From NCBI GenBank assembly GCA_023014335.1, contig JAECYW010000003.1, positions 496,001 through 560,000 on the forward strand: a DNA stretch of 64,000 nt, in the 5' to 3' direction. Under the pieces are notes generated by a model. That model was given only the letters and a program-made list of their open reading frames with translations. It had not been told where the DNA came from and did no database searches. Positions 1 to 64,000 of this stretch are shown piece by piece (position 1 is the first letter of the stretch; each line of letters starts with the position of its first letter). This DNA comes from Galerina marginata (lineage: Eukaryota > Basidiomycota > Agaricomycetes > Agaricales > Galerinaceae). The position numbers were made by a program, and so were the translations under genes.

Positions 1-60
1 CGCCGACGGTAAGTTGACAATCTCTACTTTTTCCTATCTTTATTCTAATTCCTTCCTTAG

Positions 61-323
61 GGGCGCCCCATGCTGAGCTATCAGCTGGGATGCTCCAAGA
101 GGCTTCTGAACTCGCGTTGTCCAGTGCTCTTCCGACTGATCGGGAGGGTATTGACCGTCAGATCGCGATGTTGAACGGAGATTTAGGTGACTATGCTTAT
201 AAGGTCGCCTATAATCTTCGTCAGCGCGAGATAGCTTTGGCCGAATTGACTAAGCTTAAAGAAGCTCGCTTATCCATGGAGGTCCCAATTGAAGTCGAAG
301 AGGAGGTGGTTGAGGTTAATTAA
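61..323 (+). CDS. 3' terminal exon of a spliced gene of unknown function (5' end outside window)
   Basis: Positions 10-60 look like a complete short intron: a GTAAGT donor, a CTAAT branch-like site and a pyrimidine-rich CCTTCCTTAG acceptor. The exon that follows stays open to TAA at 321-323 and encodes about 86 residues. They form an alanine/leucine-rich, probably helical region with an acidic Val/Glu tail. No domain is recognised. The exon lies less than 100 bp beyond the end of the minus-strand pol gene and shares the CGCG-rich composition of that element. It may therefore be an extra antisense ORF carried by the retrotransposon, or a host gene beside it. The 5' exons are off the window, so this cannot be decided here. 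Confidence 0.5.
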
Positions 324-420
324 AACGACGCGTCCATGTCTAGGTTTTTCCCATAGTAGACTAGTTCTTCTACTTAGGCACTTTTTCCTAAATATCAAGC
401 AAATTTTTGCCCGCGTCACT

Positions 421-3400
421 TTACTCTTCCGCCTCGTCTTCTTCCGCGTCTGAATCCTCAGCTAGATGGACTTTGTCTAACGCGTAATCTCGTCTCTTTG
501 GCTCAAAGTCATCTTCTGGGCCATTGACTATCTTAGCTAGTCCTTCTTCTGATATATCAATAAGATCCAAGATGTTGTCGGGTACCTTAATACGTTCGCG
601 GGCGAAATAAGGTACTACCCTAAAGGCCCCTACTTTATTTTGCCAGACTGCCCCGTCCATTTCTGAGACAACATAAGAACCGCCGCGGGTCCGTCTTATG
701 ACTATCATTGGCCCTAAATAACGCGGCTTCATCTTACTGTCTAAATTATCCTCGACTAGCGTATTTCTTACTAGCACCAGGTCGCCTGGTCCGAAGTTAT
801 AATCTTTAATGACAGCTTCGTTATCTTTCTCATAGCGTAGTAATTTTTCATACTTTTGCTGATCTATTCTGCCGCGCATTTGTTCTATATGGAGCCGGTG
901 CTTGGCTAATGCTTGGGCGCGAAACGCAACTAGTTCTTCGTGGCTCATTACACCTGTCGGTGGTTTGACTAACCAAGTTGCTTCTTTCACATCTAACGGT
1001 AGGATGGGATTAGCACCCGTTATCATAAAGAATGGTGAACACCCTAGTCGTTTCCGTATAGTGACGCGGTCAGCCCACATCACATATGGCAGAAACCAGA
1101 ACCACTTATGGACGTTCTTTTCCCCTAGTAACTTGTATAACATTTGCCTGACGTCCCAGTGAGGTCGTTCAATTGAGCCATTAGCTTGTGAGTTATAGGG
1201 CGAAATCCTAATCCCTTTAATGCCATATTTCTGCTCAAGCCATTTTATCGCGGCGAGGAACGCAGGACCGTTATCCGTTACAAACTCTACCAAGCAGGCC
1301 CATCTACAAATGATATCTTCCCAGATCCACATTCCAATAGACCGACCGTCATTTTTCTTTAACGCGCGTCCCTCCATCCAGGAAGTCATCGCGCAGCGTC
1401 CGTGAGCAATATAAGGACATCCATTAGACGCGGGCGTCATATGCATCACGTCCGCGTGCAATGTCTGGAAGATTGACGGCGTATGAGTAATGACTGGCTT
1501 TATCTTTAACATAGTCTTCTGACGTTCTTGGCATACATGGCAAGTCTTGATAAACCAATTGACGTCTTTCTCCATTTCTGGCCACCAGAACCTCTGTATT
1601 AGTAACTGATTGGTAGCATAGAAGCCTCGATGACCAACATGGTCGTGTGCCGCGGTCAACATATACATCCTTCTTCTCTTTTCTACATATAACCTATGCT
1701 TGGCTTCCTGTCCTCTATGGTACAGTCGTCCCTCATACATTATAAAACGGTTCGCAAATCTAATAAACTGTGTGTACTCTTTTTCTTTCAAGCCCGCGGG
1801 CCTGAACTTCTTATTATTAAACCACTTCAGAACCCAAGATATCCTATTATCCTGTTCTTTAGCGCTAGGAGTCCGATGTAATTCCGGGTACGCGCCAGAC
1901 TTATTCTTGAAGTCAGTCTCGTCTGGTAGGGCTAGCACATTAACTAACTGTTGTACCAGGTCGCGTCTTTCGGGTCCCAATTGTACACTATTAGTGGTCA
2001 AATAATTTTCTAGTTGATCCTTTTCTTGCAGTCGGAAGATGTCAGCCTCTGCGAGCTCGGTCGCGAAGCAATCCACCGACTTCGCAATGCCTTTGAAGTG
2101 ACCTTGCGTTTCTTCAATGTCATCTACAAAGTCTACTATAGGACGCGGCAGCGGGTCGGTTACCTCTGCTAATTCTATGCGAGGTCCTACTCCAGCTTGA
2201 ATAAACACATTATCCACTATGGCTTGTGTAAATCCTTTCCTATTATCTATTTGATCCGCGAACTCCTCAATCGGTCTTAACGGCGGATCATCAGGATTTG
2301 CTATTTCTATTTCTACCGGTCCCGAAGGATCGTCGTCGTCATTCTCTGTCTCCGGTGGTTCGGGATCATTAGGCTGGCGGTGGCGCCGCGACAATCCGTC
2401 AGGGCCAAAAGTTTTCCCCGCCTTGTGACGTAGAGTAAAATGAAACAGCCCGACTTGTTCTATCCAGCGGTTAATTACCGCGTTAGGCATCATGTCCGGA
2501 TTATGTAGCATTCCCCCTATGAACTGCGCGTCCGTTTCCACTATCAGTTTCCTGACTCCTATTAACCACTTCTTATTCTCAGTCAAAGCTCTCTTTAATC
2601 CATACAGCTCTCGTTTTGGTTGTGAGTACCGCGCCTCCTGATCACTTAGTGTGATGGAGCCAAATTTTGCAAAACGATGCTTCTTGGGATCGTCCTTGTC
2701 TTCTTGATAGATGTAGTACCCCACTGCAATATATGAAGTATCTACTGCTAAGACAACTGCCCCTTGTCCTTCGTAATCAATAGGTTGGAGCGTGTACGAA
2801 TTTCGCACTCCATCCTTTAACATAGCCATACTCTTTTCTTGATCGGGACCCCAAACAAATGGAGTGTCGAGCCGCGTCAACTTTTGAAGATGACGTGCCC
2901 GCTCCGCGTAATTGGAGATATACGATCTGAGTACGCCCGCGGTTCCTAAAAACGCTCGGACATCGGACAGGTCTTTACACGGGCCCCAGTCCTCTATGAC
3001 CTTGATACGTTCAGTAGTAGGTTTTCGTCCGTCCATGGTACACAAGTGCCCGACAACAGTGATTTCGGCCGCGCAGATAGTCGACTTAGTACCAGAGAAG
3101 GTTCCACCACAGTACTTCATCCGTTGTACAATTCTGTTTACATTCTGTATGTGCTCCCATACAAACCTTCTAATTCCTACATTTTCTGGTATAGTTTCAT
3201 ATGATCCGTCCTCCAGCTTGTATCGTGTTTTGGGGCCGCGGACGGGCACATCATCTATGTAGGGTATCGTGCAATGCGGAATTTCCGGCTGTAGAATAAA
3301 AGTCACATCATCGTGGAATATTGGCACAGAGTTTGTCCAACCCATAGGTAGTGTTACCAAACGCATTGCTCCGTAGGGCGTCTGAAAAGTAGTGAGGTCG

Positions 3401-4311
3401 CGGCTTGACTCGTCAAGTATCCGCTCGTCATAGCCTACATATAAATCAAACATGCCTCCACAGGCGCGGCCCGCGAAATGGGTGGCTAAATCTTCTGTAG
3501 CCGGTGGCAGACCCGAATGCGCGATGGTAACTGCATTCAAAGGTTCCAGACTGTGTACTATCCTTAGACTTTTTCCATCCTTCTTTACTACAGTAAACCA
3601 TCTAGATCTGAATGACGAGTTCGACGGCTCATAGACTCCTGAGTCCCTTTTTGACTTGATTATTTTACAAACCTCGTCGTATAGTCCGGGAGGTATGGGA
3701 ATATTTTTATATACCCAAGGAGTGTGTTCTACGGTAGGGATGACTACGGGAGGGAAGAAATCTTCCCTAAATTGTCCGCGTTCAGTGTCATCCCAAGCAA
3801 AAGCGCCGTTCTGCTCCATCATAAAATGGTGGACCAGTTTTCTTTCTTCTGGGAGTAAGAAATCACCGTCATGTACCTTATCAAATGCCTGTTGTCGTTC
3901 CGCGGTATACCGTCCAGTGGGAGTAAACTCAGGTGGGTGCGTACTTAACTTCGGCATATTTTCTAACGGATCTCCCTTAATTTCTCTCTTGATTCTAAAT
4001 TTTTCGGGCAATTCAGCATAGACAGGTTTTACTTTCTGAGCTACAGGCTTGTATTTCTTTCCTAAGAAAACCGACGCGGCAGGTCCAGAGGACGCTGAGA
4101 GTACTTCTCCTTGCTGAAAGAAAGCCTGCACTTTTTCCTTGTCTGACTTGTCTATGTCGTCTTCGTGTATTGCCGCGGCTAGGAAGGCATTCCTAACACC
4201 TTCATCTGAAAACTTCTGTCCTTTCGGTTCAGCATATCCTGCAATGGATATAGTCTGAGTTTCTTCATTCAACTCGAACAACAGCGCTACCTCTCCTTGA
4301 TCAGGGATCAA
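421..4311 (-). CDS. pol: Pol polyprotein: reverse transcriptase, RNase H, integrase
   Basis: About 1296 codons. The RT catalytic aspartates are in MFDLYVGYD (about residue 289) and YIDD (351-354). RNase H carries D524, E568, D594 and D638. The integrase has an HHCC zinc finger (H at about 890-894, C924 and C927) and a DD35E core: D954 in LHADVMHM, D1013 in VTDNGPAF and E1048 in [14 protein letters not shown]-like module with GPMIVIRR follows at about 1200, then an acidic tail. About 230 residues of acidic linker separate RNase H from the integrase, longer than in typical elements. The position given as start is a TTG codon. The frame runs open upstream into the protease stop region, so Pol is most likely made by -1 frameshifting from the protease frame rather than from its own ATG. 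Confidence 0.93.
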
Positions 4312-4325
4312 TTCCTCAAGGTGAT

Positions 4326-4334
4326 CTAAAAAGC
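4326..4334 (-). other. Candidate -1 frameshift site between protease and Pol
   Basis: On the minus strand the protease frame ends GCT TTT TAG. The run of five T lets a TTT-decoding tRNA slip back one base onto TTT, and the next codon is then TTA in the open Pol frame. A stop codon directly after the run would favour slippage. Pol has no ATG of its own at this point. Only the sequence arrangement is seen; a downstream stimulator was not analysed. Confidence 0.5.
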
Positions 4335-5510
4335 CTGAGCCTTCTTCCTCTGAAGGACATCCGGACTCTCGCCGCGGCGATAAGTAGGTAGCACAGCTCT
4401 GTTATTGCTATTGGGGTCGTTAATTACAATCCGTTGATCCCCATCGTCGCTGTTCTGTACCGTGCTGCTAGTCAGCACATCAAATGGTCGGCCTAGCAGG
4501 ACGCGGTAAGCGGGATTTTTAATGATGTGCACTTGTAGGTACACCGTAACCCCTCCAAACTGGAACGCGACATTTTCTGCTAGCCCTAAACTTTTCTCGA
4601 CTGACCCATTGGCGCTTTGCATGTTAATAGTGATATTAGGATTCCAAGTCAAACCCATTTCTACCGCTATAGCTTCTGCCATGGATACTATCTGTGACCC
4701 ACTATCTACAATAGACTCTTCTTGTCCGATATTATTGATCTTCGGATAGAGAGATCTCAGAGCATAAGTGTCGCGCGCCACATAGACTTCTTTGGGTACC
4801 GCGCCATCATGGGTTTGAGCAAATTGTAGGTACGGATCCGACGCGACTTTCAGATCAGGTCTCAGACTTTGGTCGTTAAGTATGCCAGCCAGCATATAAT
4901 TAGATACTGGTAGCTGGTCTACTGTTAGACCTGTCTCAATCTCCCTACTGCGCGCGTCTTCTTCCAACAATTCCTCCATGAGTACCGGTTTCCGTGTTTT
5001 AGTGACGTTCCTTTTCAGCGCGTCGCGAATGTTAGGCGCGTTACCCAAAAGGTTTCTCAAAGGGATGGACACTGATAAATCCAATATCTCTTCCAGAACC
5101 TTTTCTGAATCAGCCTGTTCTTCCACTGGCGCTTGGGTTTTATAGGACGGTCCCGGACGCGGCACTTCCTCACTGGTCGTCGGTTGAGGCGTTCCAGTGG
5201 GTCGCTGGACTGATTTCAAAGGTGGAACATCTACGTAAGGTAGCTCCTTAGGTTTTATTATTGCCTTAGGGAGACTCTCCTTTGTCGACGTCCTCTCTTT
5301 GACTTTCTTCCCCGGCCGCGTCGGTTCACGACGTACTTCTGCTACTTCTTCTTCGTCGCTGTTGGCCTCTTCCTCAGCTTCTGTCTCATTATCTACTTCT
5401 TCGCGGGCTGCATTTCTTTTTGCAAACCTAACGCTTCGACTGTTCTCTGGGGGCTTCGTTTTGGTTGACTTATCCGCTGGTCTAGAAGAGGAAGTCGCCA
5501 CCCCCTTCAT
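4326..5510 (-). CDS. Retrotransposon aspartic protease with long charged N-terminal extension
   Basis: 394 codons. The retropepsin active site is DSGS at 269-272 (usual form D-[TS]-G-[AS]), followed by the C-terminal strand motif VLLGRPF at 337-343. The first 200 residues are low-complexity, acidic and proline-rich, and have no recognised domain. The ORF starts at a real ATG five bases after the Gag stop, so it could be reached by re-initiation. It could also be reached by -1 slippage, because the frame is open back across the Gag stop. The 3' end overlaps the slippery site leading into Pol. In most Ty3/Gypsy elements the protease is fused to RT; here it is a separate frame. Confidence 0.85.
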
Positions 5511-5515
5511 CGAAC

Positions 5516-5527
5516 TTACTGAAAACC
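5516..5527 (-). other. Candidate -1 frameshift or re-initiation site between Gag and protease
   Basis: On the minus strand Gag ends GGT TTT CAG TAA. A one-base backward slip on TTT enters the protease frame with no stop before the protease ATG. That ATG lies five bases after the Gag stop, which also allows termination-reinitiation. Both routes fit; the sequence does not separate them. Confidence 0.4.
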
Positions 5528-7216
5528 CGACTGAGACGAGGTCTGGTCCGCGGCTTCTGCCCTAGCGAATTCAGCCCTTGTTAACACCCTATCGACAGCA
5601 TCTCTGCCATACTCTTGAGAGAGGAGTGCTAAGTGTCTCGCGATCTCCGCGTCACTTGCCAACCGATCATGAGCTTGAGTGTAGAAGACGTCGTAGTCTT
5701 CGTCCACATCTTGGAAGAAGCCCGTTTGTGGTGCGGGTTGTCTCGCCGGAACCGCTGGTCTGCCACGGTTCTTGAACTCAATTACTTCTTTCATTGTTTT
5801 GTTTCCATCCAACGGTACTAGGTCGCCATTAGGTAGTCGGATCTTATTTGTCTCGTTCCTTACTACCCAACCATAGGAAACATGCTTACTAGCATGTGGA
5901 CAATCCCCAATGCGATGACCCGTCTCCCTACAGTAGAAACAGATATTTCCATTGGAATCGCGGCCCATGTACGTATTGTTCCTGTTGTACATTCCCGGTG
6001 GATTAGCTGGTGGTCCGTTAAACGGAGTAGGAGTAGGCGCCTGTTTTAGTCCATTTATCGCGTTGAACATTTGATCGAGCCGCGTCGATATGTCCTGCGT
6101 TGTTCGAGCTTGGAGTTTAACGGAATCTTGTAATGTTGCCATTCCTTCTTCTAGCTTTGGGATTGCTTCCCTATCATAAGACGCGTCCGGTCTACCATAG
6201 GCCGCGGCAGTTTCGTTAGTGCCGTACCGACTTCCTGACTGGTAGTTACGTTCCGCGACTATTATCGCGGCATCGATCACATCGTTAAGAGTAAAGCGAT
6301 CCTCGTTCCTCTTGCGCTCGACGGTACCATCAGGCGCCGTTGGCTTAGTCCTGTCATTGAGAAGGTCCAGCCTATCTTCGATACGCCTTACAAACTCTGG
6401 ATGAAGACAAGAATAAAATTTTAAAACTAGTTCCCGGTTAGACATTAAAGCTGGAGGCGTTAGAAGTTTAGCAGCCTCGGCACAGAAGGACCTTTTCAAA
6501 CTCAAGAGTTCTTCTAGGTTTTCCTCTCTAATGCGCCTGCCACCTCCTTTCGCGCGAATTATCTTTTCCAACCTCTCTAGCGAGCCTGTCTCTAGGGCCG
6601 CGGCCTCGGGGTAACTTTTTATAATTTCTTTCTTATAATCTTCCCAAGTTCCTGGTTCTTTGTAGGAAGCAAACGCCTGCCACTCAGACTCTGTTACGGC
6701 TGTCGCGTACTTTCCTAGGAGCTTTTTCTTTTCTGCGTCGTCTTCTATCTTATTTGTTTTGTACAAGTCCTCGATCCTACTAATAAATCGTAGTAGTTCC
6801 GATGGCTGGTCTTCGTCGAACTTGGGCGCGTCTCGCGAGCCCGGGATTGGCATAGTCATTTTGTCTGAACTTATTATGGGTTCTGGGACTACGTCGGGTA
6901 TTGGGTTGACTGTACTTTGTGCTACAGTTGATGGTGTTGTTAACGCGAGTGCAGAGGTGGACCTGATTATATCTTCAGGTTCTATACTGGCTCGTCTTTG
7001 TTGGTGATCCAAATTAGCTTCGATCCGCTGTCTATAGCGTTCCTGAGCTGGATTTTTAGGCTTGGCTGGTTTAGATTTACTAACGCTTGGTAGCTTGTCC
7101 TGATACGGAACTACGGGTCTATTAGAATTGACTGTGGTTCTCGTCGGTCGCCGGACAGTTACGGTCTGAGGGACTTGACTTGTGGTCGCGGCACCTTCAG
7201 TACTTTCTTGCTCCAC
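5516..7216 (-). CDS. gag: Gag capsid/nucleocapsid protein with CCHC zinc knuckle
   Basis: 566 codons. A CCHC knuckle (C426, C429, H434, C439, in CFYCRETGHRIGDCPH) follows a helical capsid-like region at about 130-290. The start given is a GTG; no in-frame ATG occurs before residue 120, an ATG at 6857-6859 that opens MTMPIPGSRDAPKFD. The frame is open for about 15 codons upstream of the GTG before a TGA, and those codons are basic and protein-like. Either translation starts at 6859, or the leader is spliced, or the original start was lost. The C-terminus (QSGFQ) ends at a TAA set beside a run of T. Confidence 0.88.
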   Translation of the reverse strand: MEQESTEGAATTSQVPQTVTVRRPTRTTVNSNRPVVPYQDKLPSVSKSKPAKPKNPAQERYRQRIEANLDHQQRRASIEPEDIIRSTSALALTTPSTVAQSTVNPIPDVVPEPIISSDKMTMPIPGSRDAPKFDEDQPSELLRFISRIEDLYKTNKIEDDAEKKKLLGKYATAVTESEWQAFASYKEPGTWEDYKKEIIKSYPEAAALETGSLERLEKIIRAKGGGRRIREENLEELLSLKRSFCAEAAKLLTPPALMSNRELVLKFYSCLHPEFVRRIEDRLDLLNDRTKPTAPDGTVERKRNEDRFTLNDVIDAAIIVAERNYQSGSRYGTNETAAAYGRPDASYDREAIPKLEEGMATLQDSVKLQARTTQDISTRLDQMFNAINGLKQAPTPTPFNGPPANPPGMYNRNNTYMGRDSNGNICFYCRETGHRIGDCPHASKHVSYGWVVRNETNKIRLPNGDLVPLDGNKTMKEVIEFKNRGRPAVPARQPAPQTGFFQDVDEDYDVFYTQAHDRLASDAEIARHLALLSQEYGRDAVDRVLTRAEFARAEAADQTSSQSGFQ

Positions 7217-9060
7217 GCGTTTCTCTTTCGCTTTGCCTTTGCCCGCTATTTTCTTAAAGTCTCAGGGTATAGCTGATCCTTCAAAAGAATAGATGGTTTT
7301 GGTTTTATGAACGTGTTTGTAACAATTGTTTTATCTGAATTGACTCTAGTATTAACCCTCCCTCGCGGTGGGCTCCAGATGAGATGCTTGCTGCGGGGTG
7401 ACTCCGAAACACAAAAGAGACGCGGCCGTAGTAGATAGTTTTATTTCTCAATAAAACCAATCAACCAAAACAACCAAATCTTCCGTAAATCAGACTCTAC
7501 GTGCGACGCGGACAAAACACCCAATCAATCAATCAATATAATTGACTAGTTCTTTTTGGGAGGGACAGAGGTTTTATAATATCGAGAGTCAAACGAGATA
7601 TTCAAAGGTTACGTAGCCGCCGCGGACACTTTGTTAATTGACTTAAGCGACGCGGCCACCACAGAGGTGAACAGGTATAAAGTTTTTATTGGTATTTGGG
7701 GTCGATGCTGGGACTACACTTCTTGTGTAACTGAGAAAAACGGGCACTCGGGCGCGTACTGATTTGTCACTCGGGACACTGAACTCGACGTCGCTCGGGA
7801 CGCGTACTAACGAAACTTGGGCCACCAAAACCCTTTACTAACGTGAACGTGATAGATACTACAATGTCCAGAACAGTCTACAACCCTCGAAGTTGTTCCT
7901 GCTACAGTCCAGGTCTTAGACACGCGGCGCACTACCAAAGTACTCGTACCGCGGCTAATCGGATGGCCACTGAAGCCTTGTTCAAGTCAATAAAGACAGG
8001 TGAAATAGGATCGTTGTTCAAATCTCTCGAATAGTTATCACTCAGATCACAAAGGTGAAATTCCGTTATCAACGCGAACAATCAATTGGTTTGAAATTCC
8101 TCGAAGTCAAGTTACAATTTTGGAGACTCTTATTTGTGCCGCGCAGACGACTAGAGTATAATCTCGTGGGTAGTAAATTGCTTGTCTCTACCTATGTAGT
8201 TCTACTGCTTTTATAGTACATAGGGCTGATACATGTGATACATTCGCGTAAACTACTTGACCAATCTTTAAGACGCGTCCGCGCGCCAATCTGTATGACT
8301 TCAATATCCCGCGTTATCTGTGTGACCTCATCAAACGTCAGCTTTGGTAGGTGCTGACTCAAGTAGAACGCGTAAGCTTTTCTGATTGGTCGGCTCCTGA
8401 CTCGGCTTGTCGGCCGCGTCTGATATTTCTTCTATTTTTAGCCCATCTGATGCCCAGAGAACTTGGGGGTTCTCGGTCATCTCGGACGCGTCCATATCTA
8501 ATCTCACTAGAGTCCATGCTGACGCGAACTTGCACAGTCATCCATCTTAGAGGACATTGTCGAGACGCGGCATCTCTAGGGACGCGTTTGTCGTCATCAG
8601 TTGTCTGATGTCAGCCAGTTCCAGACCGGTCCTCGTCTATTTTTATATGTCCGAGTCATCCGATGCTTCTTCGGTCTGGCCGCGGCAATTGCCGTGACGC
8701 GATGCTGAGAAGGAGAAGCTCCGTCCATTGCCTAATGCGGAGGCGCGCGCTAACTTCATTGGCGCTTATCGTGGCCCCATAACCTCGGATAGTAGTCCTT
8801 TCTATTTGTACTAGAGACCTGCACTTTCAAGTTACTTGTCCAGGTTGGCCCGCGTTCACAATACCGGGAGGCCGCGGCCTTAATGTACAGATTTATTTGA
8901 CTTCTGTAGTTATAAGTCCGTCCTGCTCGCGGCATCTCGTCGCGTACTGTAGTTTCCTCTAGTCTATGCAGCGTATCTGACTACTCGGACTATTAAATAG
9001 TCACTGCATAGATACTTATTCTAAGTTCAAAAATTGTATAGGGTTTGTAAAATGCAAAGA
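7217..9060 (-). other. Probable 5' leader and LTR region of the retrotransposon
   Basis: There is no credible coding sequence here. The stretch lies upstream of Gag and is dense in CGCG, GACGCG and ACGCGT words (ACGCGT near 7215, 7800, 8275, 8368, 8486 and 8580). Minus-strand TATAAAA-like boxes occur near 7572, 8210 and 8640 and could serve an LTR promoter. A short AATC repeat lies at 7522-7538. LTR ends cannot be fixed, because the partner LTR is outside the window. Confidence 0.35.
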
Positions 9061-9066
9061 TTTCAG

Positions 9067-9454
9067 GGCCAGTTTCAAGGCCGTCCCTTCACCGAGGTGG
9101 CCAGGTGACTTCTTTGCCATCGATATCGCCAATTGTTTCAATGAGATTGAAGACAATGCCGGCGATGCTCGGGTCCGCTCAGTATTCGACCAGTATTTCG
9201 GCCGGTGGGTTCCCTACAAGAACTCGACCTTCTATGAACACCGTGGGAGGTGGCAAGGGGCGTCACTCGAGGCCAAGCAGGCAGCTCTGTCTGCAGGCCG
9301 CACAACGGCTGGTCGCTGGACCAATTTCATGTCGACGACCCCTGCACCCCGGGCTCTTCTCAAGGCAGCGCGGAAGCGTAACTCCAAGCGGGTAAACCAC
9401 ATTGTCGGCCCAGATGTTATTGAGATCTCATCTGATGAGGAGGGTGAGGCCTAG
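9067..9454 (+). pseudogene. Orphan 3' exon of an unknown gene, possibly cut by the retrotransposon
   Basis: After an acceptor-like ATTTCAG ending at 9066, one frame stays open to TAG at 9452-9454 and encodes about 128 residues. It holds GDFFAIDIANCFNEIE, an Arg/Lys-rich stretch, and a C-terminus resembling a SUMO-interacting or acidic tail (DVIEISSDEEGEA). Codon use is GC-richer than in the retrotransposon to the left. No matching upstream exons occur to the left, where CGCG-rich element sequence ends near 9060. The simplest reading is a host gene, or another element's gene, truncated by the insertion. The family is not recognised. Confidence 0.45.
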
Positions 9455-9557
9455 TTGTTTTTCTTATCATTATACATTTCCTGCATTCGTTTTTGGAGAA
9501 TCTCGCTTTGTATCAAATAGCTATTGCATATTGTATTCCTATAGCACTATTCCTACT

Positions 9558-11780
9558 CTAGATTTTCTTGATCAAGGGGCACTGTCCACTTTTCTGTAAT
9601 TTTACACGAGTCATCCTATTTCGAAGTAGAATCATCTGGTCCAAGAAAAAATTATACCTCTCAACCCTCATTTCACGAAGAATTGCATGAAAGCCTCCTA
9701 ACCACACATTTGTCTGCTCGGCAATCAAAGAATTGAAATACCATGCCTTACCATTTTCTCCGAGCAGTTCAGGATACATGGCGGGATTGCAATTGCGCTG
9801 ACACCAGACGTCTTCGGTTGAATGCTTGCAATTAAAGTGGAAGACGTCAACTGTAAGTCCAATGTCTTTAAAGAAAGGGTCGTTCTTGACATGACGGGAA
9901 AGCGAGCAGTTGTTGTCGAAAAAGATATGGTTCGGCTTTTGACCATTGATCTTGAACGTGCGCTTTATGAACTCCTTTAAAAAGTTGAAAGGTTAAATCT
10001 CTGCAATAGAAGGGAAACGAGGACATACTGCGCAGGTTGCAATCGCTTCGGCTCCAAAAAATGTCTCGCGTGCAAGAATCATACCACAAGGGGCAACCAA
10101 AATCTGCTCGTTGTGTGTTCTCCTCCTCCCAAACCGTGCCGAAATTCTTTTTTTGCTGGTTGCGCTCTTCGGCAGGGGAGCAATCCCTCGTGGATCTGAA
10201 ACCCCCTCATTGACACCGTGAACCAAGTTTGCATCCTCTTCGTTCACCTCAAATTCTTCTTCCTCCTCATCATCGACGAGTTCTCCTACGTTGACCTCTT
10301 CTGCGATTCCGTCTTCTGGGTGTGATACGCGTTGTCGTTTCAACTTTTCCTGGAGCTGGACACGAGATTCTCCCCGTAATATGTAAATGCGCTCGACTTC
10401 CTGATGGGATGGATCTGCACAGGTCCGTTTTCCTTCGAGAATGTGTTCGTTGCAATCCTTGATAGCGCATATAATGCTTAGGTCACGGTGCAGGGGACAA
10501 TACCGATCTCGTGATGTTGCCAATGGAATTTGACAGTTGTGAACGGCGCAACATATATGCCCCAGTGTCACTCCATCCATAACAACAACCCAGACTGATT
10601 TGATAGCTGAATTGCTGTCAGTCGCTTGCCACTAATAGCTATAAGAGATATTAGACGTACGATTTCCCAGAGCATCTTTATATGTCCGTGTACAAGTCTC
10701 GCATCGATGGAAGACTTCCTTTTGGCCATAGAGTTTAATGCGAGTGTTGCGTGCCTTGACAGCTTCCGTAAAACGATTGGCTTGTTCTCCTACATGAGGA
10801 ACAATCAGGGTTGTGTTGCGCTCGTGGTGATCTTCGAGAAGGGAAACGATGGTGAATCCGTCTTGGACATGATCTCCTTTGAGGGCGGCTTTGACAGGCC
10901 AGTCCGCTGGAAGGCAATCTGGTCCTACGAGTGCGACTTCGTAAGTGCGGGCACAGTTCGTGAAAGACTTCCTATATGCGCAAGTCAATAATGTTCTGAA
11001 GGCATCAAGTCTCTCGGACGCACCATGCAATATTCGTATCTGTTGTCCACATATTTACAAGCCTACGCTCAACATATTGGTGTTCCCCCACTTGGATCAC
11101 TTCTGGTATATCGCCATCGTAGTAGTGTCGCATGCCGTTCTTGACAGAATAATTCTTATAGTAGGCCGTGTTACAGCCTGAACGCGTTGCACATAAAATA
11201 TTTGAGTGAGTTAATTGATATTCGAAGTGAGAAGACCCACCTTCGCACTGAAATCTAATCACCCATACTGGGAGAGCACCTTTATCTAATGTATAGAGGA
11301 CACCTTGTGTTTGGTCTGTCTTCTGGAGCTTGCGACCCTTTGTCGGGTGGCTGCACTCGCTATTGGTGCAGTAATTCACAGGAGGATATAAACAGGCTGT
11401 CGAACCATATCAACATAGCTTCAATGAAGAAGGCATTCGGAACTGAACTCACTATAACCGAGATCCCCACCGTGTAACTTGAATCTCTCATCTATCGCTT
11501 TTGCCTCTTCAGCATCATCCCACACCCTGTCCTTCAGGTACGACCAAAGTTTTTCCGTTGACTTCTGATCAATCTCACATATCCGAGAAAGAAGAATCAT
11601 CACGGATTCTGGCAAGAACAAGGGCGCTTCACTAGCAGGCCAGTTTGATGCCTGCGCAAGGAGTATCTCATTCTTGAAGCGTGGTGCGTATTGAAGAAAA
11701 CAAGATATCTTGAGGAGCATTTCCTGGTTTAAGATGTCCGGAAAACTGTCAGCAAGCTCAAGGAATTCGTGCACTGCCAT
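9558..11780 (-). CDS. KDZ-type transposase-family protein with CxC5 and CxC6 cysteine clusters
   Basis: Five exons: 11780-11453, 11396-11024, 10971-10661, 10606-10029 and 9974-9558. They sum to 2007 nt (668 residues) with consistent phases; introns are 52-56 bp. The order is a helical N-terminus, a CxC5-like cluster (YCTNSEC, with further cysteines downstream), a CxC6-like cluster (CETCTRTYK, then CCAVHNC and CPLH), an acidic linker, and a KDZ-like C-terminal core. The core keeps possible catalytic acids in FFDNNC (about D550), VDVFHF (about D573) and AEQTN (about E616). These clusters accompany Kyakuja-Dileera-Zisupton transposons in basidiomycetes. The protein is the short form, without the large N-terminal transposase part. 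It is intact, so it is either recently active or kept for another use. No terminal inverted repeats of its own were found. Confidence 0.85.
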
Positions 11781-12069
11781 ATTATTGAGAGTGTAGAGAT
11801 AAATAGACAGACAACTGGTGACGAAAGAGACGTGTACTTGAAAAAGGAAAGAAAAGTTCGAGCGCGACGAGTTCACGTGATGTTACATCGGCACGTGCAG
11901 TGTGGATGGTGCGGACACTCGGACAATGTGGAGGGGCGGACTCTCGAAATACGGAACGTCCTCCACAGGGCACTGAGTGGCAGTTCATTATGGTTCGTTA
12001 ATAAACGTCCATTCACGATCATCGTTGTATCTGGAACTACGCGCAAAAATAGTTGGCCGGATTTCGGAC

Positions 12070-12869
12070 AAGCCATTCAGAAATATGGGCTGTTTGAATT
12101 TCAGAAAAACATTACTACAGTATTTAACGGGTACTTTGTACACCAAAATTAACTTTGCTCAGTTTTCAATATGATGCCGTCCATAAAATATCAATAAAAT
12201 TATATAAACATGTAGCTATACATCTCATAGTCTTTTATACCAAATTTCAGAGCGTGAAGAGAACATCATGTTGAGTAATTCACTCCTCAAGACGAAGTCA
12301 TTTTCGCAGCCCGTTTATAAATACTTTGTACACCGGCTTTTACTTATCTGCCGGTCAGCTTTTCCTGGACTTTGTTAACCCTGAGTAGTAATGCTATCAA
12401 ATCTCGGCATCCCCCTCCCCCCTCTTCCATTGGTATTTCGCCATTTTCTCAACGAGTTTGCATCTAATTCCCCTAATTTCTTTTGCATAATATGTGGTTA
12501 TGATACCTTAATGTCCTGAATGTACCAAAATTCCCAATTTTTCAGTGATTGCTATTCAAGAACCCAAATACCATTTTCGGAAAACTATCCAATTTGGGTA
12601 TCTCAGGCACCGGCACTGACCCACTTGATTTCTACCCTCCGTTCCGTACTTTTATATCGCCCATGGGCAGTACTCATATGTAGGAAACCAAATATAATAG
12701 TAGATATACCCGATAGTCTCAAAAAACTCAACTGTACAAAGGACCCATAGTGTACAAAGTACCCGTTAAATACTGTATATGGAGTACCGCCGGTACTCCA
12801 TTAATTATTTCGGTACTCCATATAGTAATGTTTTTCTGAACTTTGAACAGTCCATATTTCCGAATGCTT
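12070..12869. mobile_element. Non-autonomous inverted-repeat (MITE-like) element
   Basis: Positions 12070-12143 and 12750-12869 are inverted copies of each other, about 73 bp and nearly identical once a 45-bp insertion in the right arm is removed. Inner arm ends read GTGTACAAAGTAC; outer ends contain CATTCAG/CTGAATG-type sequence. The roughly 600-bp interior is AT-rich with no credible ORF. A further copy of the inner motif (TACTTTGTACACC) lies at about 12320. No clear target-site duplication is seen at the outer ends. It sits just upstream of the KDZ gene's start, but nothing shows that the gene mobilises it. Confidence 0.65.
12776..12824. mobile_element. Nested 45-bp mini-MITE with TA target duplication
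   Basis: Against the left arm of the surrounding inverted repeat, the right arm has an extra 45 bp (12778-12822). It starts TATGGAGTACCG and ends with the exact reverse complement. It is flanked by TA at 12776-12777 and 12823-12824, while the uninterrupted arm has a single TA. A perfect 12-bp terminal inverted repeat plus a TA duplication is the signature of Tc1/mariner-type insertion. At 45 bp it is near the lower limit for such elements. Confidence 0.7.
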
Positions 12870-13628
12870 AGGGAATGCTTTTTTGTTCTCGGAGGAACCG
12901 TTTATGCGCCTAGTGTGGGGACATGAATAGGTTTTGTGATATGCTGCAGCTTCCCTGTCCTTCATCTGATGGAACCAAATACATAATTATGAAACGGAGG
13001 GGACCTCTGTCGATGAATGTCAAAATGTCAGACATGTCGCCTTACTTCGACCCACATTCTGCAGTAAAGTATTCCCCTTTGTGATATACACGTACCTGAC
13101 TGCGCCGAAGGCTGAACGAGAACTCGAGATTCTCTCCCGCGTCTCGGCGCCTAGTCGACGTTGTCTAATAATAAATGATCAAGTAGGCCCCAAGTTGGTT
13201 GATATGTTCCCAGACCCACCTGTCCTCTAACTTCTGAAGCACATGGCGGTGTCTACCTAATCTGAACTGGTACCGCGATCTGCTGGGAGGCCTTGCAGCC
13301 TCGAGGCTGCGGCTATGGCGTCTACTAGTAATTCCCAACCACACTTGCGGTTTGTTCTGCAAATAGGTTGACAGGTTGCTGTGTTTATACGGTATAGCTC
13401 AGGATCAAGTATCCTGGCACTGGGGTTTCACGCCTGTACTGTGGTCCGTCCAGGAAGTAAGTCGCCAGAACGCTTATCTACAGTACGGCATAGCTTTGAA
13501 GTTTTGACGGTTTTAGACTATGCTATTCGGGTGCGTCCTCATACAAATACGAATGGAGACTTGATGTTCTCCCCGCCTTCTCTCTACCTGAGATTCATCC
13601 CTTCCACTTCAACTGCGATCCCTATCAG
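12870..13628. other. Intergenic, nothing recognised except one palindrome
   Basis: No coding sequence or RNA gene is supported. It contains the perfect 16-bp palindrome at 13295-13310 listed separately. Confidence 0.5.
13295..13310. repeat. Perfect 16-bp palindrome GCAGCCTCGAGGCTGC
   Basis: The same 16-mer occurs again at 41863-41878, 28 kb away, in unrelated flanks. Related hairpins with AGGCT or GGCGGT stems lie at 18272-18296 and 28168-28182. Confidence 0.8.
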
Positions 13629-16205
13629 ATGCTGATCACTGAACCACCAGATGACTGGTCCTCTTCGAGAACTTCGTCAACCCTCTCCAGTCAACAAACA
13701 CCTCTAATGTCGCCGTTTAAAAGCGATACGTTCGATCAATTTTTGTCTACTGAGAAGGTCCTTGAAATTCGTTCTATCCCACTGAGAAAAAAGCAGAAGG
13801 AATGGCAAAGGCGGAAATATAGATCCATTCTCCGTTCGTGTCTTGGGTACGAGAACAATATTACCATCATGATAGACTACTTATTGTATGAATTAACTAT
13901 GACACTCGTTGTTTTAGAGCGATGGAACTGGGAAACGTTATCTCCCCTGAAAAACACCCCATTCTCATTATAATCTGTCAAATTACGATACTTGCAGCGG
14001 CGTGGTCATTTTCCCTTATATGTCACCTCGTTGACATACCCCTCCCATTCACGTTGGCAGTTTGGGCAAGAGACAATCCCCATCTACTAACATTGACCGT
14101 AACACTATTAGCAACTGCGATATCGGCAATATCATCGTTGTGGGTGTTTGTTTCAATACATATCGACATTCGCATATTGACCTCCAACAAGCTGTCTCTC
14201 CCTATTGATTAGATATGCAGTCAATCACTATCTAACTCACCGGTCCCTAACAATTTTTACCTTGGGAGCTAGTATCAAGGTTTTAAACCGCTCTTTCATA
14301 TTTGACCTTCAACACACATTTTGGACCTGCATGGCTATGGCCACCATCCTAATCACGGGCACGCAAACCGCTGGGTATGTGATGTCAGTTTCTCTAAACC
14401 CCTGTAACTCGACACTCACTATTTGCGGATGGCGCTATAGATGGTCGACTTTGCTGACACCTGTGGATATATCCCTGAACACCAGTGTGGCCGGAATCGA
14501 GTTAGATATAACACTGGCGCCATATACGTCGTCCATCCATGCGATTAATTTGTTTCCGGTGGACACTGAGCGAAGCCCATCTGCTGAGCTAGCTGGTTTT
14601 ACGACAGCGTTTGCCCGGGTAACTAATACTTCGTGCTTTGTTACCTGTCTTGGCCGAGCCTTTAACGGCACAACTGGTGAATCTCAGACGCCGTCCGCGC
14701 GCTGTATGTACTTACTGGAAATACCGTACAGGTGGCATAGCCCCAGTAACGCTGAGTCAAATAGTCAAGGATAAACCGCAACTCTCAGTCCTTTACCCGA
14801 TCACAAAGCAGTCGTTTCCCAAAGGACTTTCGGAAACCTTAATAGTGAGCGACCATCAAGGATTTACGGTGGATGTCTCTTGTCAATCAAACGGCACTGA
14901 AGGCTCTTCCCAACTAAACTGGACTACTTCGCTAAATATTACAATACCAGAGCCGGATTCTGGTGTGGGCAGTGTAGGGATGTGGAGGTTTCATGTATCA
15001 AGGGACTGCAGTCCAGTGTATACAAGATCCCTGAGCAAGTCATTCATTTCGACATTTTGTGCAAGTGTACATTTCTGATACCATCACAAGTAGGTGAAGC
15101 GTTTGGGATTGAATACGCCGAGGTCGTGCTCGGTATTGCCTGTCTAGAAGAAGCTGATACTAAATACTGTCTGTACTTTCGCCAGTTTGCAAAACCTGAA
15201 CTCACTATTCTTCAGCTTTTTTTGTCGATTACGTTCAACTTGAACGTGATGGTTCATTTTATCCTTTGAAGCCATCTTTGGCATGCGATATCATTCCGCG
15301 TGTCTCATCAGTTGAAACTGTCTATGATGGCAATGTTTTAACAAACGCAAAACCGACGGTCCATCATGCCAGTGCCACGCAAATGTATGTGACAGATCAC
15401 GTAATCAGTTTGTTGGAAAATACAATCTTCGATGGGTTGACTTGGCAGGGAAGCATTATCGGAGCAGCATTTGGTCATGATCTCTCCCCCCAATTATGGG
15501 TGCGTAGAACTTGGTTTCCGAAGAACCTTTCTCAACTTCTAGCTTTTCTTTAGGAACCCTTTATCAAGAGTTTTCTGGAGTTTACTGTGTCTGTAAGGAA
15601 GATTTACCCTTATGGGCTTTTTGAATGACTTCAGTAAATTTGATTGACAGGAGTTCCGAGCTAATGCAGCTGACGGTGCTCTAGTATTCGACCAAAGCTC
15701 TGATGGCGGACAGCCCTGGCGCAATGTCACAGGGATTTTGCAAACGAAAACAATTGGATATACTCGGCAGCCAACCGTCCTCACCATTTCCCTTCTTCCT
15801 ATCACTTGTGTTGGACTGGCCTCTATCCTTGGGGTGGTTTATGTCCTAATCCAACAGAGGAGGGAACAACGCCGTGAGTCGAGCAAGACACACCCGGACT
15901 CACATTCGGAGTCATCTCGGAGCATCGCCGACACCGATCAGCATGAAAATCAGTCAGAGGTGGGCAGCAATAACGATAAAGGCGGGGTATTAAGGCAGGG
16001 AGGAATATTTGATGTCGGTGATCCACTGCATCTTTTGGCAGTTGCGTCCGCTGGTGGCATCACTGGCCTTTTTGGTGCTGGGATTAATGAAACACAGTTG
16101 AGGATGCGGCATACAGTTGAACTGAGATTGGGTGAGGTGGTAAGTAACGACGACGACTTTCAAGAGGACGGTAGGAAAGGGAGGATCGGATTGGTTCACC
16201 AATGA
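13629..16205 (+). CDS. Multi-pass membrane protein with large glycosylated ectodomain (Agaricomycete family, function unknown)
   Basis: Nine exons: 13629-13846, 13918 to about 14145, 14213-14374, 14441-14676, 14732-14964, 15012-15168, 15216-15499, a 39-nt micro-exon 15554-15592, and 15651-16205. With the donor at 14146 the total is 2112 nt (703 residues), in phase. Exon 2 may instead end at 14136 or 14139; both keep the phase. Three transmembrane segments lie near the N-terminus (around HPILIIICQITILAAAW, LLTLTVTLLATAIS and FWTCMAMATILITG). A long outer region follows with several N-x-S/T sites, then one helix (TISLLPITCVGLASILGVVY) and a charged Ser/Asp-rich tail. The layout resembles a large uncharacterised family I know from Agaricomycete genomes. 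No enzyme motif is seen. Confidence 0.7.
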
Positions 16206-18271
16206 GTTCGGAGTACTGTAGGATTTCGAGGTTAGAGATTCTCGGGGGAGTAACTTAGTAGGACAGTGTATTATGATCGACCGGTTTTCCTTGCTTTAAT
16301 TTAAACACTTTTCCTTTTGTCCTTAATTGACCGCATGGAAATTTTCCGATATTACAGTCTAAGCCGATGCGTCGAGTCACGAGTTAAATCTTCTCCATTC
16401 GCGTCTACACTTGTCTCTCGATATGCTTCACGACTGTGCACTCACAGTTGTTGAAGTTGATCTGGCGAACACCCGCAATACTCTTCGGCCTTTATGTCAA
16501 GTAACCGAATATTCCACGAAGACCACAAAAACGGTGTCTCCGTAGCCACCACTCTCAGAGCTGACGGATGCTTCCACTGTTCTACACACCCTTGATTTCT
16601 GGTTTTGCTTACGAACGCCTTTGAGGATCATGGTACTTAACTGAAATATTGGAGGACAGAGTCCAAACGACCTGCTGCAATAGTTTGACTATCCCCAGAA
16701 GTGATTTTTTCTTTGGGAAGGAAGTGAACTTAGATACGATAAGAGCAGGAGAAGTAGGGAATGTGGGCGACGATATTCGTAAAGAAGATGGAAATAATGG
16801 ACGATAAGAAGAAATGAATGAAGTAGCAGTAGCGAAGGAATTCGCAGGTTGGATGAACGCCGGAGAAAAGGAAACTTCGTCAGACGCCAAGAGGAGAGAG
16901 ACAGAAGAAAAAAACGAACGTAAGGTGAATGGCAAATTACTTCGGTGTGAGTCTCACTTAGACTGGAAGATAAGTGGCATTGAGAGTAACGTGCACTGGT
17001 AGACGAGCTGGGAACGCCCACCCTACGAAGAATAAGACAAATTAGCAACGGAAATAAACGAAACGGAGAAAGAAACGTGCCTTATATTGGGATCCACCTC
17101 AATTATTTATTTTCAAACCACGTCGTATCAAGTTCGTCACTCGGAACTTCCTCGATAACCTGAGGCGAAACGAACAGGCGAGACGTGACATCAAACGAGA
17201 ATAATCCTTAATGCTTAAGGCGGTTCTGAGAAGGCCCAGGAAGTAGAAACCACGTCGATCCCTGGATTATACTCAAGGGGAACTGAACAGCCACCTGAGG
17301 CAAGTACGGCTTCGCATGGGTGTTGAGTGTGGGGTAATCGTACATCAGAGACGACGTGGTTTCGGAATGGGCATCAGCCGGGGTATGGCGAAATTCGACC
17401 CAGGAGGAGATAAGAAAAAAGCGGACGAAGATGACGGATGTAGCCCGCAATGAACACCATAAGAAAGGTAGACAAAAAAAAGGTGCTTGATGATCGACAA
17501 GCGTCATCTTCCTATTCGCGGTCTGGATAGGTTCGCATCAGTGAGAATGGGAGACCGAGGCAGAAGCAGAAGCCTACGCACCAATCTGTCGCTTACTTGG
17601 TCGAATCAGGCGGTCCACAAAGAAGAACAGGACTGGGAAAGGCGATAAAGAAAGAGAAGAGAACAGAAAGGGCGATGCTAGAACATAAAAGCACGGGAAG
17701 AACCTGTAAAATAGGACATAGGGTAGTGAAAATGAAACGCGACACAACCTGGAACAACCCGTGTTCAACAGCACCTCCGCCAGCTACAGCGTCTTCGTCT
17801 GAAGCGAGAATGTCATTGCACAGACGAGAGGCGCTGGATGTGCACACGGTATTGGGAGGTGGTTCAGAGATTGGCGTCAGCGGCCAAAGTTAAGGTGATG
17901 AAAAGATGAAACAGGATAATAGGTGAACAAAAAGACGCATATATGCACCAAAGAGGAAGGAAAACGCACAAAATTGATACTGTCCGGGTTCCTGGTCCTC
18001 GATTTGTAGATCTGGGTGGCTTATGCTACGAGGAACAAGGATGCTAGATCCCGTAACACCTTTCTTGTTTGGAAACAGAAGTAGACTAGACGAACCGCAA
18101 GCCTATCTAAAATTTAGAAACGGCCAAGCTATCGGGGCGAAATTCAGATCGAAGGAGAAGACTGCGGGTAAAGAAAGATGTCAGAGTGATATCAAAGAGA
18201 AAAAGAAAACGTATGTCGCCTTTGTCTTGTTGGGCTTCACGCCGCCACCAGCGAGCAGAGGAAGGTAAAGT

Positions 18272-18296
18272 CGAGGACAGCCTCAGGCTGTCCTCG
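18272..18296. repeat. 25-bp perfect hairpin palindrome (12-bp arms, 1-nt centre)
   Basis: Arms read CGAGGACAGCCT and its exact complement around a single C. Arm and core resemble the palindromes at 13295, 28168 and 41863. Confidence 0.8.
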
Positions 18297-19452
18297 TCGC
18301 TAACTAACCCACCATCCTCTCCGTCCCGGTCCCCCTCGTGCACACCGTCGAACTTGGACGCACTGACGCCGAGTGCTCTCAAGCCTTTCGCCCAGTGGAA
18401 GAATCTTCAGGTACCGCTGGCACCAGACACTCGTCGAGAGGTAGATGTGGGAGGTATTTCGTCTAGGCCGGTCCAAGTTTGACCTGACACTGCTGAGAGG
18501 GCGAATCAGGGATGTTGCAAGATTTATAATGGATACTGTAGTAGAATGGCTGGCAACGACAACGTTATAGAAAAGAAAGATACGAGTGGATGGAGTGAGA
18601 CGCACATTAAGCCGAGCCGTAGGTGCTCGGACATTCTGAATCCTGACGACCACTAAGTACGGGGTCGTCGTTGGACGCCATATAGTTCATCCGATTGGTG
18701 CTCCTGCCACCGCCGAAGCCAGAGGTGCAATATAGCGGTGGCCAAAGTCAAGGATGATGCATCGATGGTGGTTGATGTTGACCTCATCATCGTTGTTGAT
18801 GCCGACCTCCGGTGCATTTCAAGATCTTTCCACGCTCATATGGGGTCGGCCCGCCAAAAGATCCAAACATATAGAGCTATTCATACTAATAGCTCTCCTC
18901 AGTCACAGTCAGCTGACCATTAAATGTAACAGAAAATCAGGCAGACTATCGAATTTATTTCGTTAACTGTGGGATATCAAACAGGTGATCCAAGTCGCAA
19001 GTCGTCACACAAGCTGCAGCGCTGGTGGTGATCGCATAATGGCATTTACACCGTTCGAACTTTGTGCATGCGCAAAACATATTTCTCAGAATGAGATAGT
19101 TACGAAACGTCAAAGATTCGTATCCTAGTGGACATTGAAAAAGCAGAATAAGAAGCTCCGCAGACGATTTTAACTTCAAAGCATAGTATATAGAACGCGA
19201 ATGAAGAATCGTGCTTCTATCTGTTGTCGGTTCAATGCATGGCGCTCGAAGAGCGACGATGGAAGCCGCTGGCACCATTACCCAGGAATGACGGCTTCTT
19301 AGAACATAGATTACGTCCAATGAATTTAGGCTGCACTCTGGAAGGGCATTATAGGCTGCATTCTGGCTTGCTCCACCCAGCCCTCCATGTCAGCTACGGA
19401 CGGCGTTTGAACGAAATGAGACAAAATGGAAGACAAACGGCTATCAAAAACG

Positions 19453-19459
19453 TATAAAG
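19453..19459 (+). promoter_or_regulatory. TATA box of the hydrophobin-like gene
   Basis: TATAAAG lies 51 bp upstream of the ATG at 19504, within the usual fungal range. No activator sites were assigned. Confidence 0.5.
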
Positions 19460-19503
19460 CACCAAGTTCTACGGTCGAGAACATACTCACTCCCTCATCA
19501 AAT

Positions 19504-19964
19504 ATGTTGGGCCACCCTTCCATCGTTCTCACTCTAACCCTCGCTCTCGGCTTCCCAATCCTTTCCGCCGCACAATGCACGCTCCTTTGTTGCGATTCAC
19601 TTACTTCGGTAAGATATCCCAAAAGATTATTCGGACACCTCACCGACATTATCCTAAAATATTCAAGCCGTCAAATCCCAGCGCTGCTAGCCTCATCTCC
19701 CTTCTCGGGATTACCAACGTCGGCCCAGGTCTAATTGGACGTAAGCCGAAAACTCAAGGTCTTCGACGCTAAAGCCCATCTATACTACAGTTCAGTGCAC
19801 AGCACTCGGCCCAGACTGCTCAAAGCAGCGACTCTGCTGTGCGAGTGGGAATATTGGGGTAAGTATTGCACTAGACAAATGACTATCCGGAACTGATATT
19901 GCCACCATGATTATTCGTGTAGGGTGGCCTGTTGGCTTACGGATGCGGTTTGCAGCAAGCGTAG
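19504..19964 (+). CDS. Hydrophobin-like secreted protein (class I-type, divergent)
   Basis: Four exons, 19504-19608, 19668-19740, 19791-19858 and 19923-19964, give 288 nt (95 residues). Introns are 59, 50 and 64 bp. A signal peptide of about 24 residues ends in LSAAQ. The mature protein has eight cysteines in hydrophobin order, C-CC-C-C-CC-C, with spacings 3, 31, 6, 5 and 12. Class I proteins usually have 5-8 residues before the first CC and at least 8 between the fourth and fifth cysteines, so both loops are short. Hydrophobins are secreted, coat hyphae and spores, and self-assemble at water-air interfaces. The gene converges on the CBM1 gene, with 183 bp between the two stop codons. Confidence 0.85.
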
Positions 19965-20147
19965 ATGGTTTAAGTCTGACACAAAGTCAGGTCTGAATAC
20001 GCACCGCAGAAGTTACTTTAGCGGTGCAATAAGTTCAAGTTCAATGTAACGAGATTTTGATTGGTACTTCCATCAACCATTTAAACGAACGGTTCAGGCG
20101 ACAAGACTCTTCGAATGTCAAGGGTGCATACAACCAAAAAAAAAATA

Positions 20148-21462
20148 TTATATGCATTGGGAGTAATAAGCTAAATGTCCTTGTCAGCGCGCCGGTTTTC
20201 CAGGAAAAGCAAGGGGCTTACGATTTTGCACCACACAAGTGTACGGCGCGACACTGATGGAATGATATTCATTGATATTCATTCCAGGTCAAACACGACT
20301 ATGGGGGCTTACCATTCAGTCACTCCAACATACCCAGTCCCACCGCACTGGTAATAATGGGCGATTCCGGTCGACGTCGGCGAACTTGTCTTCGTCGTAG
20401 TATGCGTCGAGGTGTGCGTCGTCGTGTGCGTCGTGGTATGCGTCGTAGTATGCGTCGTAGTCGTGGAAGTCGTGGAAGTCGTCGTAGAACTCGGTGTAGA
20501 GGTGGTTGTGGTTGTAGTCGAGGTCGACGATGGCACCGGTGTAGTTGTGGATGTGATAGTGGCGTTGCCGACTTTGCACCATCCGTCGCTGTTGATGATG
20601 AAGTCTATGCTTCCGTCGGGCTGACTCTGTCCACCTGCGTTATCAGCATCGGCAGAGGTGTGGCAGAACTTGAAAAGAGAGCAGGTGAGATCGGTGCTTC
20701 CGCCCTAGAGGACCGAATATGAGTATTATCAGAGGTGAAGGGTTTTTATAATCACCTTTCCGTTTACATCGTGAAAAGCTAATAGCACGTCAGCAAGGAA
20801 TTTTTGTGCCTTATTGCCTGAAAAAAACTCACAGTTGACGAAAGTGCATCCAGGAACCGAGTCACACATTGCCTTACAATCTGTTCGAAGGGGAAAAGAA
20901 CAGAACATGAGAAGAGAAGTAAATAAATCTTGAAACTTGAACACGTACCATCGACTGTTTCAACGAGTCCAAATGTCATAAAGTCATCCGCCTGGACAGC
21001 AGCAGTTATATTATCGAAGGTTTCAATATAGCCGTCAGAAGGGGTAGGAGCCACGGTGATAGTGACAGTAGCAGTCGTTGTCGTTGTAGTTGGCGATGTA
21101 ACAGTTTTAGTAACCGTTTGAGTGGGTTCGGGCTTAGGCTTCGGGACAGGACAGTGGAGGGCGTCCGGGTAGTACCAAAGGAGCCTGCACATCATCTACC
21201 GAAACGGTTATCGGAGTAATTTTCAGAGAGGTTAGATACGTACTTCATGGAGTGTCCAAAGGTCTGGATATTTCTGAGGATTGGGGCCGTAGTACCATCC
21301 GGGAGTAGCTCCATCGACCCAAGGAGGTACAGGAGCGTTGTAAAAGTTGTCAGGGCCTGCATCGAATCCGAGGACGGCATTGATATCAATTTGGGCATAC
21401 ATTTCCGCAGCTAAAACGCCGGAGCCCGCGAGACATGCAGAAACGAGCAAGAGTAGCTGCAT
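20148..21462 (-). CDS. Secreted modular protein with Cys-rich domain, Thr/His linker and C-terminal CBM1
   Basis: Seven exons: 21462-21244, 21195-20949, 20880-20833, 20778-20756, 20704-20313, 20253-20222 and 20170-20148. They total 984 nt (327 residues), all in phase. A signal peptide (about 1-19) leads to an N-terminal domain rich in Trp/Tyr/Pro (PGWYYGPNPQKYPD). Then come a Pro/Thr linker, a conserved cysteine domain (DCKAMCDSVPGCTFVN, then HDVNGKGGSTDLTCSLF), a long Thr/Ser/His linker with HTTT repeats, and a full CBM1. The CBM1 runs from YYQCGGTGYVG through CVAPYTCVVQN to PYYSQCI, with its cysteines and aromatic face present. CBM1 binds crystalline cellulose or chitin. The middle domain resembles fruiting-body secreted proteins; its activity is unknown. 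The CBM1 is split over three exons, two of them only 32 and 23 nt. Confidence 0.85.
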
Positions 21463-24211
21463 GGCGACTTAGTTGGGCCTATGAAAAAGAGCGGGCAGTC
21501 CAAGGGTCGAAGGTCTAGAGTTGGACACGACCACGTCTTCTTATGTTAGTTGAACATCAAGTTCCCGAACCCAGGTCAGAATGTCACCAAAGCGAGTGAC
21601 GCTGGTTCCTAACCATATGTTTTGATCGGCCTAGGAAGATGATCGTCTGTTAATCGCGAGAAGAAAAAAAGATTTGCTGGCGCCGCTTGGGCTCCGATGA
21701 CGGGGACTTATATTCTCAACCTCTAACCGATTGTTCTATCAGCGCGGCAATGGTTCTCGTATTCGAAAATGCCGAGTCATTGACAAACACTCACGTTCGA
21801 GTACTCGCTGACAGGACTTCTGGATGAAATCGATGAGCGCGGTATTGGTACAGCGGACTAAAATTTTGAGCCGGTAAGCAAGGTTTGATGGACAGTGGGG
21901 ACGGAAAAATACGAAGAAGAGTTCTTCTTACCTCGTGTTCGACGACACTGGTGGTCATAAGCAGGCCTATGAATAAAGGGCTAGACTTTCATGGCAGATA
22001 GACCAGACATTCAAGCACCCGCGAGAGCTCATCGGACAGTGGTTGACTGTTGGCAGAGGAGCCCGAAAATGAGCAAAATTCCAGTTTGAAATCCGCGATC
22101 TAAGTAATCGCCGAACCTTTCAGCGGTTGAATTCCTAGATGGCTAATTATAAGCACGGATCAAGTTGATGGACGTCCGTGGGCAATGCCCAGCAAGTATT
22201 CGGTGTTTCCAGTATCTAAATTAAGACCGCTTTTCAGTTATGTGAGCAAGCCGTACCTGGTTCAGATAAAAATTATTAGAACCCAATATGCCAAGCGAAA
22301 TTGAAGAGTGATTTCTATTTAGAAAGATGCAAACGTTCGCATTCTGGGAGTTGCCAGCTCAGAGTCGCGGCGGACTAAATTTTGAGCACACAGGAGGCAG
22401 GTTTGGTGAAAGAAATGGGAAAGATCAAACCAATGTCCTTGTGGGCTCAAATTTTCCAGGCGGCGGCAAGTCGTAATGATATATCTACAAGTGAAGCGTT
22501 AGTAATAAAGATGCGAAATTCAGAAAGAAAAAATAGTACAGAAACTCATGGCAAGAGAGTCGAAAAAAACAGGAGAGACGGTATACTTCACTTGCGAACT
22601 TCACGATGTAAGTGCAATCCTACCTAGAATGCTCCGAAAACAATCAATCAAGGGAAATGCAGTTCATGGGTCAAGCTTCAAGAGACGCACCTTGCAACCA
22701 AGTCTCACTGACAGATTTCAATCGCGGAAAAGACCTTTCCAGTCCGTAGAGGAAGCTGAGTCAAATTCCTCTGAGAATCGATTGCATCATGAGTGGAAGC
22801 CAAAACTGGTCCCAAATACGGGACAAGGAGGTTGCGACTTGGCTAGTGTGCGGTTAGTTGGGGCCCTCACACAGTAACGAAAAAAGAAAACATACCCACC
22901 TCAACAACAACCAAAAAATCTGAAAGCCTTGCAAACGCAACGACTTGATCTACCCAAAACTTCAGTGGCGCCGATCGCGCTTTAAGGTGTCAATTTGTAT
23001 GTTCAAAGTGGCAGAATTGGAGTGAATTGTTTCGGACAGGCTAGATGCGGGTTGGTGAGCAGCAGGGTATAGTACAAGGTTCACGCACAAGGTTTTTCCA
23101 ACCCTATTCCCAGTTAACATACAGAGCTATCACGGAGGGTGTTCCGAGTCAGGAGCAGTTACGACTTCGCGAGTTCGCGAAGGCAGGCAGGCGGTGTGTT
23201 CTTCTGTTGTCGTCTGAACCCGGCGCAAGTCCTGTCCGGTTTCTGAGCGAGAGGGGCGGTCAGCAAAGTCAACTGCCATTTCCTGCACTGTGACAAACCT
23301 GAGACCGATGCCGCTATCAAATCGGTGTTGACGTTGGCGGCGATTTGGAGCTCGAGTTGGGCAACTCAGGGCATTGCAGATGGTACACGATGCCTTCCAT
23401 TCATTCGGAGAAATGCAGCCCTTCCCGATGTCCTCCCCTAGCAGGTGTGCAGACCAGCTGAAATGTATTTAGTTTAGCGACCAATTTGAGGGTAAATAAT
23501 CTTACGCAGTTTGTTAAGACCAAGGACACGCATGTTTTATGGCCGAAGTGGTGAAAAAATTGTGAAAAAATCAACAGAATCAACCCGAGCCGAGGGTGTC
23601 GGAGCAAATTCCGGCTGCTTATAAATACCATCACGGGAGTTACCGGCGTCTTAAACGTTCCTCCCCGAAATTTGGCTGGGACTGGACATTATAAAAATGA
23701 GTCCCCTTTTGTCGGACTCGTAATTATCTGTGGAGCACAAATGAGCTCCTTAGGGCGGAAAGAAATGCGGTTGGGTACATGCAGTCTTGAGCGTGTCAGC
23801 CTGGAGGCTACGTTTAGGATAAACCAACAGTTTGGTGACTTTGGTTGGGCAGAAAGACAGCACGGTTCCAGAAAGAGCTTCAGGTTATCATGAGACTACA
23901 TAATCGTACACACGAACACTAACATCAACAAAGAGGTGGTCGGAACTCGGCCCGCCAAAGCGCAGTCCAACAAACTAGACATATAACTTTGTCGGCTGCC
24001 TATTTGAGCTCGTGTATGTGCACTTACTTTCACCCAGAGGTTCTCTTGCGGTGTTTTCCCTCCAACAGCCAACCCTTACTCAGGTGCTATCTCACTTGTC
24101 TTTCGAATCGCACTACTTGGTGTTGACTTAGCGCGAAAAAACTCCAATCATAATTTCATGGGATACTATATGTATAATTGGAGCTATGTGACGCAGCGCT
24201 ACAAAATTGGA
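21463..24211. other. Intergenic, no supported gene
   Basis: It includes the upstream region of the CBM1 gene (21463 onward). I see no domain, RNA gene or clear repeat across the rest; short frames lack splice or codon support. Confidence 0.45.
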
Positions 24212-24582
24212 TTAAATCCTAAGGTCAGACTCAGGGGGCGGCGGAGTTGGCGGCGGAGGCGGAGGAGGCGGTGGGGGTGGGGGTGGGGGTGGTGGGGATG
24301 AAACCTGCATTACAAAGTACAGTATCAAATTAGTGCTGAGTTAGATGACCAAGACGGAGAACTTACACTTGCGTGATTAGAGAATCCATGTCCACAATTA
24401 CGGTTCGCACAAGGCGACCTTATGTCTCCAGAGAAACCGCCGCAAGTGCAGCTGACCCAAAAGCACCTGCCGGGACCTCTAGGCATTCTGCTAGATCTAA
24501 AGTTGCTTGCCTCGGCGGTGGCAGAGAGATTGGGCGGGTTAACTGATGTATCACCAGATGGATCGTGGCTGTAAGCTGCCAT
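24212..24582 (-). CDS. Small Cys/His protein with polyproline C-terminus, copy 1
   Basis: Two exons, 24582-24367 (72 codons) and 24304-24212, separated by a 62-bp GTAAGT..ATGCAG intron, give 102 residues. After a Ser/Asn-rich start comes a compact cluster, CFWVSCTCGGFSG then a cysteine and CGHGFSNH. With C-x4-C-x-C and a C-x6-C-G-H-x-F-x2-H block it could hold one zinc ion. Exon 2 encodes a run of about 15 prolines and then ESDLRI. There is no signal peptide, so it is probably intracellular. The family is not recognised. The first exon has exactly the same length as in the divergent copy at 25465. Confidence 0.75.
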
Positions 24583-24700
24583 GATGGTTTAGTTATACCT
24601 GGAGTGCGAGGATGCAGAGATAATAACCGCCGATAGGTTATTGTGGGCTGTTAGTGGGCAGTGTGGCGAGATGCGCTGAGGACAACGTTTATATACCAAT
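24583..24700 (-). promoter_or_regulatory. Promoter of Cys/His copy 1, shared with copy 2
   Basis: Read on the minus strand, a TATATAAACG box near 24697 is followed by TGTCCTC, then CACAATAACC and ATCGGCG before the ATG. The same blocks in the same order precede copy 2, at almost equal distance (115-118 bp from TATA box to ATG). Confidence 0.65.
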
Positions 24701-24969
24701 GGGCCACTGATATCGCTACTCTCTAATCGGTGAAGTTGTCTGATTAGATTGCAGCGGTGTTGTTGGTAAAACTTTTACCCTGCCGAATTTCGCCGGCAGC
24801 GGGAACTTGCTACGTAGTTGCCAAAAGAGCAGTATTTCCATAACGCAGGCGAAAGCATTTGCCTGTCGCGTCGGAATTCGGCAAGGCGGCAGAATCCTGC
24901 CAACATGGTTGGTGGCCCAACTACACTAATCTGATTCTGATCACCCAATTTCACCGATTGAAGAACAGC

Positions 24970-25150
24970 GGTGCGTATGATCAGTCATGAGTGATGAATT
25001 TTTCATCAGATAGTCGAAGCCAAAAGGTACGAAATGCGCATGGGTCCCTCAAATTCCAGACATCGACAGATATGCTCAATTTAGTCGATCTCGCATGCAT
25101 GTGCAGGCCAGGACTATATAAAAGGTGTCCTCAACGCATCTATTCAGCAG
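24970..25150 (+). promoter_or_regulatory. Orphan third copy of the Cys/His gene promoter
   Basis: The box ACTATATAAAAGGTGTCCTC at about 25113-25132, and upstream blocks around GAGTGATGAATT, match the promoter of copy 2. No gene of the family follows; the sequence runs into the upstream part of the functional promoter repeat. It looks like a leftover of a tandem duplication. Confidence 0.55.
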
Positions 25151-25261
25151 AATGCAAACCACTGGCAAAGGTATTTGCCTGTTCCTGGCAGAATTCGGCA
25201 GAGTGACAGATTTTTGAAAACACCACTTCGATCAGCCAGTTTCGACGATTAGGGCACAACG

Positions 25262-25464
25262 CTGCACATGCTGACCATGGTCATGGGTGATGAATTCATC
25301 ATTGGATAGAGTAACAAACCCTGAAACGTAGGAAATACTCATGGATATATAAACGGTGTCCTCGACACATTTCCCAACAGCTCACTGTCTGCCCACAATA
25401 ACCCATCGGCGCTTATTATCTAATCTTTGCATCCTCGCATTCCAGTTGTAGCCAGACCACCACA
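25262..25464 (+). promoter_or_regulatory. Promoter of Cys/His copy 2
   Basis: The box GGATATATAAACGGTGTCCT lies near 25344-25363, with an upstream GGGTGATGAATTCATC block and the CACAATAACCCATCGGCG block between TATA box and ATG. All recur at copy 1 or at the orphan copy. Confidence 0.65.
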
Positions 25465-25761
25465 ATGGCAGATACCAACGTTACCCCAGATACTGATACA
25501 TCAGCCAATCCGCCCAATCTCTCTGCTACCACCGAGCCCACCAACTTCAGATCTAGCAGAACGCCTCGAGGTCCCGGCAGGTGCTTTTGGGTCAGCTGCA
25601 CTTGTGGCAATTTCTCTGGAGACATAAGGTCGCCCTGTTTAACCCCTACTTGTGGACATGGCTTCGTCAATCACGCAACCGTAAGCACTTTATCTTAGTT
25701 ATCTAACATTGATACTAATTTACAACCGAAATGCCCGCCGTAGCCTCCTCCTGTGGGCTAA
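25465..25761 (+). CDS. Small Cys/His protein, copy 2 (short proline tail)
   Basis: Exons 25465-25680 (72 codons) and 25744-25761, with a 63-bp intron, give 77 residues. Exon 1 is closely similar to copy 1 (CFWVSCTCGNFSG and CGHGFVNH conserved). Exon 2 encodes only PPPVG before the stop, against about 30 residues in copy 1, so proline-tract length is what mainly differs. The two genes are divergent, with 882 bp between their ATGs, as expected from an inverted duplication. The acceptor (CCGCCGTAG) has a weak pyrimidine tract, so exon 2 here is less certain than exon 1. Confidence 0.7.
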
Positions 25762-26476
25762 ATTGTAGGCGCCCTCGTCGATCATCCGATTCATCAGTTC
25801 AAAGACTCACCTACCATTCTCCTCATGTAGTTTTCAGTGGATGAAACACGTAGGGGTTTATTAGTGATGAGCAGTTTAACCGAATGAATCTATGTATATT
25901 GGAATGTATGAACTGGTTTGTGAACGTCCTGGACCGTGTGTGCCCAGCGTTGTATCATCATTAATTGAAGGCTAAAACCAAGAACTGCTTTGAGCAGTGC
26001 TCGTATGCTTGACTTCATGACTAACACCCTTTCTCCTCAACGGAAGGCGTTAGCGACGCAATGGTCTCGTGGAAGCAGACCTTAGGGTATGAGGATTAAG
26101 GCCAACACGACCGTCTAAACACAGGTTTGATCTCTTCACGTGCTTAACTGGAAGAAATTCTGTGGAATCATTATTTTGCTTCTCAAAGAAAGTTACTCAC
26201 TATTTGCGACAGGATTAATGCATGCCAACCTAAGTAGTAGTAGCGGTTGGATTGAGAACCAACCACAACAAACTTCAGCAGGATAATCATCTCCCTAGCA
26301 TGACAGTTGGATTTTAACCGGTCTAATTGAGTAGTACTCCAGGATGAATGAACCCTAGAATTATCTACCAGTCGATCCAGTGTAAACACTAAGCTACATA
26401 TCTGGCGGTATAAAAGGCCAGTTATACCAGCCTAAACTAATCAAAACGTACTTCAAGTTCCTACGCAAACATCGAA
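25762..26476. other. Intergenic; carries a TATA box for the next gene
   Basis: No gene is supported. TATAAAAG at 26409-26416 lies about 61 bp upstream of the ATG at 26477. Confidence 0.5.
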
Positions 26477-27084
26477 ATGCTCAAGCTTTCGCTCGCCCTT
26501 GTTGCTTTTACCCTTCTTACAGGTGTAATTTCTAGCCCTCTCCGTCAAATTCCTGGCATCGAAGCGGGAGAAGAACTGCGTGGTGGTATGTAAATTATCT
26601 ACAGTCATATGGCGACTCCAATTCTGTGACGCTTATCTCTCTTCTCCAGTCATAACTAATCGTTAGTAGTATTTTAATTACGCCTTTGGTCTACTAAACC
26701 TTTTTGTGGACGTCAAAGGTATGGACACGAGGTCCGAAAAACTAATTCCGGACTGTGATTATTCCGACTCTTTATTTCCGCGCAACGGATTCTCTAACGT
26801 TGGAATTTTTGGACAGGGTTGACTAACCTTTTCGGAGGTGGAGGTAACGGACAAGGCGGACATGGCGGTATGCGCGAACTCAAATAAAAAAACCCCAAAT
26901 AACTGAATACCACGTAGGTCTACTCCGTAGGGCAGATATGGATAGCGAGGGATCACAGTATATGGACGCCAGCTCTGAAGGTCACCTCATTGGCCCTGGA
27001 GAGCATACAGGGCTTGCGGGCCTTGCGGACCACCTGGGAAACGCACTTGGCCAAATCGGTGCAGGACTTGGAGACTTATTATAA
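26477..27084 (+). CDS. Small secreted glycine-rich protein
   Basis: Exons 26477-26585, 26817-26867 and 26918-27084 give 327 nt (108 residues) in phase. A signal peptide (MLKLSLALVAFTLLTGVISS) leads to an Arg/Glu-containing segment, a Gly-rich exon (LFGGGGNGQGGHGG) and a C-terminus with repeating Gly-Leu/Ala (HTGLAGLADHLGNALGQIG) ending GDLL. There are no cysteines. The first intron, 231 bp, is far longer than its neighbours and may hide a further micro-exon, so the middle of the protein is uncertain. Function is unknown. Confidence 0.6.
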
Positions 27085-27773
27085 ATAATGGCGGTTTAAT
27101 TTACAATTTGAATCTTGCAGCTCTAACTGAGGCAGTGAGAGGCCACCCAATATTACCCTCAGAAAAATAGTGTTCGAATCTGTGGAATACGGTACGCGTA
27201 TGGAGCCCACGGCTGCATGTCCGTGTTACCGCTAGTCAACTAAGTCAAAGCGTGAATGAGGCTTCTCTCATCCTAGGCGCTCGAAGTTCGCACTACTGAA
27301 GTACAATAGAAATAACTAGAAATACCAAGTGATAAATAAGTACAGAATTAAAGACACTAAATAGTAGGTACGACGTACAGTGGGTAAATTGTTCACAAGG
27401 GAAAAAATATATATTACAGTACAACATAAGAAGATCGCGAAAAGCAGCGGAGTGCGAGCCGTAATCTGTCGACGAGATAACACTCGCCGAGTTCCGCAAG
27501 GACAGTAGGCAGGCGTGCCCAGCTTCTCGAAAGCCGGCGAGGACTTATTTCAGAGCCAGTCGGAAGTCTAAAGGAGGGGGGGGTAATCATAGCTTTCTCC
27601 CAAAGCAACCTTAAACGACGTATCAGCTTAGACGGCGACGACAGAGCGGTCAAGCTCAATGGGTTTAGTTTCGAAGGCTAGAGGATGAAAGTGGCGAGGG
27701 CCGTTACCGAGGATGATGGAGCCGCGGCAAGGTAGTGCAAAACGCTTCGTTCCGCACCAGTAGACACAAAGGC
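27085..27773. other. Intergenic, nothing recognised
   Basis: No domain, RNA gene or repeat is seen. Minus-strand frames at 27414-27659 are low in coding character. Confidence 0.4.
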
Positions 27774-28706
27774 CTAGATGTTGATGACGTCGTTCGCGAG
27801 GTCGAAAACAAATTTGGCTTCAGCGTCGGACCCATCCGCGATTGATGATCTCGCCCGATATCTCCTGGAACAGGACGCCAGTAACGCAAGTCAGTAAAAT
27901 GGTTGACAGCATCGCCATGGTTGGATCCCGATAGTGTCGAAGCGACGCTTGTGTCGGCCATTAGTAAACTTTTTCTCTGAACGTAAGCCAAAGCTATTAA
28001 GTTGAGATGTATATGGCCATACTGGAAGCGTCCACGAGCTCTGGAATCGATCCAACAGTTAGTGAAGGCAACAATGATACTGGGAGAAAGTAAGGAGTTA
28101 GCGACAGGGCATTGAAAAGAAGAGATTCAGGAAGAGTGCTCAGCAAGAGGGTCAATCGGGTGAGGAAGACCGCCTGGCGGTCCTCAACGTGGCCAAGTGA
28201 AGTATATGCTAAAATTTGGACTGAAAAGGTACGCAAATTGTCAATAACGTTAACTAACTTAAGGATAAAACACACAGAGACGCACCTTTTCCCTTAGAAA
28301 TTTGGCTCAACAAAAACATCCCTGCGCTGTCCAATTCGAAAGTATCCGACAGTTGTCCGCCCCATGACTCGAAGTCCGAGGTTGGTTCTCTGATAGAGAA
28401 TGACGAAATGGTAATCTTCTAGTACTTATAAGTGAGCCTCTTGATGTGTACAGAGACGAGAATGACGCGAAATCATACCTTGAGGCGTCCAGGATCAAAT
28501 ACGAACAGCGCTGACGTCGGGTTTCTGACCATAGGTCGCGGTTTAGAGTACACAGTCACGGGTTTGGTCCATGAAAATAGCCACAAAAATGCCCCAAGAA
28601 CGAGGTAAGTGGCAGCGAGACGGCTCCTAGAGGACAGCGATGAGGCTACAGGGGGAGAAAAGGGAAGCAAGAAAATAGCGTGCTGGCAAGGCGCTCCGCA
28701 GGACAT
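27774..28706 (-). CDS. Predicted type II membrane-anchored protein, unknown family (3' exons uncertain)
   Basis: Exon 1 (28706-28479, 76 codons) encodes one transmembrane segment around LAATYLVLGAFLWLFSW after a short Pro/Ser-rich start. Exon 2 (28418-28286) is clearly protein-like (KITISSFSIREPTSDFESW). Both have good splice sites and agreeing phases (introns of 60 and 65 bp). Exon 3 starts at 28220. From there several short introns are possible, and a last exon may end DAEAKFVFDLANDVINI at TAG 27774-27776. Exon 3 also contains the hairpin at 28168-28182, in frame. Single N-terminal anchors of this kind are common in glycosyltransferases, but no such motif is visible. Confidence 0.4.
28168..28182. 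repeat. Short hairpin GACCGCCTGGCGGTC
   Basis: Seven-base arms around a central T; flanking GAGG and CTC extend the pairing with a small bulge. It is similar in size and base composition to the hairpin at 18272-18296. Confidence 0.7.
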
Positions 28707-31025
28707 CGTAGCAAAAGAGCCTTGATGATAACTGTTCAATTATTGTGAAAGTGGTACATATAGCTCCCTGTGACTCCTGCGCGATCGCTGACCAACTACG
28801 CAATCAAGTTTGGACCTCCCCTTGATAAATCGGTTGGACTGAACTTCAGTCGGCCCCGCTTCGTACTAGTAATGCCGATTTATAGTGGGTTTACTTGGTT
28901 GCAGCAGTGTTTAAATAGTACGCATCTGGGAGGGGATTGACTAGATTGAAGGAAGTCAACTCTACAACGTTAATTCGGGAGTAACTCCTACTGAATTCAA
29001 AGGCGCAGATGCAGGGAAATAGAATCGCAAGAGGTCATATCGAGTTAGAAAGCCGAAATGACAATGAAAACCTCCCGCACGAAACTGCGACATCGTCTAG
29101 CGGCGATGCGCACGCTAAACTTGCCTGCAAATACCTCACGACAGGGCCTGTGCTGCAGGAATGCCTGCCAACCCAGCTGTTTACCTGTTGAGAGTGAGCC
29201 TGGGCCAACTGAAGCGTGGGCAGGCGCTAGACGAAGACAGCAGGGAGCATTCGAAACGGAACTGGGACATATATGGAGAGATTTGTTCTCTCAACACTGG
29301 AATGGCTCGGCGATAAATGGGACCGGGAAGGGTAGTTATCGTTCGAAGCCGGGATACTGGCGAAATTATCAAGGAATAGTGCGAGGAAAAGGGAATAAAA
29401 CCAGGACCTGGCAGGGTGAGTGGGACACAACATGGACGGATTCAAGTAGGTAGACCACGATGCACTGTGGGTCGACATATTGATATGGGCAGTTGGAAGT
29501 AAACACATAACGGCGAACAAAACAACATGTCGCAATATTCAGAAAATTTCAGAGAAATTACTATCCACATTGCGAGTAAGACTGCCTTTGCTATGTGTGG
29601 ACTTGAGAACATGCACATCAGTCGAGAATAATTATGTCGGAGAATAGATAAGCTGGTGGGAACGTGAAAGGGTCAAGATAAATGGGTGGGATGGTGACTG
29701 AGTAATATAAATGTAGGACCAAACACCCAGTCAAAATTTTTTGACGTCAGTTAAACAACAACTTGAAAGGACAGATGCCCCAAATTCCAGTCGATAAAAG
29801 CAAGGGATGTCGAAAAATCGATCGAAGAACTTTGTGAAAGACGGGAGAGATCAACATCCTAAACCATCTAAATAACACCCGCAACATCCTGTCGAACGAT
29901 GGTGTAGAGCAAGGTGTTATTATGAAGGTAAGTGCGGTTCTCGCCGTGTACTGCAATGAACGATCTAACCGTCGAGGGAGGATGGGCACACCCGACCTCT
30001 GGGTGAATAGTGTGAAGGAAATTGCATGATTGGACGAAGAGGGGAATGGGCAGAAAGGGAGAGGCTTCTGCTCAAGCGTCTTATGTAGGTGATTCTTTGG
30101 AATCTGATCTTCCCACAGTCATCGGCATTTGCGCCATCAATACCTCGTTGCTGGTTCGCGAGTCGAGAGTCCATTTTTACAAAATGAAATCATATTCCTT
30201 TTGCTTTCCTGCTTGACACGCGGAGACGTTACATTTAGGAACGTGAAGGCAATTAAATCTTAGCTCGAGCACCTAGTTGTTGGTATTGTTACTTTGTCCC
30301 TTGTCCGTCGAAAAAAGGAAGTCACTGGAAACTGACTCTTTTGATGATACGCCCCCTGAACATTTCGGTTGAGCAAATATGCGCATTCACCAATAACTGG
30401 ATATACCTGAGAATAAAACGAGGTTTTGAAAGCATAGCATATTTTACTAATGAGGCACGTAATTGCGAGAAGTACGCCCCGTTCATCGCGGCAATAGTTC
30501 TTTCCCATAACCAACATCGGAGAGGAGGGTATGAGCGGCGATGATAAGAAGCTATTTTGGGATTTCCAGTTACCGGGGGAACAATTGTCCCGGTGCCCAA
30601 GGCCCTTTGTCAACTATCGATCCTCGTTTAACAGACTTGAAATGTACAGAATATGAGAGACTCGACCAGGACCCTATCGATAAGTAATTGTCTGCCCTGT
30701 CAAGTTAAATGGTTATGAGTGGTATATGAATTAGAGAGTTGCCTGCGTGCTATGAAAGGAAATCGTTGCTTTTGAGCTGAGTAATAGGGTCCGAAGACTT
30801 GAATACCCTCCGTGTAAAGCGAAGGGTGTGTTCGGGGCGTGGTTCAGTGCGAGTTGTGTCTAGGCTTTGAGGCCGTAGGACACATGTGTGTTATGTGCCT
30901 AGAATAAAAATAACTAAAAGCAGTGTCTGTAAGCATAGATACTGTAAGCAACGCCAGTATAAAGAGATTCACTCCAAGTTGGATAATCTAGATTCTAGAG
31001 TATACGACTACTCATGACTTGCATC
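28707..31025. other. Intergenic, no supported gene
   Basis: Short frames on both strands lack domains and consistent splicing. The purine-rich plus strand around 29000-29450 gives spurious serine-rich minus frames. Confidence 0.4.
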
Positions 31026-32103
31026 ATGTCCACGCCTATTGATACAAGCAAAGTTCCTAATTACTTCAGTTACCTTCCGGTTCGCATACACAAAGAGACC
31101 GCTGCTATTGATGGCGCTACTCGCGACGCTATCGAATACTGTGCGCCTGAGGGCTCAAAAGAGCGGCAGCAGGCGATATATCGACACAGTAACCCATTCG
31201 GGAGTCCCTATGCGCTTTGTCACGCGGAGTGCGACCTAGAGAAGCTCGAGTTCTTTGTCAAGGTCATAGAGATGATTTGGATTGATGATGGTACGTACAC
31301 GTGTATGTTTCCTCGAGCAGCGATTCATAACTCACCCAACTGCCCGACTAGACGTTACTGAGGAATTACCTCATGAAATTGCCCAGCATGAACATGAAAT
31401 TCTCCGCCAAGGTCTAGACCCATTGCAGGATTCCAACCCTGATACGGGGAAGACTGTCGGTGTGAAAAAGCAGTACCTTCGTGATGCACGGAATGGTATG
31501 CTGGCTTTGGATCCTGTGGGCACGCCTGATCTGCTCCGTACCCTCGACCGATATCTCCGTGAGTACGACAGTAATGACCAAGATTTCTGCACATTGGAAG
31601 AGTATTTGCCGTATCGAATCCCGAACGCGGGCTACCGGTCAGTTTCTTTGGCGGTAATGTAACTGAAGTAACGAGACTGATGTAACTGGAGCAGTATTTG
31701 CAGCCACTTTACCCGTTGGGCGATGAATATCCGTTTGACGAATGAAGAGCGGGCCGCCGTGCACGAGTTCGAATGGACTCTTGGAGGAGTTGTAGCTCTA
31801 ACTAATGACTACTTCTCTTGGAAAAAAGAGAAGTTCCAAGCAACAGACAGAGTACGGAATGCTGTTCCTGTTTTGATGCGCCAGTACGGTTTGCCACAAC
31901 CTGCAGCACGAACACTTCTTAAGGGCATGATCGTCGACGAAGAAGAGAAGGCGAAAATGTTGCGAATGAAGTTGGAGACAGGTAAAATATCGTCGGAATT
32001 GAAGCGTTATCTCGATGCTTTAGAGATATACGCTGGCGGTAACTGTTATTGGAGTGCCACATGTCCGCGTTACAATAGGCCCCAAGAAGTTGAAAAAAGA
32101 TAA
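31026..32103 (+). CDS. Class I terpene synthase (stand-alone cyclase domain)
   Basis: Exons 31026-31290, 31352-31637 and 31704-32103 give 951 nt (316 residues). Introns are 61 and 66 bp. The metal-binding aspartate-rich motif is DDVTE (residues 88-92, split by intron 1). The NSE motif is complete at N218, S222 and E226 (NDYFSWKKE), and an RY pair (R306, Y307) lies near the C-terminus. The set and order match fungal class I cyclases that ionise a prenyl diphosphate with Mg2+. In style it is closest to the cyclase half of fungal chimeric di/sesterterpene synthases, but no prenyltransferase domain follows. The product cannot be predicted. No P450 or other tailoring gene is adjacent. An alternative ATG lies at 31014. 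Confidence 0.85.
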
Positions 32104-33553
32104 CGGTTGTGGGTTTTCAAGTATACAGAAATTTCTCTTTAATTGGCTTACCGTCCTTGGTCCATTATTTTAAACGGTGTCCTTAATACACTAGAGTACC
32201 GTGTCTACCATAACGCATCTATTTTTGGGTACGACGCGACCTCTTGACCCCTAAACTGGACGCGTTGTGTACGTATATTTGGAATCCAAGTTATTGATTT
32301 GACCGAAGAGCTCTGATCGCAATGACCCACGCGTTCGCGCTTCAGTACCACCACCACTCTCGAGCTCCCTCTCAGATTTTCGTGCCCAGACCAGTCAGCT
32401 ATCTGATACACTCCCTAACCACCCTTCTCGTTGTCCAGGAATGTTGCTTGCACCCCGAGGAAGTAAACAAGACGATGCTGTTCGAACTTCCCGAAGAAGT
32501 TGTTTGTTTAGATGCCCCGCCGAATAAGTACCCAACAAGGGCGAACTATTCAATAAGGCTACAGCTTTTCTTTATGCCAGTGTATTTCACGCTCGAGATT
32601 CTCGACTGAGAAGCTGTAATTCCCTCGTACGTCATCTCCTGGTCTTGCCTTCGTCCTACCCTTAAACTCTCCTCCTTTCTCAGACTTTAACTTTATGTAA
32701 GACCGGCGATGAATTGGGACTACATTTCAGCACGTTAGCCTCGCTTGAGGATATCACATTCGTGTCGTCTACTGTCACGTCTCTTTGGGCACATCAGTGC
32801 GGAGTACCCTCGTCAACTCCGACTGCATCGTTGAATATTGACCGGTGGTGTGGTTATAGAGTATTATGAAGCCGCCTCAGAACGAGTGAACCGCTTTCTA
32901 CGATCATGGCGAGCCTCTCTTCCAACATCGATGAAGCGAATATGTATTATGTGGTATGTTCCCGCCTCTCTTCTTCTCTCTCCCCATCACAAACTGTATA
33001 CTTGACAGGAGTTTATAGTTGAGTTCGTTTTCTTTCGCTGAAACCCTGCAATTCGTTAAAGTAGAGCGGGAAACGGTTACATGTCAGGTCATCGGTACGT
33101 ATTTGTTCTTGTCGACCCTCCCGTCTAACTTTGGATACGAACAAGAGCTGATAATCCGTTTGCAGGACAACCGTCCTGGTTTCTCTGCAGTCAAAGGCTG
33201 CGGCTTTCCGGTCAGCGTTTGATAACCGCCGACCGCCTTCCGACGTTATATTTTCACGATACCACGGCGAGGTAAATTCGTTCTAGCTTACTTCTCAAAC
33301 TATTCGCCTAATTGGTTGGATTGTGACAGGTTCATACATTCAATTCAAATATAAACCCTTTGGAGTGGGTGCTCGTCACTCGCAATCAAGCTCCTGCAAA
33401 CCCCGTGAACCGCACAGTCGGAACTTAGAAGTATCAATGTACGTCCCAATCTTTTCGAACGCGTCTATGCGATCCAATACAGTGTCCGTCCAATTATAAC
33501 TGGGAATACACGTGCAAATGCGTAAGAACTAAGGGTGTGGTACCAGGTGAGGT
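32104..33553 (+). other. Partial copy of the duplicated unit's flank
   Basis: Blocks here recur in the duplicated region: GACGCGTTGTGTACGT at about 32257-32275 matches about 35880 and 39752, and the stretch around 33195-33280 (CGGCGAGGTAAATTCG) matches about 37440-37550. Plus-strand frames near 32950-33230 look partly coding, with splice-like boundaries, but no gene can be assembled. It is probably a decayed first unit of the tandem array. Confidence 0.4.
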
Positions 33554-35081
33554 TCACGATCGTCCAGCCTTGACAATATCATAAAACTTTGTCCCAGCAT
33601 AGTCTGCCGTGAAGCTGAAGGCAGATAGTTAGGTAAAAAATCCCTGCTAGTGAGTAGTATACATACCTTCCACTAATAGTCTTATCCTTGAACCTGTATT
33701 TTGGACAATACGTCACCTCCAGCGTCAGCTTAAGCTTCATAGGCTGGCGATCCTCCTTAAGCCTCAACAAGACAGCGAACCGCGCATTGTTGACCACTGA
33801 TAGCTCCTTTTTCATTCGTGCAGCGACACCCAAGGAAACTTCGAACGTTCCTCTTGCGTCGTCGAACCGGCTTTCGCTGCTTTGCCCCGCCATGAGCGTG
33901 GTTTGGACTGATTTCATGTAGGTCAGTGTAGCTTGGAAGGTCGGTTTTCCGGCTGTGATTCCTCCCATGATCTGACCAGTGTTTGTGGATGTCAGCTGGA
34001 CCGCGCCTTTGGTTAGGGTATCTTGGGTGTCGTCTTCTGGCACGCATCGGATCTCCTAGGAGCGAGTGAAAAAGGAGGGTTATGAGTGTTTAGGGATGCA
34101 TTAAGAAATTAAGGTGCCGATTTACCTTTACGTTCACGTCTTGATAAGAGCCGTCTCTGATGAACTCCCCCTTCAATTTCACAGCGGAACGCTTCTTTTC
34201 ATCCTCTCCTTTTTCGAGACGGAATGCTAGAATACAGTACGGCACTCCTACGTCTACGCCATATCTTTTGAGGACGGTAAATGGATATATGGAAGGAGGA
34301 GCATGATAGGTGAAACGCACCGGATCTCGATTTGCATGATTTTGTACAGTGCATGCGTCTTGAGAGGGCGGTGAAGCGTGAATATCTCCCGATCCGCTAT
34401 CGGGTGAACACGAATTAAGGCATCAGTAAAGGGTTTAGGTGACTAGTATGGATTCTTTGAATGTGCCGTACGTTTGTCGTCCAGAGAGTTTTTAAACGGT
34501 GCGACGACGGCTGATTCCAACTGCGAAGGCGTTGACGGATTAAAACTAGTTTGCCCGACTGAACTTTGGGAAGGGCCCACGCTTATACCCGTTCCGGAGT
34601 CTACTTGACTGCCTCCAGGTGAAGGAGAGGGGGAGGCAGATGCGCTCGGCGCCAGGCAGTTGAGAGTGTGGCTTCGTGCTTCGACGATATTAGCTCAGTG
34701 TGGCCAACTCATGGGGAAGGAAAACTCACTACCGCCCGGCTGAACCGTTTCAGACGTAGGCGATCCATGAACGTCGCCATCAACGCTCATGTGAAGACCG
34801 CCTCTCACATCGAGCCCCGTTGCGTTCCTGAAGAACGATGTATTTCGCCGCTGTCGTTGCTGAGATGGTTGGACCGAGCCTGTGGGGCTCTGATTGCCTG
34901 GATAGACGAGGTTTCCACCGATGTCGACGAAGTGTCCGCCATCGATTTTGACGTTACTTGCGCCTTCGAAAAAGCTGGATTGGGCTGGTGACGAGCTGAA
35001 AGGAGGCTGACGAGGGCTGTAGCGGTTGTCTTCCCCTTCGATATCGGTCTGGACTCGTGGTCTTTCGTGTCGTTCAGCCAT
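33554..35081 (-). CDS. Two-motif protein with beta-rich C-terminal domain, paralog A
   Basis: Exons 35081-34730, 34678-34472, 34385-34126, 34055-33667 and 33614-33554 give 1269 nt (422 residues), all phases consistent. The N-terminus has two imperfect copies of one motif: SFFEGASNVKIDGGHF at 36-51, then G, and SFFRNATGLDVRGGLH at 82-97, then VDGDVHG. A Ser/Pro-rich linker follows, then a domain of about 220 residues with alternating hydrophobic pattern (GVPYCILAFRLEKGEDEKK, GEFIRDGSYQDV, MKLKLTLEVTYCP). No known family, signal peptide or membrane segment is recognised. The first intron (34679-34729) must be removed, because it contains a stop. The intron-2 acceptor is taken at GGGAG, the only one found that keeps the frame. 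Confidence 0.75.
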
Positions 35082-37720
35082 GGCTATGAGGATTGGATGG
35101 GGGAGAGCATTGTTTGTGGATACGGAGAGTATTTAGATGGAGAAAAAACAAGGTGTTGCATAGCCATCAACATTGACACGACGGAAGGTTTGAGAAATAT
35201 AAGGCGTGGCTTGGATTCAATTGACGATAAATTAAGGACAAGACGCAGGCTGTGCATGTCAGGAGGAATATGGGCCATGTGTAGCTGTCAGTTGTGTCGC
35301 CACGTTTCAACTTATAATTATACATAATGGCTGATCGATATTGATCTAGCTGACAGTTTGTGGCTGTAGTCGTGTTGGTGAGAAAGACTGCGAATGAGAC
35401 ATCGAATATGTACCAATCGAAGCTCTCGTAAAGTTACAGCGAGGGCGTTAACAATTATCGAAGGTGTACAGCGTAAAATGAAGGCCTGAAGCAAAAAAGT
35501 TAGGCGGAGCGCCCAGGTTTGATGTACAAAGTAACCATGGGCTCTTGGCGCCTAAATGGTAAAAATAGCCCCACATGCATCGTCTGCCACATCGTTGGTA
35601 AAATGTCATCTGGCAGGAAGGATTTACCGCTTTAGACTAAAAGTCGCAATGTATTCGAATCCCACCGATTCTGACTCTGTTAACTGTGGCGAAGGTAACT
35701 ACGAGGATTGAGCCCGTCGTCTGTGCATCATCTAAATCGGGGTCAGAGGATAGGCTACTCGTGGTCGAAAAAGTAAAGATTAAAGCAAGGCAGTGTAGCG
35801 AACCTTGGTAACGCCTCGCACGTTCCCGGGGACCCGTGAACATCACCGTGAATCAAGGCTTCGACGCGACCCCTGAGATTGACGCGTTGTGTATGTTTGT
35901 TTACAATGCAAGTCGTTGATCCCACGAGCCACTGGCCCGCCATTCTTTGACAATGACAACCGCCATCGCTTGATCCTCTCTCAAATTTCAAGGTCTTGCG
36001 CATCGACTAAGCCAGCAAAAAGGTTCCGTTCGAACTTACGACCACGACTACGGTGTGTCTGAATTCCCTACAGGACGTATAGCCTTTTTGGAGAAAGATC
36101 GCCATCACTGGCAGCAGTTTCGCCTTGGGCAGAAAGGGTACATATTCGGGATCGTCAGTGAGAGATTGTGACGCTGTCGTACGCCTTTTCTGGTTTCTTT
36201 CTTTACCATAGCTCTTGAACTGACCTCTTTTCCAGCACTTTTGGACTAGTGGCTTGCACCGAATTCGACTCCGACTAACGCCGTCGTGAACATGCCATTC
36301 ATGTCGTCTCCCGCTTAGCACCTTCCAGACGATGGATCGTTAGTCAAAGTACAGGCTCTTCAGCTGGTTTTAAGTATGAAGATCAGTATTGCAATCTTCA
36401 ATGGAGTTGTATCAACGTATGGGTCCTTTCCTGTCCTTCTTTCTCCCCGCCTCGAACATTTCACTTCACAGAAACTCGGACGGAGCTCGTCGTGCATCTT
36501 TCCAACTCTCGCTGTGTATCGACAGACCCTAGAGCTCCGGGTGTTCAGCTGAACCTTCAGGAACCGGGGTTGATTAATATGGAGTGCGGCTGAGAGTTTA
36601 TTGATCAGACAGTTTACCTACTACCTACGTCGTCTCAGGTCAGCGCTACATGAGCAAGTCTTCGTCTTCTTCCATGTGCATATACTCGGGTATGCATCAA
36701 ATCCTGCCGCGTCATGACAAGAAAGAGCATTAGACAACTTCATGCAGCCCCGAGTGAGCAGATTCATGATAATGGGCAAGGTAATTCCAGTTTTGGTTTT
36801 TTGTTGTTATACGCGCGAACTTATATGGTTGGAGTGCGCCTGGTTCATATATGCACCCAGAAAGTGAAGATCTTGGACCACGGCCGTCACCCGCGCCCCA
36901 GTTTTCAGCAAGTCCTAGAGTAGCGGCGTTGAGATTTGGAGCCAAGGCGCCGATGAACGTACGTTCTACTGTTTCCCCGCCTCTACGTTATCTGAACTCC
37001 GTTCTGTAGTATTCTTATTGTATATGCGTGTCGGTCTCAGCCTACGTGACGCTTATAAAACCAAGTGATCGTGTAGGCCTTTTCCATGTCACCCTCCATT
37101 CTATATAATTGACATCCCCTTTAGATATTTGACGTCTTCTATCGCATCGACTGAGTGGTCTCTCGTACGGGGATGGAAAAGCTCCACAAGCCACAGAAAG
37201 TCTAGTGGGCGATGCGACGACCAGGATTTGTTCTTTTGCCAGTAGAGATAGGTACTTATACTTATGTTTCTTTTTTTTCGAGCAACATTATTATACTGAC
37301 AATTTTTGTTACCAGTTTAACCGTATAGCTCTATACCCGCGCTCCCAACCCATTGGCTTTTAAAAAGATCATTTCTCTGCCTTAAACCCGCGTATTCTAA
37401 GAGCCAGCGTAGGTCAGCCGTCCTGTTTTCTCAGCAGTTATGAGCCAATTTTCAAATGCTGCTGCTTTCGATCAGCGTCTGACAATCAGCCGACGGCCTT
37501 CTGATCCCGTTTTTTCAGGATAACGTGGCGAGGTAAATTCGCCTTGCTTTTGTTCTAGACTATACGATAACCGCCCCGTCGGAACTTAGAAATATCGGTA
37601 TCAATGTACGTCCTAGCCTTTTCGAACCTGTCTCTGCTATTCAACGCAGTATCCATTATATAGTCACTCGGCTTGCATGTATGAATGCGCAAGAATTAAG
37701 GATATGGTACTAGGTGCGGT
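35082..37720 (+). other. Plus-strand flank of duplication unit 1, possible decayed gene
   Basis: No intact gene is found. Short protein-like stretches end at splice-donor-like words (GTATCAACGTATGGG at 36409, GGTATCAATGTACGTCC at 37598) and recur in unit 2 and near 46930. Equivalent frames in the two units are broken at different points. I read it as degenerating copies of one unknown multi-exon gene. Confidence 0.35.
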
Positions 37721-39248
37721 TCACGATCGACCAGCCTTGACAATATCATAAAACTTTGTCCCAGCATAGTCCGCCGTGAAACTGGATGCCGATAGTTAGG
37801 TCAAAACCTGCCAGTGATTATTATACACACCTTTCACTAATAGTCTTATCCTTCCACCCGAATTTTGGACAGTACGTCAGCTCCAGCGTCAGCTTAAGTT
37901 TCATAGGCTGGCGATCCTCCTTAAGCCTCAACAACAGAGCGAACCGCGCATTGTTCACCACAGACAGCTCCTTTTTCATTTGCGCATCGACACCCAAGGA
38001 AACTTCGAACGTCCCTCCCGCGTCGTCGAACCGGCTCTCGCTGCTCTGTCCGCGTATGAGCGTGGTTTGGACTGATTTCATGTGGGTCAGTGTAGCTTGG
38101 AAGGTCGGTTTTCCAGCAGTGAGTCCTCCCATGATCTGACCGGTGTTCGTTGTTGTTTGTTGGACAGGGCCTTTTATTAGAGTATCTTGGGTGTCTTCTG
38201 GCACGCATTGGATCTCCTAGGAGCGAGCGAAAAAGGAGGATCACGAGTTATTAGGGATGCATGATAAAGATAGGATGTGATGATGTGATTCACCTTTACG
38301 CTCACGTCTTGATAAGAGCCGCCTCTGATGAACTCCCCCCTCAGTTTCACAGCGAGACACTTCTTCTCATCCTCTCCTTGCTCGAGACGGAATGCCAGGA
38401 CGCTGTACGGCACTCCTCCGTCCACGCCATATCTTTGAAAGATCAATAAATATACGGAGGGAGGGGCATGATAGGCGAAACCCACCGGATTTCGATTTGC
38501 ATGATTTTGTACAGTGCATTCGTCTTGTGGGGGCGGCGAAGCGTGAATATCTCCCGATCCGCTATCGGTGGACACGAATTAAGGCATCAGTTAAAGGTTG
38601 AGGTGAGTAGTATCGATGCTATGAATCTGCCGTACCTTTGTCGTCAAGAGAGTTTTTAAAGGGTGCGACGGCTGATTCCAAACGCGAGGTAGTTGACGGA
38701 TTAACGCTTGTTTCTCCGACTGAACTCGGGGAAGGGTCGATGCTTGTACCAGTTCCGGAGTCTACTCGACTGCTTCCTGGTGAAGGAGAGTGGGAGGAAG
38801 ATGCGGTCGCCGCCAGGTTGTTGAGAGTGCGGCCTCCTGCTTCGACGATATCAGCTCCGTGTGGCAAACCCATGAGGAAGGAAAACCTACGACCGCCCGG
38901 CCGAGCCAATTTAGGTGGAGGCGATCCATGAACGTCGCCACCAACGCTCGTATAATCTCCGCCTATCACCTTAGCCCCCGTAGTATCTTTGAAGAACGAT
39001 ATCGATGTATTTTGTCGTTGTTGTTGTTGAGGTCGTTGGACTGGGTCTGTTGGCCCATAAGCGCCTGGATAAAAGACGGACCCATCAACGGCGGTGAAAC
39101 GTCCGCCGTGAACTTCAGCGTCTCTTGCGCCTTCGAAAAAGCTGACTTGGTCTGGCGACAAGCTGGAAGTAGGCTGGTGGGGCCTGTCGGGGTCGTCCTC
39201 CACTTCGATATCGGCCTGGACTCGTGGGCTTTCGTGTGGTTCAGCCAT
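37721..39248 (-). CDS. Two-motif protein with beta-rich C-terminal domain, paralog B
   Basis: Exons 39248-38636, 38550-38294, 38216-37831 and 37781-37721 give 1317 nt (438 residues). The motif copies are SFFEGARDAEVHGGRF at 36-51 (then VDGSVF) and SFFKDTTGAKVIGGDY at 84-99 (then VGGDVHG). Identical positions between the copies include S, F, F, A, V, G, G, T, V, G and V. The linker and C-terminal domain match paralog A closely (GVPYSVLAFRLEQGEDEKK, GEFIRGGSYQDV, MKLKLTLELTYCP). The region equal to intron 1 of paralog A (38840-38890, 51 nt) is free of stops and in frame, with a weaker GTAGGT donor, so B could retain it (438 residues) or splice it (421). Function is unknown; see the NACHT gene for a possible partner. 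Confidence 0.75.
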
Positions 39249-41888
39249 GACTGCGAGGATTGGAAGGGGGAAGCATTGTTTGTGGGTGGGGAGACATTTA
39301 GATTAAGGAAAAACAATGTGTTGCATAGCCATCAGCATTGACGCAAGGCGGGAGAAAATACAACACAAGGCAGTGGCTTGGATTCAATTGACGGTAAATT
39401 AAGGGCAAGACCCATGTCAAGTAGAAGGTGCGCCATCTGTACCTGTCACTGTGGCTGTTACCGTGTGGGTTCGAATGAATGCGAATGAGGTATCGTACAT
39501 ATGTATACCTGGTTTAAAATTTCGTAGAATTTGAGCTAGAGCGTTGACTCTTATCCAGCGTGTTAGGCGTAAAGTGAGCGAAGGCCTGAAGTAAGAAGAC
39601 ATTTGATGTACAAAGTAACCATGGGCTCTTGGCGCCTACGGATCGAGGCTGTGTCGGCCATTGGTTGTGCCTCCGCCTCGTGCGCTCATGTGAACATCCC
39701 CGTAATCTAATTACAGGTTTGAGTCCGTTGGACTCGGAAGCGACAGAGAAATCGACGCGTTGTGTATGTTGTGCCGGCTCGGGCTTGGCCCGAAAGCCCC
39801 GGCTTTGGCCTGGCTTGTTTCAACCACGCATCGAGTCGGACAAAACCAGAAACAAGGTCCCATTCGATCCCTACGACTACGACCAGGGTGTGTGGGCAAG
39901 ACGTATATCCTTTTTGACGAAGCGTCGCCGACTGCGGCGTCGCTTTAGGCAACATATTGGTTCTCAATGAGGAACCGTGACGCTCTCTTTCCCAGCACTT
40001 CAAACTAGAGGCTTGCACCAAATTCGACTCTCACTGACGTCGTTACGAACATGCCATTCATATGGGCTGCTTCCAACTTTCTTGGGCCCACCAGTGTGTA
40101 CGGGCAAGCTCGGCCCTAACTCTTCTCCGTCTTTATCGAAAAATCACCATTACCGTTCGGCTTAGCAGCTTTTAGAGCACACGAAGAGCACACGATGGAT
40201 CGTTGGTTGAAGTACAGGCTCTTCAGCAGGCTTTACGAAGATCGGTCTTCCAATAATCAGTGGAGTGGTGGTATCAATGTATGTGGCCTTTCGTCTCCTT
40301 CTTTCCCGCTGTGTCAAACATTCCATTTCACAGGGACTTGGACCAAGCTCGTTATGCTTCTTTCAACTCACGCTACGTATCGACAGGCTGGAGCTCCGGG
40401 CTGTCTAGCTAGACCTTCAACCACGGGTTCAGGTTGAAGAACGAAGAAACACCCCTAATTGGTTCCGATTTGTCGAAGCACTGGCAGAACGCGAGAGAGT
40501 TACGCGTCTGAACCGTCGTGCGCATCTTTCCTCCTCTAACCCTCCTTTTCCTTTTTGGATATGGAATGGGGTTGATATACTATCGGTTGGACAGTTTACC
40601 TGTCGTATACTTGACGCCGTCTGAGGCTTAGTGCAAAAAGAGCCGGTTTTCAGACTGTCCCATGTGCATATATGCATCATATCCTACCGCGTCTTGATTA
40701 TTGACCCAAGAGCGTTTTACAACTTCCTGTAGCCCCGACTGAACAGCAGGTCCACAATAACAGGCGAGGTAATTCCAGTCTTTCTTTTTTGTTGTTATAT
40801 GCGCGAACTTATGCGGTTGGTGTGCGACAGCTTCATATACTCGAGTTTGCAATCAGAGGGCGAGGATATCAAACCACCTTCATTTTCAGCGATGCCCTAA
40901 ATCGCGGTGTCGATGTATGTCCTCCATCTTTTTACCCTCCTCTAAGTCTCAAGCTGAGATTATTACTGTCTTTCAGTTATAATATTACTGTTCGGTAGAC
41001 ACGTCAGCCTCAACGTGCGCGAAGAGTATAGAGATATCAAGAGACTACGTACCACCGGGCTTTTTTGTCGTCGTAGTGAGTTCGATGTCACCTCACTTGC
41101 TCCGTTGACAAGTACTGATGATTATGCCTTCCTTTTTCGACGATAAGTATAGCAATCGTGTAACGATATCTACGCGTTTGGAAGAAGTACTTTCTTGCTC
41201 GCACCTCGTCATCCCTTGCTTCCGGAAACTTATCGCCATTGAGGACAGCATCAATTTATAACTTGGACATCGAAGATACCTTACGAGCAATGGAACAAGC
41301 TAATTTCTGGACATTTATCTATCTAAGCCGTCGAAACTTCACCCTGCAGAAGGTTAATCGTCCTTTTTTAATGATGTATTGCCTATAGATAGTTCTTGGC
41401 GATCGACAGTCAAGTCGTGCGGGGCAATTTGGAAAAAGCCGTGCAGCACCGAGTACGGCCGTGCATGAGGTACCGTGCTGCAACGACTACCGTGCACTGT
41501 CTTGGGTATAAGGCAGAGCCTACCGTGCATTCCCGTGTTCGCAAACTCAGTGACGGTGAACAAGTCAGCAAAAATAAATCTAAATCCGTTAATTTGTATA
41601 TTAGATTGAATATACTCGATAGGTACCAATTAAATAACCGCCTTCGCTAAATTCACCACTTAAATACCTTCTCTTCGTTATTGGCGGGGCTTACTTGCGA
41701 GTTTGGGTCCGAATACCGGCTCGGCAGGAGAGGTGCATCGAACACATTTTGGTCCTATAACCCGGGATTCAGTACAATTTCTCTTTTTAGTCGAGAGGCA
41801 TCGCAAATTCTCGGACGACATCCGTAGTATTGTTATGGCGGTATGTTAAGGGAAGCAACCAAGCAGCCTCGAGGCTGCGCCTGCAGAC
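39249..41888 (+). other. Plus-strand flank of duplication unit 2, possible decayed gene
   Basis: It is equivalent to 35082-37720. The best stretch is an exon-like frame from an ATG at 40195 (MDRWLKYRLFSRLYEDRSS) ending at GTATCAATGTATGT (40271), followed by a TTTCACAG acceptor. Similar donor words occur near 40909. No domain is recognised and the unit 1 copy is disrupted. From 41000 to 41860 nothing is recognised. Confidence 0.35.
41863..41878. repeat. Second copy of the palindrome GCAGCCTCGAGGCTGC
   Basis: Identical to 13295-13310. It lies about 10 bp downstream (minus-strand sense) of the stop codon of the frame that continues the NACHT protein. Confidence 0.8.
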
Positions 41889-42404
41889 CTATATGAGCTC
41901 AGCAAGTTTTTTCAAGGCTAAGAGTGAGAATTTATATGATGTGTCTGCCAGGTTTGGAGGCGCAGACTCGGCAACTTTTTTGGCCAATTCCAATCTTTGA
42001 GTTGAACGGTAAGCAATTGTGTTTGCCACCGTTCGAGAAGAATAGCGAGGAACTCTTTTCTTCATCGGTCGCTGTGGTGTGTCACCAGAAGAGATGGTAG
42101 TATGAGTATTGTAGTAGGAAATGGTTTTTCCTCCGTATTTTTCTTTGACAGTGATTCGAAATCCGTGTGGTACTGAACCACAGACTCGCGCCAGGTAGTT
42201 TGCGAATGTCCGGACTGTTACCTGAAAATTTCTTGTTGCTCTTCTAATTCCAATTTCTTGTGGGCAGCATTCATTTGGAAGGACAATGCACGGACTGTCG
42301 ATCATGAGCATTTCTATGAGCTCTGTGGATGGTCCAGCCTGAGGAACAAGGTCCTCAACAACATCTAAGATTTTGTATGCATCCGATGCTATTAGCCTAG
42401 ACAT
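41889..42404 (-). pseudogene. Displaced C-terminal part of the NACHT protein
   Basis: Directly after the NACHT stop, a second frame is open for 171 codons and begins ASDAYKILDVVEDLVPQAGP, a run of the kind that normally continues the NACHT protein's helical C-terminal region. The frames overlap by 13 bp and no GT..AG pair joins them, so one or more small indels probably caused a frameshift. If the start codon at 42404 were used, it could be a separate small protein, but the context speaks against that. Confidence 0.5.
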
Positions 42405-44653
42405 TTCTTAATGTATGCACTTTCCTTCTGATGATTAAGGACTCGCCTTTTATGATTCTCGTCATTGTATGGCTGTATAAGGAACTCCAGGAGTATCCTG
42501 GTGAGAGTGGCGAATTTTCTGCCATCGAGAATGTATTGGCCGGCTCGGAGGGGATCTGCTAGGAACTCCAACAAAAGCTCTCGGTACTCAGGAGACCTGC
42601 ATGGGCCAATATAATGGTATAAAGTGGATCGTAACCATCGATGTTTATCTGGTGCGAGTGGCATGCATATTTGAAGTTCAAACATTGGGGTTAGAATGGC
42701 ACCCAAGTCAAACATGACAAGACCCTGTATCTTGATGGACGCAGAAGCAACAATTGCGTCCACCATGGAATTAGACTCGATTTCGGAGAGTTTTTCGTGC
42801 AAAATTCTGTCCCATACTCCACGGTGATAAAGATAGAGTTGTTCGGTGTTGGAAAAACCCTGGAGGTTGCAGGAAATGAATCACTGCCTAGAGAATGTAA
42901 AAAAAGACAAGACACACCGATGTCTTCAGCCCCATGAGAAGCCTACCCACTAATTCAGCACACCACCATCCGTTGGCTTCTTTCGCGTTTCTTATAGCAT
43001 ATATACATTCGATAAATGGCGCTTTAAGAACCATCTCCTGTAGTTTATCTGTTGGATTTGCGCGGAATAAAAAATCTTCAGCCTCTTGAAACCACCAAGA
43101 GGCAAGTGCAATATCTTCCGGTGCTAACAAGAAGATATGTGACTTTAAATATGGACTTCCCAAGATAGACAACAGGAGGTACTCACTGTACTCGCTAATG
43201 TGCAGAAAACCAATACGGGTAAGATGAAGTAAAGCAATATGGGAAAGCTCTGTGAACATCGCCATAGGGTTGATATGGTACTCTTTTGACCTGACGTGAT
43301 CCAAAAAAAAGTCTCCTAGAGAAGCATGCAAAACCTTAATGTTGCTTTCCTCGTCAACCATTATAATGGAGGAGAGATCAGCCAGAAGGCGAATAGCATC
43401 CCCTTCATCAAGAAGCATGAGCCTCTCCATGAATTTCGTACTTTTGTCATAGGCATTGGAAAGAATGATTCCCCCTAGTAGTCGCAGGGTTGCATTTATA
43501 TCCTCGACGCGGGAGAGAATATCGCTGTACAAGGCATCGAGCTCGGCAAAAGGCATTTCATTTACTATAGCATGGAGACCGAGAATTATTTCCAAGCTTT
43601 TGGTGGGATTATACCGACTGGAGGAGATATATCGGATGACGGTGGCAGCGTATATAAACTGCCCAGACGATTTGGTGACAAGGGATGAAACATCTGCATA
43701 TGATGGCCATGCTGCGGGAATGGATCGTTTCTGGAGATGTGTCTTCTTGATTTGGGACAAGCAACCGTCGAAATATTGCCTGATGTCGGATTCGGGCCGA
43801 TACGCATCGTCGAGGGCAATATGTGCCGCGACACTCTCGAAAGCTGGGGCGGCGAAAGCGACACTAATCTCTCGCTCTGTTCGACTGGCGACTAGGATTA
43901 TCAGGTGAACGCAACCCTTGGAACGAGAAAGAGCATCGGAAATGGTTTCGAGGATGTGGCGTTGACCATTTGTGTCATTGCATTCGTCTAACCCGTCGAT
44001 TATCATCAAGCGCGGAGGTGGAACAGGGAATATCGTCGTTTTGTAAACCTGCATTAGTGGCTCAAGAATTAAGGCGTTGAATTGGGCTTGAAATGATCGC
44101 TGAAAAATGGCGGGATCATTCTTGACAACAGTTTCTATAAGACCTTTTGCCTGTGGTAGGTTTACCGCAACCTGGTATGCCAAACTTGCCGCGAGAGCCT
44201 TCACACTGTTCCGTTTGGGATCCGACCTGGAAAAAAAGAAGCTTGCTAATAAGCTGTGATTTTTGTGGCACATTTCCGCAATTGTTTGCGCGATTGCTGA
44301 TTTTCCTGCACCTGCGGGACCGTATAACCACATAATATACTCCTCCCATCCAAAGTTTCCGACGATCCAATCCATAACCCTTTTCAGAACGACGACTCGA
44401 GTGTTCGGGTAGCACTTTGGTGGATCAAAACGCTCTCCGGAGTTATGAAAGGCGCCTGGGGATGCAGCCTCAAGAAGAATCTCCATGCCTATGAGCGGGT
44501 TTAGTCAGGCGTGCAATTTCTCTACAGATAGACGGCAAGCCGCAAAATACACTCACCAGTTTTCTGGTTGGAGAAATGAACGGGGCCATGATATTCGGAG
44601 AGGTTTTGAAATGTGCTTCCATTGACTTGAAAATTCCTACTGTTGGGGAACAT
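42392..44653 (-). CDS. NACHT-domain STAND NTPase with motif-bearing N-terminus
   Basis: Exons 44653-44557, 44488-42918 and 42859-42392 give 2136 nt (711 residues); introns are 68 and 58 bp. Exon 1 encodes only MFPNSRNFQVNGSTFQNLSE and a few more residues. That is one copy of an F-x2-[SA]-x4-V-x-G-x2-F-x2-[VL] motif like the one repeated in the genes at 33.5 and 37.7 kb. Then come the linker ILLEAASPGAFHNSGERFDP, Walker A GPAGAGKS (about 89-96) and Walker B LMIIDGLDEC (about 192-202), followed by helical winged-helix and superstructure-like regions. No WD40, ankyrin or TPR repeats are seen. Fungal NACHT proteins act in non-self recognition and programmed cell death. The reading frame ends earlier than expected; see 41889-42404. 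Confidence 0.85.
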
Positions 44654-47600
44654 TAGCAGAGCCCTGAAGATGAGCGGGATGTAAGACAGCGATGTATTGT
44701 GAGGTGGATGAGTGAAACAGAGAAACAGGCAAGTAACACACATTCCCCTCGCTAGGCTGATGGCTGTGTCCCAGGATGGGCTGTGTCCTACGGATATGTC
44801 CAACGGCTGTTCCGCCGCCCTATTTTTGTCCCCTGTGCACATTGCAATGATACAGTCCACCTACTAGATAAATTAACCCTGGGAGCACAAATGGGCAATG
44901 CATTCTCTTCCTTTCCAACACAAAGTAAGTTTGGACATCCGGCCTATTCCACAATCTCCCAATAACGCAGCCCTTTAAATGGCATTTAAAAACCAACAAA
45001 CTCCACCCACGTTGTAACCTCAGTTTCGGTAGGGAGGACTCGTGCAATGCTTCGGGCGTTTTTGTGTCTATAAAGAATACAATCCCGTCGTATGAGCGCA
45101 GTGTCAGGCAAGTTCCGGAGACAGACCGCGCTGATCGCTGCGCACTGCAAGGGAACATATTTGAGTTACGCAAGTTTAGACACAAATGTGATTCATTGAT
45201 GGAGTTGATGATACGCCTTCAGTACTCTGACGTGCGGCGGGATTCGGCCAGTTGGTTCAAGTATTAATAATAAGACTGGTCCTTTTGCGGAACTGGCTCA
45301 AAGGGCGTAGGAGTAGGCGCACAGTTTACTCGTACAAAATGTTGGAATTTTTTACTTTCGCAAAATCTCATAAAATCAGAAAATTCGAGAATCAATTAAA
45401 TCCGGGTTCAGAAAAAAAGGGTGGGACGTGTGACGTACGAATTGAATGAAATACTACAGTATCGCAGCGAGAACGGGAAGAAATGAATGTGTGTGTCAGA
45501 CTGCAATTCCGAAACCCAGGAAGCATAAAGGAAAAGAAATATATGTGTTGATAATATGTGCGCCTGTGAGGGAAGCTTATTAATAATAAGGTGTTGGCGT
45601 TCATTGAAGTGAAATGCGATTCGCACAAGATTCGCGTGTCTCGGCCGAGTTTTCCCACTTCGATTAGATTACGTAACCTATTCCCATCAGCGGCTGTGCA
45701 CCGTTTTGTGCCAGTTCGAATTGATGAATCGCAATCCTGGTCCAATGTTATCAAGCGTCCTTGCTCGACATGCATTCCGAGCTTCGTCAGACTGTCGCTA
45801 AGTACATATTTCCACTCCATTCCGACACACTTTTTATATCCTAACAGTTTTGCGGACTTCGTGAACGTGGTTTCCCCTTGTGACGCTATTAGGACGTGCT
45901 CATCGAGGCCGACGTGACCAGTCACCGACACTCTGCTGTCCTCGCGGGGACAAGTAGCCCTCGACAATTTCCTCCACATTCCCCTCAACATCTTACAACA
46001 GTGCAATGACAGGACATTTTGTCAACCGTTCAGAGGCTCACAAGTAGGCGGCGCGACTCTCAGCTTTTCGATCTCCCAGGGGGCGATATTTTGGGGCTCT
46101 TCCCTTCTCCCAACTGCCCCAAATCCCCTTCTCGACAGGGACTCGCGCCCGAGCTCGCTGTGGCCCGTTCCAAACCAGCTATGCGAAGCGGCAGAGCCAG
46201 GAACAGGACTGGTCTGACTAACATACAGCAGCATGCAATTGATCCCCTTCCTTACAATCTTGACGCGTTCGGCTGGGTCTTGCGACGGAACTTGCAGCGC
46301 GTAGACTTCTTCCCTGCGCAGAGCCGAGTTGAAGCGGTTGCTTCCTCGTCCACGGCGAGAACGAAGAGAGCCTGACGGCCAACGACAGCCTCCCGCTCAG
46401 AAGACTCGCCGTAGTGTGGTGAGGTACGCCTAGTATGACTTTTTTTCAGATTGTATGCGCTGAACGTTGGCATGTAACAGGTTCATATTATTCACCTCAA
46501 ACTGCAGGCTCGTCACTCTGGCTTGGCTACCCAGCGAGTGCTGGTGAGTAGCGCTATTGCGAATTTCTAATTTAGGAGTCGGGGTATTGAGTAAGTGCGT
46601 TCTCGTCCTATCGGACCCATAATTCTTTCCTCTATCTAACATTATTTCTCATAGTCCTTTGGAATTTGTGCCGCTTGCAGCGGGCGCGAACTCAAGTCCG
46701 TGTAACTCCCACCACCTGCGTTGTCACGCCCAGCAGAGCGGTATGATCACTTTTAGACCATTTTTTCATCCTTTTTACGGATCGTATGCGCGTACTTAAC
46801 TAGTTTGATAGCGATAGGTGATATATGCGTGTAGAGGATAAAAGTCACGAACTGGCAGCTCGTCGACCGCATATGACATCCTGTGTAGCCCGTGAGTCGT
46901 GTTGACGGGCGGTAGGGACCCAGAAATCACGGTATTAACGTATGTCCCTTATCTTTTTGAACCAATCTATTTAATATTTAATATTACCTCCCTCCCAGAC
47001 GGTATACGCATGGGCACACAAAGTGTAAAGTAAATATCATGTGATTGTCGTACGTTTCATCTATTATTCCCTCCATACTATTCATTCATCAACCTAGAAA
47101 CCCTCCGGCACCGTCGTCGATTCTGGGCACGTGGCGGTTAATAAGTCCGACGTCGCGAAGGCGTGGCCTATTATGTGCGCAGCTGAACCTTTTCTCAAGC
47201 CCTAGAAAGTTCGAGACGATCAGCTTGTGGCCGGTGATGTGTTCATCGTTTATAATCTGCAAGTCTTCTTTCTCTCCCACTTTCTGCGATGTGACTGACC
47301 ATATCGTTCCTGGTAGGTTTACCTCGTCAGATGGGCCGTTTCCCTTGCGGGCGGGAGCAGGAGTTAACCCCTCTCCTCCACACTTCGCTTTAAGCCATCT
47401 TGCTTCACCTCTGTTGCCGTATGTCGTCTTAATTTTCATATGACTTTCTCGAGTGGCTAGTCATAGAAGCAATAGGACAGTTCGGAGGGTCGAACCGCCC
47501 GCTTGAATTGTGATGGAGTTTTGTGCGTTTCCTTTCTTTTTTGTGTCTTCTCTTACGATGTGTCTTCAGGCCCCACGTCACTCTTCCTTAGACTTCTACG

Positions 47601-49109
47601 ACCAAGACGCAGAATTGCTGTTGATATCTGCAAGGAGCCAGGTCATTCCTTGGGTTATCGCTTGCCACGCGACACTGCGCTGCTTGACGCGATTCCCGAG
47701 ATTTGGCAGCCTTGAACAGCGCGATAGGTTTGATAGGCATAACCAGCGGTAAACTTCAGCCCCTCAACCTTCATGAAGGAAATCTCATGGTATGTTTCTG
47801 CATCTCTTTTTATACTCTATTCCACTACCTCAACACTCTACTCGACAGCGACTTAGTTCGGGTTATGTGTACGTTCAATGTGAATGACCACTTGTCCGGC
47901 CCTATCCTGGTCGTCAGCCTCTAAATTTCCCCCGGCAGATCTAACAGTTTATTACGGCGAGCGCAACAAAATAGGTGCATTATTAGTGATGATTGGCTTT
48001 CTACCTTTTTTCTGTTCGTCGTTCGTTCTTACCGATCCCCCCAATGCTGATTCGATGGAAGTAGGCAGTGCTATTTATTCAACCCGGAGTAAGTTTGCGA
48101 GCTGATTCCGATTCCATACTCGCTGACCTTAAATGTAATTCAGGATCCATTGAACTCAACGCACCCAGTATGTTCAGTCTTCGTCAGTCACCAGTGAGCA
48201 AATGGGCAAATGTGAGAAAACGGAATGAGAATATCAGCGTCAAGGAGATCCGGTGCAATTTGTCACTTTTTTCCTTCTGACCTGACCTCCTAACGGTAGA
48301 AATGAGCCACGCGATATCACTTTACACGTCCGTGGAATTCATCACTTCGCTCATCACAATTCATCTTCCCATATTTCATTCCTTTCCAGATCCCGTGTCA
48401 CGGACTCGAAGGGTTCTTTCATTCTGGGCGGGATTCGAACTGCGGAACGTTTTTGTAGCAAATTGCTCGTGTGTATACATCCACCATATGATCATCTCGT
48501 GAACCTCATAGATGCTATGGATCTGCAAGCCGATTGACGTCCTTGAAATACAGAAGCAAGGATCAGACCACCGACCTTGGGAATGGTTTCTGCTTTCGCA
48601 AGCCTGCACCATTGACAATGCCTAACAGACACGAGACAGATCATCAACCCGTTAGTAAATCAAACTTGATCGACCCACTCTACAGTCGCCTCTTTGGTTA
48701 ATATTTTTTTCGTCCATCCATCCGCACACTTGTACCATTTTTTTGGTTTTTCAGACGACAACCCCTACCTGCATTCCTGGCCCTATACTCTATCACTTTA
48801 ATCCGTCAATCCTTTCAGCCGACAAACGGAATAAATATCTACCCAAACTTCCCACAAGCTCCAAATCCAACTGATAAACACCGTTAGTATCGCGACAGGT
48901 CTCAAAATAAGATGCTCGGATATTCTTCCGGGACAAAACCATAGCTTTGGGCCTTTGGATTTATTCTTAGGAAATCCATGAACACATTTAAGTGGGGAAG
49001 TAAAAAGTATGTAAATTTATCGCCACAAACGATCTTCTCTCCTCCAAACCTTTGCTAAAGCCACAAACAAATACTCTGTTACGACCAACGCATTCAAATC
49101 CAATCCACT
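44654..49109. other. Repeat-rich intergenic region
   Basis: It holds another diverged copy of the plus-strand flank of the tandem units (TATGCGC..AACGTTGG near 46455, GGTATTAACGTATGTCCC at 46931). Two uninterrupted minus-strand frames (45392-46006 and 47089-47439) have no recognised domain, TATA box or homologous copy, and were not called. No tRNA is supported. Confidence 0.4.
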
Positions 49110-49341
49110 ATGCGCTTCGCACTTCCTTTCCTGGTGCTCAGCATTAGCATGCTATACGCGGCGGCACTGACACCTTGCGAGTCGAATTGCGTTTTCTTTT
49201 TCAACCAATGCATCGAAGCGGGGGTTGCTGAAGGTACTTGGTGCGTAAATTTCCCTTTAAGCTATGCATATATACAACAAGCTGACTCGTGCTTCCAGTG
49301 ATCAGACTATTGACCAGTGCCTAACTACATGCCCGCCGTAA
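49110..49341 (+). CDS. Small secreted cysteine-rich peptide with symmetric cysteine spacing
   Basis: Exons 49110-49240 and 49299-49341, joined across a 58-bp GTGCGT..TTCCAG intron, give 174 nt (57 residues). A signal peptide (MRFALPFLVLSISMLYAAA) is followed by a mature peptide of about 38 residues with six cysteines spaced 3-6-9-6-3 (C-x3-C-x6-C-x9-C-x6-C-x3-C). The fourth cysteine is created by the splice junction (TG|T). Paired C-x3-C motifs on two helices would suggest a disulfide-linked helical hairpin; this is inference. Such peptides are typical effector-like small secreted proteins in fungi. No target is known. Confidence 0.7.
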
Positions 49342-49865
49342 TCACGGCCTCGAGCGTATACATAACATAATATAAGTTAGTATGGAGCCGGGACGGGTTT
49401 CGTCTTCTGGACGATAAAGTTCAAACGAAAGAGCCGTGGATCCTTGTAGACTTTTTTTATTAAAAAAAACAACCTTCTCATGAGCAAACGGTCGTGGCCA
49501 ATAATGAGATAATTGATATTTCGACCAGGAAAGAAAGTACTCTGTTGACATTTATCAGGCAGCTTTTAGTTATCAGAAAACCCCCAGAAAGATGTAGCCT
49601 TCATTTCACTGTAAATTCATACCTCGTTGCTTCCTGCTCTATTCAGCAGGCGACCTTCGCTAATGAAAGTACAGGTCTAGCCTCGTGAACTGCTTTTCAA
49701 ACCTGCCGAGTAGCTACTAACTATACTCGATTATCAGCAACTCTAGGCTACATTCCTAAATGATGAAAAGGGTTAGACTGCGATAACGACAAAAGATTTC
49801 TCTCCTTCCTCTCCGGTGAGGCAGGTAAGCATAGATTCAAGCTGACAAAGGAGTCAATAGTATAG
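49342..49865. other. Intergenic, nothing recognised
   Basis: No gene or repeat is supported. Confidence 0.4.
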
Positions 49866-50062
49866 TTCACGGTTGCGTTTTTCGTTCGTTTTTTACTCTG
49901 TTTTTCATTTCGTTTTTCAAAAAAAATAAGATGAGAAACAACCTCGAAAACGAGCCGAAAAATGAAAAATTCTGAAAAACGACCTCACACCTTGTTTTTC
50001 GTGAATTTCCCATTTTTGATTCTGTTTCTCGTCTCGTTTTTCCGTCCTTCATTTCGAACTCC
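49866..50062. repeat. CGTTTTTC-rich repeat, fold-back type
   Basis: Repeated CGTTTTTC-like words run forward (49875-49920 and 49995-50045) and in reverse complement (GAAAAACG-like, about 49935-49985). The stretch could fold on itself. The same words form the clearer inverted repeat at 50885-51037. Confidence 0.55.
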
Positions 50063-50884
50063 GATTTCATAATCAACAGCACGCATTTGTTGGTACCTCA
50101 TCCATCTTCCTTTGCCCCCACCATCATGCCCCGGTCCCTCCTGCTCCATACACCTTCCAGACCCTTCCATGTTGATACTGAACGCAACCCGCCACACCAC
50201 CGTGGATTGAGTGACCCATAACCTTAGAGAACGCACAGGCCGACCCGACAAACCACCGTTTACCCAACCTGCCACCAAACGCGACGGTGAGCAGGTGACA
50301 GCGAGGCGAGAGACAAAGAGGACGACCAGGTACGTGGCTAACTGTTCCATACCATACCACGCCATCTAATCTCCACTCTCCAGCTTGTGCGCAGGATACG
50401 TCGACTTCCACGACCCCGCGCTACATCGTTGGCTTCAAACAGCCGCTGGATGGAACGACAGGACGGAACGACAACAGCACGCCTTCGTGCCCGTCGTTCA
50501 GTTGTTGGACGGCCACCACCTAGTATGACTTAGAAGTGGCTCTGCTGTGGCTTTACCTGGAGTATGCCGGTCTTGCCTGTAGTTTCGATATAGCACATAT
50601 GCGTTCACATTTCAAGTTTCACACTTAAATATGTAAATGTAACCGATGTACTTAGATCAATAGAAAAAAAGGTTTACTACCACTTGGGTGTATTTGACGA
50701 CTCGACAAGGAGTATGACCAATAAATGACTTAGAGTGAATTTTCACTGACTTCATGTCGGGCCCCGGACGGGGACTTGGACTCACTGGTAGTTTAGAGCT
50801 GAGTTGAAAAGGCTGCCGCTATGCCGGACAATTCTCAAGTTCGTTTTTCACCTGTTTTTGGCCTATTTTTGCCATTTTACGAGA

Positions 50885-51037
50885 GGGTATGCTCACAGTA
50901 GCTATTTTTGGCTCGTTTTTCATTTCATTTCTCGTTCGTTTTTACTGCCAGGAAACAAGAGTTGGCAGTAAAAATGAACGAAAAACAAGACGAAAAACAA
51001 GCCAAAAACGGCCGAAAAACGCTACCGTGAGCACCCC
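50885..51037. mobile_element. Fold-back MITE-like inverted repeat
   Basis: Arms at 50885-50950 and 50963-51037 are inverted copies of each other with some mismatches, around a 12-nt loop. Outer ends carry GCTCAC..GTAGC and its complement GCTAC..GTGAGC; inner ends carry TACTGCCA and TGGCAGTA. Arms are built of TTTTT-separated words (TTTTTGGC, CGTTTTTC). A target-site duplication is not evident. Confidence 0.6.
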
Positions 51038-53024
51038 TAATGACACTCGGTCGTAAATTTAAAAGAGACTGGACCGAGAAGGCAGGCCGTGGTACCTTGC
51101 TATCAACCCATTTCAGATTAACTCGTCCTGGATAGTCGCGCTTTGACTTGGTATAAACAGCATCGGACACGTCGTAAGTCCAATGAATAACCATGAGTAG
51201 CTTTATGCGGTCAGAATTAAACACGGAATTCCGAAAGAGCAAAGCCCTAAGGCAGTATATATGCGCGGCTGGTAATCACATAAGGTGAGACGGATTCCTG
51301 AGGTTTACGTCGAGGTACATAGGTGGTATTTGTCGAAAGCCAGTTGGAATTGGCACACTTGAATACAAAAAGGTGGATAGATACCGTCTAAGAAGGAATA
51401 AAATTCTCTCGTCCTCCACGAACTGCTAAAGGTATAAGAGAAACAACGAACGATGAGTAAATACACGCATAAGGGCTGTAAGTAGTACATACGATGTATG
51501 AAAGAAAGGATTCGAGAACCCAATTTCCATCGGTCTCTGACATGCAATCGTTTTTCACAAGGGTTTAGCCACCTCAACTAGCATCTTGATCATGGGCCGT
51601 TGGCGAGAGTTGGCGAGATGCAGCTAGCTGAGCTCCGAGAGGAAGAACGACCCGCTCTGGCGAACGAATGACGCAGCCACTATGTAACTGGGCGAGGACG
51701 ACAAAGCATAGTTTATTGAAATCGAACCGGTTAAAATAGGAGGGTGAGGTAGCGATAATGAATGGGCGGGCAGGGAAGAGGTCGATGCAGCGTCGTGAGG
51801 GCTGGGTGTCGGAGTCTCGAGGATGAAGTCGACGTAGGCCACATAACTCGGAAATGGGCGTAATTACAAGGGTAAATGCTGAACACCGCTATAGAGAGGC
51901 GTCTGAGGTTGAATGAAAGACATAGCCAGGTGACGAATGGGAAGAGCGGCCATTGTGGCCTCTGGGATAAGGCGCCGAGGCCAGCAGCAACGCTCGTTGA
52001 GAATTCCGAAGAGAGACGGCGGGCGAAAACGGCGGATGTTGGCTCGCATTAGTCAACTTGGGTCATTATGTACTATCATAAGTTCGCCTATTGAAAGAAT
52101 GTAAGCAAGGGATACTGAATTGGCGAACGAAAATAGGACATACCGGACACCCAAGGCCACAAGTTCTTGAATTGTCTCCAGCGGGGGGAGACGACAGTCA
52201 GGCTATCCGGATGAAAGAAGGGTGTTAGCGCTGCGACAGTGAAATGAAAGGTTGTAAAATGAAGACGTACATAGAACGGTCAATCAGAGAAGAAAAGAAG
52301 GCTGGCGGCTTTCACTCGTTTCACTACCAGTCAAGAAAAGTATTTGTTGGACCTAGAAATGCACAAGAAGTGGTCAGTAATAGTGAATATAAGTTGCGAA
52401 TACAGATACATACCTGGCCAGATTTCCAACATGACTTTCAGTCAAATAATCTAGTGGTCGTCAGGAGGGCCTCTTTGAAAGTCGCCTAGAGTCGTTTGCG
52501 CCATGATGCGAGGTCCGAAGGGGCTAACAAAAGGTTAATTATCAGCTGGGGACCTTAAGTAGGTTCCTTGGTGAGTCCTTCAAAGAGCACTGCAACGCGA
52601 TGAAGGGGAAAAGGCAAGAAAGAAAACGACGGTGGGATGTTGGAAATTTGTAAATACTCGCACGGACCCTGAAAATGACGGGCATCATCGCCGGACCGGC
52701 CACATCAAAAAGCCGGTACGACAAGCCCCAGACTCAAGCTCTACGACCGTACGACGACTCTCGACCGCGACCTCTCTAGCTAAAATGGCAACTGCGACAC
52801 TGGCACTAACCAAGGACACCCCGCTGGAAAGGAATGATCAGCCTTCTACTATCACCTCCACGACGCCTTCTTCCAGCAGAGCATGAACGCGTCATCAATT
52901 CGGCTTGATACTCTACTAGCAGCATCTCGATTACTTAGATTGTTTGTGGGATGACTACAAGGTTAAGTTACAGGTTAAACCATAATTAAGAATGAATACC
53001 GCCAATTCTGGACTATAATCCCGC
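51038..53024. other. Intergenic, no supported gene
   Basis: Minus-strand frames at 51624-52049 are partly protein-like (MAALPIRHLAMSFIQPQ; FILETPTPSPHDA) but lack a coherent exon model. Otherwise nothing is recognised. Confidence 0.35.
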
Positions 53025-54089
53025 TCAGGATGCCATCGGAATGTTTCCCCAGGGTCCAACCCCATACTTGCCCTCGACAACTACATTTTGCCAAGTTGAA
53101 TCGTCGAATCCAGGAGCCTGGAAGCCGGCAGGAGTGCTTGTGCTGAACTTCCATGTCCCATCTGTCACGGCGGATTTGAGAGAGGGGCATAGAGGGCAAG
53201 CCGCCGACCTTATTTCCACGGCGGCAATTAAAGCCGCTGGGCCATCGTCGTTCTTCGCCAGTACTCCAATCGTGACTTGGAATCCGGGGACGAGATTGAC
53301 GACGTAGGAATGAGCCGACGTCCAATCCGTCGAGGAGCCGACGAGCTGACCCTGAACATATAATGTATATTCGTTGTCCACACTGATGAAGATAGTAGCG
53401 GAAGTGGCGAGTTGACCCGGGGGGAGTGTGAAAACCTTTCGGAATGCGCGGGAGCCAACAGGTGCGTTTCCTTGACTAAGTTCGTTGGTCCAAACCCAGT
53501 TGGCAGCACATAGCGCAGGCGCGATAGTTGAAGAGGGTGGTGGGGAGGTGATGGAGCCCCACGGTGCTGTGGAGGGGAAACTTCCTTCGATTGTAGCGGC
53601 GGGCCAAGCGCTATCATCGAAGCTGAGTTGCTCGAAGCCTGTTGTAAAGGTGACGGAAGAACGCCACGAGGCATCGGTAACCATAGTTTGGGTAGAACCG
53701 TCAGTATATGTAATTTGAACTGCAAGTAACAATCCTGCTGCATTGCGCACGGTGCCCAAATTCGTCGCATTGACCGCAAATACATTGGTGGAAGCCGCAA
53801 GGGGGACACAGAAAGCGCTTGCTGTGCGGTAGTCTGTGCCTATACCGACCACGGCGCCGTTAACGTACAACGTAAAGAGGTCATCCGCATTGATCAGGAT
53901 GTTAGCTGCAAGCGCGGTTTTGTTTGCTGAAGAGGTGAAAACACGTCTAAAGGCGCGAGAGCCTGGAGTTGCGTTTCCAGCTGAATCCTGTTCGTTTGTC
54001 CAGATCCACTTCGAGGCTGTAAAATCGATGGCCAGTGTTTGCATTGCGCAGAGCGCGAGTATAAACACGGATAAAGCTGTTAGAAACAT
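53025..54089 (-). CDS. Secreted protein with two jelly-roll-like modules
   Basis: A single exon of 354 codons with a signal peptide (MFLTALSVFILALCAMQTLA). Two homologous modules, about 26-178 and 196-350, follow the same plan: WIWTNE or WVWTNE, GSRAFR-x-VFT, a core DDLFTLYVNG or DNEYTLYVQG, then F-D-D-S-x-W and PWG. This pattern resembles galactose-binding-like beta-sandwich domains that precede fungal and bacterial glycosidase catalytic domains, including alpha-L-rhamnosidase N-terminal modules. No catalytic domain is present, so a lectin-like or wall-binding role is more likely. Several N-x-S/T sites occur in module 1. The lack of introns is unusual for this window. Confidence 0.8.
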   Translation of the reverse strand: MFLTALSVFILALCAMQTLAIDFTASKWIWTNEQDSAGNATPGSRAFRRVFTSSANKTALAANILINADDLFTLYVNGAVVGIGTDYRTASAFCVPLAASTNVFAVNATNLGTVRNAAGLLLAVQITYTDGSTQTMVTDASWRSSVTFTTGFEQLSFDDSAWPAATIEGSFPSTAPWGSITSPPPSSTIAPALCAANWVWTNELSQGNAPVGSRAFRKVFTLPPGQLATSATIFISVDNEYTLYVQGQLVGSSTDWTSAHSYVVNLVPGFQVTIGVLAKNDDGPAALIAAVEIRSAACPLCPSLKSAVTDGTWKFSTSTPAGFQAPGFDDSTWQNVVVEGKYGVGPWGNIPMAS

Positions 54090-56179
54090 TCAACATTAGA
54101 ATTCGCTTGAGTATAAAAACAAGGTATTAGATACCTTTTGTCATGGCCATCGTCATTGTATTGTAGGGCTTTGCTGGGGATGTCGTTCAGATTTCGCTGG
54201 TGTTACAATCTCTTCAACGAGCGCTTTTATGCATTCCTCCTATACCCTGTACGAGACCGCCTCTACCACTGATATCGGCGTTTTCGTTTCGCCAGCCAAC
54301 CGGATATGTGTTAAGCTTCGAGGTACTTGCCGTCTAAATCCTCTAACCGATGCTTCTTTAAGGTACTGTGTAGGTTGAGGGAGGCGTTCCATGTCGTTAA
54401 TAATTGTCGGCTAGTTATTGACGTGATTATCCCTGGCACTTTGGTGAACAGATTTAGCGAGCTACATTTGCAACCGAGCGGAAGTAGAGAATCATGCGGG
54501 CTTTGAATGTGATAATTCTCCTCTGTGAATAGACTAGAGGAATTGAAAGCAGATGCGCTTGAATAAGTCAACCCAGAAACATGCTCGAGCTAACAGCGAG
54601 AAAGTAGAAGGACCACAGCTGTGGTTTGTCAATGCAAAGAAAGCGGACTGGACCTGAAATACCCCTGTGCGTGGAACGCCAGCTGCAAGATGACATTTCC
54701 GAGACAGTCGGCGAGGTTGTCTAGCATCGGATGGTGAACTAAACCGCCTTATAATGATTGACAGACGCCTACCAGGTGTCAAATTTTCAGAAATTCGGCA
54801 AGGATAATCAGATTACCCAAAGCGCGTGCCATCCTGCAGGTGTTACCATAAAACTTCCTCAGTTTTGAGAATTTCCTCGACAGCAGAGAAGAAGCGGTCT
54901 TTTCTCTGGCAGTTGGATTAAACATTAAGCTGGTGATTAATACACCTGAAAGTCAAATCTGGGCGTAGAGCGAGATGGGTTCTGCCGTAACATCTGAGGA
55001 GGATGGGGTAGGCACATACGTACTTTAATAACTGATGAACATTTGCCGCCTCGGTAAAAAAATATGGAAGCTCCAGGTACGGATAGTTGTGGTGCAAGTT
55101 TGTTCGATGGTGTGGGACAAAGAGTCTAACCCGGTGTGAAGGAACAATATGGCAGCGACGTTAAAGTGGGACGGAAGGAAAGGCGCATCGTGGGCAGACT
55201 AGCGCAAACATACCAAATTGTCGCACTGATACAACTCCCCCTTGTCAGGGAAGATGGTCCTACTCGATTATTTAACCGAGACTGAGCGTCGGGTGCGAAG
55301 GCTGATGAGTTTGTAGGCGATGATTAGATAATTTCTTATTACCGGTGAAACCACTGACCGGTGCACGAAATCTTGACTCTGAAACCCAGAACCCTCACAC
55401 CAGTTCAATCACCTCGCTGAATTACCACGGGTCACTGCAAAACAAATGGTGATTATCGTCGATGGACATCTTACTGGCCATCTTCTCGCCAGGTCTCCTA
55501 CCAGAACTCATCCTTCCATCCATCCTGCTTCGTAAAGAGTCAGCAATCGAGGAGGCAATAAGGAATTAGAACAGCGTCTTACAAACAAAGATTTAACGCC
55601 GCCAATGAAGAATACGGTGCGAGGGAAAAGCTCGAAAGGTTTGTGTGACGTCCAGTCCTAAAGCTACGTCAGTTACCTGCAGGTCATGAAATTTCTGATC
55701 AGGTCCAAATGGGGTCCTAAAGGCTGCAGCAACGTTCCACGAGCATCGTACGAGTTTCCAGACCAACCAGAAATATGCTGCGGTCTGCCTAATTCCCAAG
55801 GCACAATTGTGTTGACTCGTGCGAAGAAAGAAAAGCGGATTTGCGATGTGACTGCAGTTGTCGTTGGGTATAAATACATTCGCAGCTCGGGTCTGGCAAG
55901 GTTCGGAAATCTTGTCGAGCAACCACGCAGGATAGTGTTGTGAGCAAGCAGCGAATCGATTCCATCAAACCAGAAACGGCGGTGGCACAGCCACTGATGG
56001 GATCTACTATCTACTCTAATCTAGGCTCAGGGCAAACAGGTTTCGTTATACATGCGCAGCGCTGGCTCACGCCAGCTAAGTTTACCAGAATAGCGGATTC
56101 TGGAGTGTGGAAGGGTTTACCATTGGCTTCGTGCTGCATGCGTTTGTCGACCTAGGCCTGAACACATCCGATACTCTTG
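54090..56179. other. Intergenic, no supported gene
   Basis: Short frames on both strands (for example around 55590-55940) overlap each other antisense and show no domain or splicing consistency. Confidence 0.4.
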
Positions 56180-56758
56180 CTAAATCTTGTCTCTTTCCGC
56201 ATCTTTCTGTTCCCACATCTTCAACTCACCGAAAAGCGCAAAAGAGTTATCAACGGGAAGTACATAGTCCGTCACCAACAAGCCAGGCGACATTTCTGGA
56301 ATGCGGTAAATATCTGGCGGCATCCAAGGAGTTCAAACCGCCAGTTATAGTTGGGTGTCCGACCTGATACAATTTTCCTTCCACCTAACCTGAAGGTCTG
56401 TCTGGGCTGATGCAATCTTCCTCCCGCCTAACTTGGGCTGGTATGAGAGTAACACCTTCTTCAGCTCTAGCATGGGCATCTAGGCTGATATCCTTTCCCT
56501 TGAACTCAGCAACAGCTATGTATAAAATCTTTAGACCGACGAGAAATTCCAATTTCAGATGTTGCAGACTTACGCAAGTCGGGCTCGTAATTGAAGCGGC
56601 GTTTGGCTAGTCCGCGTGCAGGAGTTCCTGAGGTTATTCTTAGAAATCGGCAGGGGGGCTTTTAAGCAATCGACCAAGATACCTTCGGCTTCATGTGATG
56701 CTCCCAATGCCGCTATGAGGAAAGGAAGAAGAGAGACTAGTCTCAATGCAATCTGCAT
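56180..56758 (-). CDS. Secreted protein of unknown family
   Basis: Exons 56758-56683, 56606-56574, 56515-56390 and 56313-56180 give 369 nt (122 residues) with consistent phases; introns are 76, 58 and 76 bp. A signal peptide (MQIALRLVSLLPFLIAALGAS) is followed by a possible Kex2 site (AKRR), then PVAEFKGKDISLDAHARAEE and, in the last exon, PEMSPGLLVTDYVLPVDNSF. A GTGAGT donor inside exon 4 with an ATTTAG acceptor at its end could add a downstream exon. A further open stretch with two C-pairs lies near 56030-56140 (QRCACITKPVCPEPRLE), but I could not join it in frame. A TATA-like ATAAATAG lies just upstream of the ATG. Confidence 0.5.
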
Positions 56759-57368
56759 GTTAAGTCTAGAGAATGAGCTTAGGTATCTCAATGAAGGCGA
56801 TGATACGAATTAGGGCTCTATTTATGCGATTGAAAAAGTACCGATTAAGAAATGCTGCGGGTATCAATATCAGTGGCGCATGAGCTAAATAACTGATGTA
56901 TCATCTCCTCATCCATTTTATGTACTTAATTCGAACCTATTTCACCTGGCTTGAAGATCGGTGAAAACTCGATCAAGTGTTCCATCGGGTTTGCATCCCG
57001 AATGCCCATCTCGCCCGCTTTGATGTTTTGGGAAGACATTTTAAATCTTTCGGCGTCTGGCCTACCAATATATATTTGCTTCCAGCTACTGTGTCACAGA
57101 TCCGAGCGGCACAAAACATAAGTAGCCTAACATGATAGCTGTCCCACGGACAGTAAATATGAATTCAAGAAAGCTATTGGGCGGAAATCTTAGGAACATT
57201 GCACTAGAGAAGAACCAACAATATTTCGGCTTAAGATTTTCTGGTGAGTATAATTTGGGCTAAGAAGTAAGATTCTATTTACCAACCAAATACTGTTCCT
57301 CCACCGTCCTCAGGCCTTGCTATAAAGCCAGCTCACTTTCCAAGGACGATCGGCGTTGAGTAATTTCG
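56759..57368. other. Divergent intergenic region, promoter-bearing
   Basis: It lies between two divergent genes. No conserved site beyond a TATA-like sequence for the minus gene is recognised. Confidence 0.4.
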
Positions 57369-58480
57369 ATGTCACCACAGAATTCTCACCCTTTTGAAAT
57401 GGAGCAACTCCTGGGAACAGCCGCAGTGTCAGATAAAACCCACCGCATCAGCAACGATGAAATGGGTATGCCATTTCGAATCAAGACTGCTTTTACCTTC
57501 CATTGGTTCTACGCAACACACGGTATACTATTCATTTTATGCGGTTTCTTTTTCACAACGTCAATGCGCAATCGAGGACAATGTGTCGAGATCCCGTACT
57601 GTATGTCTCAATTTGGTCTCCATTTAGTTCAAATACTGAGGTTTCATATTAAGCCCCCGCAAATATCGCCATTGAATATCAGAAAGAGTTCACTATCTTC
57701 AATGGCTCTTTCAGATTTCCTTCCGTCTACCGAGGAGACCCAACGCCAGAACTTGACGAAGCTTGGCATAGGATTTCTAAGGGTGGTAAGTACCAGATTG
57801 ACTCCCAACCTTGCAGTCAACTCACAAACTAAATAGTCAGCGTCGTGCGTTTGACACGAGAGGAACTCCTGAAGCTAGGGAAGGAGGATACATCATCTAA
57901 AGTCAAGTTCACTGAGGAAGACGGTGGTGGATACTTAGCCTTCATAGAAGTGGCTCACGAACTACATTGCCTTGTAAATTTTTAACAAGCACAACGGGAA
58001 GGTTGAACTGAAACTTATTCATCCTAGAACGTGCTCCGCAAATACGTATACTTTGACCACTACAGCAAAAATGACACCTTCTTCACCGAAAGTAAACCGA
58101 ACACCTACCGGACGCACCTCGGTAAGCTACTCTATACATCTAGCTTATGAGAATATCCTCATAATCATTCTGATTTCTGGACCCACAGAGCATTGTATCG
58201 AGAATCTTCGACAATCTCTAATGTGTACAGCTAACAACGGGATGATTACTTATGAATGGGTCAGGTAATATTTCGGGATTAACAGTATCGCCTTGGAGAC
58301 TGGCTAATTTTGGTCTACCTCAGAGGTTTCAGCTCACATTATCCAGACTTCAACACCAGGCACAGATGTCGAAATTTTGAAAAAATTATAGCATGGGAGA
58401 ACGGACGTGGAGTGCATAACGTTCCACAGAGCCATATAGTGCGGTTAGATGGTGAGATAGATTTGGAACATAGCCCCTGA
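57369..58480 (+). CDS. UstYa-like (DUF3328) membrane-anchored oxidase-family protein
   Basis: Exons 57369-57600, 57654-57785, 57837-57973, 58028-58121, 58189-58264 and 58324-58480 give 828 nt (275 residues), all phases consistent. One transmembrane helix (around THGILFILCGFFF) follows a short cytosolic N-terminus. Next come the family signature YSPANIAIEY, FRFPSVYRGDP, and the two diagnostic HxxHC-type motifs, HELHC and HCIENLRQSLMC. UstYa-family proteins take part in oxidative cyclisation or other modification in fungal peptide natural-product pathways. No precursor peptide or other pathway gene is recognised next to it, so its substrate is unknown. The family is large in basidiomycetes, and many members stand alone. 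Confidence 0.88.
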
Positions 58481-59837
58481 TGGCACCTTGTCAGCCCTGG
58501 CATAAAGGGTGGGGGCGTCGCTGCGTTCGAGGGGTTTTTGCCGCTGTGGAAAGCGGTGAGGTAGCTATGATGTAGTCGGTTTCAAAAACTATGCAAGGTT
58601 CTAAGGTTTCGGGAAACCTAGAAGACTGGGTGATCATTATTTAAGTACAAATTGTTTTTTTGTCAAGTTACTAGGTGGCCGAACGTAATTCGGAGAGACC
58701 GTAATCTTTGCACCAAATTCAATGCCATCACCGACTGACTACAAACTCTTATGAAACTAAGGGCAACAGAAAATCGTGATTCCTCTTTCTTCTCCAGATA
58801 TCAGTAAAAGACAGAATGGATGGCGAAGCATATCTGTTGAGCCGGTATCTATATCGCAGTCGAAGATAACTGAAATACTGGCTAACTTTAAATGGGACTC
58901 AAAAAAAAAACATTTTGAATCATACTAGCTCATGTGTGTTGGCGCCAACACGAACCGCCTCGGACTGCAGCCATGTTGGTAGTGAGGTGAGGTGTCAACA
59001 TGCATGGTCCACAGGTGAACGCCGGTGACCGAGATTCTCCTGATGTGGCGGGGAACATCGTCGTCTCGGTCAATAGCCCATGGGAAGTTACGTATATGAT
59101 CAACTGGGATCATTGTTCAGAGAATAGCTATCTTAATCGGAAGAGCCACGATGTAACAGCAAGACCGTCCATGATAGATGATGTTGGTACGGAGTTATAC
59201 TTTTGAAAGCCAACTACCAGAATTGAAATTCAACGATTTAGAGAACGGATAAGACGCGCAGGCTATATTTTAATGATAGCCCACTGAATGCGCAGCCGAA
59301 ATGAGCCGGACTTCATCGCTATTTCTTGGGCTACAGTGTAACTCGTTCTGATTCCAATAATATCCCTTAGATTTCGGAGCTGTTAGTAATTTGTCGTAAG
59401 GTAATGATGTTTGTTCTCCGCTAGCACGCTTCTCGGAATCACTCCGTCAATTATTTAGCGCAAAGTGGAGACACAGGCGATCGTGGCTCTGTTGGTGTCA
59501 GGGTTTTTATCTTTTAGTTTGATCAAAATATAAGCACAGGATTGAACTAGACAAATTTTAGGACGTGTGGTTTCGTCTGCTGTTAAGTCGATCCGTAGTC
59601 TTGCAACTTTCGTTAGTCGATCAGAAGTATTACTGACCTTAATTAATTGATGACGAGAGCTACGTTGCTCATCAGGGAATTCTGACATCTTGGCCACAAG
59701 GATAAGCAATCAATAACCCTGAAAAGGTTCGTCTGTCCGACTTCATAAATAGATTATGTGCCGCCGAGTGTATATAGCTTTTACACAGTTTTTGTCGTTC
59801 TATCCTTACATCGTTCGTCTTTTTTAGCCCCACCAAC
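58481..59837. other. Intergenic, contains a 16-bp palindrome
   Basis: No gene is supported. Perfect palindrome GTGTTGGCGCCAACAC at 58936-58951. A TATA-like CATAAATAG near 59743 may serve the next gene. Confidence 0.5.
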
Positions 59838-61119
59838 ATGGCCGAACCAAATACAGCTCAAATTCTCACCGAAAGGGCATGGTACATTGGTCAATATGTT
59901 GCCAGTATTCTTTCAGGTTTGCCACCCGTACTTTCCCAAAATTCAAAGGCTCAATCTGATTATCCACGTATTTTAGGTGTTCAAATTTCGCTGTTCATAC
60001 AGTCATCCTATTATCTAGCCTACAGTCCATATTCATTCAAGAAGAAGGCATTTTTTACCATATACGGGGGTTTACTTTGTCTGTTCGTCAACATCACCCT
60101 TGCGGGCAACCAAATTGAAGGGCTATTCATGTGGATTGTTCACCGTGATGTACCCGGCGGTCCTGAGGCATACCTCGACGCGACCACGTCCGCCTGGTGG
60201 AATGTTTTCGGGACTGCGGCAATCATTACCGCCGATATAATGGGGAATGCGCTCTTGGTGAGTGTAAATCAACCGACCTGTTATAATAATCGGCGGAAAA
60301 TTGACGCAATTTGTTTATACGAGCAGTTGTACCGTTGCTATGTCCTGGTGTCTAAATGGATTATTATTCTTCCGGCCGTGTTATTCATGGCTTCCTCCGG
60401 TGAGTCGCCTTAGCAGTGGAAGCTGTAGGTTTACTTCCGGTCAACTAAATCAAATTTTCAGTGCTGGCCATTATGACCACCATAGAAAGTGGCCTACCCA
60501 ATGCTAATATTTTCAATGGATTGTCTCAGGATCTTGGAGTCGCCTGGGTATCTCTTAGCGTCAGTTTCAATGTCCTGGTCACGTCAATCATCTGTGGCCG
60601 GATATTTATTTCATACCTGGCCTTGAAGCGCATTGGGCTGTCCACGAATGCTCGACAGCGATGGGGCGCGATTGCCATTTTAATCGAATCGTCTTTACCT
60701 TTTAGCGTTTTTGGAATCATCTTTGCTACGATATTCAACCTACCGGTGACGAATCCTAACAGCCAGTTAGTGAGTTCAATGGCCGATACATGGGGTGGCA
60801 TTGTGGTGAGAAATTCTTACTTGAATTATCTATTGGAAGAGACTCTAATAGAGGAAAAACCGCACTCCAGGGAATATCTCCCCAGCTCATCATCCTGCGC
60901 GTGGCGATGGGCAATGCGTGGACGAAGAACAATGTTAGCTCAAGGGCGATAGAAACCCAGTCTACGAACTTCAAAAAGAATCTCCGAGTTGGAAGCACAA
61001 CTAAAGTCATGGAGGATAGTACGACAGGTGTCATGGTCGATAAAGAGCACACGAAGGATGAAGAGTTGACTCGAATCCCAGATGATATCGACTTCCTCGC
61101 CGTATCCGCTACGGTTTAG
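59838..61119 (+). CDS. Seven-transmembrane-type protein (Agaricomycete family, function unknown)
   Basis: Exons 59838-59916, 59977-60257, 60327-60399, 60462-60805 and 60871-61119 give 1026 nt (341 residues) in phase. About seven hydrophobic helices are visible, including FTIYGGLLCLFVNITLAG, IIILPAVLFMASSVLAIMTT, VAWVSLSVSFNVLVTSIICG and IESSLPFSVFGIIFATIF. The conserved LYRCYV before a helix is typical of a large basidiomycete 7TM group. The C-terminal tail is hydrophilic, Thr/Asp-rich and probably cytosolic. It might be receptor-like, but no G-protein or STE3 signature is seen. Intron 1 (60 bp) is also in frame and free of stops. Confidence 0.75.
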
Positions 61120-64000
61120 GTAGATAAAACGTATGTTGACCATACTTAAACTGTATGTCTAAAAGGCTCGATTAATATATCGGTAACAATCCGTGATTGC
61201 TTTAATTCCGTGCAAATATCTCCTGTGGGGTGCCTTAACGCTAGTGCCAGGCAGAAGGATCGTAATAGGGATTAGATTAGTTATGAGTACCCCTAACGTT
61301 AGACTTGTCCGACGCTAAAGATGCCGGTAACTTCCGTGATGGTATTATATAATCCTGATCTCCTCCAGTTCTATTGCGCCAACGCTTCTGACTGGATGAG
61401 CCATGATTTCGACTCCATGTGGATGCTCTTGTCGCTGCCACCTCACAAAGACGACGTATTTCAGGTGTCTACCACCAATTTTCTTGTTTCAGGTGAAACG
61501 TGCGGCCAACCGAGCCATTCACACAGGATCCGAACGACAGGAGACGAGGCAACGATAAAGACGCGGCTCTCATTGTCACACCAACATCGTCGAACGGGCA
61601 GCAGCACAGTACCCTCTCCTCTTTGAACGACAACAGGGTAAATGGGGTTGCGACAACACCACAACTCGGTAGCAAGCCAGTGGGCAATGCCCCTCGTTGT
61701 CAATTGACCATCGGCGAGCTGGATGGGGTACACCACGGTCTCAATGTTGTCGATCGACGAGAAAGGAGGCGGGGTGGGGGCACACCACCTCTTTGTCGTT
61801 CAACGAAGCCTCAAGGTGTGCAAAGGATACCGCCACCATTCATATCTTGTCCTAATGTTCCCGTCCGTCAAGGTTACGATTTAACTGCGATTTGTCGCAG
61901 TCCGTGGAAAGGCAGAATGGGGCAGTGGAAACAATGTCAGAATTCAGGTCGCCGTCGTCGATGATGATGGCAAGCGCTGTCCGAGGTCGTTCGTAAAATG
62001 AGTATGTCAAATTTTCTGAAATCCGCTGGGGTTGAAAGTTATTCTCCTGTGTATTTCCCAGTCTTTTTCAATGCATGGGCCTTTCCCAGTTTCCCCGCTT
62101 TACTGCGAAGTTTCGGGGCTGGATTTGTATCAATAACTAGTGGTCATCCCTTCCTCAGCCACGAGTCCTATACGAGAACCTCATTGGGAGACTGACAGCG
62201 CCTAGGCTTAACTTTCGCACTGATTCACTCAAGCTGTATTCCTACAACTGACCTGCCTTGGTTTGGTTGACTGCTGGCGTGGTACATGTGTATTGGATCC
62301 GTTTCCGCTTGTGTTTTTTCGTTTGGCGTTCTGCGTTTGACTCTTTTATTCGGGATCATGCCACTTTCAGGTATGTTATGACAGTGGTCGTTTCTTCTGC
62401 ACTTTTTCACCTTAATTCATTTTTCTACTCAGTAGGCCTCCGTCGTATTATTGGCGTTCTCTGGTCCTTTTCTCGCGATTTCATCATTGTTCACCATTTT
62501 CAACGATTACGTCGTTGCCGGAATTCATTGTCTCCATCTGGAATTCTTTTCTTGAATTGTCGTTTTTGCTTATTTTCATGGCTTTCACATCGTTCTCGAG
62601 CACTTCACTATCACAAGTAGGTCAGTATTACCCTCATTTTCGACCGCCCAATATTTACGCATGCTAGTTTTGCCAGCTTAACGCCGAGTGTGCGATGGGA
62701 TTTCGGGGAACTTAACTGGTTCAGCGCGGTTGCTGAGCTGCTGGGACTTGTGTTAACCAAATGATGCCCACCGGCATATCAATTCTTTGCAAGAGCATCA
62801 ATCACATTCGGGTGGTTGGGATTTGCTAGGTCGTAAGGCTTCGGTTTACGTCGCCAGCGGCCCAAACTCTGTTGCGATTTTCCCCACCTCAGTTAGTAAT
62901 CCCCTTAATAAACGAATTTGATATCGGAATCAGACGATGCATTGCATCAATATCAGGTCGACTCTCACAGGTTTGCCATGGCATCGCCGTTCGAATGGAC
63001 CTGATCCACTGATATTATCTTCGCTCATCATATATTTTTGGGGACGTTCAATGAATCAATCAATCCATGTTTTAGTTCTGTGTGTAAGATATGAGATAGA
63101 AGTCGGTCATCTTGATTTTTTCTTGTTCGGCGCTTCCGTGTCGGGTGGCATCAACCGGTGAGTGATCAATTTATAACTCTCCCCATGTGGACATCAAGAG
63201 ATATAGTCGCTTTCTCGAGGGTATTAATATACGTTCAAGCATCTTTCGCATATCTTTTCGAACTCTGTGCATCGTTACCTATCAGATGAGGCGCTGTTCG
63301 ACCTTTTGGGTGTATAAAGATGGCTACCACAATATGGATCCTCACGATCTGCGATGTCCACTTCTCCCTTATTACCCTCAATACTGGAGGTCCAAGATGT
63401 CCATGTTGCTCTGTGCGTGAGATGTACGTACTTCACTTGCTTCCACTGGCGCTTGATTTTACCTCAATAATCGTGTCTTATTTTGCAGTGACAGCCATCA
63501 TAATTATTTTTTACGACCATCGTGGGTTATTCATGTTATGACTGGTCGTGCCTGCACCACTAAGTATGCGACTCAGTGATAACACTCGATCGGGAGGTCG
63601 GTCGGCCCCCTATTTAACAATGATAATTTGAACTTTATTCGAAATAGATTTTTTATATTTGGGTATGTATAATATTTCGAAGTCGTCTATGTCTCTTCAT
63701 GGGCTGCGTGCCGGCCTAGGCTGGTGAATGGACATTCCCAAAGCTTCTTTTCCTTGCGGTACGTGACTATCAATCTAAAACTCGTCTCACCTTGTCAAAT
63801 GCTCACTGAAAGTCTACAGAACCGTTACTGGGTGCTTTCTGGCGCGGTGTAAGCATTTTCAGCCACCATTATTTCTTTAGCATAATTGACCTCCCATCAG
63901 GTTCTGCACATATGGTGTGACTTTCGCAATAGCGTCATAGTAGAAGAGTCATTAAGCCATTCGCACAGCATTATTCGCACCTCACGTTACTGATTCGGTG
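61120..64000. other. Terminal stretch without a supported gene
   Basis: Plus-strand frames at 61321-61640, 61500-61964, 62258-62620 and 63187-63541 are open but show no domain or coherent exon set. GGTATTAATATACGTTC at about 63218, after a frame with RYSRFLEGIN, resembles the exon ends in the 33-47 kb flanks, hinting at another remote, decayed copy. Confidence 0.35.

Follow-up and report, generated by a model that had tools for sequence, protein, structure and literature searches.

A closely comparable set of receptor motifs has been described as an Agaricomycete NLR motif meta-family, NLR05/08/22/29/44 (Wojciechowski et al. 2022; PMC9815663). For the NLR05/08/22 group, Table 1 of that study shows neither matching neighbours nor known effectors; the partner search that it describes covered the C-terminal 100 residues of neighbouring proteins together with known effector proteins. 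Its specialised searches led to BaMLKL or HeLo partners being proposed in a few agaric species, and its authors speculate that many NLRs may share one effector and that the counterparts may lie outside the C-termini. Among the papers listed by literature searches, none beyond this study dealt with basidiomycete partners.

The locus considered here lies in the window, i.e., the whole 64-kb stretch of Galerina marginata DNA that was analysed, and comprises three genes, all on the minus strand and cleanly spliced: the tandem paralogues A and B, whose models were rebuilt on GT/AG introns of 49–77 nt, and a gene for a NACHT protein, whose NTPase is confirmed by Pfam (NPHP3_N, E=3e-27; NACHT, E=4e-11). 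The limits that the first-pass annotation had set for the locus, 33554 and 44653, turn out to be exactly the stop of A and the start of the NACHT gene.

33554..35081, minus strand: gene A, 407 aa, 6 exons; splice-consistent model; paralogue of B
37721..39248, minus strand: gene B, 406 aa, 6 exons; splice-consistent model; tandem paralogue of A
42392..44653, minus strand: NACHT (NPHP3_N) gene; 3' boundary uncertain, possibly extending to 41889
43881-44342, minus strand: NPHP3_N match in the NACHT gene (Pfam)

The layout of A runs from an exon 1 with two motif copies through a Ser/Pro-rich linker to a C-terminal domain. The same annotation had read one motif copy in the first exon of the NACHT gene and two in each tandem neighbour, at a fixed internal spacing. 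The gene model and the pattern search bear out the single copy, both copies of A and of B indeed lie in exon 1, and the internal spacing is identical across the window copies on NACHT, A and B.

34920..34970, minus strand: motif copy A1, FEGASNVKIDGGHFVDI, core pattern match
34782..34832, minus strand: motif copy A2, FRNATGLDVRGGLHMSV, core pattern match
39087..39137, minus strand: motif copy B1, FEGARDAEVHGGRFTAV, core pattern match
38943..38993, minus strand: motif copy B2, FKDTTGAKVIGGDYTSV, core pattern match
44557..44653, minus strand: NACHT exon 1, with the single motif MFPNSRNFQVNGSTFQNL, 14 more residues and a split codon

Across all six reading frames of the window, [FY]-x2-[ASTG]-x4-[VIL]-x-G-x2-[FYHL]-x2-[VIL], the core pattern, has six matches, namely the five described copies and one unrelated place at 12100. 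When the residues of A and of B were shuffled (20,000 times each), two matches arose in none of the shuffles and one in about 0.4%. Searched as DNA, the core matches at two sites of the window, A1 and B1, where shuffles predict 0.20, and at 25 in the whole genome against 2 for a reversed control, with 7 of the 25 (C22, C26, C42:3182k) being near-identical and lacking the upstream half of the motif.

A and B are the products of a tandem segmental duplication, visible as ten direct-repeat blocks of 77–90% identity at a spacing of 3.76–4.17 kb (period ~4.16 kb); a tandem-repeat finder returned nothing. The C-terminal domain of the two genes is under purifying selection, with a dN/dS between A and B of 0.26 over exons 3–6 and 0.20 over exons 5–6. 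The corresponding values are 0.80 for exon 1 and 0.54 and 0.60 for the motif copies, which implies weak constraint there.

33431..40839, no strand: tandem segmental duplication with A, B and their flanks, direct-repeat blocks
33554..34396, minus strand: A exons 3-6, the same C-terminal domain as in B
37721..38561, minus strand: B exons 3-6, C-terminal domain, purifying selection by dN/dS

Pfam gave no match on B up to E=10, and thus none to a known effector domain (HeLo, HeLo-like, SesB, PNP_UDP etc.); a PDB sequence search with B found no relative, and a protein-database search found no homologue of either the full-length protein or its C-terminal domain. A PDB search with the two-repeat alignment returned five chance-level matches (E 0.29–1.3) with no HET-s chain among them. 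The structure predictions, made from two sequences each for exon 1 and for exon 5, are too poor for use (pLDDT 31 and 42), the one bearing on a beta-solenoid fold having a pLDDT of 42 and a pTM of 0.12; they lend no support to the beta-rich character that the first-pass annotation gave to the C-terminal domain.

Both A and B are members of a dispersed family of agaric proteins that have an N-terminal pseudo-repeat pair (R1 and R2). Its members carry two or three motif copies per protein, and their genes are scattered in the genome. The motif in R1/R2 pairs is 17–22 residues long, and the spacing from R1 to R2 is 48, 46, 48, 48, 48 and 49 residues in six Galerina proteins and 53 in a relative from Flammula alnicola, with linkers that are unlike; over these seven two-copy proteins, identity is 48% for R1-R1, 46% for R2-R2 and 38% for R1-R2. 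The Flammula relative (E=3e-16) is the sole match at E<=1 among 911 candidates, and its own best match in the Galerina genome is C34:439k, at 41%. In the relatives on C18, C34 and C43, a C-terminal domain of the A/B type was not seen, and no known death domain was found on B, on the Flammula protein or on the motif parts of six family members. The earlier expectation that partner-side proteins carry the motif as pseudo-repeats holds, the copies being of the same class as the NACHT motif at low identity. Weak matches in the genome were also recorded at C34:3409k, C41:2138k, C40:479k, C23:2723k and C10:651k.

On the receptor side, a profile trained only on 20 non-NACHT motif copies scored above 9.5 bits, a cut chosen after the window scores were known, in 37 of 80 sampled NACHT 5' regions, against 1/80 antisense and 0/338 overlapping window tiles; permuting the profile columns (100 permutations) gave a mean of 0.43 and a maximum of 2 of 80. 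At the antisense maximum of 16.2 bits, 19 of the 80 regions still score. A profile built without the A/B copies recovers 36/80, and one from 17 copies (A/B, C34, C18, C43, Flammula) 33/80 versus 2/80 antisense. The NACHT matches are not independent of one another: these 33 form 8 motif clusters, one of them of 19. Regular expressions gave 9/80 in a strict and 14/80 in a loose form (antisense 0/80 for both), the loose set including an implausible match in L094; they undercounted the NACHT side, and the profile was therefore used instead. By these scores, a little less than half of the NACHT receptors sampled have a motif of the same class in the 5' region. The claim that NACHT first exons and non-NACHT proteins have a motif class in common is hence sustained far above background, and the accompanying caution that similar motifs are widespread was right.

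The relation of the three genes in the window can be gauged from motif likeness. Among 20 receptor motifs (the set found by regular expressions, with C13:378k belonging to an nSTAND1 protein, two motifs being identical to each other and C40:3751k being of doubtful register), that of the window NACHT ranks 19, 20, 19 and 17 against B1, B2, A1 and A2. It is 15/20 identical to the motifs of paralogues at C23:643k, 652k and 819k. Three C23 paralogues of the window NACHT retain this exon 1 and two have it in a partly eroded form, yet B-like matches on C23 are confined to the window, apart from C23:2723k, which matches the linker weakly (E=0.75). A single co-location among six loci has a chance probability of 0.15–0.29. 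A, B and the NACHT gene thus seem to represent two families spread over the genome rather than a matched receptor-effector pair, and their adjacency is most likely incidental.

The reading that we prefer joins the multi-copy family and the receptor motif class with an assembly role in trans, and as a whole it is given a rough probability of 0.38. The motif would be a small homotypic assembly unit, its two strands flanking a GG turn. When oligomerised on its ligand, a NACHT protein would gather several motifs, and these could nucleate the assembly of two-copy proteins in trans, with many receptors feeding few partners. Output would be the role of the constrained C-terminal domain in A and B, and the C18, C34 and C43 relatives may be scaffolds. 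The two-copy N-terminal proteins can accordingly be put forward as new candidate partners in trans. A more specific form of this proposal is tentative and on balance unlikely: a trans network of amyloid-like receptor signalling in agarics, in which scores of NACHTs have the motif class in common with a few dispersed proteins bearing N-terminal repeats, so that linkage of gene pairs would be unnecessary. The largest group of basidiomycete receptor motifs would then have its main partners in these multi-repeat proteins, which form a small family, and A and B would bear an undescribed output domain.

It is quite possible, if at less than even odds, that the motif is a generic tag for homotypic oligomerisation or targeting, which many agaric proteins use independently of one another, and that NACHT passes no signal to the two-copy proteins. 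Such a tag would fit its occurrence N-terminal to an nSTAND1/NB-ARC protein (L032) and singly at four other loci (C39:214k, C18:358k, C18:237k, C42:2368k), as well as the position of the five other multi-copy genes, none of which lies within 90 kb of a listed STAND gene (0/5, with 150 of 321 NPHP3_N candidates scored). However, one profile recognises both the receptor-side and the multi-copy sets, and known signalling systems show a like contrast of one copy with two that are constantly spaced. Improbable is a route in which the receptors signal via the motif to HeLo-like or MLKL-like proteins, leaving the two-copy family as a bystander: PMC9815663 found motif sharing, in a few agarics, with BaMLKL or HeLo proteins, and PF17111 has 6 matches in the genome, 3 of them over the cut-off (counted by domain alone), but HeLo itself (PF14479) has no match at E<=0.01 in the Galerina genome. 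Distinctly improbable, too, is the spread of exon 1 by shuffling or shared descent with little constraint now. Its lengths differ (352 and 358 nt in A/B, 97 nt in NACHT), and it ends in phase 1 in all three genes, is weakly constrained in A/B, and has a partly eroded motif in two C23 paralogues of the window NACHT (L077, L095); yet the core residues persist in diverged NACHTs and from one genus to another, which the linkers do not. A private cognate pair, in which the window NACHT templates A and B, is very improbable and is rejected as the main reading on the motif ranking and the lack of recurrent adjacency, despite adjacency on one strand, one versus two copies and equal internal spacing. 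In real clusters, extensions are reported to be more alike within a cluster than between orthologues (Daskalov 2012, PMC3321046).

The multi-copy family, tied to the receptors by one profile, offers concrete candidates for the other half of the signalling. It adds to what PMC9815663 reports for this motif group, i.e., no co-localised or known-effector match and HeLo/MLKL-like partners in a few species. The question of partners becomes testable with peptides and reporter strains, and the results suggest that partner searches should give up the assumptions of adjacency and of a C-terminal position.

The first-pass annotation had suggested that this locus may be a basidiomycete analogue of the NWD2/HET-S pair of Podospora anserina (PMC3321046, PMC7889193). 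The shared motif class and the pseudo-repeats survive from that comparison, in that both systems have one copy on the NACHT protein and two pseudo-repeats, of ~21 residues in Podospora, on another protein; the cognate pairing does not. The Galerina repeats are N-terminal, whereas those of HET-S are C-terminal, and the Galerina locus differs further in being without a HeLo domain, motif co-variation or recurrent adjacency. The HRAM3/NLR12 receptors with PNP_UDP effectors (PMC9815663) offer a parallel in that receptor and partner mostly lie apart and receptors outnumber partners, although there a single C-terminal copy accompanies an enzymatic domain and here two copies are N-terminal. The receptor-side motif itself, likened by description, is very probably that of the NLR05/08/22 group: like the NLR05/08/22/29/44 motifs it lies at the very N-terminus, in agaric NACHT proteins whose N-termini are short, is of similar length (12–30), occurs dozens of times per genome, has no known effector co-localised in the tabulated results, and is in many instances followed by a G[DN] pair. 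What sets the present case apart from that study is the second side, which here is N-terminal, multi-copy and dispersed.

The three genes and the motif copies described in the first-pass annotation are borne out by splice-consistent gene models in the window, which spans C23:496001-560000 of the Galerina marginata genome (69.3 Mb in 43 contigs):

33554-35081, minus strand: gene A, model with canonical splice sites
37721-39248, minus strand: gene B, model with canonical splice sites
start at 44653, minus strand: NACHT gene, model with canonical splice sites; exon 2 is the NPHP3_N/NACHT NTPase

The 97-nt first exon of the NACHT gene codes for MFPNSRNFQVNGSTFQNL and a short tail, and exon 1 of A and of B carries two motif copies each (A1/A2 and B1/B2). 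All five copies fit the pattern [FY]-x2-[ASTG]-x4-[VIL]-x-G-x2-[FYHL]-x2-[VIL], two matches to which arose in none of 20,000 shuffles of A and none of 20,000 of B; a six-frame scan of the window returned a single further match, which is unrelated. Elsewhere in the window, the open frame 31681-32103, beside the A/B duplication, has a Terpene_syn_C_2 match (E=3e-12) and thus represents a terpene synthase gene or its remnant; retroelement-like frames in 421-5561 encode integrase, RNase H and gag-type protease domains, and 9994-10631 encodes a CxC6 domain, which is associated with KDZ transposases.

The motif extends to NACHT receptors across the genome, in which 150 of 321 candidate NPHP3_N loci were scored. 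A 17-column profile built from 20 non-NACHT copies only was run on 720-base stretches upstream of the 80 best loci, the window NACHT included, three C27 rows duplicating C17 having been removed beforehand. At a cut of 9.5 bits, fixed once the highest chance score in the window (8.5) was known, it was exceeded in 37 of 80 sense strands vs 1 of 80 antisense strands and in none of 338 overlapping window tiles with the five known copies taken out, while 100 column-permuted profiles reached a mean of 0.43 and a maximum of 2 of the 80 regions. At the highest antisense score (16.2 bits) 19 regions still pass; the window NACHT scores 14.7, the best region 34.1. Leaving out the A/B copies retains 36 of 80, and a 17-copy profile (A/B, the loci reached via B, and a Flammula protein) finds 33 vs 2 antisense, these 33 being non-independent, as they fall into 8 motif clusters with the biggest holding 19. 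Thus, the receptor-side and multi-copy motifs form one class. An nSTAND1/NB-ARC type protein at C13:378k (contig and kb position) also begins with the motif, which is therefore not confined to NACHT receptors. On C34, ten NACHT matches cluster at 584k-672k, eight of which share an almost identical first exon (MFxNSKNIxIxGGNFTAV type); the motifs of two cluster members, C34:629k and C34:649k, are the most like A1, A2 and B2. Many NACHT matches score equally on C17 and C27 at a near-constant offset, which suggests that the assembly includes a contig that is duplicated or allelic.

On the other side of this class stands a family of multi-copy proteins. Searching the genome with B recovers C34:439k, C18:290k, C18:379k, C18:405k and C43:2091k, with further matches being weaker; the similarity is confined to the motif region, and the C-terminal domain of A/B is unmatched in these relatives, where by eye a Pro/Ser-rich sequence follows the motifs. 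Each of the four C18/C34 proteins has two copies and C43:2091k has three. The first and second copies are 48 residues apart in B, 46 in A, and 48, 48, 48 and 49 in the C18/C34 proteins, across linkers that are unlike one another; the C43 protein, excluded from this count, has its copies 93 and 94 residues apart by coordinates. A public-protein profile search with six family sequences found one relative (E=3e-16), a hypothetical protein of 214 residues from Flammula alnicola (Agaricales) with copies 53 residues apart, whose best match in this genome is C34:439k (41%). Over the seven proteins, identity is 48% between first copies, 46% between second copies and 38% between first and second. The motif parts of six members gave nothing significant in Pfam. 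A stretch resembling SVTAQ(L/I)GGLS was noted by eye near the C-terminus of several members, clear at loci L015 and L020, looser at L065 and not made out at L018.

A tandem segmental duplication, 4.16 kb in period, gave rise to A and B. Between them, dN/dS falls from 0.80 in exon 1 (0.54 and 0.60 for its two motif copies) through 0.59 in exon 2 and 0.42 in exons 3-4 to 0.20 in exons 5-6; since synonymous divergence by exon group (0.21-0.35) varies less, constraint is strongest in the C-terminal domain. B has no match in Pfam up to E=10 or in PDB, and a protein database holding some fungal proteins at least returned no relative of the full protein at E<=0.001 or of its C-terminal domain at E<=10. 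The first-pass description of this domain as beta-rich is putative, and the structure model of exon 5 (pLDDT 31) is useless for reading a fold.

Most likely, the motif serves homotypic assembly; we propose that upon oligomerisation of the NACHT protein, the exon-1 motifs would seed the multi-copy proteins in trans. The common motif class, the copy numbers, their spacing and the constraint on the C-terminal domain of A/B are observed, and from these we infer assembly, templating and output; the exon-1 structure model has a pLDDT of 42, and the PDB sequence matches include no HET-s chain. A serious alternative sees the motif as a generic tag. The receptors might also act on HeLo-like or MLKL-like proteins, a rival favored by six PF17111 matches in the genome, three above the cut-off, although no HeLo match occurs there at E<=0.01. 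These matches, which we take to be HeLo-like candidates, lie at C1:3993k-4082k (four of six), C43:2028k and C23:2567k.

That the window NACHT and A/B form a local NWD2/HET-S-like pair is very improbable. Among 20 receptor motifs, that of the window NACHT ranks 19th in similarity to both A1 and B1, 17th to A2 and 20th to B2. In real NLR/effector clusters, according to the available text of Daskalov et al. 2012 (PMC3321046), extensions from one cluster show closer similarity than those of orthologues. Three NACHT paralogues, C23:643k, C23:652k and C23:819k, share 15 of 20 motif residues with the window NACHT, and relatives at C23:619k and 810k retain a partly eroded exon 1; B-like matches on C23 are confined to the window, with one exception at 2723k, where the linker matches weakly (E=0.75). 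Among the STAND matches listed, the closest to the five other multi-copy genes lie at 90 kb (C34), 208-322 kb (C18) and 743 kb (C43), and those to four single-copy motif loci at 42-376 kb, though these STAND/NACHT lists are incomplete and a low-scoring NACHT might adjoin some multi-copy or single-copy locus. With 150-321 NACHT loci evenly spread, the chance of at least one of six loci lying within 6 kb of one is 0.15-0.29. The earlier pair analogy was grounded in a real observation and fair in kind, but set at the wrong scale, local instead of genome-wide; a genome-wide candidate receptor/partner motif system merits testing.

The likeness to HET-s-type systems lies in the strand-GG-strand patterning of the motif, judged by eye, and in one copy on the receptor vs two on the candidate partner. 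The receptor motif very probably belongs to the NLR05/08/22/29/44 group, judging by its description in the available portions of Wojciechowski et al. 2022 (PMC9815663) rather than by profile comparison: 689 N-terminal, essentially basidiomycete sequences, with zero matching neighbours and zero matching known effectors in Table 1 of that paper. Specialised searches reported there found motifs common to NLRs and BaMLKL C-termini in two species, including NLR22 instances in Fibularhizoctonia, and motif sharing with HeLo proteins in two others; the authors conclude that amyloid signalling is probably present in Basidiomycota, and speculate that one effector may be common to many NLRs and that partners may lie outside C-termini (PMC9815663). 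No report of an N-terminal multi-copy family was found in the literature searched, whose coverage leaves out most subscription journals. As described in the same portions of PMC9815663, the partner search covered known effector proteins and, in neighbours, the last 100 residues, and the N-terminal multi-copy family seen here is what such a C-terminal search would miss.
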